64,000 nt of DNA, taken from positions 1 through 64,000 of the forward strand of contig JBBHKE010002940.1 in NCBI GenBank assembly GCA_037447655.1, in the 5' to 3' direction. Made by a program: the position numbers and the translations under genes. The notes under the pieces were generated by a model, which made no database searches, had not been told where the DNA came from, and saw only the letters and a list, made by a program, of their open reading frames with translations. This DNA is from Zygnema cylindricum. Taxonomy: Eukaryota; Streptophyta; Zygnematophyceae; Zygnematales; Zygnemataceae. Positions 1-64,000 of this stretch are shown here, piece by piece (the first letter of the stretch is position 1; each line of letters starts with the position of its first letter).

Positions 1-478
1 CACTTACTCCCCCAATCCACAAATCCTTTCGAACCTCCACAGTATATAACGTAAATATATACGCACGAAACGTCGCGTGCGCATCAAATTTCACATACGC
101 ACGAAACTAAATCTTCAAAAACAACAAATAGTTATTCATAAACATTAGCCTTTTCAAAATCATCCTTGAGAGATTTCCAGATATATTGATCACCTTTTTC
201 ATTTTTATCCGTGACATAGCTAATTCTTCCCAAATACAGAACTTCAAAATTGACCGAGCTTGCGAATTTTTCTTTGACCAAGACCGATGTGATTCCGCCA
301 GTGAACCATCCAAAATATCCAAAAGATTAACATTTTCGAAGTGTGTTTCCACCATATCCGCCCAATACGCGTATTTTTATCCCGAGAAAATAGGAATTCT
401 TGATGACACACCCATAACCTGTTGTTCTACGACCACTAGAGCAGGTGGAGCATCATCAGTAGTAGTGGAAGTAGACAT
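1..478 (-). pseudogene. copia Gag N-terminal remnant (family C element)
   Basis: The reading frame starts at an ATG at 478-476, which lies inside the adjacent LTR, and crosses the LTR end and primer-binding site as ...VVVEQQ/VMG.... The next residues (IFSG, then YAYWADM after a stop; later LDILDGSLAES and SWSKK) match the Gag N-terminus of the family B element near 6030-6280, so this is a UBN2-like copia Gag that would form the particle. It is broken by a TAA in place of a glutamine codon just after IFSG and by a frameshift after KMKK; the shifted frame continues IWKSLKDDFEKANVYE and then stops. Bases 1 to about 106 are not recognisable as gag. The rest of the element would lie to the left of the window. 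Confidence 0.7.
411..419 (-). promoter_or_regulatory. primer-binding site, half initiator tRNA-Met type
   Basis: On the minus strand GGTTATGGG follows the LTR end CAACA directly. It matches the first nine bases of the primer-binding site at 10821-10835. It is complementary to the anticodon stem-loop of initiator tRNA-Met, as in Drosophila copia, rather than to the tRNA 3' end. Confidence 0.7.
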
Positions 479-1380
479 AATCTCACTCACATAAGCTAAT
501 CAAAAATCCTATAAAACAACTATTTTCTACAGGTCACCAAATCTGATACAATAAGCCAAACTTCTTCAACTACACCATAGTATAGAATATCACAAAGAAT
601 GATAACTCCCAAAGTTTCAACTCAATTGATCCAACATACACCAAGATATGCAACTCAGAAGTTTCCCAAATACAGTTTGCAGATTACACAGTCTAGAAGT
701 CTGGATACATAAAATGTTCTACGTCATAAGTCTTATACTCTTCACTCAGTTGTCCTACTACATAGTGTTGTACCGCCGATACAAGTGTTCCTAAAAGATA
801 CGTCCAAAAGAACTAAACTGCCACTAAGGTCTAAGTGCTCCTGATCACGCTAAAACTAATCTATCACTGTACAATCAATATTACTGAGAATCCTACACAG
901 GTGATTTGTTTAAATACTTGTTGCCTAGCTTACTGACAATTCCATCCGGCTGTTGCATTAAATCTATTACCGAGTCACTTAATAATTCTCTTATGAATCT
1001 CGTTCGTTGACTCGATTCATATCAACCGTAGTAGCGCAGTCGAAATCATGATCACATTCAAATATCTGCGGCTTCGTAGCAACTACGCTGTCTCATACCA
1101 AAAACAGCCGCAGCTGCGTTTTTTTTGTTCAGTGGCAATTGCATTGTCCTGTACCAAAATATGAGCAGTTGCGTTTGTCCCGTTGCGTCACAGGTTGCGT
1201 TCGTCCGTACAACATATCACAAATAACCACAGCTACGCTTGTTCCATCTGCGTCGCAGCTGCGTTATCGGTACCATTCAAAAACCTGCACTGTGCTTCAA
1301 GTGACCACGCGTGTCCTTGTAGATCTATTTTTCCGCCGTCGTATAAATTTGCAGAGACTTAAAGCTTTCCAAATACAACA
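420..1380 (-). repeat. LTR, family C (5' LTR of the minus-strand copia element)
   Basis: Read on the minus strand it begins TGTTGTATTTGG and ends GAACAACA, with a TGTTG/CAACA terminal inverted repeat. The inner end abuts the primer-binding site. It matches the solo LTR at 37741-38549 at both ends. It carries spaced CAGCTGCG-type motifs (about 1090-1265). The outer end at 1380 directly abuts copia RNase H sequence, so this element inserted into another one. Confidence 0.8.
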
Positions 1381-2130
1381 GTGTGGAAGAGGGAGTTATA
1401 ATCTAGGATGATGAGGTAGGCTGGGAAGAGAAAATATTTATGCAGACCATTCCTTATAGACAAGTAGTGGGCAGCCTCATATATTTTATCAATTGTACCC
1501 GTTCGGAGATAGCCGCTGCTGTAAGAGTACTAAGTAGGAGTGTGAATGTTTTCAATTAAGAAAGATTAGGAGGCAGCTAAGAGAGTCCTTAGATATCTCA
1601 TAGGGACTAGAGATCTATGGTCGCATTTTGGTGGGAAGAATACTGACATCACCACTTGGAGTGATGCCATCTATGGGGATTCTCCTATGAGGAGATGCAC
1701 GTCTGGGTATGTATTGTATGTGGGTGACGTGGCTTGCTGTTGGAGGAGCAAACAACAAAAGGTCATTGCTCAGTCCACCATGGAGGCTGAGTACATGGCC
1801 TCTTGCTCTGCTGTAAAATAATTAATGTAGGTCAAGTCCTTGCTTGGTGAACTTGGTCATGTTAAGAGTGGTGTTCAAAAAGTATTTTGTGAGAATCAGG
1901 CTGGTATTGCCATTTCTGCCAATCCTAAACACCATTTTAAAGCAAAACATTTGTACATTAACTTAGTTTCGTTGGGGAAAAGAAAGAAGACAAAATAATC
2001 AGTTTAGAATATAGACCAGACAGTGAAATGGTAGCATGTATGATGACCAAACCTGTGCCTTCCCCTAAGCTAATTTTCTGTAGGGAGAAGTGTGGTCTGA
2101 AATTAAAAGGTGACTAGAAAATAAAGAGAG
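1381..2130 (+). pseudogene. copia RNase H 3' fragment (family D)
   Basis: Forward-strand remnant of the RNase H end of a copia polyprotein. The conserved block MQTIPYRQVVGSLIYF is readable from 1440, followed by broken versions of the TWSDA.YGD, STMEAEYMAS and MMTKPVPSPK blocks seen intact at 31200-31850. Many stops and frameshifts are present. The region ends in a purine-rich tract (AAATAAAGAGAG) directly before the LTR at 2131, the expected position of a polypurine tract. The upstream part was cut off by the element ending at 1380. Confidence 0.75.
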
Positions 2131-3179
2131 TGTAGAAATTAGTGGTTGTTTTTAGTATTTTCTAGGTCTAAAATTAAATGCAGAAAAGAAGCTGAGGCCG
2201 TCTGCCTCTAACTCCTCTTTTCAGCTCTTACACTTGTCGCAGTCATTGAAGGTTGAAGAGGGAGATAGAGCCATGGTTGCTTGTGCTATCCAGAGAGAGA
2301 CATGCTGATGTTTTAGTATATTTACTAAAAGGTTGTTTGGCAGACCCAAGATTTGATCTTGGTACCTACCGTCTGTCAAGCTAGCCGGTAGCGGTTAGCT
2401 TTATCCTACAAGTTTAGGATCTGTACTGAGATATATAGGGTTTGACAAATATATAAACTATTAAGCGTGAACTAATTTATTTATCGCAAACTATAGACGT
2501 CGTGCATGGATATAATATTGTAAAGTACAGAGTACGGTAGGGTTCCGAAATTGATACCGCCATTTTGTTTCGACAGCGAAACAAATATGGCGCATTGATT
2601 TATGACGGCTACGATTAAAACCCGGTTTGATCGGACGGCCGCGAAGAATGTCGAGATCGGGGAATAGGATTTTGGCGGGTTTCGGTCAATGCCACATCGA
2701 TTGACACGTGGCACGGCCACATTGGATTACGGCATCTCTGAGGATTACAGGAACGAATCCATATATCACATGTGTCGACAAGTTGGCCATGTCGTATAAT
2801 GGCCATATAGAAAGTACACCGACACTTGTACTTTTCTGTACGACACATTATTTTGATTGGTGCCGTACTTTAGTAGATAGATTTTTAGAGAGAGATATGA
2901 CTTAGGAAAATTTGGTAGATAGGACCCTCTCTCCCAAAAGAGCTTCTGTACCAAAGGTCAACTTTGACCCTCTATAACTTACTGCTTAGGGGAGCAAATT
3001 TAGAGATTTTTTTTGCAATCGACTCATGGGAGTCTTGACTTCACAAAGGTGAAGGTGGTCAAAGTTTTTGTTGGCCACGGTGGCAGTTTTTCTTCTTGAA
3101 ACAGAAAAGGGTCAGGGTTATCTTAGAGGCTTCGTGTGAACTGCCTACACTAAGGACCTATGGAGGTCTCAGAGTTACA
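2131..3179 (+). repeat. LTR, family D (3' LTR)
   Basis: It starts TGTAGAAATTAG and ends AGAGTTACA. It is homologous along its length to 31896-32962 and, inverted, to 34521-35587. It includes an ATG at 3160-3162 corresponding to the LTR-internal gag start of related families. Hairpins GACTC/GAGTC at 3021-3034 and CTTCAC/GTGAAG at 3039-3054 lie in the downstream half. Confidence 0.85.
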
Positions 3180-5008
3180 TTTACTGGGACCGCCTAATGG
3201 AGAACATGCCTTAGGGTGCGTCTCTATGTAGTTCAAAATTGGAGAATTTCCTTTTTTTTTTAGCGCTGATTCGGCGGACCCGGATTTCGGGTATCCCTAT
3301 GTGTACCAAACGAAGCTGTCACTTAAAGGCGGGTTGATTGTATATATCGACAGTGCGTGTGACGGCTATTGACGGTGTTCAATCTATGATAATGCATGCT
3401 ATTTTTTGTAGCTTCTTGTGACGTCGCATGAGTTTTCGTGACATTGTAGACGTGCCGCCTTCTGGCCTGTGGTGTTTTACGGTTGAAGAAGATGCACTTT
3501 GCTTTTGCGTCTCGCGTCCGCTCGACGTGAAATGGCATCGAAATCTTGAGACCCCTTGTGAAATAAAATCCGTACCAGCCCCAAACGGACAAAACCAAAC
3601 AAATTGTGTACTTTAACTCGTCATACCTGAACGCAAACGGACAAAACATAGCGGATCATGCACTTTTCGTCGTCGCTTCAATTCTTTTAAAAAATTTGGA
3701 AAACTTTTTACATGTGCGAATATGTGTTCCTATTTGTTTTTCGAAAATAATTTGTTTTAAAACACATTGACCCTGTGTTTTATAGAAAAGTTTGAAGATG
3801 ACGTTTTTTGGCGTGGCCATGGGTCAAAGAACACAAAACGACAACATGTAGTATATTTTTAATTCGATGATGACGCAAAATGTACCTTTCATTTTTTCTA
3901 TTTTGTTGTGTGGTTGAAACTTACGTGGTACGGCTCTCAGTTTTACAGGAAAACGACAGAAGAAAACTATTACTTTTGCATATAGAGACGCACCTTTAAC
4001 CGTATATTATGTCTGTTGCTACGCTCCAAAAAGGTTGACAGCCGCGCTGTCGGCCTTATTGGCGCTTTGTTTTTTGGTTTTTTGTGGAATAAATGGTAAA
4101 AGATTATTCGTTTCCTCATCTCATTCATCATCCATTTCTAGTGTGAATGCACCATTTGAGAAAAGATTTGACGGTCAATTCGTTGAGTGCCAAAAAATGT
4201 AATCCAATGTCTAATATTTCTTGCGAAAGTCGACCGTCTAAAAAAGTAACAATCGACACGACCGGTCAAGCTTTACGCTAACAAAATTGGAGTGACCATA
4301 CATAGTTAGGGTACAGCCCCATGTGGCTAAGTTCGAGTTTTTTTCTGTCGTTTTCCTTTCAAACTTAGCGACGAACTGCCTAAGTTGCGACCGTACGAAG
4401 AGATCCCAAATTAGCAGGGTACATTTTGCCTCATTGTTGAACTTAGCATGTACAAAAATTTGTCGTCTTTTGCTTTTTTGACCCACTGTCAAGTCATCTT
4501 CAAACTTATCATAAATCACATCGGCAATATGTTTTAAACTAAGTAAAAACGTTTACACCAATAGGAAAACATGTTCCCACATGTGAAAAGTTTTCAAAAG
4601 ATTTTGTTGACTGAAAAATGTACGAGGTGTTCGTTTTTGTCCGCATGCAGCTTGTACGGTATATTTTTTACAGGGTCTCGAGGTTGTTTCATTTCACGCA
4701 AAGTTTACAAATTTGCGAATGTGAAAAATATGCAAAGTCATGGCGGCCAAGGAGGAGAGGTTTACGCAAAGGCATGTCATACAACCACGGTTGCAAGGCT
4801 GTATGTCTACAATGTCATGCAATGACATGCAACATACCACATAGTTTCAAAAATTACGATGTGTCTTGCGACACTTCAATTTTTTTTGAAAAAATACGGT
4901 GTGGCAAAGACAAATTGTACACGTTGACAGCCGTCACGGGCATTGTTGACGTATATAAACCGTCACAAACTAAAGTAACGATTTCGAGTTAACACATAAA
5001 GACATCTG
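3180..5008. other. no recognisable gene; one dispersed repeat piece
   Basis: Reading frames in both directions are short and match no family I know. Bases about 4268-4320 (containing GGAGTGACCATACATAGTTA) recur in diverged form at about 22244-22300, so at least part is repetitive. The rest is A/T-rich with frequent CGT-containing words. I see no splice-consistent gene model. Confidence 0.5.
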
Positions 5009-6005
5009 TGTTGAGATTTCAAATCTTTAGTTCAGTAAATAGAGTTATGAGAGGAGACAGAGGACTTAGAATATTTTCTGTCTAGGACAGTTGTAATACT
5101 TACCTTTAATAGTGTGACAGTTGCAAATAGACAGTAAAAGTGTATTGTACTTCTGCACTGATATAGGGACACGCGTCAATAGTGGGAGACGATGTACGTA
5201 TTTCAAAGTGGCGACCGACACCCACATACTCGTGTCACAAATCGTACGGGCGGGTTCAGCGAATCGGACGAACGAAGACTAGTCCGAATATCCGAGAGAG
5301 AATTGTAAGACATCGAAAATAGGTCGTCCATACGAAAAGATTTGACAGACGCGATCGAAGTGGGGACCAAAGTGAGTAAGTGCGCCGTACGCACTCAGGA
5401 TGTTCGTACCACGAGATCAACATTTGTATGGATTTGTGTGATGAATGCTGACTAAGCATCGGCAACATTAATTGTACGAAGGTTGTTCGTAAATATCTAG
5501 AAAACAAATTGTTGGCGTTTAGTGGATTAGAATTTAGTGTTACACTGTTCATTTAGCGGCAATTAGTAATTAGGATTTTGGAAGCATTCGCGGTACAATT
5601 ACCTACAGGTTGTATACTTTGTCGTAAGTCAGGATAGTACTGTAGTTCGGCCACCCAAATTAATGTGACCAGTAGATGCTCTCTGCGAGTATATAGTTTA
5701 GGACTTAGCAAATTTTGTATCATCCAGTTTTGGGATTATGATATTTTAAAGGTTGTTTTTGGGAAACTTCCAGACATCATATCTTATGGTTTACTTGGTC
5801 AATTGGGTTGTAATTTTAGAAATTGTCTGTTTACCTTATTGTGTATCACTGTGGCGAATTTGAGGCATATTAGCCTTTTGAGTCATATTTTCTGACAGCT
5901 GAAAGTTGGCTGTTGAGTAGGTGCTTGAAAGTTTCTGTTGTTTATCGTGTCTACTTCCACTACTACTACGTGTTCTCCTCCTGCAACAGTGGTTGTAGAA
6001 CAACA
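5009..6005 (+). repeat. LTR, family B (5' LTR)
   Basis: It starts TGTTGAGATTTC and ends GTAGAACAACA, and is homologous to 21169-22156 along its length. The gag start present as ATG at 22098 in the 3' copy is GTG here (5947-5949). Confidence 0.85.
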
Positions 6006-6765
6006 GCTTATGGGCCTTTCGTCAATAATTTATATCTTCAATGGCCAAAAGAATGCGTACTGGGCGGCGATGGTTGAATCTTCGTTTGAAACTGCTGACT
6101 TATTTGGGGTCTTGGATGGCTCCCTTGATAAAACAGATCCGAGTTGGGCGAAAAAAAAGACAATGGTAAGGAACAATCTAATTCTTTGTATTTTAGAAAA
6201 TTTGGTCATGTCAACACTGAAAATGAATAAGGCAAGCGAGATTTGGAAATCCTTGAAATCCGCTTTTGAGAAGGTGAATGTCTAAGAGGAGCTCATGGTG
6301 GCTAGAAAAATTTGGGGGTACAAATACTCGGGGGGAACTATGGTGAGTATTATGACAATTTTCGTGCACTTATTGATGCACACTCCTCTGCTGGGGGGTC
6401 ATTTCTGTAGTTTGATGGTGGGTCATGTCTAGAGTTTCAACAGGCAACTCTACGTATTAGAGGTCTGCCTAGTAGCATGAAAGGTGTGTTTGTTCATCTA
6501 AAGAGTCATGATAAAGTTAGCAGGTCATTTCAGTTAGCATATATTTTATATTAGAGGAAAAATCTAATACTAAACTCCTTAAAAGAGAAGGAAAGGTTGA
6601 AGCTTTTGCCACAGACTTGGACAAAAGAAATGAGTTTAATTAGAATGGGAATTAGTTTAATCAAAATCAGAATTAGGTTAATCAATTTAATCACAGGCCA
6701 AATATACAATCTTGTAGTGCTTATTTTTATTTTTATGAGAAGGGGCCATGGATACAATTACTGTC
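5947..6765 (+). pseudogene. copia Gag (family B), broken
   Basis: Structural particle protein. The N-terminus (STSTTTT...VVVEQQ) is encoded by the LTR, and the frame continues over a degenerate primer-binding site (GCTTATGGGCC at 6006) into IFNGQKNAYWAAM, LDGSLDKTDPSW and EIWKSLKSAFEKVNV, the usual copia Gag opening and UBN2-type core. The original start is lost (ATG to GTG). Stops and frameshifts follow from 6284. Near 6715-6765 a nucleic-acid-binding CCHC knuckle survives only as GHGYNYC after a frameshift; the two first cysteines read as tyrosine in the preceding frame. Confidence 0.75.
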
Positions 6766-6891
6766 TTAAGCTGAAAAAGGCTAATAAGACAAGTTTATAC
6801 AGGTTGGGTTGGCAGCAAAGCCAATATCACAAAGGCTTTTTATGGAAATTGTACTCGTGGAAATGTTATTTTTTCAGCTTCAGATGAGTCT

Positions 6892-7389
6892 TTGAGCTTC
6901 AATGAGCAAGAGGGGGCGGAGATATTTGCTATGGCGGCAACCATGAAGGGTCCCAAGGATGCGCGATGGATCATGGACACGAGAGCATCGGCCCACATGT
7001 GTTGGAACAAGGCAACTTTTACAAATCTGCAACAAACACCTCCAAAGACTATTTACTATGCTTGTGGCATGAGTGTTCAAACCTCAACTCAGGGTGATGT
7101 ATCTTTGATGATAGATGTGGGGGGAAAGTTGGTAGAGAGAACTCTTCACAATGTTTTGTATGTTCCAGACTTTAAAAATATTATTTTTTCTACATCCTTA
7201 GTGGAGAGCAAAGGCTTTGAAGTTATTCTAAAAAGAGGTAGACATGTTGTTACCAAGAAAGAGAAAGTGGCAGTAACAAGAACTACGTATGCTAGCAAAA
7301 TATATCGGATAAACAAGGTTGAATATAAAGAAAATGATGTTTCTACTCTTGTGTCCAATCTGATAATGAGTTGTGGCATAAATGATTAG
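6892..7389 (+). pseudogene. copia protease and pre-integrase region (family B)
   Basis: Aspartic protease that matures the polyprotein. The active-site block reads RWIMDTRASAHMC, so the catalytic Asp is kept but the D-T/S-G-A signature has Arg in place of Gly, likely inactivating. Downstream blocks (VERTLHNVLYVPDFKNIIF) are the typical second half of copia proteases, and the frame runs into the start of the integrase zinc-binding region before a TAG at 7387. Catalytically impaired remnant of a 165-codon open stretch. Confidence 0.8.
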
Positions 7390-8270
7390 GACATGAATTT
7401 TGATTGTATAAAAAAAATGGTGAATTCGGAAAAGGTTGATGGAGTTTCACTCGCTTCTCATCTTATATATCATGTGATGGTTGTTCACTTGGCAAGATCC
7501 ACAGATTGTCGTTTCCACAGGAAACAGACCACATATCGGACAAAGTTCTGCAAATAATACATTCTGATGCTCTAGGTCCTTCACAAGTGGCTTCGGCTGG
7601 AGGCGTCCACTATATGGTTACCTTCACACATGACTACTTGAGGTACACCAGAGTTTACTCCATGCAGCATAAAATTGAAGTGTTCACTCACTTGAAACAC
7701 TACAAACCGTGGGTGGAGAAGCTTCATGGGGTTCCAATCTTGGCGCTAAGATTGGACAATGGGGGAGAATACACATCAAAGGAATTTGAAGAGTTTCTCC
7801 TTCAAGAAGGTATCAATCACAATCTTACGGTTTGTTATACACTAGAACACAATGGTGTTTTTCTGAGAGATTAAATAGGACAGTGACAAAGAGTGCTCGG
7901 TCCATGCTTACCGATAAAAGGCTAGATTTGAAATTTTTGGCTGAAGCACTTAACCGCGATGTTTATATTAAGAATATAATTGCTTCTAGATCTGTTAGCA
8001 CTACACTTTATGAGCTTTAGACAGGAGAAAAACTTGATGTTTGTCACTTTAAGATCTTTGGCAACAAGTGTATTATTCTAAATACTTCACAAGATAGATG
8101 GAAAATCGAGGCTAAAGGCTTACCGGGGATTTTAATGGGGTATGATGATAATGCAAAAGGGTATAGAGTTATTATATTTGGAAAACAGATTGTGATTATC
8201 TCTAAGAATATCCAAATGAAAGATGAAATAAATTCGGTTGACTTATTTAAAATGCGAGATTAACTGGAAA
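7376..8270 (+). pseudogene. copia integrase (family B), frameshifted
   Basis: The HHCC zinc-binding module is readable across frames: HK.LGH around 7376-7400 and CDGCSLGKIHRLSFP around 7465-7515. The catalytic core begins near 7550 with IIHSDALGP (first Asp) and LRLDNGGEYTSKEFEEF (second Asp). The third acidic residue falls beside a frameshift near 7860, and the next frame reads SERLNRTVTKSARSMLTDKR. A C-terminal stretch with TGEKLDVCHFKIFG and GYDDNAKGYRV follows to about 8260. The D,D,E residues are all still visible but not in one frame. Confidence 0.8.
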
Positions 8271-8356
8271 AGGAAAAACATGAACATGTTTTTTTTCACC
8301 ATACACAGCGAGTTTACTTTCCACCAGCAAGTGGGACATCCCTTCCTTCAATTCCT

Positions 8357-9303
8357 TTGGTGCCTTCACAGGATGCTTCACCACAAGTTCTGATTCAGGT
8401 GGGAGGTATTGTTACAGAGTCATTACCAGCTGAAGTTACGATTCAAACGAGGCACAAAAATAAGAGGTTGTTGATGATTTCAGCCTCAAAATTTCCAAGG
8501 GGAAAGAGATCTAGCAACCGTCTGCAACAAAGCTCTCACTTTGCTTTTTCTACAGTTATAGAGGAGCCTCTAACAATTTAGGAGGCTTTTCATCTTCTGA
8601 GAGAAATCACTGGATCGAGGCAGCAAACGATGAAATGAAGTCTATTATGGAGGCACAAACATGGGAGCAGGTGGAACTTATTCCGAGTAAAAAAGCCATC
8701 GGCAACAAATGGGTATTCAAGGTGAAGCTGTACGGGGACAACACCATTGAAAGGTATAAGGCTAGACTATTGGCCAAGGGGTATAATAAAAAAGAAGGTA
8801 TTCATTTTGAAGAAACCTTCTCTCTTGTTGTTAGATTTTTTACTTTCAGAATTCTGCTATGTCTAGCGGATATAGAGAATATAGATATACATCAAATGGA
8901 TGTTAGAACTACTTTTTTGCATGGAGAGTTAGTAGAGACCATTTACATGAAACAACCTGACATGTATGTCAAAAAATGAAAGGAGGAATTAGTATGTAAA
9001 CTGATGGAATCCTTGTATGGGCTGAAACAAGCCCCTAGACAATGGAATTTGAAGTTACATGAGTTTTTGACTGGGTTAGGTTTTAAGAGAATTAGCTCAG
9101 ATCATTCTGTATATGTTCTACAAGGGGGGGATAGGATAATTTACATTGCTGTATATGTGGATGACTTATTATTAATAAGTAAGTCAATCGATGCAATAAA
9201 CCGCATTAAAGCGACCTTAAGGTCTTCGTTTGAGAAGAAGGACCTCGAAGAGGCCAAGTATATCTTAGGTATACAGAAAGAAAAAGAACGAAACAAAAGC
9301 TGA
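8357..9303 (+). pseudogene. copia reverse transcriptase (family B), stops only
   Basis: The polymerase that copies element RNA into DNA. In order: a linker (PRGKRSSNRLQ at about 8500), IMEAQTWEQVEL and GNKWVFKVKL (fingers), IDIHQMDVRTTFLHGEL, SLYGLKQAPRQWN, and the catalytic YVDDLLLISKS at about 9155. It is interrupted by in-frame stops at about 8579 and 8977; the latter is followed by KEELVCKLMESLYG in the same frame. One of the better-preserved parts of this element. Confidence 0.85.
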
Positions 9304-9681
9304 TTATGTTGACTAATAAAGAAGCAATAGGTAAGATGCTAGAAATATTTGAAATGGAAGATGTGAAAGGATTTGTAACTCCCATGGAATTCAGGCACAA
9401 ATAGGAAAGAATTGATTCAGACTCGTGCATAATAGTTTGTGAGAGTCTAGAGACAAGGGAGGAAGAATTTATGGCTTCAAAGCCATAGAGACAGATAGTT
9501 AGAAGTCTGATATATTTTATGAACTGTAGTTGTGGGAGTCTTGAGTAGAAGTCTACAAAATCCTAAAGAGGCAGACTGGGAAGCAACAAAAAGGGTGTAA
9601 AGATATCTTGCAGGTAATCGAAATCTTAAGTTTGTACTCGAAGGAAGATAAGTGAAAATAATGACGTGGAGCTACGCTAGC
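9304..9681 (+). pseudogene. copia RNase H, 5' half (family B), cut by element A1
   Basis: RNase H region with stops, ending at MTWSYAS, exactly where the LTR at 9682 begins. The rest of the domain continues at 13982 (YRDMPSQ...VLKIRDGTCC). Compare the uninterrupted TWSDASYGDALMRRC at 31420-31465. Confidence 0.8.
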
Positions 9682-10820
9682 TGTTGATATTTCAGTATTT
9701 TCTAGGTCTTTATTAGGATAGAAAAAGAGCAGAGGCAGTCTGCCTCTGACTCCCTTCTCCAAGCCCCCACACTTGTTGTAGTCACCGAAGGCTGGATAGG
9801 GAGTCAGAGTCATGGGTGCCTAAGCTCTCCAGAGAGACAAGAGTAGATAATGATATGTTTACCAAAATGGTATTTGACAAACCTAGAATTTGATCTTGGT
9901 ACGTAACTTTTGTCAAGCCACCCATAGTCGATAGCTTTGACCGTTAAGCACATGACTAGTGCTACAATGTTCAACTTTAGATAGATATTTATACAGTTAC
10001 TCGTAAGGTGTTCCATTTAACTAGATAATGGTTAATAGGGCATAGAAGTAGTTGTACTTTATGTACTGGACGAAACAAATATTACTATCATTTGTTTGGA
10101 CGATCCGTATTAAAAGTTGATTCAATCGAACGGCCGTGGTTAGCGCCAACTTCGCGGAAAGGACAATTTGGCGGTTTGCAGACGCCGCCACTCCAGATGA
10201 CACGTGGCAACATCATACGGGTTTACGAAATCTCCGGAGCAGAAGAGAACAAATCGGAATGTGACAAATATCGCATTATGGCGATATCGTACATAGACCA
10301 TACAAAAAGTACTCCGGCACCTGAACTTTGTTATACGTTACAGTCTTTTGATTTGTCTGTACCTCAGTACTAGGGGGCTTAGAAAGGGGTTTGATGACTT
10401 ACAATATTTCTCGTAGGTAGCCGCCTCTCCCATAGAGCATCTTCTATAAAAGGCAAACTTTGGCTTGCCATAACTATTAACAGGGTTGACCATTTTCAGT
10501 GATTCTTTTTGCTGCAGACTCAAACGAGTCTAAGCTACAGAAAGGTGTAGTTGGTCACAGTTTTTTCTTTCCAAGGTGGCTACATTTATTAGGGAAAGTC
10601 AAAGTGGGTGAATGTGTCCAAATTCTCATGTTCTGACTTTGCATTCTGTGGGGGAACTGAGCACACTCAAAGTCCTCTTTCACAAGGGTGAATTGTTATT
10701 GGGGTTTTGATTGTCAAGGTGTTAATCATTTGGGTTTAAATAAACTTGAAGTCGGAAGTATCTAGATAAGCTTCATGTGAGCTGCCTAATCTGATGACCA
10801 ATGGAGGTCTCACATTTTCA
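9682..10820 (+). repeat. LTR, subfamily A1 (5' LTR)
   Basis: It starts TGTTGATATTTCAG and ends CACATTTTCA. TATAAAA at 10445-10451 is the probable core promoter. The hairpin GACTC/GAGTC and a CTACA/TGTAG stem follow at about 10517-10552. An ATG at 10801 opens gag inside the LTR. Confidence 0.85.
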
Positions 10821-11910
10821 GGTTATGGGCCCACCATCTAGGGTGCCTATGTTTGATGGAACAGACTTCAATTATTGGGAGTTTACGATGGAGGGATTGC
10901 TTTTCGAAAAGCACTTATGGGGAATTGTTTCGCGACAAGTGAGGTGTCCGCCACTGGGCTTTAGTGGAACTCACTATGGAGATTCATTTGGAGCTTCCCA
11001 AAAAACTAACTGGATTTTAAATGTAACGGAATGTGAAAAAATATTCATTGCCATGGAAGGGGGAAAAGGGGAGAAAGGAAAATGAACACCTATGGTGAGG
11101 GGAGCTAGGCTTTCGAATACGGTCCCACTTCTAGGTGTTATAACTAAAACTGAAGAAAGTGACAGTAGAATTTGGGAGTATAAAAAAACTATAGCAAAAC
11201 ATCTCAGACTTAGAAATGTGTCTAAGTCCATAGCTATCACTCTTTTAAATCTAACCAAGTCTTCAAAAATATGGGAAACACTAAGACAGATTTATAAGAG
11301 TGAGACTATACAGAGGAAGCAGTTAGTATAACAGAAAATATAGGCATATGTTTTTAAATGCGATAGCATAATAGAGTTTTGCGATGATATTTTTGCGTTA
11401 TATATTGAGCTTGCTAGTGCGTGATATGTAGAATCTGAGGAGAGAAAGATTAACTCACTAATCATGAAACTCCCAGATGAGTACGAAAACAACATTAACC
11501 ATATGCAGGAAATGGATGGTTCCTCATGGACTTGGAGCATTACCACGGGGATAATTCTTGTGAGGGAAAGCAATTTGGAGCTTCGAAGGGGAAGTGACAG
11601 GGTGAATGCACTAACAACTGGTGATGACTAGCGGAAGCGTGATGAGAGGAATGACGGTGAAGAGCGAAAGCGTGATGAGAGGAATGACGGTGACAAGCGG
11701 AAGCGTGATAAGAGGAAGACAAACAAAGGTTATCCTTATCGGAACTTCGGTGGAAATAGAGGGAGAGGAAAAAAAAAGGAGCTTTGAAAAAAAGGGTTTG
11801 TTTCTTTTATAGGGAACCCGGTCACTATATGGAGGAGTGCCCTTCGTTGGACGAAATTAGAAGTTGGAATGTTAACGAGGAGGAAGAAGGTGAAGAGGGG
11901 AAAGAGGATG
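10801..11910 (+). pseudogene. copia Gag of element A1
   Basis: It opens with MEVSHFQVMGPPSRVP, the first residues coming from the LTR and the VMGPP from the primer-binding site, then FDGTDFNYWEFTMEG and HLWGIVS, the usual copia Gag opening. A middle segment (IWEYKKTIAKHLRLRNVSK, IWETLRQIYKSE) and KINSLIMKLPDEYENNI fit a UBN2-type Gag. The region contains a short degenerate repeat encoding RKRDERNDG-like units (about 11625-11715) and ends in a zinc knuckle with the second Cys changed to Tyr (CFFYREPGHYMEEC, about 11805-11845). Internal stops at about 11083, 11329 and 11421 break it. Confidence 0.75.
10821..10835 (+). promoter_or_regulatory. primer-binding site, half initiator tRNA-Met type
   Basis: GGTTATGGGCCCACC directly after the LTR. 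Its complement corresponds to the anticodon arm of plant initiator tRNA-Met (GGTGGGCCCATAACC). Drosophila copia uses the equivalent internal tRNA site. Here it is also gag codons (VMGPP). Confidence 0.8.
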
Positions 11911-12837
11911 AATAAATTTTGGAGCTTCTTCACATCGGTAGTATGGGGAAGAGAGAAAAGCACACAAAAATTCCACGAAATCAACAGTGTGATTTTGGAG
12001 GCATAACGAAAGTAAAGGGAAGGGAGATACATGAGAGAGTTAGACACGATGAGTATGTTAAGGAGTGTAGAAAATATGACTTAGAAATGAGAAAGTCAGA
12101 TATAGAATCTATATTTGAAAAAGGGAAAAATAAAAATAATGAGGGTAATTTTATAGATATTTTGGAAACAGAAAACTGGTCAAAAAAAGAGACTTCAACC
12201 GATTCTGAGGAAAGGGTAGAAGTAAATCTAGAGGGGGTTTTATAGGATATGGAAAAAGAGGAATATTTAATGAAAGGCTTAGGGGAGGAGAAATATTTAT
12301 TGGGAATAAAATTAGAAAGTGATAGTGGCAAGAATTCCACGGAAGAGAGTGAGGAAAGTTCAGAAAATGGGGTGAGTATCATAGATAAAAATATGAGTAC
12401 AAAGACATATAATTTTTGAGGAACTTAGTGGGGACACATGTTTTTTGGGAAAATTTGGGGGGTAATGGTTTTGACATCACTAATGGGAGTGATGCCATTT
12501 TGTGAAGGTGTGCTTGTAAAAGGGTTAGCATCTGGGTGTGTGTTGCAGATTGGAGATGGGGCTGGCTGTTTCAATTGCAAGAGGGAAATTGGATTTAGTG
12601 TGGACGGAAAAGAGACAAGGTGGATAAAATTTTCGCTCGGATTTGTGAAAAGTGGGATGCTAAATACAATGTGTGATGCAATTATTATTTCGTTTTATCT
12701 AATGCACTATTTTAAATACAATAGTATTTTCTTAAAATTTTATGAAAGGAAAAAGAAAAAAAAGGGGGGGAGGAGGGGGTGTTTGTTTATTTGTTTGAGG
12801 GATTTGAAAGAAAAATAGACTAGAAAATAAGGGGGGG
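11911..12837 (+). pseudogene. A1 post-gag region: acidic stretch and RNase H scrap
   Basis: From 11919 to 12415 the frame encodes a Lys/Glu/Ser-rich low-complexity segment that I cannot assign to a family. At about 12470-12600 the DNA resembles the RNase H block of relatives: GACATCAC...GAGTGATGCC followed by a frame reading SGCVLQIGDGAGC, matching the SGYVL..GDGACCW region. So protease through mid RNase H has been deleted, leaving gag joined to the 3' end. The segment 12600-12830 is A/G-rich and unassigned. Confidence 0.55.
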
Positions 12838-13976
12838 TGTTGATATTTTAGTATTTTCTAGGTCTTTATTAGGATAGAAAAATAGTAGAGGCAGTCTGCC
12901 TCTTACTCCCTTCTCCAAGCCCCCACACTTGTTGTAGTCAGCAAAGGCTGGATAGGGAGCTACAGTCATGGCTGCCTGAGCACTCTAGAGAGACAAGAGT
13001 AAATAATGATATATTTACCAAAATGGTATTTGACGGACCCATGATTTTCACCTGGTACCTACGTTCCGTCAAGCCACCCGTAGTCGATAGCTTTGTCAAT
13101 TAAGCCTATGACATGTGCTACGATGTTGGAGGTTTGATAGATATTAATATTGTTTCTCGTAGGGTTTTCCATTTAACTAGATTACAGTTTATAGGGCATA
13201 GAAACAGCTGTACTTTATGTACTGGACAAAACAAATACTACGAACATTTGTTTCGACGGTCTGTTTTAAAAGTCGATTCAATCAGACGGCCGTGGTTAGC
13301 GCCGACTTCCCGGAAAGGACAATTTGGCGGTTTGCAAACGCCGCCACTCCAAATGATACGTGGCAATGTCATACGTGTTTAAGAAATCTCCAGAGCGGAA
13401 GAGAACAAATCCAAATGTGACAAATGTCGCATTACGGCGATGTCGTAGATAGACCGTACAAAAAGTACTCTGGCACTTGTACTTTCCTGTACGGTACAGT
13501 CTTGTGATTTGTTCGTACCTCAGTACTAGGGGGCTTAGAGAGGAGTTTTATGACTTATAATATTTCTGGTAGGTAGGCGCCTCTCCCGTAGAGCATCTTC
13601 TATAAAAGGCAAACTTTGGCCAGCCATAACAATTACCACGGTTGACCATTTTGAGTGATTTTTTTTGTTGCCGACTCAAAGGAGTCCACGCTACACAGAG
13701 GTGTAGTTGGTCAGAGTTTTTGCTTGCCATGGTGGCTGCATTTATTAGGGAAAGACAACGTGGGTGAATGTGTCCAAATTCTCATATTCTAACTTTGCAT
13801 TCTGTGGGGGAACTAAGCACACAAAAATGCTTCTTTCACATGGGTGAATCTGTATTGGGGTTTTGACTGTCAAGGTGTCATTCATTTGGGTTTAAATCAA
13901 CTTGAAGTCAGCACCATCTAGATAAGCATCTTGTGAGCTGCCTACTCTGAGGACCAATGGAGGTCTCAGAGTTTCA
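12838..13976 (+). repeat. LTR, subfamily A1 (3' LTR)
   Basis: It starts TGTTGATATTTTAG and ends CAGAGTTTCA, the same length as the partner at 9682. TATAAAA lies at 13601-13607 and the gag-type ATG at 13957. The two LTRs differ at scattered positions, so the insertion is not recent. Confidence 0.85.
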
Positions 13977-13981
13977 TTATC

Positions 13982-14405
13982 TATAGGGACATGCCAAGCC
14001 AAAAATATACAACCTGTTTTGTTCTTAAGATTAGAGATGGAACTTGCTGCTAGAGCAGCAAATTAAAAAAGGTTATAGCTCAATCCACAATAGAGTCAGA
14101 ATACATGGCATCATCTTCCGCCATCAACGAGATCCTGCGGGTTAAGCCTATTTTATAGGAACTTAGGTATATGGAAACAGGTCGTCAATCTATCTAGTGT
14201 GATAACTAGGCAGCCATAGCCATTGCCTCTAACCCTAAACAACATTTTAAAAGTTAAAACATGGATGTTAGGCTTCACTTTGTTAGAAAAAAATTGCGTG
14301 CAAAAGTCATTAAAATGTGTTATTTACCGGATGGGAGGATGGTGGCTAACATGTTAACTAAAGCCCTTCCTACTCCTAAGTTGCAGTTCTGCAAAGAGGC
14401 TATTG
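13982..14405 (+). pseudogene. copia RNase H, 3' half (family B)
   Basis: Continuation of the domain broken at 9681: VLKIRDGTCC, KVIAQSTIESEYMASSSA, AAIAIASNPKQH, MDVRLHFVRKK and MVANMLTKALPTPKLQFC follow in copia order, with several stops. It is cut at 14405 by the E element; the last tens of bases of this element and its polypurine tract are at 21127-21168. Confidence 0.8.
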
Positions 14406-15412
14406 TGTTGAAATTATTAGATTTATATGGTATTTCCTAGATCTAAAAATGTTAATATAAAAAGGAAAAGAAAAGGGCGGACAACTTGCATCCACCTTCT
14501 CTCTCTAGCCACCATACTTATTGTAGTCACAGAAAGATAGAGAGGGTGGTTGAGCCATGGTTGCCTTAGTTCTAGAGGCAAGACTAAAGAGTGACTTATG
14601 TCACTCTCAACAAAAGGTTGAGTCTGACTGGACTTGAACCTCCGACCGGTAGAGTAGAGCGTAGCCGTTAGCTCTAACCAATTTGTCGTAGAAGTCCGTT
14701 AAGATACATAAGGTTTGATACGTATTTAAACTTGTACATGGTTTTCTAACTGATTAACTAAAATGTGAACAAAGGAATATAGACTTAGTTAAAGTTTCAG
14801 TGCGGACGTCATTTCGCACGAAACAAATGAATCGGACATTTGTTTCGACGGCCGACATTTAATGTCGGATTTCATCCTACGGCATGCATCACTACCGAGA
14901 TCGCGCAATGGTCACTTTGGCGTTTATGGATGTGGCATGACCTAGCGCCACCTGTAGGGATAACATTTGGTCACAATAATTCTTGGGAACATACAGCGAG
15001 TGGAAGGGTGACACGCGTCCACTCAGTGGCCTTGTCGTACACAGGCCGTACAAAAAGGACAGAGGCCCTAGTACCTTTCTCTACTTTACAATCATGTGAT
15101 TGGTTCGTAATTCAGTAGATAGGGGTTGTGAGAGGGGTTTAGGACTTAGGAAAATCTTGTAGGTAGTCACCTCTCTCTAAGAGAACTTTGTATAAAATTG
15201 GCATTTTTGTCGGCTCATAACTTATCGGTTGGTTGGCTGTTTTCAGTGATTCTTTTTGCTACGGACTTAAGAGAGTCCGTGCTACAAAAAGGTGCAATCA
15301 GATTATCAGTTTGCTCTCTAAGACAGCAGTGGTTGTGGCTTGAAGAGGGTTAGTTAAAAGCTATCTAGAGGCTTCCTGAATTTTGTAGTCCAATGGAGGA
15401 CACACAATTACA
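14406..15412 (+). repeat. LTR, family E (5' LTR)
   Basis: It starts TGTTGAAATTATTAG and ends ACACAATTACA. TATAAAA at 15191-15197. An antisense tRNA-like module lies at about 14622-14690. The gag ATG is inside it at 15393. Confidence 0.9.
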
Positions 15413-15732
15413 GGTTATGGGCCCACCCTCTAGGGTGCCCACCTTCAATGGATCTCGGTTTACTTATTCGGAAGCCTTGATGATGGGGGCTTTGTGCAAA
15501 AAACGATACTAGGGTATCGTCAATGGACAGGTGAAATGTCCACCTTCGTGAAGTCCACTAGGATTTGGAGGAGTAAGGTATCCTGCAGCAGCGACTGCTT
15601 CAGCAGAGGAGGCAGATGATGGGGACAACAGTGTGTCCGAAAAGGGGAAAGGGAAGGAGACACCCCTCACTCCTATTCCCTCGGCACTGGGAGCGGTTGT
15701 CATGAAAACCGTGGAGAATGATACTCAACTTC
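15393..15732 (+). pseudogene. copia Gag 5' fragment (E element)
   Basis: MEDTQLQVMGPPSRVPTFNG followed by YSEALMMGALC and GFGGVRYPAATAS, closely matching the minus-strand copy near 18450-18778. It has in-frame stops at about 15510 and 15549 and ends where sequence switches to minus-strand reverse transcriptase at about 15732. Confidence 0.8.
15413..15427 (+). promoter_or_regulatory. primer-binding site, half initiator tRNA-Met type
   Basis: GGTTATGGGCCCACC, identical to the site at 10821, directly after the LTR terminal CA. It is also read as gag codons. Confidence 0.8.
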
Positions 15733-16200
15733 CGCTGTTGCCAGACTGAGGAGAATCCTTACTAATGCGATCCGAACAACAGGAGCAAAGGTTTCCTTAT
15801 AGTCAATCCCCTCCTTTTGGGTGAACCCCTTCGCTACCAATCGAGCCGTATATCTCTCAATGGTATTATCTGGGTTCAGTTTTAGTTTAAATACCCATTT
15901 ACACCCAATAGGTTTTCTCTGTGGAGGAAAATCTGCTAGTTCCCAAGTATTTGCTTTCATGATGGAGGCCATCTCATCATTTATGGCTCTAATCCATCTT
16001 TCTTTCTTAAGACTATTCACTTCCTCCGAGTGAGATTGAGGCTCATCAAGGTGAGATAGCTTAGTTACTTTATGAGCGACCTGTTTTTCCTGTATCCTTT
16101 TGCTACTCCTTCTCCCTCCCTCGAACTCCGAAGCTCGAATGGATGGATGTCTTAGATTTCTCCTCACTGTCTCATCGGCTCCTCTGTCCATGGGAGTCCC
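15733..16200 (-). pseudogene. copia reverse transcriptase N-terminal part (F copy)
   Basis: Minus-strand frame with the linker ASEFEGGRRSSKRIQEKQ, then INDEMASIMKANTWEL, GCKWVFKLKLNPDNTIERY, ARLVAKGFTQKEGIDY and FAPVVRIALVRILLSLATAE. The catalytic YVDD segment is missing because of the deletion at about 15732, so no polymerase activity is possible. The frame is otherwise open for about 160 codons. Confidence 0.85.
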
Positions 16201-16529
16201 ACTTTTTATATCTCTTCGAAGTCCATAAGCGTATGTGAGGATTCTGGTGAGTCTTCTGTATCTCAGATCTCCCCTGAGTTTGCAATCACGGTTTCACTCT
16301 TTTTTTTTTGGGAAAGACCGAGTTCTCCTCACTTTTGGACTAAAATCTGATTCTTATCTTCATTGTATATTTGAAAGGGTCAAATGACTTCCCTTCATCT
16401 ATGACAACTAGGTGTTTGACCAGAAGGATATCTTTCTTTGCTAGGTCATAGACTGTATACCTTTTAACATCCTCATCATATCCCATAAAGTATCCAAGTT
16501 TTCCCTTAACATCTAGTTTCTAGTTTTTC

Positions 16530-17414
16530 CTATATGTGTCTAGACTGTACGAACACTTTAAGGTGTAAGATATCTAGTTTCCTTCCGACCCATCTCTCAT
16601 AAGGTGTCGCTCCCTTTACAGCCGAGGTAAGGACTCTACTCTTAAAGTTGTTGGCAAAGTTCATTGCCTTTGCCCAAAATCTCTTTCCTATTATCTTGTC
16701 GGCCAACATACTGCATGCACTATCTGTTAGTGTTCGATTCAACCTCTCACCTACCCCATTTTGTTGCGCGTTATATGGTATAGTTTTCTGGTGCTGCAAT
16801 CCCTCATCTCTCAGATATTCCTCAAACTGGTTAGAGGTATATTCCCCCCCATTAACACTTCTTATTCTCTTAATGGGGGTTTCATGCAACTTCTCACTCC
16901 AGGCTATATATTCTTTGAAGTAAGTTGATGCTTCAGACTTTGTTTTTAGGAAATACACTCGAGAGTATCTAGGCCAGTCATCGCTTATTGTCAACATAAA
17001 CCTCTTTCCTCTTACTGAGGGTACTTTTGCAGGTTCCCAAATATCTTTGTGGACCAAATCTAGTACTTTCTCACCTCTAAATGTGGAGGCTTTGGGAAAG
17101 GGAAGTTTGTGAGCCTTACTTTGAGCACAGCCACTATAATCATCCATCATTTCATTATCCCCAAACTGAATGCCTTCCACTACCCCAAGCTTTTTCATTT
17201 CCCTCAACCTATCAAAATACACATGCCCCAACGGCTTATGCCAAATCATCAACTTAGGAACACCAACATAGTAAGCATTCTTCTTTTCATTACTCAGGTT
17301 AAGCCTAAACATTCCTTGGCTACCTTTATCTACCGTGAAGTAAACTTCATCCCCATACTTAGCTGTAAATACTCCATTTTTAGTGAAGGTATCAAACTCT
17401 TTGTCATCTAACAC
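16530..17414 (-). pseudogene. copia integrase (F copy), catalytic Asp lost
   Basis: A 294-codon open stretch, the best-preserved integrase of the window. The pre-integrase zinc module reads MIWHKPLGHVYFDRL and later DDYSGCAQSKAHKLPF, with Tyr where the first of the two Cys is usual. The core has LVHKDIWEP (first Asp), IRSVNGGEYTSNQFEEY (Val replaces the second catalytic Asp of DNGGEY) and QNGVGERLNRTL (Glu present). Those changes predict a dead enzyme despite the long frame. It ends at about 16530 in the C-terminal region; 16201-16529 is a degraded linker to the reverse transcriptase. Confidence 0.85.
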
Positions 17415-17670
17415 AGATGAGAGACAAGATTTTTACTCAGCTGAGGAATGTAGAGTACATTTGAGAATGTAAGTATAAAAGTCTTACCCTCCACTAAGAC
17501 TTTCAGATCTACTGACCCCACTAGATCTATAATAACCACTCTCCCATCCCCATACTCTATCTCTACAGTAGGGATCTTTTTTAGCTTAGTGAAGAGTTCC
17601 TTATCACGGCACATATGCATGTATGCACCTGAGTGAATGATCCACCCTTCCTGTGGAGCTCCCCGAATTG
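17405..17670 (-). pseudogene. copia protease (F copy), active-site Asp replaced
   Basis: The active-site block reads GWIIHSGAYMHMC, where family members have WxxDSGAxxHMC: His has replaced the catalytic Asp. The downstream LTFSNVLYIPQLSKNLVSHLC is the typical second half. It follows Gag and precedes integrase, as in copia. Confidence 0.8.
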
Positions 17671-17704
17671 CTTCAAGGGCACACTTCTGTTTTCGAGGAA
17701 TCTC

Positions 17705-18778
17705 CTACTTCTCCAGACTCTCGTCAAGATGAAGCTCCCCATCCTCCTCCGAGGACTCATCCTCGGTTTCCCTTGTCATTTTTGTGACCACAAGCGCCCT
17801 TTTCTTCTCTCCAAAAGAACACCCTCCACGGTTCTCTTGGAGCCTCAGCTGCGACAGCTTGACACAATCTGCTTTGAAGTGTCCCGGTTTTTTGCAAAAA
17901 TGACAAAGACCCTTTGGGGGCCTTGGTCGTCTAGAGTGATATCTTTTGCCTTTGTACAATTTCTTCGGGTCCTTCCCCTAACGGTCCCCTCTTGTTGCTA
18001 GAGTTTTAATGCTCTTTCCTCCTCTCCTAATCTCCATTGTGTTTTCCAGCACAAGTATCATCCGTACCACTGTGTTTCATTTCCATGAACTATCAGGCAT
18101 TTCCTGTACTCGGTACACTATGTTCTCATACTCATCTAGTACCTTCATGATAAGAGTGTTGACTTTCATTTTCATTGTACCTGTCCACGCGACACTTTCC
18201 ATCTCCATATACAAACAAGAAAGATCATTACAGTAATCTAACATCTTTCTTTCTTTGTAAGTGTAACTCACTAGCTTTTGCTCAGACAAGTTGAGCTCCT
18301 GAATAGTTCTATCTCTATAGATCTCCAACAAACTCACCCACAACTCCTCGGCCTTGTAAATGTGAAGATTAAGGTTGGCCAAAGCTTGAGTGAGGTGCCT
18401 CGGAATGAAGTTCTTTACAGCCATGTTTACATCCTCCCACATTTGAGTACCATTCTCTGCGGTCTTCACGGTCTCCGCTTCCGGTACTGTGGCAAAAGGA
18501 GTGAGGGGTGTCTCCTTCCCTTTCCCTTTTTCGGACACATTGCTGTCCCCATCATCTGCCTCCTCCACTGAGGCAGCCGTTGCTACAGGAAACCTTACAC
18601 CTCCAAATCCTGGTGGAGTTCTCGAAGGTGGACGTTTCACTTGTCGACTAACGATACCCCATTATCGTTTTTCGCACAAATCTCCTATCATCATGGCTTC
18701 CCAATAGATGAACCCAGATCCATTAAAGGTGGGCACCCTAGAGGGTGGGCACATTACCCGCAATTGTGTGTCCTCCAT
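17705..18778 (-). pseudogene. copia Gag (F copy) with intact zinc knuckle
   Basis: It starts at the LTR-internal ATG 18778-18776 (MEDTQLRVM) and has a TAA soon after GDLCEKR. The long open part (18640-18077) includes MWEDVNMAVKNFIPRHL, AEELWVSLLEIYRDRT and MKVNTLIMKVLDEYENI, matching a UBN2-type Gag. After a frame change a perfect CCHC knuckle, CHFCKKPGHFKADC, lies at about 17870-17910, the genomic RNA-binding motif, followed by an acidic tail (DESSEEDGELHLDES). Confidence 0.8.
18744..18758 (-). promoter_or_regulatory. degenerate half-tRNA primer-binding site (F copy)
   Basis: On the minus strand GGTAATGTGCCCACC, two changes from GGTTATGGGCCCACC. It directly follows the F LTR, whose terminal CA is now CG. 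Confidence 0.65.
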
Positions 18779-19762
18779 TGGACTTTATAATATAAGGAGC
18801 CTCTAGATAGTATTTAACTAACCCACATCAGGCCACAACCACTGTTGTCTAGGAAGGCAAACTGACAGTTTGACTGCACTATTGTGCAGCATAGACTCCC
18901 TAAAGTCCGTAACAAAAAGAATTACTGAAAACAGCCAACCAGCCGATAACTTATGAGCCGGCAAAAATGCCAATTTTATGCAAAGCTCTCTTAGAAAGAG
19001 ATGACTACCTCCCAAATTTCCTAAGTCATAAACTCCTCTCACAACCCCTATCTACTGAAGTACGAACCAATCATATGACTGTAAAGTATAGAAAGGTACT
19101 ACTGTCGATGTCCTTTCTGTACGACCTTTGTACGACAAGGCCACTAAGTGGACGCGTGTCACTTTTCCACTCGTCCGTACATTCCCCGGAATTCCCGCGA
19201 CCGAATGTCATCCTTCCACGCGGCGCCTAGTCATGCCACGTCCATAAAAGCAAAAGTGACCATTCCGCGATCTCAGCGATGATATGTGCCGTCAGATTTA
19301 ATTCTGACATTATATGTCGACCGTTGAAACAAATGTCTGATTCATTTTTTTCGTGCCAAATGACGTCCGCACTAAACTTTAGCAAGTTCTATGTTCCTTC
19401 GTTCAAATTCCTAGTTGATTAAGGTCATTACCATACAATATTTTAAATAAATATCAAACCCTATATCACCTAACGGACTTCTACAACAGATTGGTTAGAG
19501 CTAACGGCTACGTCGCACTCTTTCGGTCGAAGGTTTGAGTCTTGCCAGACTCAACCTTTTGTTGAGAGTGATTTAAGTCACTCTTTAGTCCTTTCTATAG
19601 AGCGGAGGCAGCCATGGCTCCATCGCTCTCTTTCTCGTTCACTTACTACAACAAGTATGGGTGCAAGAGAGTAGAGATGGAGGTAGGCTGCCTGCATTTT
19701 CTTTATCTATTTCCGCTAATATTTTAAACCTAGAAAATACCTAAAAACTAGTTATTTCAACA
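18759..19762 (-). repeat. LTR, family E (5' LTR of F copy)
   Basis: On the minus strand it starts TGTTGAAATAACTAG and runs to ACACAATTGCG, homologous along its length to 14406-15412. The outer end at 19762 abuts the plus-strand RNase H codons EAEYMAS, showing insertion into E. Confidence 0.85.
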
Positions 19763-20098
19763 GAGGCAGAGTATATGGCCTCTTGTTCTACTGTGAAAGA
19801 GTTGACGTGGGTCAAATCCTTGTTGCAAGAACTATGGTATATGAAGAAGGGAGTGCATGAAGTGTTTTTAGATAATCAGGCTCCCATTGCAATTGCAGCT
19901 AATCCAAAACATCATTTTAAGGCTAAACATATGGACATACGATTGAGTTTTGTAAGAGAAAAAGTTGAGAATAAGATTGTGAATCTTGTATATAAATCTG
20001 ATGAGGAAATGGTGGCAAATATGATGACAAAACCGGTGCCTTCTCCCAAGTTAAAATATTGCAAAGATAAGTGTGGGTTAAAACTGAACTTAAAGTAA
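19763..20098 (+). pseudogene. copia RNase H C-terminal part (E element), open frame
   Basis: Undamaged tail of a copia polyprotein: EAEYMASCSTVKELTWVKSL, LDNQAPIAIAANPKHHFKAK, MDIRLSFVREK, MVANMMTKPVPSPKLKYC, then a TAA at 20096-20098. RNase H removes template RNA during reverse transcription. The N-terminal half is missing at the F insertion point, so the domain cannot work alone. The purine tract AAATAAAGGGAG follows before the LTR. Confidence 0.85.
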
Positions 20099-20117
20099 AA
20101 CTAGAAAATAAAGGGAG

Positions 20118-21126
20118 TGTTGAAATTATTAGATTTATGTGGTATTTTCTAGGTCTTAATAGTTCAGTACAAAAAGGAAAAAGAAAGGGGCGGACAGCCT
20201 ACCTCCACCTCCTCTCTCTAGCCACCATACTTGTTGTAGTCATTGAACGATAGAGAGGGTGGTTGAGCCATAGCTGCCTTAGTTCCACAGGCAGGACTAA
20301 ATAGTGACTTATGTCACTCTCTACAAAAGGTTGAGTCTGACATGACTCGAACCTCCGACTGGAAGAGTACACCGTAGCTATAAGCTCTAACCAATCTGTC
20401 GTAGAATTTCATTAAGATACACAGAGTTTGATACGTATTTAAACTTGTACATGGTCTTCTAACCGATTAACTAAAATGTGAACAAAGGAACATAAAACTA
20501 GTTAAAGTTTCAGTGCGGGCGTCATTTCGCACGAAACAAATGAATCAGACATTTGTTTCGACGGCCGACATTTAATGTCAGATTTCATCCAACAGCATGC
20601 ATCACTGCCGAGATCGCGAAATGGTCACTTTGGTGTTTATGGACGTGGCATAACTTGGCGCTATGTGGAGGGATAACATTTGGTTGTAGGAATTCCGAGG
20701 AATATACGGACGAGTGGAAAGGTGACACGCGTCCACTCAGTGGCCTTGTCGTACACAGGCCGTACAAAAAGGACACCGGTAGTAGTACCTTTCTGTACTT
20801 TACAGTCATGTGATTGGTTCATACTTTAGTAGATAGGGGTTATGAGAGAGGTTTAGGACTTGGGAAAATCTGGTAGGTGGTAACCAATCTCTTAGAGAGC
20901 TTTGTATAAAATTGGTATTTTTGCCGGCTCATAACTTATCGGTTGATCGGTTGTTTTCAGTAATTCTATTTGCTACGGACTAAGGGGAGTCCAAGCTACA
21001 CAGGGGTGCAGTCAGATTATCAGTTTGCTCTCTTGGACAGTAGTGGTTGTGGCTTGAAGTGGGTTAGTTAAAAGCTATCTAGAGGCTTCCTAAATTATAT
21101 AGTCCAATGGAGGACACATAATTGCA
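20118..21126 (+). repeat. LTR, family E (3' LTR)
   Basis: It starts TGTTGAAATTATTAG and ends ACATAATTGCA. TATAAAA at 20905-20911; gag-type ATG at 21107. Confidence 0.9.
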
Positions 21127-21168
21127 TATTTGACTAAGTGAGTTACTGAGTCTAAAGATTTAGGGGAG

Positions 21169-22156
21169 TGTTAAGATTTGAAATATTTATTTCAGTCATA
21201 GAGCTATAAGAGGAGACTGAGGACCACGAATATTTTCTGTCTAGGACAGTGGTAATACTTACCTTTAATAGTGTGACAATACCACATAGACAGTAGAAGT
21301 GTACTGCACTTATACAGGGACACGCGTCGACATTGGGAGACGATACAGGTATTCCAGAGTGGCCACCGACACCCATGTACACGTGTCACAAATCGTACGG
21401 GCGGGATCAGCGAATTTGACGGACATAGACAAATCCAAACATCCAGGAGAGAATTGCGAGAGATCAAAAAGTAGGTCGTCCATACGAACATATACGACGG
21501 ACGCGATCAAAGTGGGGACCACAAAGAGTAAGTGCGTCGTACGCACTCAGGATGTTCGTACCACGAGATCAACATTTCTTTGGACTTGTGTGATGAATGT
21601 TGAATAAGCATCGGTAACATTAATTGTACAAACGTTATTTGTAAATATCTATAAAACAAATTGTTGGCGTTTAGTGCATTATTATTTAGTGTTACAATGT
21701 TCATTTAGCGGCAGTAGTAATTAGGGTTTTGGAAGCACTCGCGCTACAGTTTCGTACTGGTTGTATACTTTGTCCTAAGTCAGGATAGTACTGTAGTACG
21801 GCCACCCGAATTTGTGTGACCAGTAGATACTCTTTGTGAGTATTAAATTTAGGACTTCGCAAATTTTGTATCATCCAGTTTTGGGATTATGAAATTTTAA
21901 GGGCAATTTTTGGGAAACTTCCAGTCATCATATCTTATGGTTTACTGTGTCGTTTGGGTTGCAATTTTGGGAATTGTCAATTTACTAGGTTTTGTATCAT
22001 TGTCAAAAATTTGAGGCATATTGGCTTTTTGAGTCATATTTTGTGTCAGGTGAAAGTTGGTTGTTGAGTAGGTGCTTGATAGTTTTTGTTGTTTATCATG
22101 TCTACTTCCACTACTACTGGGGGTTCTCCTCTTTCAACGGTGGTTGTAGAACAACA
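21169..22156 (+). repeat. LTR, family B (3' LTR)
   Basis: It starts TGTTAAGATTTG after the polypurine tract TTTAGGGGAG and ends GTAGAACAACA. Homologous to 5009-6005, with the gag ATG preserved at 22098-22100. Confidence 0.85.
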
Positions 22157-23344
22157 ACCTGAAATCCAGGTCAACTAGATCCACGCTAAAATAAAAATTA
22201 GGTTCGCTAAGTTACAAGTACATGGGGTGGTACCTTTAGGCCTAGCGTTACGCTAACAACATTGGAGTGATCGTGCATAGTTAGGGTATCTTCCCATGTG
22301 TTGAATAACAAAAAAAAACGTATTTTTCCTTCAAAATTGAGCTTGCAACGATAAAATAAAATGCCGTACAAAACAATTGTAAGAACCATAGTACAATTTG
22401 CGTCATATTGAAACTTCAAATGTACTTAGTATGTCTTTTTTGACTTCTCGGTTCAATACCACGTCACTTCAGTTCATCTTCAAACTTCACCAGAAATCGG
22501 CTTGCGATGGGATTTTAGTTGAAGTAACAAATAAGCAACGATTACGAGTACGTTATTGCACGCGTTACAGTTGTTTTAATTTTTTTGCAAGACACAGAGT
22601 ACACGGTAAGGGCGGTTCTCTATCGGGCGCTGATAATAATCGTACGGAAACGTTTACTGGCATAAATACTTCGTTCACTTCTCCATCTGGTCGTGTCAAC
22701 AATGGAATCTATCCAGTACGTACTTTCTTTCGATTGGATGCATGTAGGTCCATGTTTTTATGGCGAGCAGTCAAAGATTCCAAAATTACTATATCTGATC
22801 TTGTATTTGTGCATCCAGCCGCAAAATTAAATTAGGTGAATGTACAATTTGTACATTCGTGTTTTGTATTTGTTTTATTTGTTTTGTTGTTCGTGTTTCG
22901 TCGTGGCACCGCAAATTCCCGATGTCAGCGGATCGTGGAGGAGGCGTCACGGCACATTCTTCAACAAAGATTTTTTTTGGTGGTTTTCGTTGGATTTGAT
23001 TCCTGCTTGTCCGAAGGCGCTTGGCAAATGTCATAAGGCGCGCAGCCTGAACGTGACCTTTCTACGTGTAAACATTTTACACGTCCGGTGATTGGCTAGT
23101 CTCCTCCGTGAGGAGACTAGCTGGTCACTTATCACTGGTCACTAGCTGGTCATTGGTCGAAGTGACCGTTTACTTCCAAAACACATAATCGGATAGTCAA
23201 CGTTGTCGCCCAAAAGTTTGGAGAATCGTGACGAATCTCCAGTAATCATGTTTTATACAAAAAAAACAAACAGTATGGCCATGTACAAAAATTAGTTGAT
23301 CTGTACTGAAATGCACTTTTTACAATAATAAACCCCACTTTTCG
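22157..23344. other. no recognisable gene; open frames without family match
   Basis: Downstream flank of the family B element. It contains a diverged copy (about 22244-22300) of the repeat piece at 4268-4320. A 145-codon plus-strand frame (22398-22835) and an 83-codon frame (22840-23091, containing VAPQIPDVSGSW) match no family I know and have no supporting start context, so I leave them as unassigned. Two perfect hairpins lie at 23064-23120. Confidence 0.45.
23064..23120. repeat. two adjacent perfect hairpins
   Basis: 23064-23084 is a 9-bp perfect stem (ACGTGTAAA/TTTACACGT) with loop CAT. 23096-23120 is an 11-bp perfect stem (CTAGTCTCCTC/GAGGAGACTAG) with loop CGT. They are 11 bases apart and followed by a short degenerate TGGTCACT-type repeat to about 23160. 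Confidence 0.7.
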
Positions 23345-24400
23345 CCTGATGGAGGTTCACCCTAAGTTTTGTCTCGCTCGTCACGCGCATGTACCTTTAA
23401 TAAATTACGAGCGTGTATGGAAATATATTTGAAGGGGTTCCGGATCGTCCATTTAATTTATGGGTCGTTAGAAAAAGTGTACGTCGTCGTCATCTCCCCC
23501 CTTCCGTGGAATAGGCTTCCCATTGTCTCAGCGTACGAATATGATATTCCTACATCGTCCTTCAAATATTGTTCATGGTCTTACGGAGTATCCCCATATA
23601 TTACAATATCGATTTTTTTATGTCGTTTTCTCCAAAAATTTCAATCCCCAAAGATAAAAAAATTAGTCGAAAAAAAAAATACTTTTACCATGGTAGAATG
23701 AACGTTAATTTTATACTTTGAATGTACTCCATGTTTTCGTCTTGTGAACTCATTTTGGCGTTTTTTTCTTTTCGACCCTCGGGCAAGAGAATCTAGCTCA
23801 TCAAAAAACTATATCAAAAATCACCTCCCGAGGTGATTTTAGTTAGGGTATCACCCGGAAAACGAACCACGCACGCGCCACACGAGTGGGAAAAAATTTG
23901 AATCAGGGGTGAGTATTTCGCTATTTTTCTCCTAAGCCGTCACGTGCAAGTACAAAAAAAAAATTGCAAGGGTCTCGGACCTCCAATTTCATTCATAGGT
24001 CCCCTTCAAACTTTTACGCCGTCGTCGTCTCTCCTCTCTCCCTCTCACGCTATTGCTTTTATCTCACAGTTTTAGAGTGAGACACGACAATAGTGTGTGA
24101 AATGAAAGATATTTGAAAAATAATTATTTTGACTACCATTATGTATATTTTGATGGCAAGTAGAATGAGAAAAGTTGAAAAAACAAAACTGAAAAACCAT
24201 GGCGTAATGTTTTTGAGTCAGTGAAGTCGACGTCGTCATAAGTGAGAATGACGTCATAATGTCACAAAACCCTAAACATCTACAATGTCACAAAAATTAG
24301 ATGCATGTAGTTGTCGTTGTTTTCGTAGAGGTCAACAATTGTGGTAAGTTTCGTAGTAGTGATCAATCGTCATAAGTTATACCCACGTCTACAACTACAC
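23345..24400 (+). repeat. unclassified dispersed repeat R1, copy 1
   Basis: Similar over most of its length to 63130-64000, including CGGGCAAGAGAATC, CCACACGAGTGGGAAAA, GGGTCTCGGACCTCCA and CTCTCCCTCTCAC. Within this copy the CGTCACGCGCATGTAC...TCGGACCTCC...CGCCGTCGTCGTC block occurs twice (about 23375-23510 and 23936-24040). A perfect 11-bp stem sits at 23817-23840. No coding domain, LTR or TIR was recognised. Confidence 0.7.
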
Positions 24401-24990
24401 ATTCCAAAGTTCCGATTTCATTTTCGCACATTGGGACACACTTGAAAGTACTATGGAGAATCTTCGTCAAAGTCCAAAATACTTCTTCAAAGTATTAAAT
24501 ACATGGAGACACCCCTTTACATCTTATCTACCCAACGTCGTTGGTAAATATTCCAGATATGTGTAGCCTTACCTAAAACGAAATATATAAACGTCCATCT
24601 CCTCACATTCTCCAATCTAACTAACTTTGCATTGTTAGACGTTAATTGAGATTATATTTGGTACACTCTGCTCAATTAGTTATGACAAATTTGATGACAC
24701 ATATTGGTTCTAACATATTTTATGACACATAGTAATTCAACCGCACTGTTACCTATAAAAATATTAATTTTGAAATTAATGACCTAATAATTCACAAAGT
24801 TTGTCTTATGTAAAGTATCTATCAAGGCATAAAACACACTTGTAAGACTCTATGCTCTTCAAAACTCATAAAGAATCTTAGCATTGTGCTCAATCTCTCT
24901 TTAAATCATTGTAGAAAAAAAAATGTAATACCTATTTCGACTAACATTTCGAAAACACCACATATTTTCATTTTATCTTTGTTCATTTAG
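24401..24990. other. A/T-rich non-coding stretch
   Basis: No domain, repeat boundary or plausible exon was recognised. Confidence 0.4.
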
Positions 24991-25620
24991 AGCGAGGGTT
25001 AAGCGGAGAGGCAATGATGAAGAGAGGAAGAGGAAGGGAGAACAAGAGGAAAATGAGACAGAAAGAGGGAAAGAAAGTAAAAGAGGGAAAGAAAAAGAGA
25101 AAGAAAAAGCAAAGGAGGAAAAGAGGGAATAGGAGGATAGGAAGACAACGGATAAGGATGAGGAAAAGAGAAGGAAGCGAAACAAACGAAAGGGGAGGCG
25201 AGGCGGAACACAATATCAAAGATCAAAAGAAATTCCATAGAGAGTTTGGAGAACGGAGAGGAGGGTGGGAGGGAGAGAGAAAATATACTTTTAAAAATAG
25301 TTATTTGAAAATGGAATCGGCTCTATTTATGTATGGGGTTAAAGAGGTTCGAGGGGGGGAACGCCACGTTATGGGAGAGGGAGAAAACTTAACAAACTGT
25401 TGCTTTAAATCCTTTAGCGGGCATCAAAAATAAACTCGTCGTATATACACTGTTTAAAAAACAAAAGAGGGATAAATGAGAAAAAGTTTAAAAAACGTTA
25501 GGAGGGAGAAAAACGAAGAGAGGAACAGAAATAATAGGGATGATGAGCAAAAAACAAAGTGGGAAGACGAAGGGAATAAGAGAGAAAAAAATAGAGAGAG
25601 GGAGAGAAACATAAAATTTA
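24991..25620 (+). repeat. polypurine (G/A) tract
   Basis: About 600 bases with strong purine bias on the plus strand, densest at 25010-25200 and 25480-25610. It gives an open frame full of Lys/Arg/Glu, but this is a composition effect. Possible triplex-forming DNA; no gene assigned. Confidence 0.7.
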
Positions 25621-26510
25621 TGTATCAAGAGTCTGCTATCGATGTTTGATGTGCCTGTTTTTACCCATTGATAAAAGATATATTGTTTTTAAATATCAAA
25701 AAAGTTGTTTTTTAAATACAAATACAATATACAACAAGCTATCGGGTTGATAACAATCACAATGCCCTTGTTCGGTGGTCGATCAAAAAAATTCAAAATG
25801 TTGGTTTTCCCCGCATGAGAGGGGGAGGGTCAAGTAGGGGAGGGGAGGGCGCATATTGGCCTTGTACGGTCAATTTTGATACAGTAGTTGTATGAACACC
25901 TAGCTCCCACATGTAGTTGTATGAACACCCCCCTCCCACGAAATATATCGTGATAATGTTTGTTGGTCATGAAGCGATATAATAGGCTCTCTAACTGTTC
26001 ATATCCAAATTATCACGGTAAAAAATGTCCTATACCCAACACTAATGGACAAAATGACTATTCCAATGTAACAGTAAATTAGTATTATTTCCTTGTTTTT
26101 TAGTAAAGATTCTCCATACTACTTCGAGTGTTATGATGTTTGAATATAAAATCCCTAATTACATTTTCATTACTTTAATTACGTGATAGTTCTAAACATT
26201 TAGAAAACCACTACTTTAATTACTTGATAGTTGTAAATTTTTGTAAAACCTTTTACGGTTGTATACGTTCACAAAAATTGTGATAACTTGTAAATGTTGA
26301 CAAAAAAAACAACACTTGTATCGATCGACAAAACTAACGACAATTGTATATTTATATAAACGTATGTTGTCAAATCACATTATGTCGACTTTTTGTGACA
26401 TCGAGGATTTATGACATTATGATCTCATTCCCTGTTGTGACCATGTTGACGTCACTAATTTCAAAACTATTCGTCGTGGCTTCCAAGCTTGCTTTTGTAT
26501 CTTTTATCAA
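25621..26510. other. A/T-rich non-coding stretch
   Basis: Simple A/T-rich sequence with short direct repeats (for example TGTAGTTGTATGAACACC twice at about 25886-25930). No gene seen. Confidence 0.4.
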
Positions 26511-27062
26511 TGAAATTTTGCGGTCTCCATTGACCCACGGAATGAGCACCCTATCTAAAGCCTCTAGGATAATATTTGCCCCTTCCACTTTCCCACTAAA
26601 TAAGTGCCGCCCAGGCACACAAATATTCTGACCACCCTCACCCTTGTGAGGACAAGACTCCTGTGAATCAAACGCAAAAAGAATCACTGAATTTGCTCCC
26701 CTGGGCAGTAAGTTATGGCTTGTCAAAAATGACCTTTATAGTTACAAGCTCACTTAAAGAGAGGTACCTAAATATCACTAAGTCTTCGTCGGCCTACTCA
26801 CGACTACCTACTACTAAACCCTAGTCCAATAGGAACACTATATAGTACAAGAAGGTACAATAGGAGATGTACTTATTGTACGGCCATTGTACAACATGGT
26901 CTACAACGTGACACCTGTCAAATCGAGAGCCATGGATCCTCCTCCCATCTTCTCCAATATCAAATAATATGGCGTCACGTGGCACCGCGTGACGCTATCT
27001 CCAAATGACGCCAAAATCTCACTTCGCGTGGCGGCTACAATGCCGGCCGTCTGATCAAAACA

Positions 27063-27948
27063 TGAAACTCTGAGACCTCCATAGGTCCTCAGAAAGGACA
27101 GCTTGCAAGAAGCCTCTAAGATAACCCTGACCCCTTTGTGTTACAACAATAATAACTGCCAAACTGGTAGACAAAAACTCTGACCACCTTCACCCTTGTG
27201 AAGGCAAGACTCCGCTGAGTCGATAGCAAAAACAATCTCTGAATTTGCTCCCCTGAGCAGTAAGTTCTGGAGGGTCAAAGTTGACCTTTTGTATGGACGC
27301 TCTCTAGGAGAGAGGGTCCTATCTACTATTTTTTTCTAAGTCCTATCTCTCTCACCGACTCTATCTACTAATGTACGAAGCTAATAAGATTACACTTCCG
27401 TACACAAAAGTACAGCTGCCGGTGTACTTTCTGTACGGCCAATGTACGACATGCCCAAATGTCGACACGTGGTATATTCGGATTTGCTCCCTTAATCCTC
27501 GGAGATGCCGCGATCCAATATTATTCTGCCACGTGTCATCCGATGTGGGGATGACCATAAACCGCCGAAATCCTCTTCCGCGATCTCGGCATTCTTTCCG
27601 GTCGTCCGATTAAATGCACATTTAATCGTAGCCGTAATAAATACATGCGCGGTATTCGTTTGGCTATCGAAACAAATGCGCGGTACTTGTTTCATATCAG
27701 TACCGTAATCCGTACTTCTTAATAACTGGACCTATGTATTCCGTAAGCAGTTTCTGTTAAATGAAATATCCTACATGGTAACGTTTAAATAATTATCAAA
27801 CCACATAGCATGTATCATTAGTTCTAGACCTAACGGATAAGGTTACCGTCTACCGGTTGTCAGCCCGCCGGCAGGTACCAAGATCAAATCTTGGATGCAT
27901 CACTAGTTCTTTTAGTAAATAAACTACCTTTAAATAAATCAACTAATT
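27063..27948 (-). repeat. LTR, family D, truncated by the gap
   Basis: It begins (its 3' end) TGAAACTCTGAGACCTCC and follows the 34521-35587 copy through the hairpins (about 27192-27225) to the T-arm-like CCAAGATCAAATCTTGG at 27878-27894, stopping at the N run about 160-180 bases short of the LTR 5' end. Confidence 0.8.
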
Positions 27949-27958
27949 NNNNNNNNNN
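27949..27958. other. assembly gap (10 N)
   Basis: Ten undetermined bases. Sequence on the two sides partly repeats itself, so true gap size and order are uncertain. Confidence 0.95.
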
Positions 27959-28669
27959 TGGAACATCTGGTACAGCATGTTACCGGCATGCTGGTCAAAG
28001 ATGACCTTTATAGTTACAAGCTCTCTTAGAGAGAGGTACCTAAATATCACTAAGTCTTGGTCTGCCTACTCACGACTACCTACTACTAAACCCTAGTCCA
28101 ATAGGAACACTATATAGTACAAGAAGGTACAATAGGAGATGTACTTATTGTACGGCCATTGTACGACATGGTCTACAAGGTGACACCTGTCAAATCGGGA
28201 GCCATGGTTCCTCCTCCCATCTTCTCCGATATCAAATAATGTGGCGCCACGTGGCACCGCGTGACGCTATCTCCAAATGAAGCCAAAAGCTCACTTCGCG
28301 TGGCGGCTACAATGTCGGCCGTCCGATCAAAACATATTTTACACCGTTCAGATTCGCGTACATGCATGAATTGCTCCTTTTGGTTAGTCTGCTGTTAATT
28401 AGCTGTTGCGTTAATGTTTATATATATTTGAAACCCGCCACGTGTATCGTTTCGATAACGCCTTAGTGGCTAAGACGTACGACTATGTAGAGGTCCACAG
28501 ACCCAGGTTCAAAACTGGACCTAGGCATCATTTTAGTAAAATATCCTCTACTTCAAAATCTGCCGCTTTCTAAATTTGGCGGCAGCCATGGCGTGCCTTT
28601 GATCCTCAACTCTTTCTTTAAAGTAAAACTCAAATATAGAAGTGAACTATTAATTACCTCTTTTCAACA

Positions 28670-29246
28670 AACACATTGTCTGAAACTCGGGGGACTACAG
28701 TGGCTAGAACGGGGCTGTCCCCAGCCAAGAAGGCGAGAACAAGAGTGGAGGCAATAAGGCACCATCTTCCCAAATAGGCAGGGGGAGCAACACGGGCATT
28801 TGATAATAGACCTAATCTCCACGTAAAGACAGGGAGGGATGCGTGAATGCGGGCCGAAGGCCTTAACTCGCGATCAAATGCCCCACGACCTACCAAAATG
28901 TGAAGGACGTCCATGAGGTGATCATCAAAGGATGAGAGAGATGAGACAAACGTCTAGGTGGGAGGGGAAGTACGAGTAAGGTAAGAAGGGCGGTGGGGGA
29001 AACACCTGGTTAACATAGCAAAAGCCACTTGAGGATCGGGAAGGTGAGGGAGGTCGTCTATGTGGGCAAGATCTGTCAGTAGAGCATCATCAAGAAATTG
29101 GGTCACGAAAGTATCCGAACTATGGGGGCAACCCAACACACAAATGCTATCGAAGGGAGGAGGAGTTTGAAAATCAGAAGGGGGAGTAAAGAAAGTGGAA
29201 TATCCTAAGGGGACCAAATAACACACTCCGAAGGCTGGACTGAAAG
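28670..29246 (-). pseudogene. non-LTR-type reverse transcriptase ORF, C-terminal part
   Basis: Minus-strand frame with ICVLGCPHSSDTFVTQFLDD, LPDPQVAFAMLTRCFPHR, a stop, then LPVFTWRLGLLSNARVAPP and AYLGRW. These resemble the region following the polymerase core in large RT-bearing ORFs of LINE-like elements (LGxPxGS..., LPLRLGGLGLRS... AAYLGSW); the assignment is from memory of the family and not certain. The polymerase core itself is absent. The matching upstream part is at 32963-33600, separated by the insertion 29247-32962. Confidence 0.5.
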
Positions 29247-29756
29247 TGTAACAGGGTTACAGAATTGGGTACTTAGTGGCTGGGGCTAGGCTGCTATAGT
29301 TGCGATTTCAGAGCAGCGCAGTTGCGATTCTAGAGCAGCGCAGCTGCGATTCCAGACCAGCGCAGCATAGCAACATAGCAACTTAGTAGCGCACCAGCGC
29401 AGCATAGCAACTCAGTAGCGCAGCAACGCAGCATAGCAACGCCGCACAATGTAGATGGAACTGTATAGTTCTAGAAGGAAGTTTTGTATAGATCTCGGTT
29501 GGCCGCGAAGGCCCACTTGTACAGCTGTATTGTACTAGGTTGACTAGCAGTTAGCTAGTTTAAATAGGCGAGTAGACCTAGTGAATGGGACACCTGAAGT
29601 GGACCTACACAGCTAGCGCAACCTTATACTCTCTCTCAAGTAATAAAGCTCAACCTTGTCTGTGAGTTCTGTGTATTCCTGCTGTTGCTACGGGAAGATC
29701 CTTGGTGTTTCCGCTGTGCACTGTAACCTGTTGTGGTGTATCGTGCCTCTTTTACA
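29247..29756 (+). repeat. LTR H, gypsy-type (5' LTR)
   Basis: 510 bp starting TGTAACAGGGTTACAG and ending CTCTTTTACA (TGTAA/TTACA ends). It has short degenerate repeats of GCAGCGCAGCTGCGATT and CAGCGCAGCATAGCAAC at about 29310-29440 and AATAAA at about 29641. A primer-binding site follows. Confidence 0.8.
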
Positions 29757-29757
29757 T

Positions 29758-29769
29758 TGGTATCGGAGC
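29758..29769 (+). promoter_or_regulatory. primer-binding site, initiator tRNA-Met 3' end
   Basis: TGGTATCGGAGC one base after the LTR. It differs by one base (A to G) from the common plant site TGGTATCAGAGC. Unlike the copia families here, it uses the tRNA 3' end. Confidence 0.8.
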
Positions 29770-29790
29770 GATCACCCGTGACTCGACAGC

Positions 29791-30090
29791 ATGGACGAAC
29801 ACAGCGTATCCACTACAGAAATGTTGGCACAAGTACAAAGGGAGTAAGAAAGTGTGAGGTTACAGAACGCGCAGCTGAGTAACACTATCACAGCCTTGGA
29901 GTCGCGTCTAGGGGAGCGACCCCATGGAGGCGTAGAGAGAGATTACCGGAGACCGAAATTAAGAATTCCCGACGAGTTTGACCCTGCAAGACACAAGAGC
30001 CTTGACTCATGGCTTCCTAACTATCTACGTTTTAGAGAAGATGACATTCTTACATGTACAAATCAGACCGAAAAAGACTCGGTTGTGGAA
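29791..30090 (+). pseudogene. gypsy-like Gag N-terminal fragment
   Basis: It starts MDEHSVSTTEMLAQVQRE, has one stop, then continues with a coiled-coil-like segment (LRLQNAQLSNTITALESRLG) and PKLRIPDEFDPARHKSLDSW, the short conserved start of Ty3/gypsy Gag capsid regions. It breaks off near 30050-30090 at the junction to copia pol. The exact junction cannot be placed by eye because the join may have kept a frame. Confidence 0.6.
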
Positions 30091-30099
30091 ACTCCAGTA

Positions 30100-31107
30100 A
30101 CAACTCTACCCGAAGCGGAAAACGTGGTGGAAATTGATTCGTAATCAAGAGATAGGGGAGAAGCCGAGATTGTTCGAAAAAATCCACGAAAACCATCTAT
30201 TCCGGCCTCAGATTTTGAAGGAGGAAAGAGAAGTAGCAAAAGATTGCAAGAAAAACAGGTTAACAACAAGGTAATAAAACTATCTCATCAAGATGAACCT
30301 CAAACTTATGGAGAGGCGATGACTTTTCCAGAAAGAAACCGGTGGAAGACAGCCATCAATGAGGAGATGGCCTCAATTATGGCAGCTGATACTTGGGAGC
30401 TGGTGGATTGTCCACCTAACCGAAAACCAATCGGTTGTAAGTGGGTTTTCAAATTAGAATTGAATCCAGATATCACAATCGAGCGCTACAAGGCCCAATT
30501 AGTGCCAAAGGGATTTACACAAAAAGAGGGAATTGACTACGAGGAAACCTTTGCCCCGGTGGTCAGATTTCCCTCCGTCCGCATACGTCTCACCTTGGCA
30601 GCTGCGGAAGACATGGAAGTGCACCAGATGGACATCAAACCAACCTTTTTGCATAAAGAATTGGAAGAGGAGATCTTCATGCGACAACCCGAAGGGTTTG
30701 TGGAAGAAGGAGAGGAGAGTAAGGTATGCCGGCTGATTAAATCTCTTTATGGTTTGAAATAGGAGCCTCGACAGTGGAATAAGAAGCTTGATGAGTTTCT
30801 TACCGTTCTGGGATATATCCGGATCAGCTCAGATCACTCAATCTATGTTTTCGAAGATGAGGAAGGTTTTATATTTATTGCAATTTATGTTGATGATTTG
30901 CTTGTTTTAAGTAAATCAATGGAAAAAATTAATAAACTGAAAACCGATCTTAAGGGGAGATTTGAAATAAAGGATATGGGGGAAGCAAAATATATTTTGG
31001 GAATTCAAGTAGAGAGAGACCGAAAAAGAAAAATTATAAGATTAACTCAAAAAGAAGCAATAGGGAACATGCTGGAAAAATTTCAAATGGATAAAGCTAA
31101 TAGTTGA
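30100..31107 (+). pseudogene. copia reverse transcriptase (family D), one stop
   Basis: Blocks in order: ASDFEGGKRSSKRLQEKQ, INEEMASIMAADTWELVD, GCKWVFKLELNPD, MEVHQMDIKPTFLHKELE, SLYGLK then TAG in place of Gln, EPRQWNKKLDEFL, FIAIYVDDLLVLSKS (catalytic YVDD at about 30888), LKGRFEIKDMGEAKYILGIQ and LTQKEAIGNMLEKFQMD. Only the TAG at about 30760 and a TGA at 31106 break it, so this is the least damaged reverse transcriptase in the window. Confidence 0.85.
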
Positions 31108-31895
31108 ACAACTCGAATGGAGTTGAAGAAGGGAAGTGAGGGGAGTGAGGAAGGAGGAGTCATAGTCTTAGACGAGGAATTATCTCCTGAAGAACAGAAG
31201 TTCATGCAGACTATTCTTTACAGGCAAGTAGTGGGAAGTCTAATCTATTTTATGAATAGTACCCGGCCAGATTTAGCTGCAGCTGTAGGAGTGCTGAGTA
31301 GAAGTCTAAATGCTCCCACTAAGAGGGATTCGGAGGCAACTAAGAGAGTCCTTTGATATTTAATAGGAACTAGGGATCTATGGTTGCATTTGGGTGGGGA
31401 GAATACTGATATCACTACTTGGAGTGATGCCAGTTATGGTGATGCTCTGATGAGGAGATGCACTTCTCGATATGTATTATATGTGGGTGATGGGGCTTGC
31501 TATTGGAGTAGCAAACAGCAAAAGGTTATTGGTCAGTCCACCGTGGAGGCTGAGTATATGGCCTCTTGCTCTGCTGTAAAAGAATTGATGTGGGTCAAGT
31601 CTTTGCTTGGTGAGCTTAGTCACCTTAAGAGTGGTGTGCAGAAAAATATTTTGTGATAATCAGGCAGCAATCGCTATTTCTGCCAATCCTAAACATCATT
31701 TTAAAGCCAAACACATGGACATTAGACTCAGCTTTGTTAGAGAGAAAGTAGAAAAAAAAATAATCAGTTTAGAGTAATGACCAGATAGTGAGATGGTAGC
31801 AGATATGATGACCAAACCTGTGCCTTCCCCTAAGCTAATTTTTTGCAGGGAGAAGTGTGGTCTGAAATTAAAGATTAACTAGAAAATAAGAGGAG
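31108..31895 (+). pseudogene. copia RNase H (family D)
   Basis: FMQTILYRQVVGSLIYFMNS, TRPDLAAAVGVLSRSLN, ITTWSDASYGDALMRRCTSR, STVEAEYMASCSAVKEL are in frame apart from a TGA at about 31354. After a frameshift near 31650 the tail (AAIAISANPKHHFKAK, MVADMMTKPVPSPK) follows. It ends in the polypurine tract AAAATAAGAGGAG before the LTR. Confidence 0.85.
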
Positions 31896-32962
31896 TGTAG
31901 AAATTAATTGTCTTTTAAAGTATTTTCTAGGTCTGAATAGAAATATAGAAAGAAGTCGAGGCAGTCTCCCTCTAACTTCTCTCTCCTTCTCTCAAACTTG
32001 TCGCAGTCACTAAGAAACTGGAGAGGAAGCAAGAGCCATGGCTACGTAGGCTATCCAGAGGTTTACGGGATATAAATATTAGTTTATTTACCATTAGTGG
32101 TTTATTTACTAAAAGTATATGTGATACCTCCAGGATTTGATCATGGTACCTGTCGGACAATAAGCTGCCGGTAGCCGGTAGCCTTATCCGTTAAGTCTAG
32201 ACTTAGTGTTACATACTATAAGGTTTGATACTTAGTTAAACATTAACACGTAGGATTATTCATTTAATTGAAACTGTTTACGGGAGACATAGATCCATTA
32301 ATGTAAAAGTGCGGATTACAGTACGGATAAGAAACGAATATCGCGCGTTTATTTCTTTAGCGAAACGAATACCGCGCATGTATTTGTTACGGCTACGATT
32401 ATATGTGAATTTAATCGGACTGCCGGAATTAAACGCCAAGATCGCGGAAGAGGATTTCGACGGTTCTTGGTCATCGCCACATCGGATGACACGTGGCGGA
32501 ATGACATTGGATCGCGACATCTCCGAGGATTAAGGGAGCGAATCCGGATATACCACGTGTCGACATTTAGGCCATGTCGTACAGTGTTCGTACTGAAAGT
32601 ACACCGGCAGGTGTACATTTGTGTACGGAAGTATAATCTGATTAGCTTCGTACATTAGTAGATAGAGTTTGTGAGAGAGATAGGACTTAGAAAAATTAGG
32701 AGATATGACTCTCTCTCCCAGAGAGCTTCTATACAAAAGGTCAACTTTGACCCTCCATAACTTACTGCTCAGGGGAGCAAATTCAGAGATTCTTTTTGCT
32801 ATTGACTCAGGGGAGTCTTGCCTTCACATCGGTGAAGTTGGTCATAGTTTTTGTCTGCCAGGGTGGCATTTGTTCTTGCTGAAACACAAAGGGGTCAGGG
32901 TTATCCTAGAGGCTTCTTGGAAGCTGTCCACTCTGAGGATTTATGGAGGTCTCAGAGTTTCA
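31896..32962 (+). repeat. LTR, family D (3' LTR of the chimera)
   Basis: 1067 bp, TGTAGAAATTAATTG to CAGAGTTTCA; the same length as the inverted copy 34521-35587. Hairpins GACTC/GAGTC at 32804-32817 and CTTCAC/GTGAAG at 32822-32837. Confidence 0.9.
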
Positions 32963-33600
32963 TAATTCAGGGGGCAAAACATTGCTAAACAACTCATTCA
33001 GTGTGCCCGAGGGGGGGCGCCTTGAAAGGTGAGGAGAAGAGCTAAGGGTCTTAATGAAAACCTCATGATCTAGAGTTAAACTCTCAGAAGGCTCAAAGGC
33101 GTGGATGGAAGGGGGTAAAGGGGAAGTTGCAGGTGGGTGGAGAGCTCGAAAGACCTCAATAATGGAAGAAGATCGGGGGGCAAGAGTGAATGGTTGTAGG
33201 GCTCAAATTGTTCGAGAAAGCTCACCAAGAAGACTAAATAAATTTCTCGACGATAAGATGCTGGGACATTTGATAGCCTAGATGGGCCACAAGGTTGTGA
33301 AACAGGCGCTCGATACTAGATCCTTATGCTCGGCGTAGAGGGCCTTTCCGTTACCACGAATGAATCGACGATAAGGAGCCATAGTCTCTTTTAAGCCCCA
33401 CTGCCCCTTCCGTGACCTAGAAGAACTAGGATCCAAAGAGAGAACATAAGAAGAAGTTGCATAGGAGCAATGTCCGTCGGATTTGAAGAAATGTGGGACA
33501 AGGGGAGGTGGAGGGCATCTTGTACTATTGTCCGCACGGCCATAGGAATATGGGTGTATAACCGCGGGGGAAGGGATCCTAAATCATAAGCCTTCAAAAC
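32963..33600 (-). pseudogene. non-LTR-type ORF, part upstream of the RT core
   Basis: Minus-strand frame beginning near 33597 with AYDLGSLPPRLYTHIPMAVR and SSNPTDIAPMQLLLMFSLWI, then stops and frame changes, with LLPPDLLPLLRSFE further on. It resembles the segment before the polymerase core in the same ORF class as 28670-29246 (weak family recollection). Both pieces lie in the same orientation and flank the chimeric insertion, so they are probably one broken ORF. Confidence 0.45.
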
Positions 33601-34361
33601 ATCTTTGCCGATAAGCGATATGGGCCTTTATTCGGGTTACTGATAATCGATATATTGGCACGATATATCGATATTGGTGTTATCGCTAATAAACAACCGA
33701 TAATATAGGTTGTTTATTGGCAATTACACTGATATCAATAACTATCGGCGATAACTCTACGGACCGTACAGCTAAACATACGGTCCATACTCTCAACTGT
33801 ACGGGTTATTCCTCGACGCGCCGCGGACCCTCTTCCCCCCAATTTTGTGAAAAAAATCGCGATATTTGCTTGATTATTTTTCTTATTTAAGGGGGTTTTA
33901 CTCGATTCCACGCTCCCATACCCTTGTAGAATGTCCTTTTAAATTTTCAGAAGATGGTGGCAGTAAATGTGGCTTTCAGATAGATTTGATTTTACTCTCG
34001 TCTTGTTTTCGAAAAAGTTTGATTTTACAAATTTACAATGTAATTTAATTTTTTCGTTTTGGTACTATAGTTTCAGAACTGTAATCTATTGTTTTAAATT
34101 TGTCAACGTTTATGTGTTGCGCTCTCCGTAATAAACTCCTGTTTAACAGATACGAACTATTCTTATGCGTGGCATGCCACGCTATATAAAGTCAATAATA
34201 TAATACAATATATTATAAAGTACTATTGTAAGCGTACTTTATTTTTTTTTACATATTGCTTATAAGGAATTTGGGTTCTGACATATATTTGGACTGACCG
34301 TTCGATAGGTGGATAATAACTATAAGACGGTTATCGCGATAATTTTTTTGCCGATACACAA
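33601..34361. repeat. TATCGATA-rich sequence, possible old hAT-like remnant
   Basis: It is rich in self-complementary words such as CGATATATCG near both ends (33640-33750 and 34320-34360), like the element at 41105-42186. I could not match the termini or find a target duplication, so the class is uncertain. The middle is A/T-rich non-coding. Confidence 0.35.
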
Positions 34362-34520
34362 CACTCACCGCGAATCGTTATTAATGTCAAAGCTTAAATA
34401 GTGTTGAAGAAAATTTACTATCTGATGCTAATTAATTTGTTTTTTTTCAAAAAAAAGTTATATTCTAATTTTTGCTCTAATGCTAATTTTGGAACAACAA
34501 AAATGGAATATTAGCCGTAC
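34362..34520 (+). repeat. T1 inverted-repeat element, left end only
   Basis: It begins CACCGCGAATCGTTATTAATG, the T1 terminus also seen at 39003, 40711, 42374 and 42942, then AAATAGTGT. It is cut by the LTR at 34521. Confidence 0.45.
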
Positions 34521-35587
34521 TGTAACTCTGAGACCTCCATAGGTCCTCAAAGTAGGCAGCTCACACAAAGCATCTAGGATAACCTTGACCCTTTTGTGTT
34601 TCGGCAAGAATAACTGCCACCCTGGCAAACAAAAACTTGACCGCCTTCATCACTGTGAAGGCAAGACTCCACTAAGTCGATAGCAAAAAGAATCTTTGAA
34701 TTTGCTCCCCTGAGCAGTAAGTTATGGAGGGTCAAAGTAGACCTTTTGTACAAAAGCTCTCTGGGAGAGAGGGCCCTATCTACCAATTTTTTATAAGTCC
34801 TATCTCTCTCTAAAACTCTATCTACTGATATTTGGCACCAATCATATTACACTGCCGTACACAAACGTACAGCTGCCGGTGTACTTTCTGTACGAATATT
34901 GTACGACATGGCCTAAATGTCGACACATGTCATATCCGAATTCGGTCTCGTAATCCCCGGAGATGCCGCTATCCAATGTAGTTGTGCCACTTGTCATCCG
35001 ATATGGCGATGACCACAAATCGCCGAGATTCTCTTCCGCGATCTCGGCATTCTTCTCGGCCGTCCGATTGAATGCAAATTTCAATTGTAGCCGTCATAAA
35101 TACTTGCGTGGTATTTGTTTTGTTTAAAGAAACAAATGCGCGGTACTCGTTTCTTATCCAAACCGTTATCCGTACTTTTACATAACTGAATCTATGTATC
35201 CCGTAAACAGTTGCCGTTAAATGAATTGTCCTACGTGGCACTATTTAAATAACTAACAAACCCTATTGTATGTATCTCTAGTCCTGGACTTAATGGATAA
35301 GTCTACCGGCTACCGACGGATTTATCGGGCGGCATGTACCAGGATCAAATCCTGGATGTGACATCTTCCCTTTTAGTAAAAAAACCGCCAATCCGTAAAT
35401 CAACTAATCTATTTCCCGTAAACCTCTGGATAGCCTAGGTAGCCATGGCGCTAGCTTCCTCTCCAATTTTCAGTGACTGCAACAAGTGTGGGAGTTGAAG
35501 AGAGGAGTTAGAGGCAGATTGCCTCGGCTTCTTTTCTACATTATATTTTAGACCTAGAAAATACTAAAAGAACTATCAATTTCTACA
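34521..35587 (-). repeat. LTR, family D (3' LTR of the minus-strand copy)
   Basis: On the minus strand TGTAGAAATTG to CAGAGTTACA; 1067 bp. The purine tract CTAGAAAATAAGGGTAG precedes it on the minus strand. Confidence 0.9.
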
Positions 35588-35599
35588 CTACCCTTATTT

Positions 35600-36360
35600 T
35601 CTAGTCACTCTTTAATTCGAGACCACCCTTCTCCCTGTAGAAAATTAGCTTAGGGGAAGGTACAGGGTTTGGTCATCATATCTGCTACCATCTCACTATC
35701 TGGTCGGTACTCTAAACTGATTATTTTGTTTTCTACTTTCTCTCTAACAAAGCTGAGTCTAATGTCCATGTGTTTAGCTTTAAAATGATGTTTAAGATTG
35801 GCAAAAATAGCGATTGCAGCCTGATTATCACAAAAAAAAAATTGCACACCACTCTTAAGGTGACCTAGCTCACCAAGCAAAGATTTGACCCACATCAATT
35901 CTTTCACATCATAGCAAGAGGCCATATACTCAGCCTCCACGGTGGACTGAGCAATAACCTTTTACTGTTTCATACTCCAACAACAAGCCCCATCACCCAC
36001 ATATAATACATATCTAGAAGTACATCTCCTCATCAGAGCATCACCATAATTGGCATCACTCCAAGTAGTGATGTCAGTATTCTCCCCACCCAAATGCAAC
36101 CATAGATCCCTAATTCCTATCAGATATCTAAGGACTCTCTTAGCTGCCTCCCAATCCTTCTTAGTGGGTGCATTTAGACTTCTACTCAGCACTCCTACAG
36201 CTGCAACTAAATCCGGCCGGGTACAATTCATAAAATAGATTAGGCTTCCCACTACTTGCCTGTAAGGAATAGTCTGCATGGAATTCTATTCTTCAAGACT
36301 TAATTCCTCGTCTAAGACTATGACTCCTTCATCCTCACTCCCCTCACATCCATTTTTTAA
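35600..36360 (-). pseudogene. copia RNase H (family D, minus copy)
   Basis: MQTIPYRQVVGSLIYFMNCT, VGVLSRSLNAPTKKDWEAAK, ITTWSDANYGDALMRRCTSR in one long frame, then after a disruption EAEYMASCYDVKELMWVKS, NQAAIAIFANLKHHFKAK, VREKVENKIISLEY and MVADMMTKPCTFP. A short poly-T indel at 35830-35840 alters the QKVFCDN region. It mirrors 31108-31895 on the opposite strand. Confidence 0.85.
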
Positions 36361-36389
36361 CTCCATTGGAGTTGTGTAACTATTAGCTT

Positions 36390-37015
36390 TATCCATCTAA
36401 ATTTTCTCCAACATGTTCCATATTGCTTCCTTTTGAGTCAATCTTATAATCTTTCTTTCTAGGTCTCTTTCTAGTTGAATTCCCAATATATATCTTGCCT
36501 CCCCCATATCCTTCATTTCAAATCTCCCCTTAAGATCCGTTTTCAGTTTATTAATTTTTTTCATTGATTTACTTAAAACAAACAAATCATCAACATTAAT
36601 TGCAATAAATATAAAACCTTCCTCATCTTCAAAAACATAGATTGAGTGATCTGAGCTGATCAGGATATATCCCATACCGGTAAGAAACTCATCAAGCTTC
36701 TTATTCCATTCTCAAGGTGCTTGTTTTAAACCATTAAGAGATTTAATCAGCCGACATACCTTACTCTCCTCTCCTTCCTCCACAAATCTTTCAGGTTATC
36801 GCATGAAGATCCCCTCTTCCAATTCTCCATGAAAAAAGGTTGTCTTGATTTCCATCTGGTGTACCTCCATGTGTTCCCCTGCTGCCAGACTGAGAAGTAA
36901 GCGGACAGAATGAAATCTGACGACCGGGGCAAAGGTTTCCTTGTAGTCGATTCCTCTTTCTGAGTAAATCCTTTTGCCACTAATCGGGCTTTGTAACGCT
37001 CAATGGTGTTATCTG
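36390..37015 (-). pseudogene. copia reverse transcriptase (family D, minus copy), truncated
   Basis: From the truncation: NTIERYKARLVAKGFTQK, a frameshift, then MEVHQMEIKTTFF (another frame), SLNGLKQAP, HSIYVFEDEEGFIFIAINVD and DLFVLSKSMKKINKLKTD. The catalytic motif reads NVDD instead of YVDD. It is cut at about 37015 and joined to non-element sequence containing actin exons. Confidence 0.8.
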
Positions 37016-37139
37016 CCTTATGTTGTCAGAAGGGTTAACCGTATGATTCTTTCTGTTGCATTTAGGCTCTTTTTTTTCACATTTACATAGAAGCCTAACC
37101 TGAACTTGTCACTGTCTCTTGTAGGCAGGACTCTTGTAG
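37016..37139 (+). other. probable actin intron sequence
   Basis: It lies between the truncated copia pol and an exon, T-rich near 37070-37080 and ending in TTGTAG. A 15-base stretch (CTCTTGTAGGCAGGA) occurs twice in tandem here, so two copies of the acceptor are present. Confidence 0.5.
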
Positions 37140-37305
37140 GCAGGATTTGCTGGAGACGACGCACCCCGAGCTGTATTCCCCAGTCTAGTAGGAAGGCCAA
37201 AGCACAATGGAGTGATGGTAGGAATGGGACAGAAGAACGCCTATGTTGGTGATGAAGCTTAGTCCAAGAGAGGAATACTTCATCTTAAGTATCCTATTGA
37301 GCATG
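37140..37305 (+). pseudogene. actin, exon fragment 1
   Basis: Actin forms cytoskeletal filaments. The frame reads [20 protein letters not shown], then [18 protein letters not shown], a TAG at 37260-37262 where actins have Gln, and [15 protein letters not shown]. This corresponds to about residues 20-74 of the roughly 376-residue protein. A splice acceptor just before AGFAGDD matches a conserved actin intron site known from land plants. The stop and the Thr-to-His change (ILHLKYP) show decay. The first exon is missing, replaced by copia pol. Confidence 0.9.
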
Positions 37306-37463
37306 GTGCGTTTTTTTTGTTTTCACAAACTAATGTTTGCACCAGTTCGCATTCTTCCTTATTTTGAACAGCTTGATGACGCCATTTCTATTTTTATCTG
37401 CAATTTATGCTCTACGTACTCATCGCTTTTCTGTTCAGCTTACATTCTTGATCCTCCAATCAG
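37306..37463 (+). other. actin intron
   Basis: GT...AG bounded (GGTGCGTT start, CAATCAG end), 158 bp, splitting the Gly codon of EHG-IVTNW in phase 1. Its retention argues that the fragment is a piece of a genomic copy and not a processed one. Confidence 0.75.
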
Positions 37464-37700
37464 GTATTGTCACCAAATTGTCACCAACTGGGATGATATA
37501 GAGAAAATTTGGCATCACACTTTCTTCAATGAACTGAGAGTTGCCTCAAAGGAGCATCCCGTTCTCTTGACGGAAGCTCCTTTAAATCATAAGGCCAATC
37601 GTGAAAAGATGACTCAGATCATGTTTGAGACATTCAATGTGCCCGCTATGTATGTGGCCATTCAGGCTCTTCTTTCCCTGTATGCAAGTGGACGTCTCGT
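37464..37700 (+). pseudogene. actin, exon fragment 2
   Basis: [53 protein letters not shown] and [17 protein letters not shown]: about residues 74-183 of actin. An 11-base tandem duplication (ATTGTCACCAA) near 37466-37487 shifts the frame at the exon start. Homology stops after SGR; 37701-37740 is unassigned and then a solo LTR begins. The rest of the gene (over half) is absent. Confidence 0.9.
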
Positions 37701-37740
37701 CACACTATTTTTGGTACATTTTGTTCGTCACACTATTTCT

Positions 37741-38549
37741 TGTTGTTCTACAACCACCGGTGCAGGTGGAGGAGCAGCAGTAGTAGTAGAAGTAGACATG
37801 ATACACTCTTAGAAGCTATCAAGAATCCTACCAAACAACTGTTCTTAAGTGCTCACCAATTCTTATACAAGCATCCAAACCTCACAAAACTCTATCACAA
37901 TATAGAGTATCATAAACAGTGATAACTCCCAAAGTTATAGCACAATTGACCCGACAACACTCAAGATATAATACTCAGAAGTTTCCCAAAAATTGTCTGC
38001 AGTTTTACTACTTGGAAGTCTGGATACATAATATGTTATGAGTCCTAAGTCTTATACTTGTGTTGAACTAGCAACACCAGTGTACTTCATAGGTACGTCA
38101 AACCACCAAGCTACCACTAATCTGTCAAGCTACCATTGAGCTATCACTAAGCTACCACTGAGCTATCACTAAGCTACCACTGAGTTACCCACTAAGTTAC
38201 CACTGAGTTCCCACTAAGTTGACTAGAATCGTATCTATCGCAGTTGCTCTATCCTGTACAGAATCACATTAAGAATATCAGACGTTGCGTTGTCCGTACG
38301 GACCATATCAAATATAATCGTGGTTGCCTTGTCCTGTTTGTGTTGCAGCTTCGCTGCTGCGCTGCTCTGCTGCTGCGCTGCTCTGCTGTATAGCAGCTGC
38401 TCTGCTGTATAGCAGCTGCTTTGCTGTATAGCAGCTGCGTTGCTCTGTTGTATAGCAGCTGCGCTGCTCTGTCTATATAGCAGCTGCGCTGCTTTGTCTG
38501 TAAAGCAGCTGCGCTGCTCTGAGACTGAAAGCTTTCCAAAAAGACAACA
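37741..38549 (-). repeat. solo LTR, family C
   Basis: On the minus strand TGTTGTCTTTTTGG to GTAGAACAACA, flanked by a perfect 5-bp target duplication TTTCT (37736-37740 and 38550-38554). It contains the gag-type ATG at 37799-37797, a tandem array of CACTAAGCTACCACTGAG-like units (about 38098-38220) and one of GCTGTATAGCAGCTGC-like units (about 38340-38520). Confidence 0.9.
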
Positions 38550-38997
38550 TTTCTCTCGAAGGACTTTCGTTATGTTTCGAAAATTGAAACCCTAAAAAAT
38601 GAGTTGGCGTACAGACTGGCGTCTGCAAAATGTATAAAAGTTTTGTCGTATGATTACATCGTACGCAGGTACATGGTACGCAAGTTAAGATTTGAAGTTA
38701 AGTTTGTCGGTGCTCAAATTCTGAAAAATATTTAATATGTGATCGTAGCTTGCGTGGCGCCATTCAATTTAGAACACGTGGCTTACAAACTCTACGTGAT
38801 GGAACTTCGACTCAATCGACCGGGTTTGTAGAGTTTGCCGTACAATTACAGAAACGTATGATGGAACTTCACCCTAAGACAAACAAGTACAATAATATTA
38901 AGTGTGCGGTACAAAGTATCAAGTGAATAAGGATATCCGTACACGAACAATAAATTACATGAACCGACTTCAAATATAACGTAAAACAACAGTAAAA
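38550..38997. other. no gene seen
   Basis: A/T-rich flank of the solo LTR, with frequent GTAC words; nothing assignable. Confidence 0.4.
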
Positions 38998-40716
38998 GTA
39001 CAGTACATCGCGAATCGTAATTAGAGTAAATAACGCTAATTCGGTCGCCTTGAATTTCGACTCCATCAAGTAAATAGAGTAAACGATTCTAATTTTTTCA
39101 TTATGTTATTTAAGGTAAGTATTAATTAGCGTCAAAAATTATAATATAGGTTCGTTTTAAATAGTGTGGAGAACGGACGACGTTTGACCGTGCAAAGTTG
39201 TACTTTTATAAGTAAAAAGGTACAAATGATGATTTAATAGAATCACGCTTGCACGTGAAATCTGCTGTTTTGAAAGCTTTAGTCCTCACTAACCCTCCTA
39301 TGTGAGGGGAGTGTCTTATGAGTACTTAGTTTATTTTGTGGAAGCCTCGTTCAATATGTACCAGAATTAGTGTGACAGTGAACAGTGAGAGAGTACATTG
39401 TGTATCACATTAGCGGGACACCCGTCAGCAAAATGAGATGAGACACTCCGCAAGATTCGGTTCTACGACTCAGATTCACCGGAAGACCGAGGTGTCACAC
39501 AAAGTTTCATCTTGGATGAAACTTGTGAAAGATGGACAGCGGAGATTTGCTACCGACGGCCGCTGATTAACCGGGACCACGTCAATGATTATCCGACGTG
39601 TTTTGTAGATTATAGTGTGACGTGACATATCCATGTTTTGTACATAGGCGTGTTTTGTTTGATTAAGGACTCTGTTCAGATTCATTCTGTATGACACACC
39701 TTGACATATTCAGGTATCCTCCTTAGCTCAGGTAGATATTATGGATGCATGGCTAGTATGCCTTCTTACCTTGGTTAGGATAGTGAGTGGCTATTAGCTT
39801 TCAGAAGGTTAGATCTTTCAGGTATAAGAGTAGGACTTAACCATTTCAGAAGTTAGGAACTTGATGTATCAAATTATGCTTTAGTATTTTGATATCTTTG
39901 ACTCAGAGTATTTCTCAGATCTGTTTGCAGATTTCTATGTAAATTTGCACTTGTGTTCCTCTTTGTATTTTTTGCATTGTGGCAGATTTGTAGGCCATTT
40001 AGTTGCCTAAATTGTCTTTGGCTGTTTTCCAAAGTTGTATGTTTTTCTGATCATCTGTGAGAGCTTCTTGCTTGTTTTAATTCTGTGATGACTACTCCTG
40101 CCTCATCTTCATCTTCAGTGGGTGTAGTATCCACAGACAACAACAAAATCCCACTAAACAAAAAGACTCAATGACATCGAAAAAAATCCGTTCGCATAAC
40201 TCTTCTCCGTCAACAGCATCGTCGTCATCGTCGTCAGCGTGAACATTTACGTTAATTTACATGTTAGAAGTTTATAGAAAAACGGCGACAATACGTGTTT
40301 GTCTTTATTCCCATAATAATTTTGTAACTGTTATTCGACGTTCCGCGTATTCTGTTAGTATAGGGAACTTCGCACCAATTTCATTTAAAATGTATTCTAA
40401 TATAGGATCGCGTCTGTTTTAACGTGAATATGAATTCTAAAAAAACATTCAGCGCGACAATAGTACTAACGCCATAATGACGTCAAAATATACGGACTTA
40501 CATTTTTTGTACGTCTACATAATTTAGTGTTTATAATTACAGCGCGGATTATTATTGCCGACATAACCCAATATAGAGTACTTAAATAAATTAGAGTAAA
40601 ATTCCTTTTTGAAAAAGTTATATCACACAAATTAGAGTTCATAACTCTAATTTTTTTTTCTCTTTTTTTACTCTAATTTTTTCATTACTCTAATTACGAT
40701 TCGCGGTGTACTGTAC
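38998..40716. mobile_element. T1 inverted-repeat element interrupted by an LTR
   Basis: The left terminus GTACAGTACATCGCGAATCG and the right terminus are inverted copies for about 32 bp (one mismatch near position 11, continuing TAATTAGAGTAA). Without the LTR at 39312-40145 it is about 0.9 kb and has no coding domain, so it is probably a non-autonomous DNA transposon. Bases 39140-39240 share AAATAGTGTGG and following sequence with 42525-42610. Superfamily not recognised; no clear target duplication. Confidence 0.5.
39312..40145 (+). repeat. LTR, family I
   Basis: It starts TGTCTTATGAGTAC after the purine tract TGTGAGGGGAG, suggesting a 3' LTR with little internal sequence left, and ends AGACAACAACA. 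The gag-like start ATG (40088) reads MTTPASSSSSVG, analogous to the starts in LTRs J and C. Confidence 0.6.
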
Positions 40717-41096
40717 ATCTTCCACCGCACTGAAAACATCATGTGCACTAAAGTATTGTATAACACTGTACATATTAGAAAAATGCGTTACACGACTGTG
40801 ATTGTACTTCAACAGTCTGTACTTAACGACCAGTAGTTTTAGTACGGATTGACATGTTTTGTACATCACAATGTTTATATACCTCCTCAATAGTATTAGG
40901 GTGCAGTTACATGAGACGAAAAGTGAGGTATATTATATAAATGTGTACTTTTCCGTACCATGCCGTACTATTTTTTCGTGAGATCATGATTCTCAATGGT
41001 CCGGGAGATAACATTGAACGTCCAATTATACTTTGGTCATAATACACGAAGCAATTGCTCCGTCCGCCTCTGTACTGGTGGATCCACCTCACGAAG
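40717..41096. other. no gene seen
   Basis: Non-coding flank between two small elements. Confidence 0.4.
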
Positions 41097-41104
41097 GTGA
41101 GTAC

Positions 41105-42186
41105 TACTGTTGGGTATTGAGGACCATTTATCGATATTCGATATATATCGATATTCGATATATATCGAATTTTAGGTACCCGATAATCGATATATCGCTT
41201 CGATATATCGAATTTCAAATTATCGCGATAAATCGCCGATATATCGTATTGCCGATATATCAAAGCTTTTTAAAAAAAAAAAAAAATCTTGCTAGTCAAT
41301 TCTCGGAAGAAGAGAAGGATCAAAGTGTCAAAGTGGTGGAGATGTTTTTTTTTTTTCACGAAAACTGTAAATGGACTAATTGGGAACCTAATTAATTGAG
41401 AATTGATTAGCTGCGGCTGCTAAAACTACGTGCCGCTCCAGCCAGAACTAGTGCTACTGCAGATGCTAGTATTAACTACTGTAGTACTAGCTGCTGGAAG
41501 TGCTACTGCAGCAAGTACTACTAGCTACTGCTACTCCAATTAATAAAAATAAGAATAAGATTTTACAATTTGTACACTTCAAAAATTAATTAATAATAAT
41601 AAGACTAAAAGTTCACATTTTATACACTTTAAAAAATAATAAATAAAAATAATAATTAAAACTCACATTTTGTACACTTCATAAAATGATTTATTAAAAT
41701 AATATACACTTCATAAAATATTGAATAAATATAAAAATAAGAATTTTCATTTTGTACACTTCAAAAATTAATAAATATAAATAATAATAAAAATTCATGC
41801 CTGAAACGAACAGTCTGCAATTTTTTTTTTCATATTATACTTCGACTAAATTAGTGTGGGTTTCAAGTTTTCATATGTGAAGTTTTGTACCATAGTACGC
41901 ACTAAATAAGTAACTATATGAATTAGTATTACAGTATTAATACTTTTTCGTTGGTTACATTTTGCGGCGTTACCTTTTAAGTCACGGAACGAAAATTACG
42001 TCGTACGTCGCGTTTCAAAAAAAATGTCGTTATCGCTAAAATAACATATTAAATAAAATATTTATTTTATAAAATACAATATATCGCGATATATATCGCG
42101 ATAATTTATGTTGGTCGTGGTACAATATATCGAGGACTTTAATATCGAAATTATCGCAATATGAAACTACCCGATACCTAACACCA
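41105..42186. mobile_element. hAT-like non-autonomous element
   Basis: A perfect 8-bp duplication GTGAGTAC flanks it (41097-41104 and 42187-42194). The termini TACTGTTGGGTATTG and (reverse complement of the right end) TGGTGTTAGGTATCG match at 11 of 15 positions. Subterminal regions are packed with CGATATATCG-type palindromes (41130-41260 and 42075-42150). An 8-bp duplication and TGTTGGG-like ends are hAT features. No transposase frame in 1.08 kb. Confidence 0.75.
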
Positions 42187-42373
42187 GTGAGTACACCATC
42201 ACAGAATCCCTAGAATCGCTACACCAGCGTAGAATCGTTACTCCGGGACAATAGACATGTGCGACGATAAACTACTATTAAAATTTTATCACGTTGCAAA
42301 AGTCACGGGCCTTCAGACAAGGTGGCTATAAAAACTTTGCCGAAAAGTACGGTTACCTCACCCTTATTTGGCA

Positions 42374-42942
42374 CTACAACGCCAATTGCTATTAGCGTAG
42401 TGTACGCTAAGTCCGTCTCGCTTTTTTTTTTTTATTATTCTAAAATAGCGTAGATTATTCTATTTTTTTTCTGTACGCCGTTTAGGGTTATTTTCCAAGT
42501 ACCGTACAAAACGAAAGTACGTTGTCGTTTAAATAGTGTGGTGTACAGTACGTGTCAAACTATACAAAATTGTACCCTTTTAAGTGAAAATGTATAATTA
42601 ATGAGTTTAACTATCCGCGGACGCATGAGAATATGCGCTCTAAAAAGGGGATAAAATTGGGTTGTCAAATATCACGTTCGCACATATTCGTCCAACAACC
42701 ACGTTTCGACTGTGTGAACGTACGATTTGTGTACGATTTCTCATATTTTTTACATGTACCTATATTAGTGTAAGCATGTTTGCGACCGACATTTATTTTT
42801 TTCAAAGACCCAAATTAGAATTATAAAACAATTCGAATGTAAGGTTTTTTTCAAAATTTTCAAATTCTTAATTAGCGTAAACCACGGTAATTATTCATAT
42901 ACGCTAAAGAAACTTCTACGTTAATAACGATTGGCAGTGTAG
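42374..42942. mobile_element. T1 inverted-repeat element, short copy
   Basis: Left CTACAACGCCAATTGCTATT and inverted right CTACACTGCCAATCGTTATT define imperfect terminal repeats of about 27 bp ending in ACGTAG/GCGTAG. 569 bp, A/T-rich, no frame. Related to 38998-40716. The bases beyond each end do not form an obvious duplication. Confidence 0.5.
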
Positions 42943-43000
42943 GTAATGCGTACCTTTCACTGGTAATATGTATGGAAACATGATGTCGACTAACATTTCT

Positions 43001-44012
43001 TGTTGATTTGAGGCAGCTGGTGCCACTGAAGAAGATGAAGAAGCACCGGCAGTTGCCATGATATTCAATTGTGCAAAGAGGAAACTCTCACGAAATCCCA
43101 CAAACAACCAACTTCACAATGAAGCCCCAAGCAAACCAGACATACCCTAGGTCTGCAAATTTGCCACAATATAAAATATACACCAAAGAAACCACATGCA
43201 GAATTTCACAATGTTCTGCCAAAAGATCACAATGATCTTATAATTCAAACACACCCAAAAACTGCTTCGCAGTTTTTCCTACACAACAATCCTACTTTTC
43301 CTAAAGTTATCTAAGTCCTATATATACAAGTGAGCCTACAGTTGATCACACCGTACTACAACTAGCGTGGTCAATTGGTACACTACTTCTTCATTAACAA
43401 AATCCCACCGTCGAATGCACATAATTATTTACACCAATCAGACAGCCGCTAGAAATGAAATAGTATGCGGTTAAAGTTCGTCCGCTGAAACGACGCTACA
43501 GTCAATACTTCTCTTCAAAAAATGACGGCGGACTTCGTCCGCTTTCCACGTATTCTTTCATCACCGAAGATGAACCTCCACGTGTAACTTTGGTCCTCAA
43601 ATGTAACTGTACCTTTTCTTCTAGAACAACCAAACTTGACTTTCTCACGGACTGACACGTGTGCCTGAAGTGCACCGAATCTCTGTACTCCCTTTCGAGT
43701 TACATACTCACTAAATCATGTCTGCGTTAATTTATCTTCACACAAACTGACTCATATTCAGAACACCTTTCTTGCGCAGACTGCTATAGCTGCTATGACT
43801 CTGCTACGACTGCTATGACTGCTATGACTGCTATGATCTGTCAGCGCAGCTGTGATATTAGAGCAGCGCAGCTGCGATGTCAGATCAGAGCAGCATAGCA
43901 GCACAGCAACAAGTGTAGAGTGCTCAAGGTTTCTAGCTTCGATGTCAAACTTAGCGCAGCATGGCAACATAGCAGCAAGATATAGAGAGAACTCAAGGTT
44001 TCCAAAACAACA
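43001..44012 (-). repeat. LTR, family J (3' LTR)
   Basis: On the minus strand TGTTGTTTTGGAAACC to CTCAAATCAACA. It directly follows the polypurine tract TAGGGGAG and J-element RNase H. It contains a gag-type start (ATG 43059-43057, MATAGASSSSS) and GCAGCGCAGCTGCGATG-like repeats at about 43790-43980. Confidence 0.8.
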
Positions 44013-44039
44013 CTCCCCTAAACCTTTAGACTCTCTCAG

Positions 44040-44830
44040 CCACTGAGTCCACATTCCTCTCTACAGAACTTCAACTTAGGTGCAGGTAAAGACTTAGTCA
44101 TCATATCTGCTACCATCTTCTCATCCGGAAGATAACTTAGCTTTAAAATTCTGTTCATCACATTCTCTCTTACAAAATGCAACTTAATGTCAATGTGCTT
44201 GCTTTTCAAGTGATGACTAGGGTTGGATGCAATCGCAATAGCTGCTTGGTTGTCACACCACACTATTTGAGGTCCGGATTGCATAAAATGAAGTTCTTGG
44301 AGGAGCGACTTCACCCATAGTAACTCCTTGACAGATGAGCTTGCTGCCATATATTCAGCCTCCATTGTAGACTGAGGTGTTACCTTTTGAAGCTTGTTGC
44401 TCCAGCAGCATGTTCCAGTTCCAATCTTCAAATTGAATCCAGTGGTGGAACGGCGGCTTCGCATGTCTCCATAGCTAGCATCGCTCCATGTCTGAATTTT
44501 GACTTCATGTCCACCGAGAGAAAGTCTAAGATTCCGTGTTCCTGCAAGGTACCGAAGAACCCTCTTTGCGGCCTCCCAATCTGTTTTTCTTGGATTCTAC
44601 AAACTTCGACTCAAAGCGCCAACTGCTGCCGCAATATCCGGCCTTGTGCAGTTCATGAAGTAAATTAGGCTACCAACAATCTGTCGGTATGGAATGGTGG
44701 CCATAAAATATGCCTCCCCTGACTCCAAGGTGTCGTCAATAATGATTCCTCCATCGGTCTCCATGCCTTCCACTTTCTGCTTAAATTCCATGGGAGTGGC
44801 ACTTCCGTTTGCCTCAGCCATGCCAAACTT
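44040..44830 (-). pseudogene. copia RNase H (J element)
   Basis: Minus-strand frame: YFMATIPYRQIVGSLIYFMN, TRPDIAAAVGALSRSL, a break near 44590, then MRSRRSTTGFNLKIGTGTCC, STMEAEYMAASSSVKELLW, WCDNQAAIAIASNPSHH, LHFVRENVMNRILKLSYLP and MVADMMTKSLPAPKLKFC. The 142-codon tail (44464-44036) is fully open. It ends just before the polypurine tract and LTR at 44012. Confidence 0.85.
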
Positions 44831-45590
44831 TTAAAGCACATATCCTATCGCTTCACGCTGCGTTAGATGGATTGTTTTCATATCTCTATCCCTTTCTACT
44901 TGAATTCCAATAATATAGTTTGCCTCACCTAAGTCCTTCATCTCAAATCTTGAATTCAAGGCTGCCTTTATTTTGTTAATTTCATTTAATGACTTGCTTA
45001 ACAGCTGCAAATCATCTACATATACCGCAATGTACATAATCCCATCTTTCCCTTCCATAACATAGACTGAGTGATCTGAGCTAATGCTAACAAATCCTAG
45101 ACTGGTTTGAAACTCATCTAGTTTTAGGTTCCACTGACGTGGAGCCTGCTTCAAACCATACAAGGATTTCAAAGTTTGCAGACCAGATTTTCTTTTCCAG
45201 TCTCTTCATACCTTTCAGGCTGCTTCATATAAATTAGTTCCTCTAAATCTCCATGCAAGAAAGCGGTCTTAACATACATTTGATGTAGTTCCATATTCTC
45301 AATGGCCGCTAAGGATAACAAAATTCTAACAGTTGGAAACAAGACAACAGGAGAGAAAGTCTCTTCATAGTCAATTCCCTCCTTCTGACTATAGCCTTTA
45401 GCAACAAGCCTAGCCTTTTATCTTTCAATAGAGTTATCTGGATTCAACTTTACTTTAAAGACCCACTTACACCCAAAGGCTTTTCCGTCTGGTGGAAGCT
45501 CCACAAGCTCCCAAGTTTGAGCCTCCATTATGGATCCCATTTCATCGTTAGCCGCAGCGATCCATTGATCTTTTTCAGTGTGGCTTAAAA
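44831..45590 (-). pseudogene. copia reverse transcriptase (J element)
   Basis: ANDEMGSIMEAQTWELVEL, GCKWVFKVKLNPDNSIER, a stop, then ARLVAKGYSQKEGIDYEETF and MELHQMYVKTAFLHGDLEE in frame, a frameshift near 45180, then SLYGLKQAPRQWNLKLDEF, YIAVYVDDLQLLSKS (catalytic YVDD) and FEMKDLGEANYIIGIQVERD. It is cut at about 45580 against the end of a plus-strand element, so gag, protease and integrase of J are missing. Confidence 0.85.
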
Positions 45591-46325
45591 GAGAAACTAA
45601 AATAAGACTAGAATTTAAGGGGAGTGCTAAAATCACTAGATTTAGGGGAGGTATTTTCTAGGTTTTAATTAGTTTAAATAGCAAAAAGAAAAAGCACAGA
45701 CAGCCTGCCTCCACCTTTTCTCTCTAGCCCTCATATTTCTTGTAGTCATTGAAGCACAGAGTGGGCGGTGGAGCCATAGCTGCCTCAACTCCATAGGCAG
45801 GACTAAAGAGTGACCTAAGTCACTCTCAACAAAAGGTTGAGTCCGGCAGGATTCGACCCTCTGACCGGCAGAGCGAGGCGTAGCCGTCAGCTCTTACCAG
45901 TTTGTCGTAATATTCCGTTAGGATACATAGGCTTTGATTTCTATTTAAACATTAGCTAGATCATTAATCGATTAACGGGATAACAAAGTGCAGACATACA
46001 AACTAGTTGACTTTCAGTACGCACGAAACAAATGTACAGGACATTTGTTTTTGAACGGCGAGCATTTAAAGTCAGTTTGGATCTGACGGCCCGCATCATC
46101 GCCGAGATCCCGGAATGGCCGCCTTGGCGGTTTTCGAACATGACATAACCTAGCGGCACATGGCAAGGTATCATCAAGAAAAGTAAATCCCGGAGAACAT
46201 GAGAACGTTTCTGAACGAGACAGACGTCCACTCCATGGCCTTGTGATACACAGGCCGTATAAAAAGTAAATCGGCCTTAGTACCTTTCTGTACCAAACAT
46301 TCTTCTGATTGGTTCCAAGGCAAAA
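45580..46325 (+). repeat. E-family copia 3' end: pol tail and truncated LTR
   Basis: CGLKEKLK-stop (end of a copia pol) at about 45578-45604, purine tract TTTAAGGGGAG, then an E-like LTR from 45625 (TGCTAAAATCACTAG; the TG is kept). It can be followed through AGGTTTTAATTAG, the tRNA-like module (about 45840-45910) and the GTAC-rich U3 to about 46320, where it stops before its TATA and hairpin region against the integrase of the gypsy element. Confidence 0.75.
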
Positions 46326-46878
46326 CCACCTACTCGATCAACTTAGAGAAATGTTATATCATGACCAGCATTAAGCGGTTCCCCCGCTTGCTGGTTGGAA
46401 AGGGTCCCAAAAAATCCCACAACCACTGATAAAACATCTCCCAGATAGGGAGCGAATGAAACTCTGTCCCGCCCTTTTTGTCATAAGCTGCCTTAACGCG
46501 ATCGCATGAGGAGCAAGTTTGCACAATTCGGTTGACTTAGGTCCGCAACCCATGCCACCAATAAGAGCCCGTAACCAAGGAAGTGGTCCGCTTTTGCCCG
46601 AAGTGTCCACATTGCCGATGGAGATTAAAAATCAGAGTTTCTCGGTCAGAGGGGGGAGGAACCACTTTCCTCGTACCGTCTGACCATTTCCGAAGGAGAA
46701 CGCCTCTGTCCCAATCATACGCAGCCATCCGGGTCTGTTCTCGGGATAAGGGAACTCTAGTCAAGTGGGGAAGAGGGGACCCCTGCTGGATAGATTGGAG
46801 AGCATCGGGGTCGTTCCTGATGTCCTTCCGTCCAGCCCCTATTGGTGCCTGCCCCTCCACATCGCAGAAAAAGTTCAC
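46325..46878 (-). pseudogene. gypsy integrase N-terminal part, truncated
   Basis: The H2C2 zinc-binding module is visible: LIFNLHRQCGHFGQKRTTSL gives the two His; after a frameshift near 46550, CSSCDRVKAAYDKKGG gives the two Cys. The catalytic core then begins (WLWDFLGPFPTSKRGN, first Asp, then HFSKLIE after a stop) and is cut at about 46325, so the second Asp and the Glu are missing. Confidence 0.8.
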
Positions 46879-46984
46879 GGTTCCCCCCTAGATTGGGGAA
46901 GCCAGATGAAAATGGAGGAGGCTCGAATGATTCCCAAGCTGATCTCAGGGTCCTCATCATGCCGAGGCCCGGTAGAATCCATGG

Positions 46985-47420
46985 TGGAGGGATCATGATT
47001 CCGGCTAAGTCTGTCGGCATTCCCATGGATCTCCCCGGCCCTATGAACAATGACGAAATCATATTCCTGCAGGATAAGAACCCATCTGGCGAGTTTGCCG
47101 GTCAACTTACTATTTTCCATGATCCATTTCAAGGGTTGGTGATCCGTAATCAGTGTGAAATGGACTCCGTACAAATAAGGCCGGAAATGCTAGATGGCCC
47201 AAACAGCTGCGAGTAACTCTCCTTGGTAACTGTTATAATTCCCCTCAGCTCTGTTGTTGCTCCTGTTGGCGTAGGCCACCACATATTCAGCTCGGGCATC
47301 ATCGACTTGAGCTAGAACCGCTCCCAATCCAAACCTGCTCAAATCAGTATAAAGGAGGAAAGGTCTATGGTGATCAGGCATTAGGAGCACGGGGTGCTGC
47401 TTTAGAGCATCCTTCAAGAA
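46985..47420 (-). pseudogene. gypsy RNase H
   Basis: Minus strand: PVLLMPDHHRPFLLYTDLSR and FGLGAVLAQVDDARAEYVVA, then NYNSYQGELLAAVWAI, and after one interruption VHFTLITDHQPLKWIMENSK, ARWVLILQEYDFVIVHRAG and NADRLSR. These are the standard gypsy RNase H blocks (YTDxSxxGLGAVL, E.LA.VWA, TDHxPLKW, HNxADxLSR) and are only lightly damaged. Confidence 0.9.
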
Positions 47421-47439
47421 CTGGAAGGAGATCTATTGT

Positions 47440-48290
47440 TTGTTGGCCTAATGATGCTCTTGGTCATTCCACAGTAGCTGGTTAAGGGGCTGGTTTTGAC
47501 TAGTGAACTCTAGGATAAATCGCCGATAGTAATTGGCCAAACTCAGAAAAGTGTGAAGTGTCGAGATGTCATGTGGTGGGGGAAGAGCGTCAAGTGCTCC
47601 CACCTTGACCATGTGGGGACCCACAGTCCGGGGTGTCACCTCATGTCCGAGGTAAATGATTTTATGCACCCCAAAAATGCCTTTGCCCGAGTGATATTTC
47701 AAACCCGCTGCTTGAAGTGCCCGCAAAATGATCTCGATATGCTCCAAGTGTTCCTCAAAGTATTTGAGAATATGATCACATCAACAATATAGCACCAGGA
47801 ACAATCGATTCCTCGAAGCGCTTTGTCCATTGCCCGTTGGAATTTGGCCGGTGCATTCTTCAGCCTCAATGGCATTTAAATCCATTCATATAGCTGGGAA
47901 CCGGCCCAAAATGTCTTTCGCTCTCGATGCTTCAGTTCCATAGCGATATGGTGGAACCCGTTCTTCATGTCCTGAGTGGAGTAGATAGTGGCACCAGCAA
48001 GCGAGTCGAATATCTCTTCCGCATTGGGCATCAGATACCTGTCAAATGTGGTGGCCGTGTTCAGCATGCGATAATCTCCACACATTCGGAAATCTACAGT
48101 TTTTCTAGACGAATCCTTCTTTGGAGGGAGAACCGTTGGGAAAGCAAACCCATGGAGTCCTGTACTTTCGTGAACCAATCCGGCTTCCACCAAAGTCTCG
48201 ACTTTAGCCGTGATGAATTCCTTCTCCTTGAAGCTGAGAAGATACTGCTTCTGCCAAACACTAGCCGTATCGTCGATTAAGTCGATTTAG
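47440..48290 (-). pseudogene. gypsy reverse transcriptase, catalytic motif damaged
   Basis: VEAGLVHESTGLHGFAFPTV and PPKKD..., RMCGDYRMLN, STQDMKNGFHHIAMELKHRE in the frame that also carries the methyltransferase; a frameshift near 47876, then LKNAPAKFQRAMDKALRG and YIVDVIIFSN, where the YxDD catalytic motif has lost its second Asp (Asp-Val); then GIFGVHKIIYLGHEVTPR and LHTFLSLANYYRRFI (connection region). Family assignment is firm; activity is excluded. Confidence 0.9.
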
Positions 48291-48719
48291 AAAGAGGTTG
48301 TTTTGTAGATGCCAACATTTAATTCTGATCATGAGAACACCTGCTTGTTTTTGACCAAGAGTTCGGAGAGCTCTGCCTTGTGCAGAGTGTCCAACTGCTC
48401 TCCCAAGGTCTAATCCATTTTCCCCGGCTCAACATCAGCCCAAGCTTCCAGCGGTCTACCCTAGAGGCTAATGTCAAACTCCAATCCTACCGGTGGATCT
48501 GCGTCTACCCCTCCCGCTAGAACATAACCGCTGACAACTTCCGCTAAACTATCGCTATATGAGTTATCACTCCCCCCTACTGGGAAAGTATGCAGTGGTG
48601 TAATGTGAATTTTTCTTCTCCTATCTCTCCCCCCCTCAAGCTTCAAAGTTGCTTGCATGGCTTACATTTGAGGGGCTTGAAGGTAAATAGCCTGAGCCTC
48701 TGGAGATTGGAGATTTGAA
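48291..48719 (-). other. linker between methyltransferase and reverse transcriptase
   Basis: Same frame as both neighbours, with several stops. KLEGGRDRRRKIHITPLHTF and LPVGLEFDISL are readable, then ELSELLVKNKQVFS, which looks like the usual segment just before a gypsy polymerase (L...LL..N..VF). It supports the domain being an integral part of pol. Confidence 0.6.
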
Positions 48720-49672
48720 AAGGCGAGAGCATGTTTGACTACCCATGTTATTGCATTCAGATCAATACTCTGCGCGATTAAGCTGCACCTCTATAGGTCT
48801 AAAATACCTGGTGCGGTCGTTGTGCCCGAAAGGAGTCACATTCCTTGTTCTCGTTCAGCAATTGTCGCTGTTGTCCAAAAACCTGTCTGGCTATCAAATA
48901 TCATTCTCGCTGCTCCTTTCCGATATTCGTGGCTAGAAGGAAAGGAGACCAATGTGGGGAGTGCTTTGCGGGGGACTCTTGGCCTGTTGCACCGGAAGAA
49001 AAAGGAGAGGTATATTTTCGTTACAGGTGTTGCTGTCCTTCCTTTCCCTATGATCTGTTGCACCGAGTTCCGGCGGTCTGGGATCTGTTCTTTTAAGAAT
49101 TTTTGGAGGACTAGTAGCGGAATAAAATTGGTCCAATAATCTCTAACTCTGTGTGCCCGAGATCCCATTAGCGCCGCGTCGAAGACCATGGGACTTCCTA
49201 TAATCTGAATCACCTTATTCCAGCTGTCGGGGACCTGTTTTCGTTGGTCGTCCCCCGTGTGGACATTCTCCAAAACGTACTCCATTAGTGCATCATGAAG
49301 CTGCTGTATCCATGAGATGACTTCAATCATCTGAAAAAATGTTCTACTCTTGCTGTCCTTGTGCCCCATCCCTTGTCCGGCTATTGAGTATCCCTGACAA
49401 GGCCACCCTGCTACTACCACATCCATCCTTCCCAGACTGGCTATAGGAGGTGTCATTATATTTTCCACATTCTGGGGAAGTTTCCGGTGGGCTTTGGAAA
49501 AGGCTTGCTCAGGAAGCTGCTGAGGATAAAGTTGGTGGAGTTGTTGCAGGCGATGTTTGCTTACTGCTCTCGCTTCGGACGATATCTCCACCACTATATA
49601 GGATTCTACCTTATATCCTGCTTTCAAAACGGCTTCCAATTCTGTACTGATTCCAAAAAATAAAGATAAAAT
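48720..49672 (-). pseudogene. cytosine-5 DNA methyltransferase domain, DNMT3/DRM-like
   Basis: It would transfer methyl groups from S-adenosylmethionine to cytosine in DNA. Motifs in order: I, ILSLFFGISTELEAVLKAG (cofactor binding; the second Gly is Ser); acidic VVEIS; IV, VVVAGWPCQGYSIAGQG with the catalytic Cys; SRTFFQMIEVI; VI, YVLENV with the Glu; VIII-like, MGSRAHRVRDYWTNF, typical of the DNMT3/DRM branch; then HEYRKG, a W-rich stretch and TIAEREQGM; and after a TGA at about 48833 a degenerate motif X (SLIAQSIDLNAITWVV). About 315 residues, so nearly all of a catalytic domain, with one stop before motif I and one or two near the end. It has no start codon of its own and is in frame with protease and reverse transcriptase. 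Confidence 0.9.
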
Positions 49673-49882
49673 TCAGAGGCCAAAGTTGAGAACCGTCAAT
49701 AACACCAGTTGTCGGTTGAATTTTTTGTCTTTGGATTTCCGTGTAACATCAAACCGGAGGTTTGAAACTATTTCCTGTACTAATAAAGCTGAGAATGTCT
49801 GATCCACTCCCCGCCAGAGTTTGGCCACCTGAAATAATCTATCATTGTATTCCTCTTCCCACCGCTTGGAAATAGGGAATTG
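49673..49882 (-). other. linker between protease and methyltransferase
   Basis: Open in the polyprotein frame except for single stops at both ends (WEEEYNDRLFQVAKLWRGVD, FNRQLVLLTVLNFGL). No domain recognised. Confidence 0.5.
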
Positions 49883-50420
49883 CTAGATTTCCTCCGCTAA
49901 ATCTTTGGCGCTGGCAAAGAGTTCCGTCGGAGAGAAAGTAGCATACACCGGGTAGCACCCAGACACCGGGACATTGGTATTCCCCCGGTTCCATAAGTCC
50001 AAAAGAACCACCACTTTGGTTCCTTCCGAATTCTCGGGGTCCCGAACGGTACATTGTTCTTTCCACACGCTTAACCCCATATTCAGCCGGGTCCATGTGG
50101 CCATTCCCAACATAATTTCAAATTGAGTTCCTTTAACCATTAAGAATGGGAGCTCAATTTTTACCCTTTGGCCTACGTCATCTGAGAATTCAATTTTTAT
50201 GGCTTTGATTAATTCCATGGACTAGCTGACTACCGCTGCTTACCGTGCTTAGGCATATGTTGCTGGGGCATATTTCTGTCCAGAGTTCCTTTGGCATTTT
50301 CTGTAAAGTTGAGGTGGTAATGAGGTTGCGGAGCGCTTCGGTGTCAACTAGAGCGTCCTGATATCCTACGTAACCTTTGAGTTTGAAATTTCCCGTCCGG
50401 TTCACTATAAGAGCCACTCA
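49883..50420 (-). pseudogene. gypsy aspartic protease
   Basis: YQDALVDTEALRNLITTSTL carries the active-site block with Glu in place of Gly in D-T-G-A. After a frame change near 50200 the C-terminal half, VKIELPFLMVKGTQFEIMLG and MATWTRLNMGL, matches the ILG-x-x-W-L block of gypsy proteases. The second frame continues unbroken, apart from single stops, into the methyltransferase. Confidence 0.75.
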
Positions 50421-50540
50421 TTAAGCTTTGTAGTCCCTATCCACCATAGGGGTTTTCTGATCGGTAGACAAAAAGACGGCGGTCAGCAGAGTTGCTTGGT
50501 CGACTTTTTGTTTCCCAGAGTGTATTTCTTCTCCTAATGC

Positions 50541-50839
50541 CTAGATGAGGATTTCTTCGGGCATATTGTGGGAGGATGCCAGCGTCTTGACTAAGGTCAA
50601 GGCGTAGGGCAAGAGGTGCCGAACCAACATGACAACCAGCTTTGAGGAAGGAAGTTGAGCTTCTGGTGAAGAAGTTTGGGATTCTGGATTTTGCTGATCT
50701 TGCCCCTTTCCCTCTTTTTCGTCGCTTTCGAAACCGGAATCTGGTGCTGGTTGAGTTTGGGGAGTGTCCTCGTCCGTGCGTTCTGCCATGTATTTCTCAA
50801 ACCAATCTTGATTGCATTGTTTTTCTCTTTCTAGTGACT
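50541..50839 (-). pseudogene. gypsy pol/gag linker, Gln/Ser/Pro-rich
   Basis: MAERTDEDTPQTQPAPDSGF and ESDEKEGKGQDQQNPESQTS: acidic, low complexity, then KLVVMLVRHLLPYALTLVKT. No family recognised. It lies between the solo LTR and the protease. Confidence 0.45.
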
Positions 50840-52011
50840 TGAAATTCTATGGGCTCCATTGCCACAAAGAATTCGCAGGTTCAAAGGAAGCTAATCTAGA
50901 TAGTGCCGACTCTAACTTGATATAAACCCAAATGACTTGACCCCTTCACAATCATAACCCCTATATAGCTTCACCCTTGTGAAATAACACTTTCTGTGTG
51001 CTCAGTTCCACCACAGAATGCAAAGTTAGAATATGAGATTTGGACACATTCACCCACTTTGACTTTCCCTTATAAATGCAGCCTCCCAAGCATGCAAAGA
51101 CTCTTACCGATTACACACGTATGTAGCTTGGACTCCTCTGAGTCCGCAACAACAAGAATCGCTAAATTTGGTCAACTGAATTGATAGTTATGATTGGCCA
51201 AAGTTTGCCATTCATACGAGGTGCTCTCTGGCAGAGGCAGCTACCTGCCAGAAATATTCTAAGTCCTAGACCCTCTCTAAACCCCTAATATTGAAGTACG
51301 GCGCCAATCACAGGACTGTACTGTATAGAAAAGTACAGGCACCGGAGTACTTTCTGTACTCCAAGTGTACGACAAGACCATACAGGTGACAAATGTCACA
51401 TCCAAACTTCTTATCTTGCGTTCCAGAGATTTCGCAATCCTCCAGCGCATTTCCACGTGTCATCCGGAGTGGCGGCGCCTGAAAATGCCTAGGCGGCCAT
51501 TCCAGAATTTTGGCTCGCACCACGGCCGTCGATAAATTCGACTTTCATTTCTACCCGTCGAAAATATGTGCGCGGTATTTGTTTCGCCGTCGAAACAAAT
51601 GCGCGATATTAGTTTCGCGTAAACCGTACTACTCTAATCTGTTTCTATGTACTAAGAATTTTTTCGTTCCGTTAAATGAATTCGTATAGGTGTACAAGTT
51701 TATACAATTATCAAACCCTACATTTGTTAGCACTAGTCTTAGACTAAATGGATAAAGCTACCGGCTACGGGTCGATTGACGGACGGTAGGTACCAGGATC
51801 AAATCTTGGGTCCGTCAAATACCTTTTTAGTAAATATACCATTATCTACTCCTGTCTCTCTGGAGAGCTTAGGCAGCCATGGCTCTAGCTCCCTCTCCAG
51901 CCTTTAGTGACTACAACATCTGTAGGGGCTTAAAGAAGGGAGTCAGAGGCAGACTGCTTCTGCTATTTTCCCATCCTAAATAAAGACCTAGAAAATACTC
52001 AAATATCAAAA
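50840..52011 (-). repeat. solo LTR, subfamily A2
   Basis: On the minus strand it starts TTTTGATATTTGAG (TG altered to TT) and ends CATAGAATTTCA, flanked by a perfect TGACT duplication (50835-50839, 52012-52016). The antisense tRNA-like module is at about 51741-51815. Confidence 0.9.
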
Positions 52012-52265
52012 TGACTCCTTTTCTAATTGTTGTTTCTTGCTCTTTTAGTTTTCGAAACCGAAGGCAGGGTGGGTTTGGTAGGCGATAAATGAGTTGGTTT
52101 GATTGTGAGGCCGACCTCGCTGTTGAGAATCAACGCCCGAGGAGTAAATGACAAAAGCTTAGTAGCCTTCAGGTTGTGGTCCTTCTAACCCATTTGTTGT
52201 TTGTCTTTCCTTTGCTCCAAGGTAGAATGGCAGAGATGTCGGCGGTTATTTATTACCCCTGCACT

Positions 52266-52838
52266 TTATGCTCCGGATAGGAAAGTGCGGGCATGGTCGG
52301 CATTCGGAGGTTCCAAATTCCAACCCATTAGATCATCATCATTTTCACCCGCGGTGTCTTGAAGCTCTAGCTCCGCAAGATGTTTTAATAGCTCCTGTCG
52401 CTGTTTTTGGAGTCTTTGTGCCGCAGTGAGAGGAGGAACCCGAGAGGGAGATCGCAAGCAGAGGGCAACCAATTCTGCGGCCATTGCAACCAATTGCCGA
52501 CTCGGCTGCAAGATAATGGTCTCCGGGGTAAGCCTCGTTGGAGCAAATGTTGCTCTTTCTGGTTCCTCTTGGGTGAACGAAACTCTGCGTCCCCAATAGT
52601 AAAGAAGTTGAAGTGGGAGAGGGTTAACGGCGTTTTCACCTTCTCCGGTGAACAGGGCAAACTGCACCATCTCTTTACGGACTCCGTTTTTACGAAAACA
52701 TTGTTCCTTAAGTTGCACCATGAAGCCACAGGCTGCACATTTGGATCCTTCGGTGGTGTATTTTCCCCTCATCTTGTTAGACACCCGGGCATCATCAAAT
52801 TTCGGAAGCTTAATTTGCCTCAGTTGTGATTGAGACAT
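52266..52838 (-). pseudogene. gypsy element ORF segment of unknown function
   Basis: A 190-codon open stretch. It begins MSQSQLRQIKLPKFDDARVS, has two closely spaced Cys followed by another (SKCAACGFMVQLKEQCFRKNG), a middle with no motif, then a Leu/Gln-rich amphipathic helix (TAAQRLQKQRQELLKHLAEL) and an acidic tail. The Cys pattern is not a CCHC knuckle. Its position between gag and protease suggests a nucleocapsid-like or accessory part; no family recognised. Confidence 0.5.
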
Positions 52839-53015
52839 TTTAGTTGTTTCGGACCGGGGAGTTGGTCAGTAGGTTTCCTTGTTCACTGATGATTTTCCTT
52901 CCCCCCCTTCTCCTTGTTTTCATTTCGGCTGCTTACGGGTCCTTTCAGCTCTTTCTTTCTCCCACTCTTTTTGTTTAAGCACGAGTTATGGTTTGAGTCT
53001 GCGGGGGCAGCGTTT

Positions 53016-53701
53016 TCACCCGTGGCCTGTTTGTTGGCAATTCAGGATATTAAAAAAAATCATCCTGTCATCAGCCCCCATGGCTGGTTCTGATCTGCTA
53101 TCAACCGCTTGTTTGCCTTTAAGCTTCCGCAAAGCTTGAAGTTCATGTTGTTCCTCACTGCTTAAAGGGGTTTCTCCGGCAAACCCGGCGAAGTAAGACC
53201 TGGCCTTACCGGTGACAGCCTTATCCCGGGCATCACTGTGGGTGAAATGGTCGTACAGTTTCATGGCCACCAAGGAGATTTCCTTAGCCAAGGGCTTAAT
53301 CTCCTGGATGGCCTGCCTTGCACTCTAATTATCCAAAGCAGTCTCCCTGGTAGGTCCGAACGAATTTCGGACAGCGTTAAAGTATTTGGTTGCCATTGCA
53401 AGAAGGTCAATAGTTGAGAGTTTGGTTTTCTGGCAGAGGCTTGAGAGCCTATTGAAAAGGGTTTGCGGAGTCTCATTTTTCAAGCATCGAAATTCTGTGA
53501 ACTCCTTGATAGCAAACTCATTTCTCTCAATGTATAGGAGCTTCCATATGTTCAGAAGAGAGGTGCAAGGGTTGGGATTTGCGACCATCCGAGTTGCAAC
53601 CCACGCGGCTTGAGTAGCTTGCATATGGATGACATAGGCTCTTCCCTGTGCCTGCAGCTTCATATCATCCGTAAAAGTGGCAGTAACAGGTGTTGGCGCA
53701 G
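53016..53701 (-). pseudogene. gypsy Gag capsid-like region
   Basis: MKLQAQGRAYVIHMQATQAA, VATRMVANPNPCTSLLNIWK, LYIERNEFAIKEFTEFRCLK, ETPQTLFNRLSSLCQKTKLS: a helical segment resembling a retrotransposon capsid domain (role inferred from position and pattern). After one stop at about 53328 it continues LAKEISLVAMKLYDHFTH and ELQALRKLKGKQ. It is directly continuous with 54866-55800 once the solo LTR is removed. Confidence 0.6.
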
Positions 53702-54865
53702 TGTTGATATTTGAGTATTTTCTAGGTCTGTATTATAATAGGAAAAATGTAGAGGCGGTCTACCTCTAACTCCCTTTACCAAGCCCCCACACTTGTTGTA
53801 GTCACTGAAGGCTGGGTAGGGTGATAGGGCCATGGCTGCCTAAACCTTTCTAGCAGACAGTTAGCAGAAAATAGATGGGTTTACTAAAAGAATTGACGGA
53901 CCCAGGAATTGATCCTGGTACCTGCCGTTTGTCAATGTAGCCGTTAGCTTTGTCCGTTTAGTCTAGGACTAGTGCTAGGACATTTAGGGTTTGATAATTA
54001 TATAAATATGTACACGTAGACGAATGCATTTAACGGCGCAAAAAGATCCTTAGTACATAGAAACAGTTTAGTGAAGTATGGTTTGCGCGAAACTGATACC
54101 GCGCATTTGTTTCGACGGCGAAACAAATACCGCGCACTTATTTTCGACGGGTAAGAATGGATACCAGATTTAATCGACGGTCGTGGTGCTAGCCGAGATT
54201 CCGGAATGGCCGCCTTGGCGTTTTCTGACGCCGCCACTCCGGATGACACGTGGAAATGCGCTGGAGGATTGCGGAATCTCCGGAGCGCAAGATAACAAGT
54301 TTGGGTGTGACATTTGTCACTCGTATGATCTTATCGTACAATTTCCGTACAAAAAGTACTCCGGCGCCTGTACTTTTATGTACGGTACAGTCTTGTGATT
54401 GGCGCCGTACTTCAGTAGAAGGGGTTTAGAGAGGGACTAGAACTTAGAATATTTCTGGTAGGTAGATGCCTCTCCCAGAGAGCACCTTGTATAAATGGCA
54501 AACTTTGGCCAGCCATAACTATCAATTCAGTTGACCAAATTCAGTGATTCTTGTTGCTGCGGACTCAGGGGAGTCCAGGCTACACAGGGGTGTAGTCGGT
54601 CAGAGTTTTTGCCTGCCTGGGTGGCTGCATTTCTAAGGGAAAGTCAAAGTGGGGAATGTTATCCTATACTCATATTCTAACTTTGCATTCTGTAGTGAAA
54701 CTGAGCACACAGAGAGTCTTACTTTACAGGGGTGAAGCTGTAATGGGGTTCTGATTGTCAAGGGGTCAATCATTTGGGTTTATATTAACTTGGAGTCGGC
54801 ACTATCTAGATTAGCTTCCTTTGGACCTGCGAATTCTGTGTGGCAATGGAGCCAATAGAATTTCA
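53702..54865 (+). repeat. solo LTR, subfamily A2
   Basis: TGTTGATATTTGAG to TAGAATTTCA; target duplication CGCAG (53697-53701) versus GGCAG (54866-54870). TATAAAT at 54490-54496; hairpins GGACTC/GAGTCC (54561-54576) and CTACAC/GTGTAG (54580-54595). It splits the gypsy Gag. Confidence 0.9.
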
Positions 54866-57182
54866 GGCAGCTGTAGCCAAGTCGGCTTCTACTTGTAAAA
54901 CCTGTGCATCAAGAGCCAGGTCCAAAATCTTCATGCTTAGAGCCATCAAGAGTGGTTGTCTCTCCTTGTAATCCGCCAAAGCACCTCCTAAAAGGTAGTT
55001 GACCATCATTTGGAACAGAGTGAGGTCGAAGTCATCAAGAATGGCCCCGCCCCTGTATTTATCGATTTCGGAGTGCCTGAAAGATTTCCACAGCAATTCA
55101 AAATCCGAGAAAGAGATCCCCGAGCTATCTTCTGCAAAGATCCTTATGTCCCCCATTTCTTTCTCCCCCTCAGCAAGGTTGGTGAACTCTGGAGAGGCTA
55201 GTGTGGTGGGGCAGACAAACTGAGCCAGTGAAATTGCTCCGAGATCTCCCCGTTCTATATCCGAACCTTTTTCTCCTACGGGTGTAACAGCTGGGATCCT
55301 CCACCCCATTGAGGGTGGTCTTGCTGTCAAAGGAGGTGTGGAATTTTTGGCTCCTCTATATTCAGAAGTGTATTGTTCCTCTCTTAAAACTGTCTCCACT
55401 GATGGGATGTGGAGACGAGGTCTATTGAAAGGCCTTGGTGGAATGGACAGTGGCCAAGACGGAAACATAGACTGCTGGGGCCTTGTAGGAAAAGGCATAT
55501 GTCTCCTAGTTCGCCTCCTAGATGTCTCGGGAGATGGAGTGCCTGAGTTGGAAATAGGAGAACGTCTGTGAGCAGGTGAATAGGCGGGGACGTCGTATTT
55601 GTAAGGTAAGAGAGGCGCGTCTGGGGACCCACGGACGGCTGTAGTTGGAGAAAGGGATGGCGAAGGAGAGGAGGCGTGAGGTGGTGATGGGGGAGGAGTG
55701 TACAGTCTGAGAGAAATCGGTAATCTCTGGTCGGGTTGTAGTTGCACTACGGCCTCCATAGTGGAAGTTCCTGCCACCGAGACAAAGGTCTAATGCTCAG
55801 TGGTAGCAGCTGCCATGTTACCCAGTAGGTCTGCTCCCAACCCCTCTTTGTTAGGCCTTGTCGTTCTCCCCGTTTCACGTTGAAGGGGAGATTCCGGTCT
55901 AGAATCCGGTGAAGTCGTGGGAGCTTGCGTCGCGGAGGAGTTGATTGACCCTGAGGTGGCCCTCTGGCAGAAGGATTTGTCCTATGAGGAGGAGCTACCT
56001 GTCCACTAAGGATCCCCCTTGATCTCCGTCTAGCCTCCCTAATAAGGAGCAGCTCGTGCTCTAGTCCCTGCATTCTTTCCTTTTCAAGAGCCTCCCTGTC
56101 TATGATGACGGGTCCGGCCCCCGCCGTAGCTTGACTTTGTGAATGCAGGATATCAACCAATTTTTGTGTGCTGCTCACCACACCCGAGAGATCCGCAATC
56201 CCCAAATCCGGTACCTCGAGGTCTGTGGGTCTAGAACGCCAGAACCTTTCGAAAGGTCGAACAACAGGTGTTGATGTAGACAGGGAGCTCGGAGAGACTG
56301 AGGCTGAAGGGAAGAACGGCTCCACTTTAGGTCGAGGAGCAAACCTGCCCTTGCTGTCTCGATGGTCAAACCGGTGCACTCTCTTAAGCTTTGGTAACCC
56401 TCGCATGCTTGTCCCTTCCCCGGCCCGGGCCCGAGAGGTCCCCCTGCCCCGAGACGATCCATTGGTTGCAGTGTCTTAAGATTGGGTAGGATGCCGGTGT
56501 GAAGTTGATGGCATCCCCTGTTGCTCCTGGGCTGAAGGTTAAGAGCCGCTCTCGGACAAACTGCTCTATATCTCCACTACACCTCCCACTAGGCGTACGA
56601 TCCTGGCTCGGTTAGTCTTGGCTACACGTTGTACCAACTCCTTCTTAACCTTCAACTCATGGAGATTATGAAGGGCTAATATTACTATGCACCCTGGCCA
56701 GTAAGGATTTGCAAAGTTTAAGGATCCATATACATCTCCGCTATCGGAGCCTTAGATCTGGTATAGCGCTTGACCTCGGGAGGGTGACCAGAGACCGCTT
56801 CCCAATGGGCCAACCCCTTTTTACGTGATTTAGGGGATAATGTCGCTCTCTCCTACTTCTCCAAGGCCCTAGCTCTGGCAGCCTCGGACAAAGGTTGGAA
56901 GTTCTCGAAAGAAAAGTCAGGTGGAGGTGGAGGAGAGGTTTGCCTCACTAGCTATTTTGGAGGAGTTTCAGCTGTAACAACCAGAGGCATCATTCCCTTA
57001 AGAAAGCGCTCTATATTTAAAGGTGAGGCAAAAGAGACTGATTCCTCGGGCACCTGTGACTCTTCCTGCGGGGCAAACGTACCCTAACTACCTTGCTCCT
57101 CAGATCCGATTTCAAAGGCCCCTTTTTCCAGAGCTTCTCCCCCACCTATCGAGTGATGGCTAACGGACAGAACTATCGGAAC
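54866..57182 (-). pseudogene. gypsy Gag, long Pro/Ser-rich N-terminal region
   Basis: Two long frames: 56406-55747 (KRVHRFDHRDSKGRFAPRPK, SVSPSSLSTSTPVVRPFERF, a helical LEKERMQGLEHELLLIREAR) and, after a frameshift near 55800, 55777-54866 (YTPPPSPPHASSPSPSLSPT, SYSPAHRR-like repeats, then ISFSDFELLWKSFRHSEIDK and LTLFQMMVNYLLGGALADYK). From 56470 to 57182 the same strand still looks coding but is heavily interrupted. Probably the disordered N-terminal part of a large Gag; the class is inferred from position only. Confidence 0.55.
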
Positions 57183-58353
57183 TGTTGATATATGAGTATT
57201 TTTTAGGTCTTTATTTAGGATAGGAAAAGAGGAGAAGTAATCTGCCTTTTACTCCTTTCTCTAAGCCCCCACACTTGTTGTAGTCACTGAAGGCTGGAGA
57301 GGGAGCTAGAGCCATGGCTGCCTAAGCTCTCTAGAGAGACAGGAGTAGATAATGGTATGTTTACTAAAAAGGTATTTGACGATCCCAATATTCGATCCTG
57401 GTACCTACCGTTTGTCAATCGACCCGTAGCCTGTAGCTTTATCCATTTAGTCTACGACTAGTGCTAGGACATGTAGGGTTTGATAATTGTATAAACATGT
57501 ACACGTAGACAAATTCATTTAACGGCCCGAATAAATTCTTAGTACATAGAAACAGATTAGAGTAGTACGGTTTACCCGATACTAATATCGCGCATTTGTT
57601 TCAACGGCGAAACAAATACCGCGCACATATTTTCGACGGGTATAAATGAATGTCGAATTTAATCGACGGCCGTGGTGCGAGCCGAGAATCCGAAATGGCC
57701 GCCTTGGCGTTTTCTGGCGTCGCCACTCCGGATGACACGTGGAATGCGCTGGAGGATTGCAAAATCTCTGGAACGTAAGATAACAAGTTTGGATGTGACA
57801 GTTGTCACCTGTATGGTCTTGTCGTACAGTTGCCGTACAGAAAGTACTCCGGCGCCTGTACTTTTCTGTACGGTACAGTCCTGTGATTGGCGGCGTATTT
57901 CAGTATTAGGGGTTTAGAGAGGGACTATGACTTATAATATTTCTGGTAGGTAGCTACCTCTACTAGAGAGCACCTTGTATAAATGGCAAACTTTTGCCAG
58001 CCATAACTAACAACTTAGTTGACCAAATTCAGTGATTCTTGTTGCTGCGGACTCAGGGGAGTCCACGCTACACACGGAAGTAGTCGTTTAGAGTCTTTGC
58101 TACTTGGGTGGCTGCATTTTTAAGGGAAAGTCAAAGTGGGTGAATGTGTCCAAATCTCATATTCTAACTTTGCATTTTGTGGTGGAACTGAGCACACAAA
58201 AAGTGTTATTTCACAAGGGTGAAGTTATATAAGGGTTCTGATTGTCAAGGGGTTAGTCATTTGAGACTGACCCCTAGTTGGAGTCGGCACTATCTAGATT
58301 AGCTTTCTTTGAACCTGCGAATTATGTGTGGCAATGGAGCCCATAGAATTACA
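57183..58353 (+). repeat. solo LTR, subfamily A2
   Basis: TGTTGATATATGAG to ATAGAATTACA, flanked by a perfect GGAAC duplication (57178-57182 and 58354-58358). TATAAAT at 57978-57984. Confidence 0.9.
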
Positions 58354-60948
58354 GGAACTATCGGTAACGAGAACCCTAACTCATCCCAAAAACTGAGGGT
58401 CCCAAAATCTGAAGCTTTTATCCTCTCTAATCCGAATGAGAGTGATGGTTGTTTTCAGTACTGTTGTGATCCGCTGGAAGTCGGCCAAATGCCTCCTCAA
58501 AACCCACTCTTCTGGTACAAAAGATTCTAGCAGTCTTTTCCAACGAGGCCACCGTCGAAGTAAAAGGACTAGCAAGGATGAACAAATAAACTTCCATGCA
58601 GGATTAATAAAAATAAAAAGAATTGGCTATTTCAGATTTAACAATATCACCTTGCCCCAAAAAATGGAATAAAAGATCGAATTAATAATGATAGCAAACC
58701 AAGCTCAACATACCCCCAAAAGAAACGTTGACAACAAGAGGAGACAAAATCTCTCTCGAAGACACTGAATCAAGTAAAGCCTCCTTAACTCCTCGGTTTT
58801 CGCAACCCGAAACTGGCAAGACCCTTCTCGGTATCCAACAAACACCAGTCTCAAATCGCCCAAACAGAAAAGATAGTGCCAACTAACCAACCGGACTACG
58901 ACTTCCACAAAGGACGGATGCAAACCAAGATGGCAATAAGGTCACAATCACATACAAAACAAAAGTTCTCCAAAAGAAAGTTTGCTGGAATTTCTAAGGT
59001 TTTTCTCGGAGACAGTACTAAAAACAGCAACCTGTCTTCTTCAGCCCCAAGCGCCTTATACAATTGAATTTGTGGGTCTCAGATCCAAAAGGTCAACACA
59101 ATGCAAGGAGTCAATGAGCAAAGAGCAATTGCTATCAAAAAAACATAGGACAAATTACAGACAGCTAACAGCAAAATCTAGATTACAGTCCGGAAGTCTA
59201 CGTGGCAATCCACAATGTACCCTCCACTAGGGCTGGTGGAAGCTAGTACTATGTGACGGAACTGCGATCTTTCAGACGGTAGAACTTTGTCGTCCAGCCT
59301 CCGTTAGGCACGAAACAAAGTGCGTCTTGTTCAGTAGAGAAAATACTTCAATCCTTTCGGCAGGTTGTGCGGGCTTCTCCGAAATTTGAGAATAGTACGG
59401 GTCGGAAGGGTACGGAAATCCTCGGTAATATAGAAGTGTGCCTGAAAAGCACTCAAGCTTGACAGTACACGTGTGGGCGTCAACGAATGACAGTTGGCGT
59501 CGACAATTGTCCGAGTATGTCAAGAGCTCTTTGCGGCGTATCAATGTCCGCAATTTGTTCCGAAACCGTTGGCGTCTACAAATGTCAGCTATTTGGGTGT
59601 CACAAGTATTGGCGACGTTACAGCTGCCACATATTCAAAATAATGAACGCGCAAGTAACGATTCACATAGGCACACTTTGAAAAGTACACCGTAAAATCA
59701 ACGCTAAATTCCAAAATAACATTTCAAAATATCGGTTACATGGGGACACGCCTTTATTCCTTGTACAACGAGGATAAACGACACGTCACGTGGTCCTATA
59801 TTTGAACCGTTGCCATCAACATGAAGCTCCATCGACTTAGTAAGCTTAGGAGCCAGGGGCGCGCCAATAGGTCATACACTTATGACCAATCATCATTGGA
59901 CAACAAGTGGTCCCCACAGGATCCTTTTCAAGTGGAATGAGACCACTTGAACTCAACGGAGCGATAAAATATATCGACTCCAAATTGCCTAAAGTGTACG
60001 GAGGTCAATTTTTATATCGAGGAAGTACCCGCGAGATTTTTATTGTGGCCAAAATTATACATGGCGATATTTTATAGGATGTATCACCCAAAACTCTAGT
60101 GGGAGTGTTAGTTTTGGACGATCTTTTCGGTAATATATTGATTTTGACAAAACTGTTGATTTGGATATGTTTGGCGTGATGTGACGTGGCGACCCAGAAT
60201 ATATGGAATCAAACAAAACAACTACGTGTTTTAATGAATGTTTCTATACGAAATTGTGTACATACGTGTAGGAATTCACGGTGGAAATTCAATGTGTACA
60301 TACGGTATGAGTGTTGTTCTGAGACAATTGCTGGTACCAAAGACGATGAGGATGTAGGTGTAGTCATCTCATAATTAAAACAAACAAGAAGATTTCACCA
60401 AAACCGGTCTGAAAAACAACAACTTCAACATTTGATAACTTACAAACCAAAGACAAAATAGCTCTACAAATCTACTATAATATAGTAATAACAGTAGGAA
60501 CACACACACACAAATTTACAAAGATTTCTTATGACATAATTGTGATATATTCACAGATAAAATTACTAAAAACTTCATACATAGTTTTTGATACAAAATG
60601 TTCCTAACTCTAAAAATGACTAAGTCCTAATCATATACACTGAAGCTTCACTACTGATTGTACGGAAGCATTCTTGCAGTACAACTAACAACTTGACACA
60701 CCTAATACTTTGCATAAACCCGAAAACATAAGGTATGTCATACTCAACACATTCTACGCTAATTAACTAATTGGCTAAGTGACAAACTTATGTTATACAA
60801 ATATGTAAACCGACATAAGATTTAGAATGCGACGTAGGATTATCATGAATCTAGTCATTGTTTCGTCAGCAATTGTCGGCGGCCTCTGTCTGCCGTCCAT
60901 CAATCTGAATTCGACATCGTAGGGTTGCCTTTACAGGTCTTTGTGGTC
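58354..60948. other. no recognisable gene
   Basis: The part next to 58354 may be the untranslated 5' region of the gypsy element, but I found neither an LTR end nor a primer-binding site. Small frames (for example 58309-58530, 58705-58923) show no family match. A palindrome GGTCATACACTTATGACC lies at about 59869-59887, and CA repeats at about 60499-60511. Confidence 0.4.
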
Positions 60949-61024
60949 CTCATGTGTATCCGTACTCTCATATGTGTATCCGTCATGTGTATCCGTACTC
61001 TCACATGTGTATCCGTACTCTCAC
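60949..61024. repeat. short tandem repeat
   Basis: About four partial copies of a 20-base unit (TGTGTATCCGTACTCTCACA-like). Non-coding. Confidence 0.7.
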
Positions 61025-61499
61025 AGAGAATATTTCGGAGCATATGCCCCAAGCGTCGATGCGTGTCCAAGGAGTGAATGATACCTTGAACTCCCATCGT
61101 TACTGTCACACTAATCTGGTTCAGACTCAACCACATTTACTAAATTATTCTAATTCTTGAAACTCTCTCCCTCACACCCGATGTATCAAGATGACTAAAG
61201 CTTTCCAAAAACAATACAGATTGGACCACATTAGGTGGGCATTTAGTGTATACTTTTTTTCTTAGAGTACAAAAGGCATCTAGAATAGGCAAAAAAAAAA
61301 TCCCTTCATCCATCAAGTAAGAACAGCAAGTCAGCCATTTTAGAGTTAGGCAAGAATAGGATAGATTCGACTTTGTTAAAAAGTCCACATCATTGTAAAC
61401 ACTTGTTTAAGGGAGAATTAATCAAAGTTACAAGCTTTCCTGAAATTCTATTCTGTCTACTTTGTCTTTTTGCTAGATATATCTCCTTGCTCTAAATCT
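61025..61499. other. no gene seen
   Basis: A/T-rich sequence downstream (in element sense) of the degraded copia pol. Nothing assignable. Confidence 0.4.
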
Positions 61500-62600
61500 T
61501 TCCTATCTCTACCTTTTTTTGTGACTCCCCAAGCCCCATTGTGTGATTGACTTGTGGCCGGTCCAAGCTGTTCATCGTTACGCGGAACTTTCCCGTTAGC
61601 TCGTATGATCAACTTGGCGTTAGAAGTGCTACAATATTGACGGGTACAATTCCAACAGTGAAATAAATCTAGCTTACAATTGCCTCCCTATGAGATACAT
61701 CAACGTCAGGCTCGTAAAAAAATCACAGAGCTTGTCTCCAGGATTGAGTGGAGTTGCAAGTGGCTTGTAATCTAAGAACCCAAATTTCCCCAACACCTCG
61801 TTCGCATTTGTTCTTTGTTGAACTTAATGGCTCCATTTTCTCTCCTTGGCTCAACTTCAAGTCTATATTTTTTCTCCTTTCGATTCGAATTCCCAAATTG
61901 TATTGTGTCGCCGTTTAATCTGTCATTTTAAATTATTTCCGGAACTAAATCTTCAATCCTCCAAATACCTTAACTTCATGAGAAACAAAAATAAAGTCAT
62001 CCATATACACCGAAAATAATTATGTATTAACCTTGTCCTTGGAAATACACTTTAATCTGTTATGGGTCTCTTAAAGCCTTCAATTACCAATACTGTTTAA
62101 AATTTATGATTCCACGTTCTCGGTGCCCATTTCAAATCATGGAAAGCTTTCTATAATTTCCAAACCTTTCCTTTCTATGGAAAAACTCCATATGGGATTT
62201 TCATGTACACCTCTTTTTTCACTTCTCCATTTAGAAAGGTTCTCTCCACATCTATTTGTTGGAAATGCATCCCTTTCGCCTCCGGGTTAACTATAATTGC
62301 TCGTAAAAAATCAAAATTGAAAAGAAGAGAAAGGGTCTTTGAATAGTCAATTCATGCCTCCTATAGGAAGCCTTTACCTACTAGCCGGGCTTTGTACGTA
62401 ATTTCTATGAGTCTTCTGTCTTCGTTTTGAATATCTACTTCAAATCTATTTTGCTTTTACTTTTTGACAAGTTTACTTCTTCAAAACACCCATTCACATT
62501 TACAGAATTAAGCTCTTTAATAAAAATTAATTCCACTTCTCCTCCCATCTCTCTTAATCTCGAGCTTCTTGAAATGATTGAGGATCATTCGTAAGATGTT
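61500..62600 (-). pseudogene. very degraded copia pol of a separate family (L)
   Basis: Minus-strand pieces in copia order: YKARLVGKGF near 62390, QQIDVERTFLNGEVKKEVYM near 62260-62200, PRTWNHKF near 62120, an IxxDDLFLF-like catalytic remnant near 62000, and GKFGFLDYKPLATPLNPG near 61790-61740 (start of RNase H). Almost every segment has stops or frame changes. Block wording (FLNGEVKKEVYM, TPLNPG) differs from the other copia families here, so it is a distinct, older lineage. No LTR recognised. Confidence 0.65.
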
Positions 62601-63129
62601 TTGTGATTTACTTCATAAGTGAAAGGATTATGCCCTTCCCTCTTCGATTGTGGAAATAGCTCTCTAGTGTAGGCTTATTTTTTGTATGTTGGTTTTCTTT
62701 GTGAGAAACGATCCGGTGCTTTTTCTATTGTCTATCTCTTACTCCTCCTTACGTCCTCTGCAAATTCTTCTCTTTATCTGAATTAGTGCTCTCAATCTTT
62801 TCCTCATCCTCATTCTCCAATGACTTTTTTTGTTGTGACATATTGTTGTTGTGTGTAGGTAATTCAGCGGTAGAGAGAGAACCTTCCCAATATCACCATA
62901 AAAACTGAAAATTTCCAAAACATGCCGAAAAATTCAAAAAATTGCATTTAGAAACTTTTTTTTAAAAAAAAAAAAGGCGTGAGATCAAACGACAAAGAGA
63001 AAGTGTAGGTGATAAATGAAGTGAGGAAGTGTAAACGAAATTTAAGAGATAAAGGAACAAAGCGAAAGGAAGAGTGAATTCTCAAATTTTGCCATCCGTG
63101 CCTTCATCCCTCTTTTCATTTTCGAGGTT
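62601..63129. other. no gene seen
   Basis: A/T-rich, with a T/A homopolymer run at about 62957-62975 and A/G-rich sequence to 63080. Confidence 0.4.
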
Positions 63130-64000
63130 GCAGGTGACCTAAGGACCTTAAACGTTTTCGTGGCCTGTCCGCATTTGACGTTATATTATAGTCTTAGGGA
63201 GTATCCCCATGTATCAAAGTATCTACTTTTTTCGTTTAGCCCCAAAATTTAGGAAACTTTGAGAAAAACTTTAACTGTACGAGAAAATCATTTCTACCAC
63301 ACTATAGTGAACGCCAATTCGATACTTTGAATGTACTGCATGTTTGTCGTCATGTGAACGCATTTAAGCCTTTTCCTCTTTTCAACCTTCGGGCAAGAGA
63401 ATCCAACCCATCAAAAGACTTCATAAAAAATCACCTCAATAGGATGTTTTTAGTACAAGTATCACCCAAACATCGAATGAAAAACGACCCACGCACGTGC
63501 CACACGAGTGGGAAAATTTTGGGACGAGGGAGGCTACTTGTTATTTTTCTCCCTACCCGTCACGCGCATCTACAGAAAAGACAAGCATGTACGGAAATAA
63601 ATTTGGAGGGGTCTCGGACCTCCACTTTCATTCATGGGTCCTTCGCAAAAATTTACGCCGTCCTCGCCTCTCCCCTCTCCCTCTCACACATCATTTTTAT
63701 CTAACACTTATTAGAATGAGGCATGACAATACTGGTATGAAATGAAAGGTATTTGAAAAAAATTTCTTTTGACTACCTTTTATGTATTTTTTGATGGCGA
63801 GTCGAGTGAGAAAAGTCGTAAAAACAAAATCAGGTAGCCATGGCTCAAAGTTCTTAAATATGTGACGTCGACGTTGTCACAAGTGAGCATGGCGTCATAA
63901 TGTCACAAAACCCAAAACATATGTTATATCACAAAATTAAAAAAAATCTAGCTGTCTACAACTTTCGCTGTTTTTGTTGGCGTCACCAATTTCGTTGTCC
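63130..64000 (+). repeat. unclassified dispersed repeat R1, copy 2
   Basis: Collinear with 23500-24400 through GAGTATCCCCAT, ATACTTTGAATGTACT, CGGGCAAGAGAATCC, CCACACGAGTGGGAAAA, GGTCTCGGACCTCCA and TAATGTCACAAAACCC; it runs off the window end. No coding domain. Confidence 0.7.

Follow-up and report, generated by a model that had tools for sequence, protein, structure and literature searches.

A degraded gypsy-type retrotransposon carrying a Dnmt3-like cytosine methyltransferase in Pol, and its family in the genome of Zygnema cylindricum

Analysis of a 64-kb stretch of the Zygnema cylindricum genome (the whole stretch is called the window here) revealed a degraded copy of a Ty3/gypsy element that carries a Dnmt3-like cytosine-5 DNA methyltransferase (DNMT) inside Pol. 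The element belongs to a known but rare kind described in few algae, that of KnitGypsy-Dnmt3 from Klebsormidium nitens, the precedent for a gypsy element carrying a DNMT (de Mendoza et al. 2018, PMC5890265). In the explanation that we favour, with a probability of about 0.7, the DNMT was most likely taken into Pol once, before the lineages of the family split, was kept there by purifying selection, and acts in the replication cycle proposed at the end of this paper.

Results

The methyltransferase domain

The minus strand of the window translates, from 49672 to 48720, into a nearly complete C5-cytosine methyltransferase. A first-pass annotation made from the letters alone had proposed such an enzyme there and a profile search as the way to check it; the proposal was borne out by a significant match to PF00145 (DNA_methylase; E 5.7e-8, 33 bits, Pfam cut-off 22), and the outcome that would have counted against it, no significant match, did not occur. 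TIGR00675 (NCBIfam dcm) matched with E 3.1e-11 and 43.5 bits, under the model cut-off of 100.65. All the motifs that the annotation had named (I, IV with PCQ, VI with ENV, VIII and X) were located (Table 1); the residues are in the sequence, and the motif names follow common usage. Motifs I, IV, VI and VIII share one open frame of 278 codons, and motif X lies behind an in-frame TGA at 48838 and TAG at 48793. The motif order I-IV-VI-VIII-X is unpermuted in the window DNMT and in the aligned intact copies, and the permuted order of the DRM type (VI-X before I-V) was found in none of them. Between 50212 and 47757 the DNMT frame contains 10 stops in 818 codons, compared with 52 and 37 stops in the other two frames; counted from 50476 on, the numbers are 17 in 925 codons versus 56 and 39. 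Neither a second DNMT copy nor an Rfam match was found within the window.

To place the domain among known enzymes, we compared it with solved structures. The window DNMT, with its two internal stops written as X, matched DNMT3C (E 3.3e-6), DNMT3B (3.8e-5) and DNMT3A (2.2e-4; best entry of each) in the PDB, and the best HhaI entry came next (7e-4). With a profile of the family, DNMT3 was matched at E 6e-18 and the next family at 8e-8; in bits, DNMT3A reached 68 versus 35 for HaeIII, 34 for DNMT2 and 31 for DRM2, the DRM2 match being restricted to profile positions 1-125. Judged by these scores, the element DNMT appears closest to DNMT3 among solved structures.

Table 1. Features of the element copy in the window and of the insertions in and next to it.
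Feature	Position	Strand	Evidence or remark
A repeat (5' terminal repeat) and leader, approximate	58589..59465	-	blastn with sister copy e27
Copia-type solo LTR between leader and gag	57183..58355	+	target duplication GGAAC/GGAAC
Gag	52110..57149	-	tblastn with L011 and L012 gag frames; DNA collinearity
Solo LTR, same copia-type family, in gag	53702..54867	+	target duplication CGCAG/GGCAG (4/5)
Solo LTR, same copia-type family, in gag	50840..52009	-	target duplication AGTCA/AGTCA
End of Gag and protease region	49886..50682	-	tblastn with L011 frame, 67-70% identity over 50633-49886; three-frame translation
Dnmt3-like C5-cytosine methyltransferase in Pol	48720..49672	-	Pfam, NCBIfam and PDB matches, frame
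Motif I	49672-49646	-	window DNMT
Motif IV GWPCQGYS	49408-49385	-	window DNMT
Motif VI ENV	49270-49262	-	window DNMT
Motif VIII SRAHRVRDYWTN	49162-49127	-	window DNMT
Motif X	48790-48725	-	window DNMT, downstream of two in-frame stops
Reverse transcriptase	47756..48300	-	PF00078 E 1.3e-4, under its cut-off; L011 1-723 aligns with 49882-47756
Reverse transcriptase end and RNase H	46848..47786	-	PF17917 E 5.9e-10; 80% identity to L011 711-1026
Integrase H2C2 and start of catalytic core	46264..46887	-	PF17921 E 1.2e-8; tblastn with L011
Other LTR-like repeat adjoining cut-off integrase	45577..46315	+	similar to 20070-20820 and 14405-15106

The element copy in the window

The DNMT had been placed between the protease (PR) and the reverse transcriptase (RT) of a gypsy element, and this placement held. 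For the frames of two sister loci, L011 and L012, collinearity with the window extends from Gag as far as the integrase (L011 at 46-80% amino-acid identity, tblastn), and the Dnmt3-like domain lies inside Pol together with gypsy domains. At the DNA level the window is collinear with the sister copies e12 and e27 from about 59.5 kb to 46324 (longer pieces at 67-77%), where the match to sister copies stops; because the window copy ends inside the integrase, it lacks the remainder of that core as well as the PHD finger. The protease active site reads DTE at 50345 (DTG in L009) and this stretch is in a different frame from the DNMT, the region above about 50212 being in another frame and the region below it in the DNMT frame. 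The RT is in the DNMT frame, with stops at 48289 and 47878. Gag is broken by one solo LTR and parted from its end by another. With its stops, its frame change, the three solo LTRs and the cut-off in the integrase core, the copy in the window is an old one that can no longer be active.

The 1.17-kb repeat at 50840-52009 was considered as the LTR of the element itself and rejected, since it occupies three sites in two orientations inside the element, each with a perfect or near-perfect target duplication, and also adjoins copia pol frames at 9682-10820. From this last copy we infer that the solo-LTR family is of the copia type. A pair of LTRs of the same family (9682-10820 and 12838-13976) encloses an internal part of only 2 kb and is perhaps a non-autonomous element. 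The window also contains a 0.75-kb direct repeat (23575-24295 and 63188-63936, 74.5% identical) and a series of AT-rich repeat units at intervals of 50 to 82 bp (41523-41797).

A large family in the genome

A search of the genome (352.8 Mb, 2,689 contigs) gave 782 candidates for PF00145, of which 123 were scored and all 123 were above the cut-off; the window copy is not among these listed matches. Twenty loci of 10 kb were taken from the scored set, mostly for their long open frames, along with the eight best-scoring loci (3.2-3.5 kb), five of which overlap the 10-kb set (L002/L027, L004/L028, L005/L021, L006/L011 and L008/L022). The annotation had proposed a search for copies with the same neighbours and had named a host gene as the result that would speak against an element. 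In seven of the eight best-scoring loci, PR- and/or RT-side element sequence lies beside the DNMT, as it does in all six of the best matches fetched with a DNMT3C query, and RT is present in 21 of 21 loci (the 20 ten-kb loci and the window). The exception is L007, where a 100-aa, exon-like frame with GGPPCQGASGHNRF (1498-1797) stands without gypsy neighbours; its motif resembles that of plant chromomethylases, and we take this frame to be probably an exon of a host chromomethylase. No clear host Dnmt3 gene was found among the 145 matches listed for the DNMT3C query, for which 150 of 486 candidates were scored, exons singly, and six were fetched. These data reveal a large family of DNMT-carrying relatives in the genome, with hundreds of copies.

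The longest open frame found, in L009, spans 2,395 aa and reads Gag-PR-DNMT-RT-RNaseH-INT-PHD, with 44 bits for the DNMT, 104 for RT, 118 for RNase H (RH), 56 for the H2C2 zinc finger and 45 for the core of the integrase (INT) and 38 for the PHD finger; the zinc knuckle (16.6 bits) and the protease (16.7 bits) are both under their own cut-offs. The PHD finger of L009 (9189-9323) is C-terminal in the Gag-Pol frame. L011 and L012 show the same DNMT-RT-RNase H-INT order, and their PHD matches are weak (17.5 and 21.5 bits; Pfam cut-off 24). A strict PHD pattern was found in 9 of the 20 ten-kb loci, all nine belonging to the ECQ lineage described below.

Two lineages that differ before the catalytic cysteine

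Motif IV separates the family into two lineages. It reads PCQ in the window, L001, L002, L003, L006, L008, L011, L012, L019, L022, L023 and L027, and ECQ in L005, L009, L010, L013-L018, L020, L021 and L024-L026; the pattern had no match in L004/L028 and L007. In the ECQ lineage Glu replaces Pro before the catalytic Cys (GWECQG, but GSECQG in L021), and the other motifs are intact in its unbroken copies. This lineage, which lacks the motif IV proline, includes the longest frames. The DNMTs of the two lineages are about 40% identical.

Six of the ten DNMT-tree splits supported at 80 or more are found again in the tree of RT, and the one between PCQ and ECQ is among these six; the four that are absent all lie within the two lineages. 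Together the trees suggest that the DNMT was acquired once, ahead of the PCQ/ECQ split. In a small origin tree (10 element DNMTs, DNMT3, phage enzymes and HhaI), the element DNMTs stand apart from DNMT3, the phage enzymes and HhaI with support 100.

Nine loci with intact DNMT domains gave 36 pairs for the estimation of dN/dS, of which 27 were saturated in dS and one was dropped as too close. In the eight pairs with dS 0.10-0.20, dN/dS of the DNMT was 0.12-0.35, values that are pushed down because only intact domains entered and the loci had mostly been picked for long frames. One unsaturated pair allowed the DNMT to be compared with RT (0.13 vs 0.07), and between ECQ sublineages dN of the DNMT was 0.11-0.16 with dS saturated. 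These values point to purifying selection on the element DNMT.

Split repeats and evidence for integrase insertion

The element is gypsy by its domains and not by its repeat plan, since split repeats take the place of a normal LTR pair and its tRNA primer site. The order PR-RT-RH-INT with an H2C2 zinc finger and an integrase core was found, the protease matching under Pfam cut-offs and the window copy reaching only to the start of the core. No LTR pair of the ordinary kind was found, and no TGG-type tRNA primer site directly follows A1 in e9, e13, e15 or e27. The plan A1-coding-B1-A2-B2 was present in seven of the eight loci examined with flanks; in e12, which has copia insertions, no such split repeats were found. 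The A repeats of e9 are 100% identical over 931 bp and its B repeats 99.6%, and the A repeats of the other copies are 80% (e13), 99.6% (e15), 99.5% (e16), 96% (e20), 93% (e25) and 83% (e27) identical. Copies e9, e13 and e15 have a run of G ahead of B1.

A junction GACA-GC-TGTC is located between B1 and A2. An exact match to GACAGCTGTCATGCC was found in 7 of 35 loci, and the genome contains 304 copies of a 19-mer of the junction when one mismatch is allowed, versus a single one of a reversed control pattern. In L009 the internal B-GC-A junction is at 9619-9633. The outer ends of the split-repeat copies read TGTC...GACA, and four of six copies are flanked by exact 4-bp target duplications (TTGG in e9, AAGG in e15, CCCT in e16 and CCCC in e20), the other two matching at three of four bases (AAAG/AAGG in e25, TCAT/GCAT in e13); e27 was left out of this scoring, its 5' end being degraded. 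Split direct repeats, as in elements of the DIRS order, are thus found in sister copies. No tyrosine recombinase appears among the Pfam matches of L009, L011 and L012, which have integrase H2C2 and core instead. Elements of the DIRS order are not known to make a target duplication, and exact duplications were found here in most of the scored copies. The TGTC...GACA ends together with the 4-bp duplications point to insertion by an integrase, and the internal junction could restore complete ends, its GC corresponding to the bases that an integrase would trim.

CpG content of the two lineages

The ratio of observed to expected CpG was computed over 3 kb from the DNMT. It averages 0.57 on the PCQ side (range 0.52-0.61, 6 loci) and 0.87 in the ECQ lineage (range 0.76-1.08, 13 loci), with no overlap; these loci represent two clades, and a test p-value carries no weight here. 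L028, the motif IV of which is unread, has 0.82. The GpC control differs less (0.82 vs 0.93). In the window itself, the element has 0.63 and four DNMT-free copia stretches have 0.43-0.47, so that CpG loss is no mark of DNMT carriers. CpG depletion as a general sign of self-methylation is therefore unsupported, and methylation by the host alone could explain the PCQ values. The contrast between the lineages fits a difference in methylation by the element or of it. That the element methylates its own copies is plausible, a reading that the CpG data do not clearly favour.

Discussion

Alternative explanations

That a methyltransferase gene of the host, or its processed copy, merely lies next to a gypsy fragment might be suspected from the decay of the window copy and the many other insertions around it. 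The sister copies refute this: the DNMT is fused in frame with RT, the same order recurs in the longer sister frames, RT is present in the window and all 20 ten-kb loci, and seven of the eight best-scoring loci have gypsy neighbours, which leaves this explanation a negligible probability. An origin of the element DNMT from a bacterial or phage methyltransferase, and not from a eukaryotic Dnmt3, is rather improbable. It would accord with the phage enzymes found by tblastn (162 records, all below 60% identity; 23-30% identity and E down to 9e-14 among the 20 listed) and with the small tree, in which the placement of the phage group and DNMT3 relative to the elements has a support of 69, too low to separate the two. 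Against it stand the family profile, by which DNMT3A is 33 bits ahead of the next family among solved structures, and motif VIII, where AHRVR..WTN resembles AHRAR..WGN of DNMT3, though phage copies can end in YWTN too. A pattern-limited scan of other genome contigs, which is weak evidence, confirmed none of 94 candidate stretches as relatives. Viral contigs yielded none of 11 candidate stretches in a single-sequence search and 2 of 44 in an alignment search, both Dcm-like genes matching over 45-56 residues, and megablast found no relatives in plasmids.

The two remaining alternatives accept the element and concern what the DNMT does. It could be kept for a non-catalytic role, at least in the ECQ lineage, as a scaffold that binds SAM or DNA within the particle, comparable to DNMT3L in its complex. 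We regard this as unlikely. In its favour, motif IV reads GWECQG or GSECQG in all 13 readable loci of the ECQ clade (L028 is a fourteenth member in the tree, unread), this lineage shows little CpG loss, and KnitGypsy-Dnmt3 gave no detectable methylation in yeast, a result that its authors call inconclusive, as human DNMT3B failed there too (PMC5890265). On the other side, the catalytic Cys, ENV (ENI in L009 and L010), RVR and motif I are kept in both lineages wherever intact copies were aligned, and motif IV is normal in the PCQ lineage, including the window copy. Action mainly in trans, on the host genome and its silencing and not on the element's own cDNA, was raised for dinoflagellates by de Mendoza et al. 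(PMC5890265) and would suit copies numbering in the hundreds. We consider it improbable, since the in-frame fusion to RT locates the DNMT with the cDNA, and the methylome of K. nitens is described as plant-like despite such elements (PMC5890265).

Relation to known elements

The first-pass annotation had named a streptophyte alga and dinoflagellates as carriers of such domains, rightly according to PMC5890265. Compared with its published description there, KnitGypsy-Dnmt3 shares with the Zygnema family the gypsy domain set, an unpermuted Dnmt3-related domain in Pol, A-coding-B-A-B repeats (DIRS-type repeats with Gypsy domains in the Fig. 4 legend), the absence of introns, the presence of several copies and purifying selection. 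The Zygnema family differs in several respects. Its Pol ends in a PHD finger, a word absent from the main text of PMC5890265; it has an ECQ lineage, whereas the KnitGypsy copies are said to keep the key residues; and it has 304 repeat junctions in a 353-Mb genome, K. nitens being said to have fewer copies. It also shows target duplications and an end-encoding junction, and the main text of PMC5890265 names duplications for SymbioLINE only. SymbioDIRS-Dnmt3 and SymbioLINE-Dnmt of dinoflagellates, described there as separate acquisitions, are likewise retrotransposons with a cytosine DNMT, and the repeat plan of SymbioDIRS-Dnmt3 is that of the Zygnema family; they use a tyrosine recombinase or a LINE endonuclease, in contrast to the DDE-type integrase found here (PMC5890265). 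Ty3/gypsy elements of orchids also took up a nucleic-acid modification enzyme, an m6A RNA demethylase-like domain, but in an extra ORF and not inside Pol (PMC9289625).

The C-terminal PHD finger invites a further comparison. Chromoviruses are chromodomain Ty3/gypsy elements with the order Gag-PR-RT-RH-INT and a domain of the histone-reader type at the C-terminus. The Zygnema family has the same order and the same type of terminal domain; it differs in having a PHD finger for the chromodomain, a DNMT between PR and RT, and split direct repeats.

In the open-licence literature (titles and abstract openings, among the matches listed), no gypsy element with a PHD finger, or with split direct repeats and an integrase, was found beyond PMC5890265. 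PMC3286476 was considered as a precedent for gypsy with a PHD finger and rejected, as it concerns a host gene adjoining an insertion. PMC12344493, with the 2018 paper as its reference, speaks of 'LTR Copia and DIRS' as the elements that have Dnmt3; the 2018 paper itself says Gypsy. As far as this literature goes, the new features are how large the family is, its PHD finger, its ECQ lineage and the insertion evidence for the split-repeat plan.

Proposed replication cycle and its meaning

In the cycle that we propose, the Gag-PR-DNMT-RT-RH-INT-PHD polyprotein, the architecture of which is read from the open frames, would be made as one chain and then cut. The RNA would be copied, and in the observed arrangement A1-coding-B1-GC-A2-B2 the internal B-GC-A junction would serve as the template for the ends of the finished DNA. 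The DNMT, packaged with RT, may methylate the new cDNA, so that a copy would arrive already marked. Insertion would be the work of the DDE-type integrase, with TGTC and GACA as the ends of the copy and 4 bp of the target duplicated, as the scars around the copies suggest. The PHD finger may direct this step through recognition of a histone tail, as chromodomains do in chromoviruses.

More tentatively, and with clearly less confidence, the family could be an epigenetic retroelement with a writer (the Dnmt3-like domain) and a reader (the PHD finger) in one Gag-Pol. Its cycle would then be a hybrid, in which DIRS-like split repeats, whose B-GC-A junction encodes complete ends including the two bases that the integrase trims, are followed by integrase insertion with 4-bp duplications. 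The lineages differ in Pro or Glu before the catalytic Cys and in CpG, as if self-methylation had persisted in one of them and, in the other, had been lost or had moved to another context.

The insertion scars suggest a way in which split repeats and a DDE-type integrase can be combined in one working element. The two lineages, distinguished by their catalytic motif and by the extent of CpG loss, offer a natural contrast within a large family. The host uses cytosine methylation against transposons, and an element that keeps a methyltransferase of its own raises the question of who benefits.
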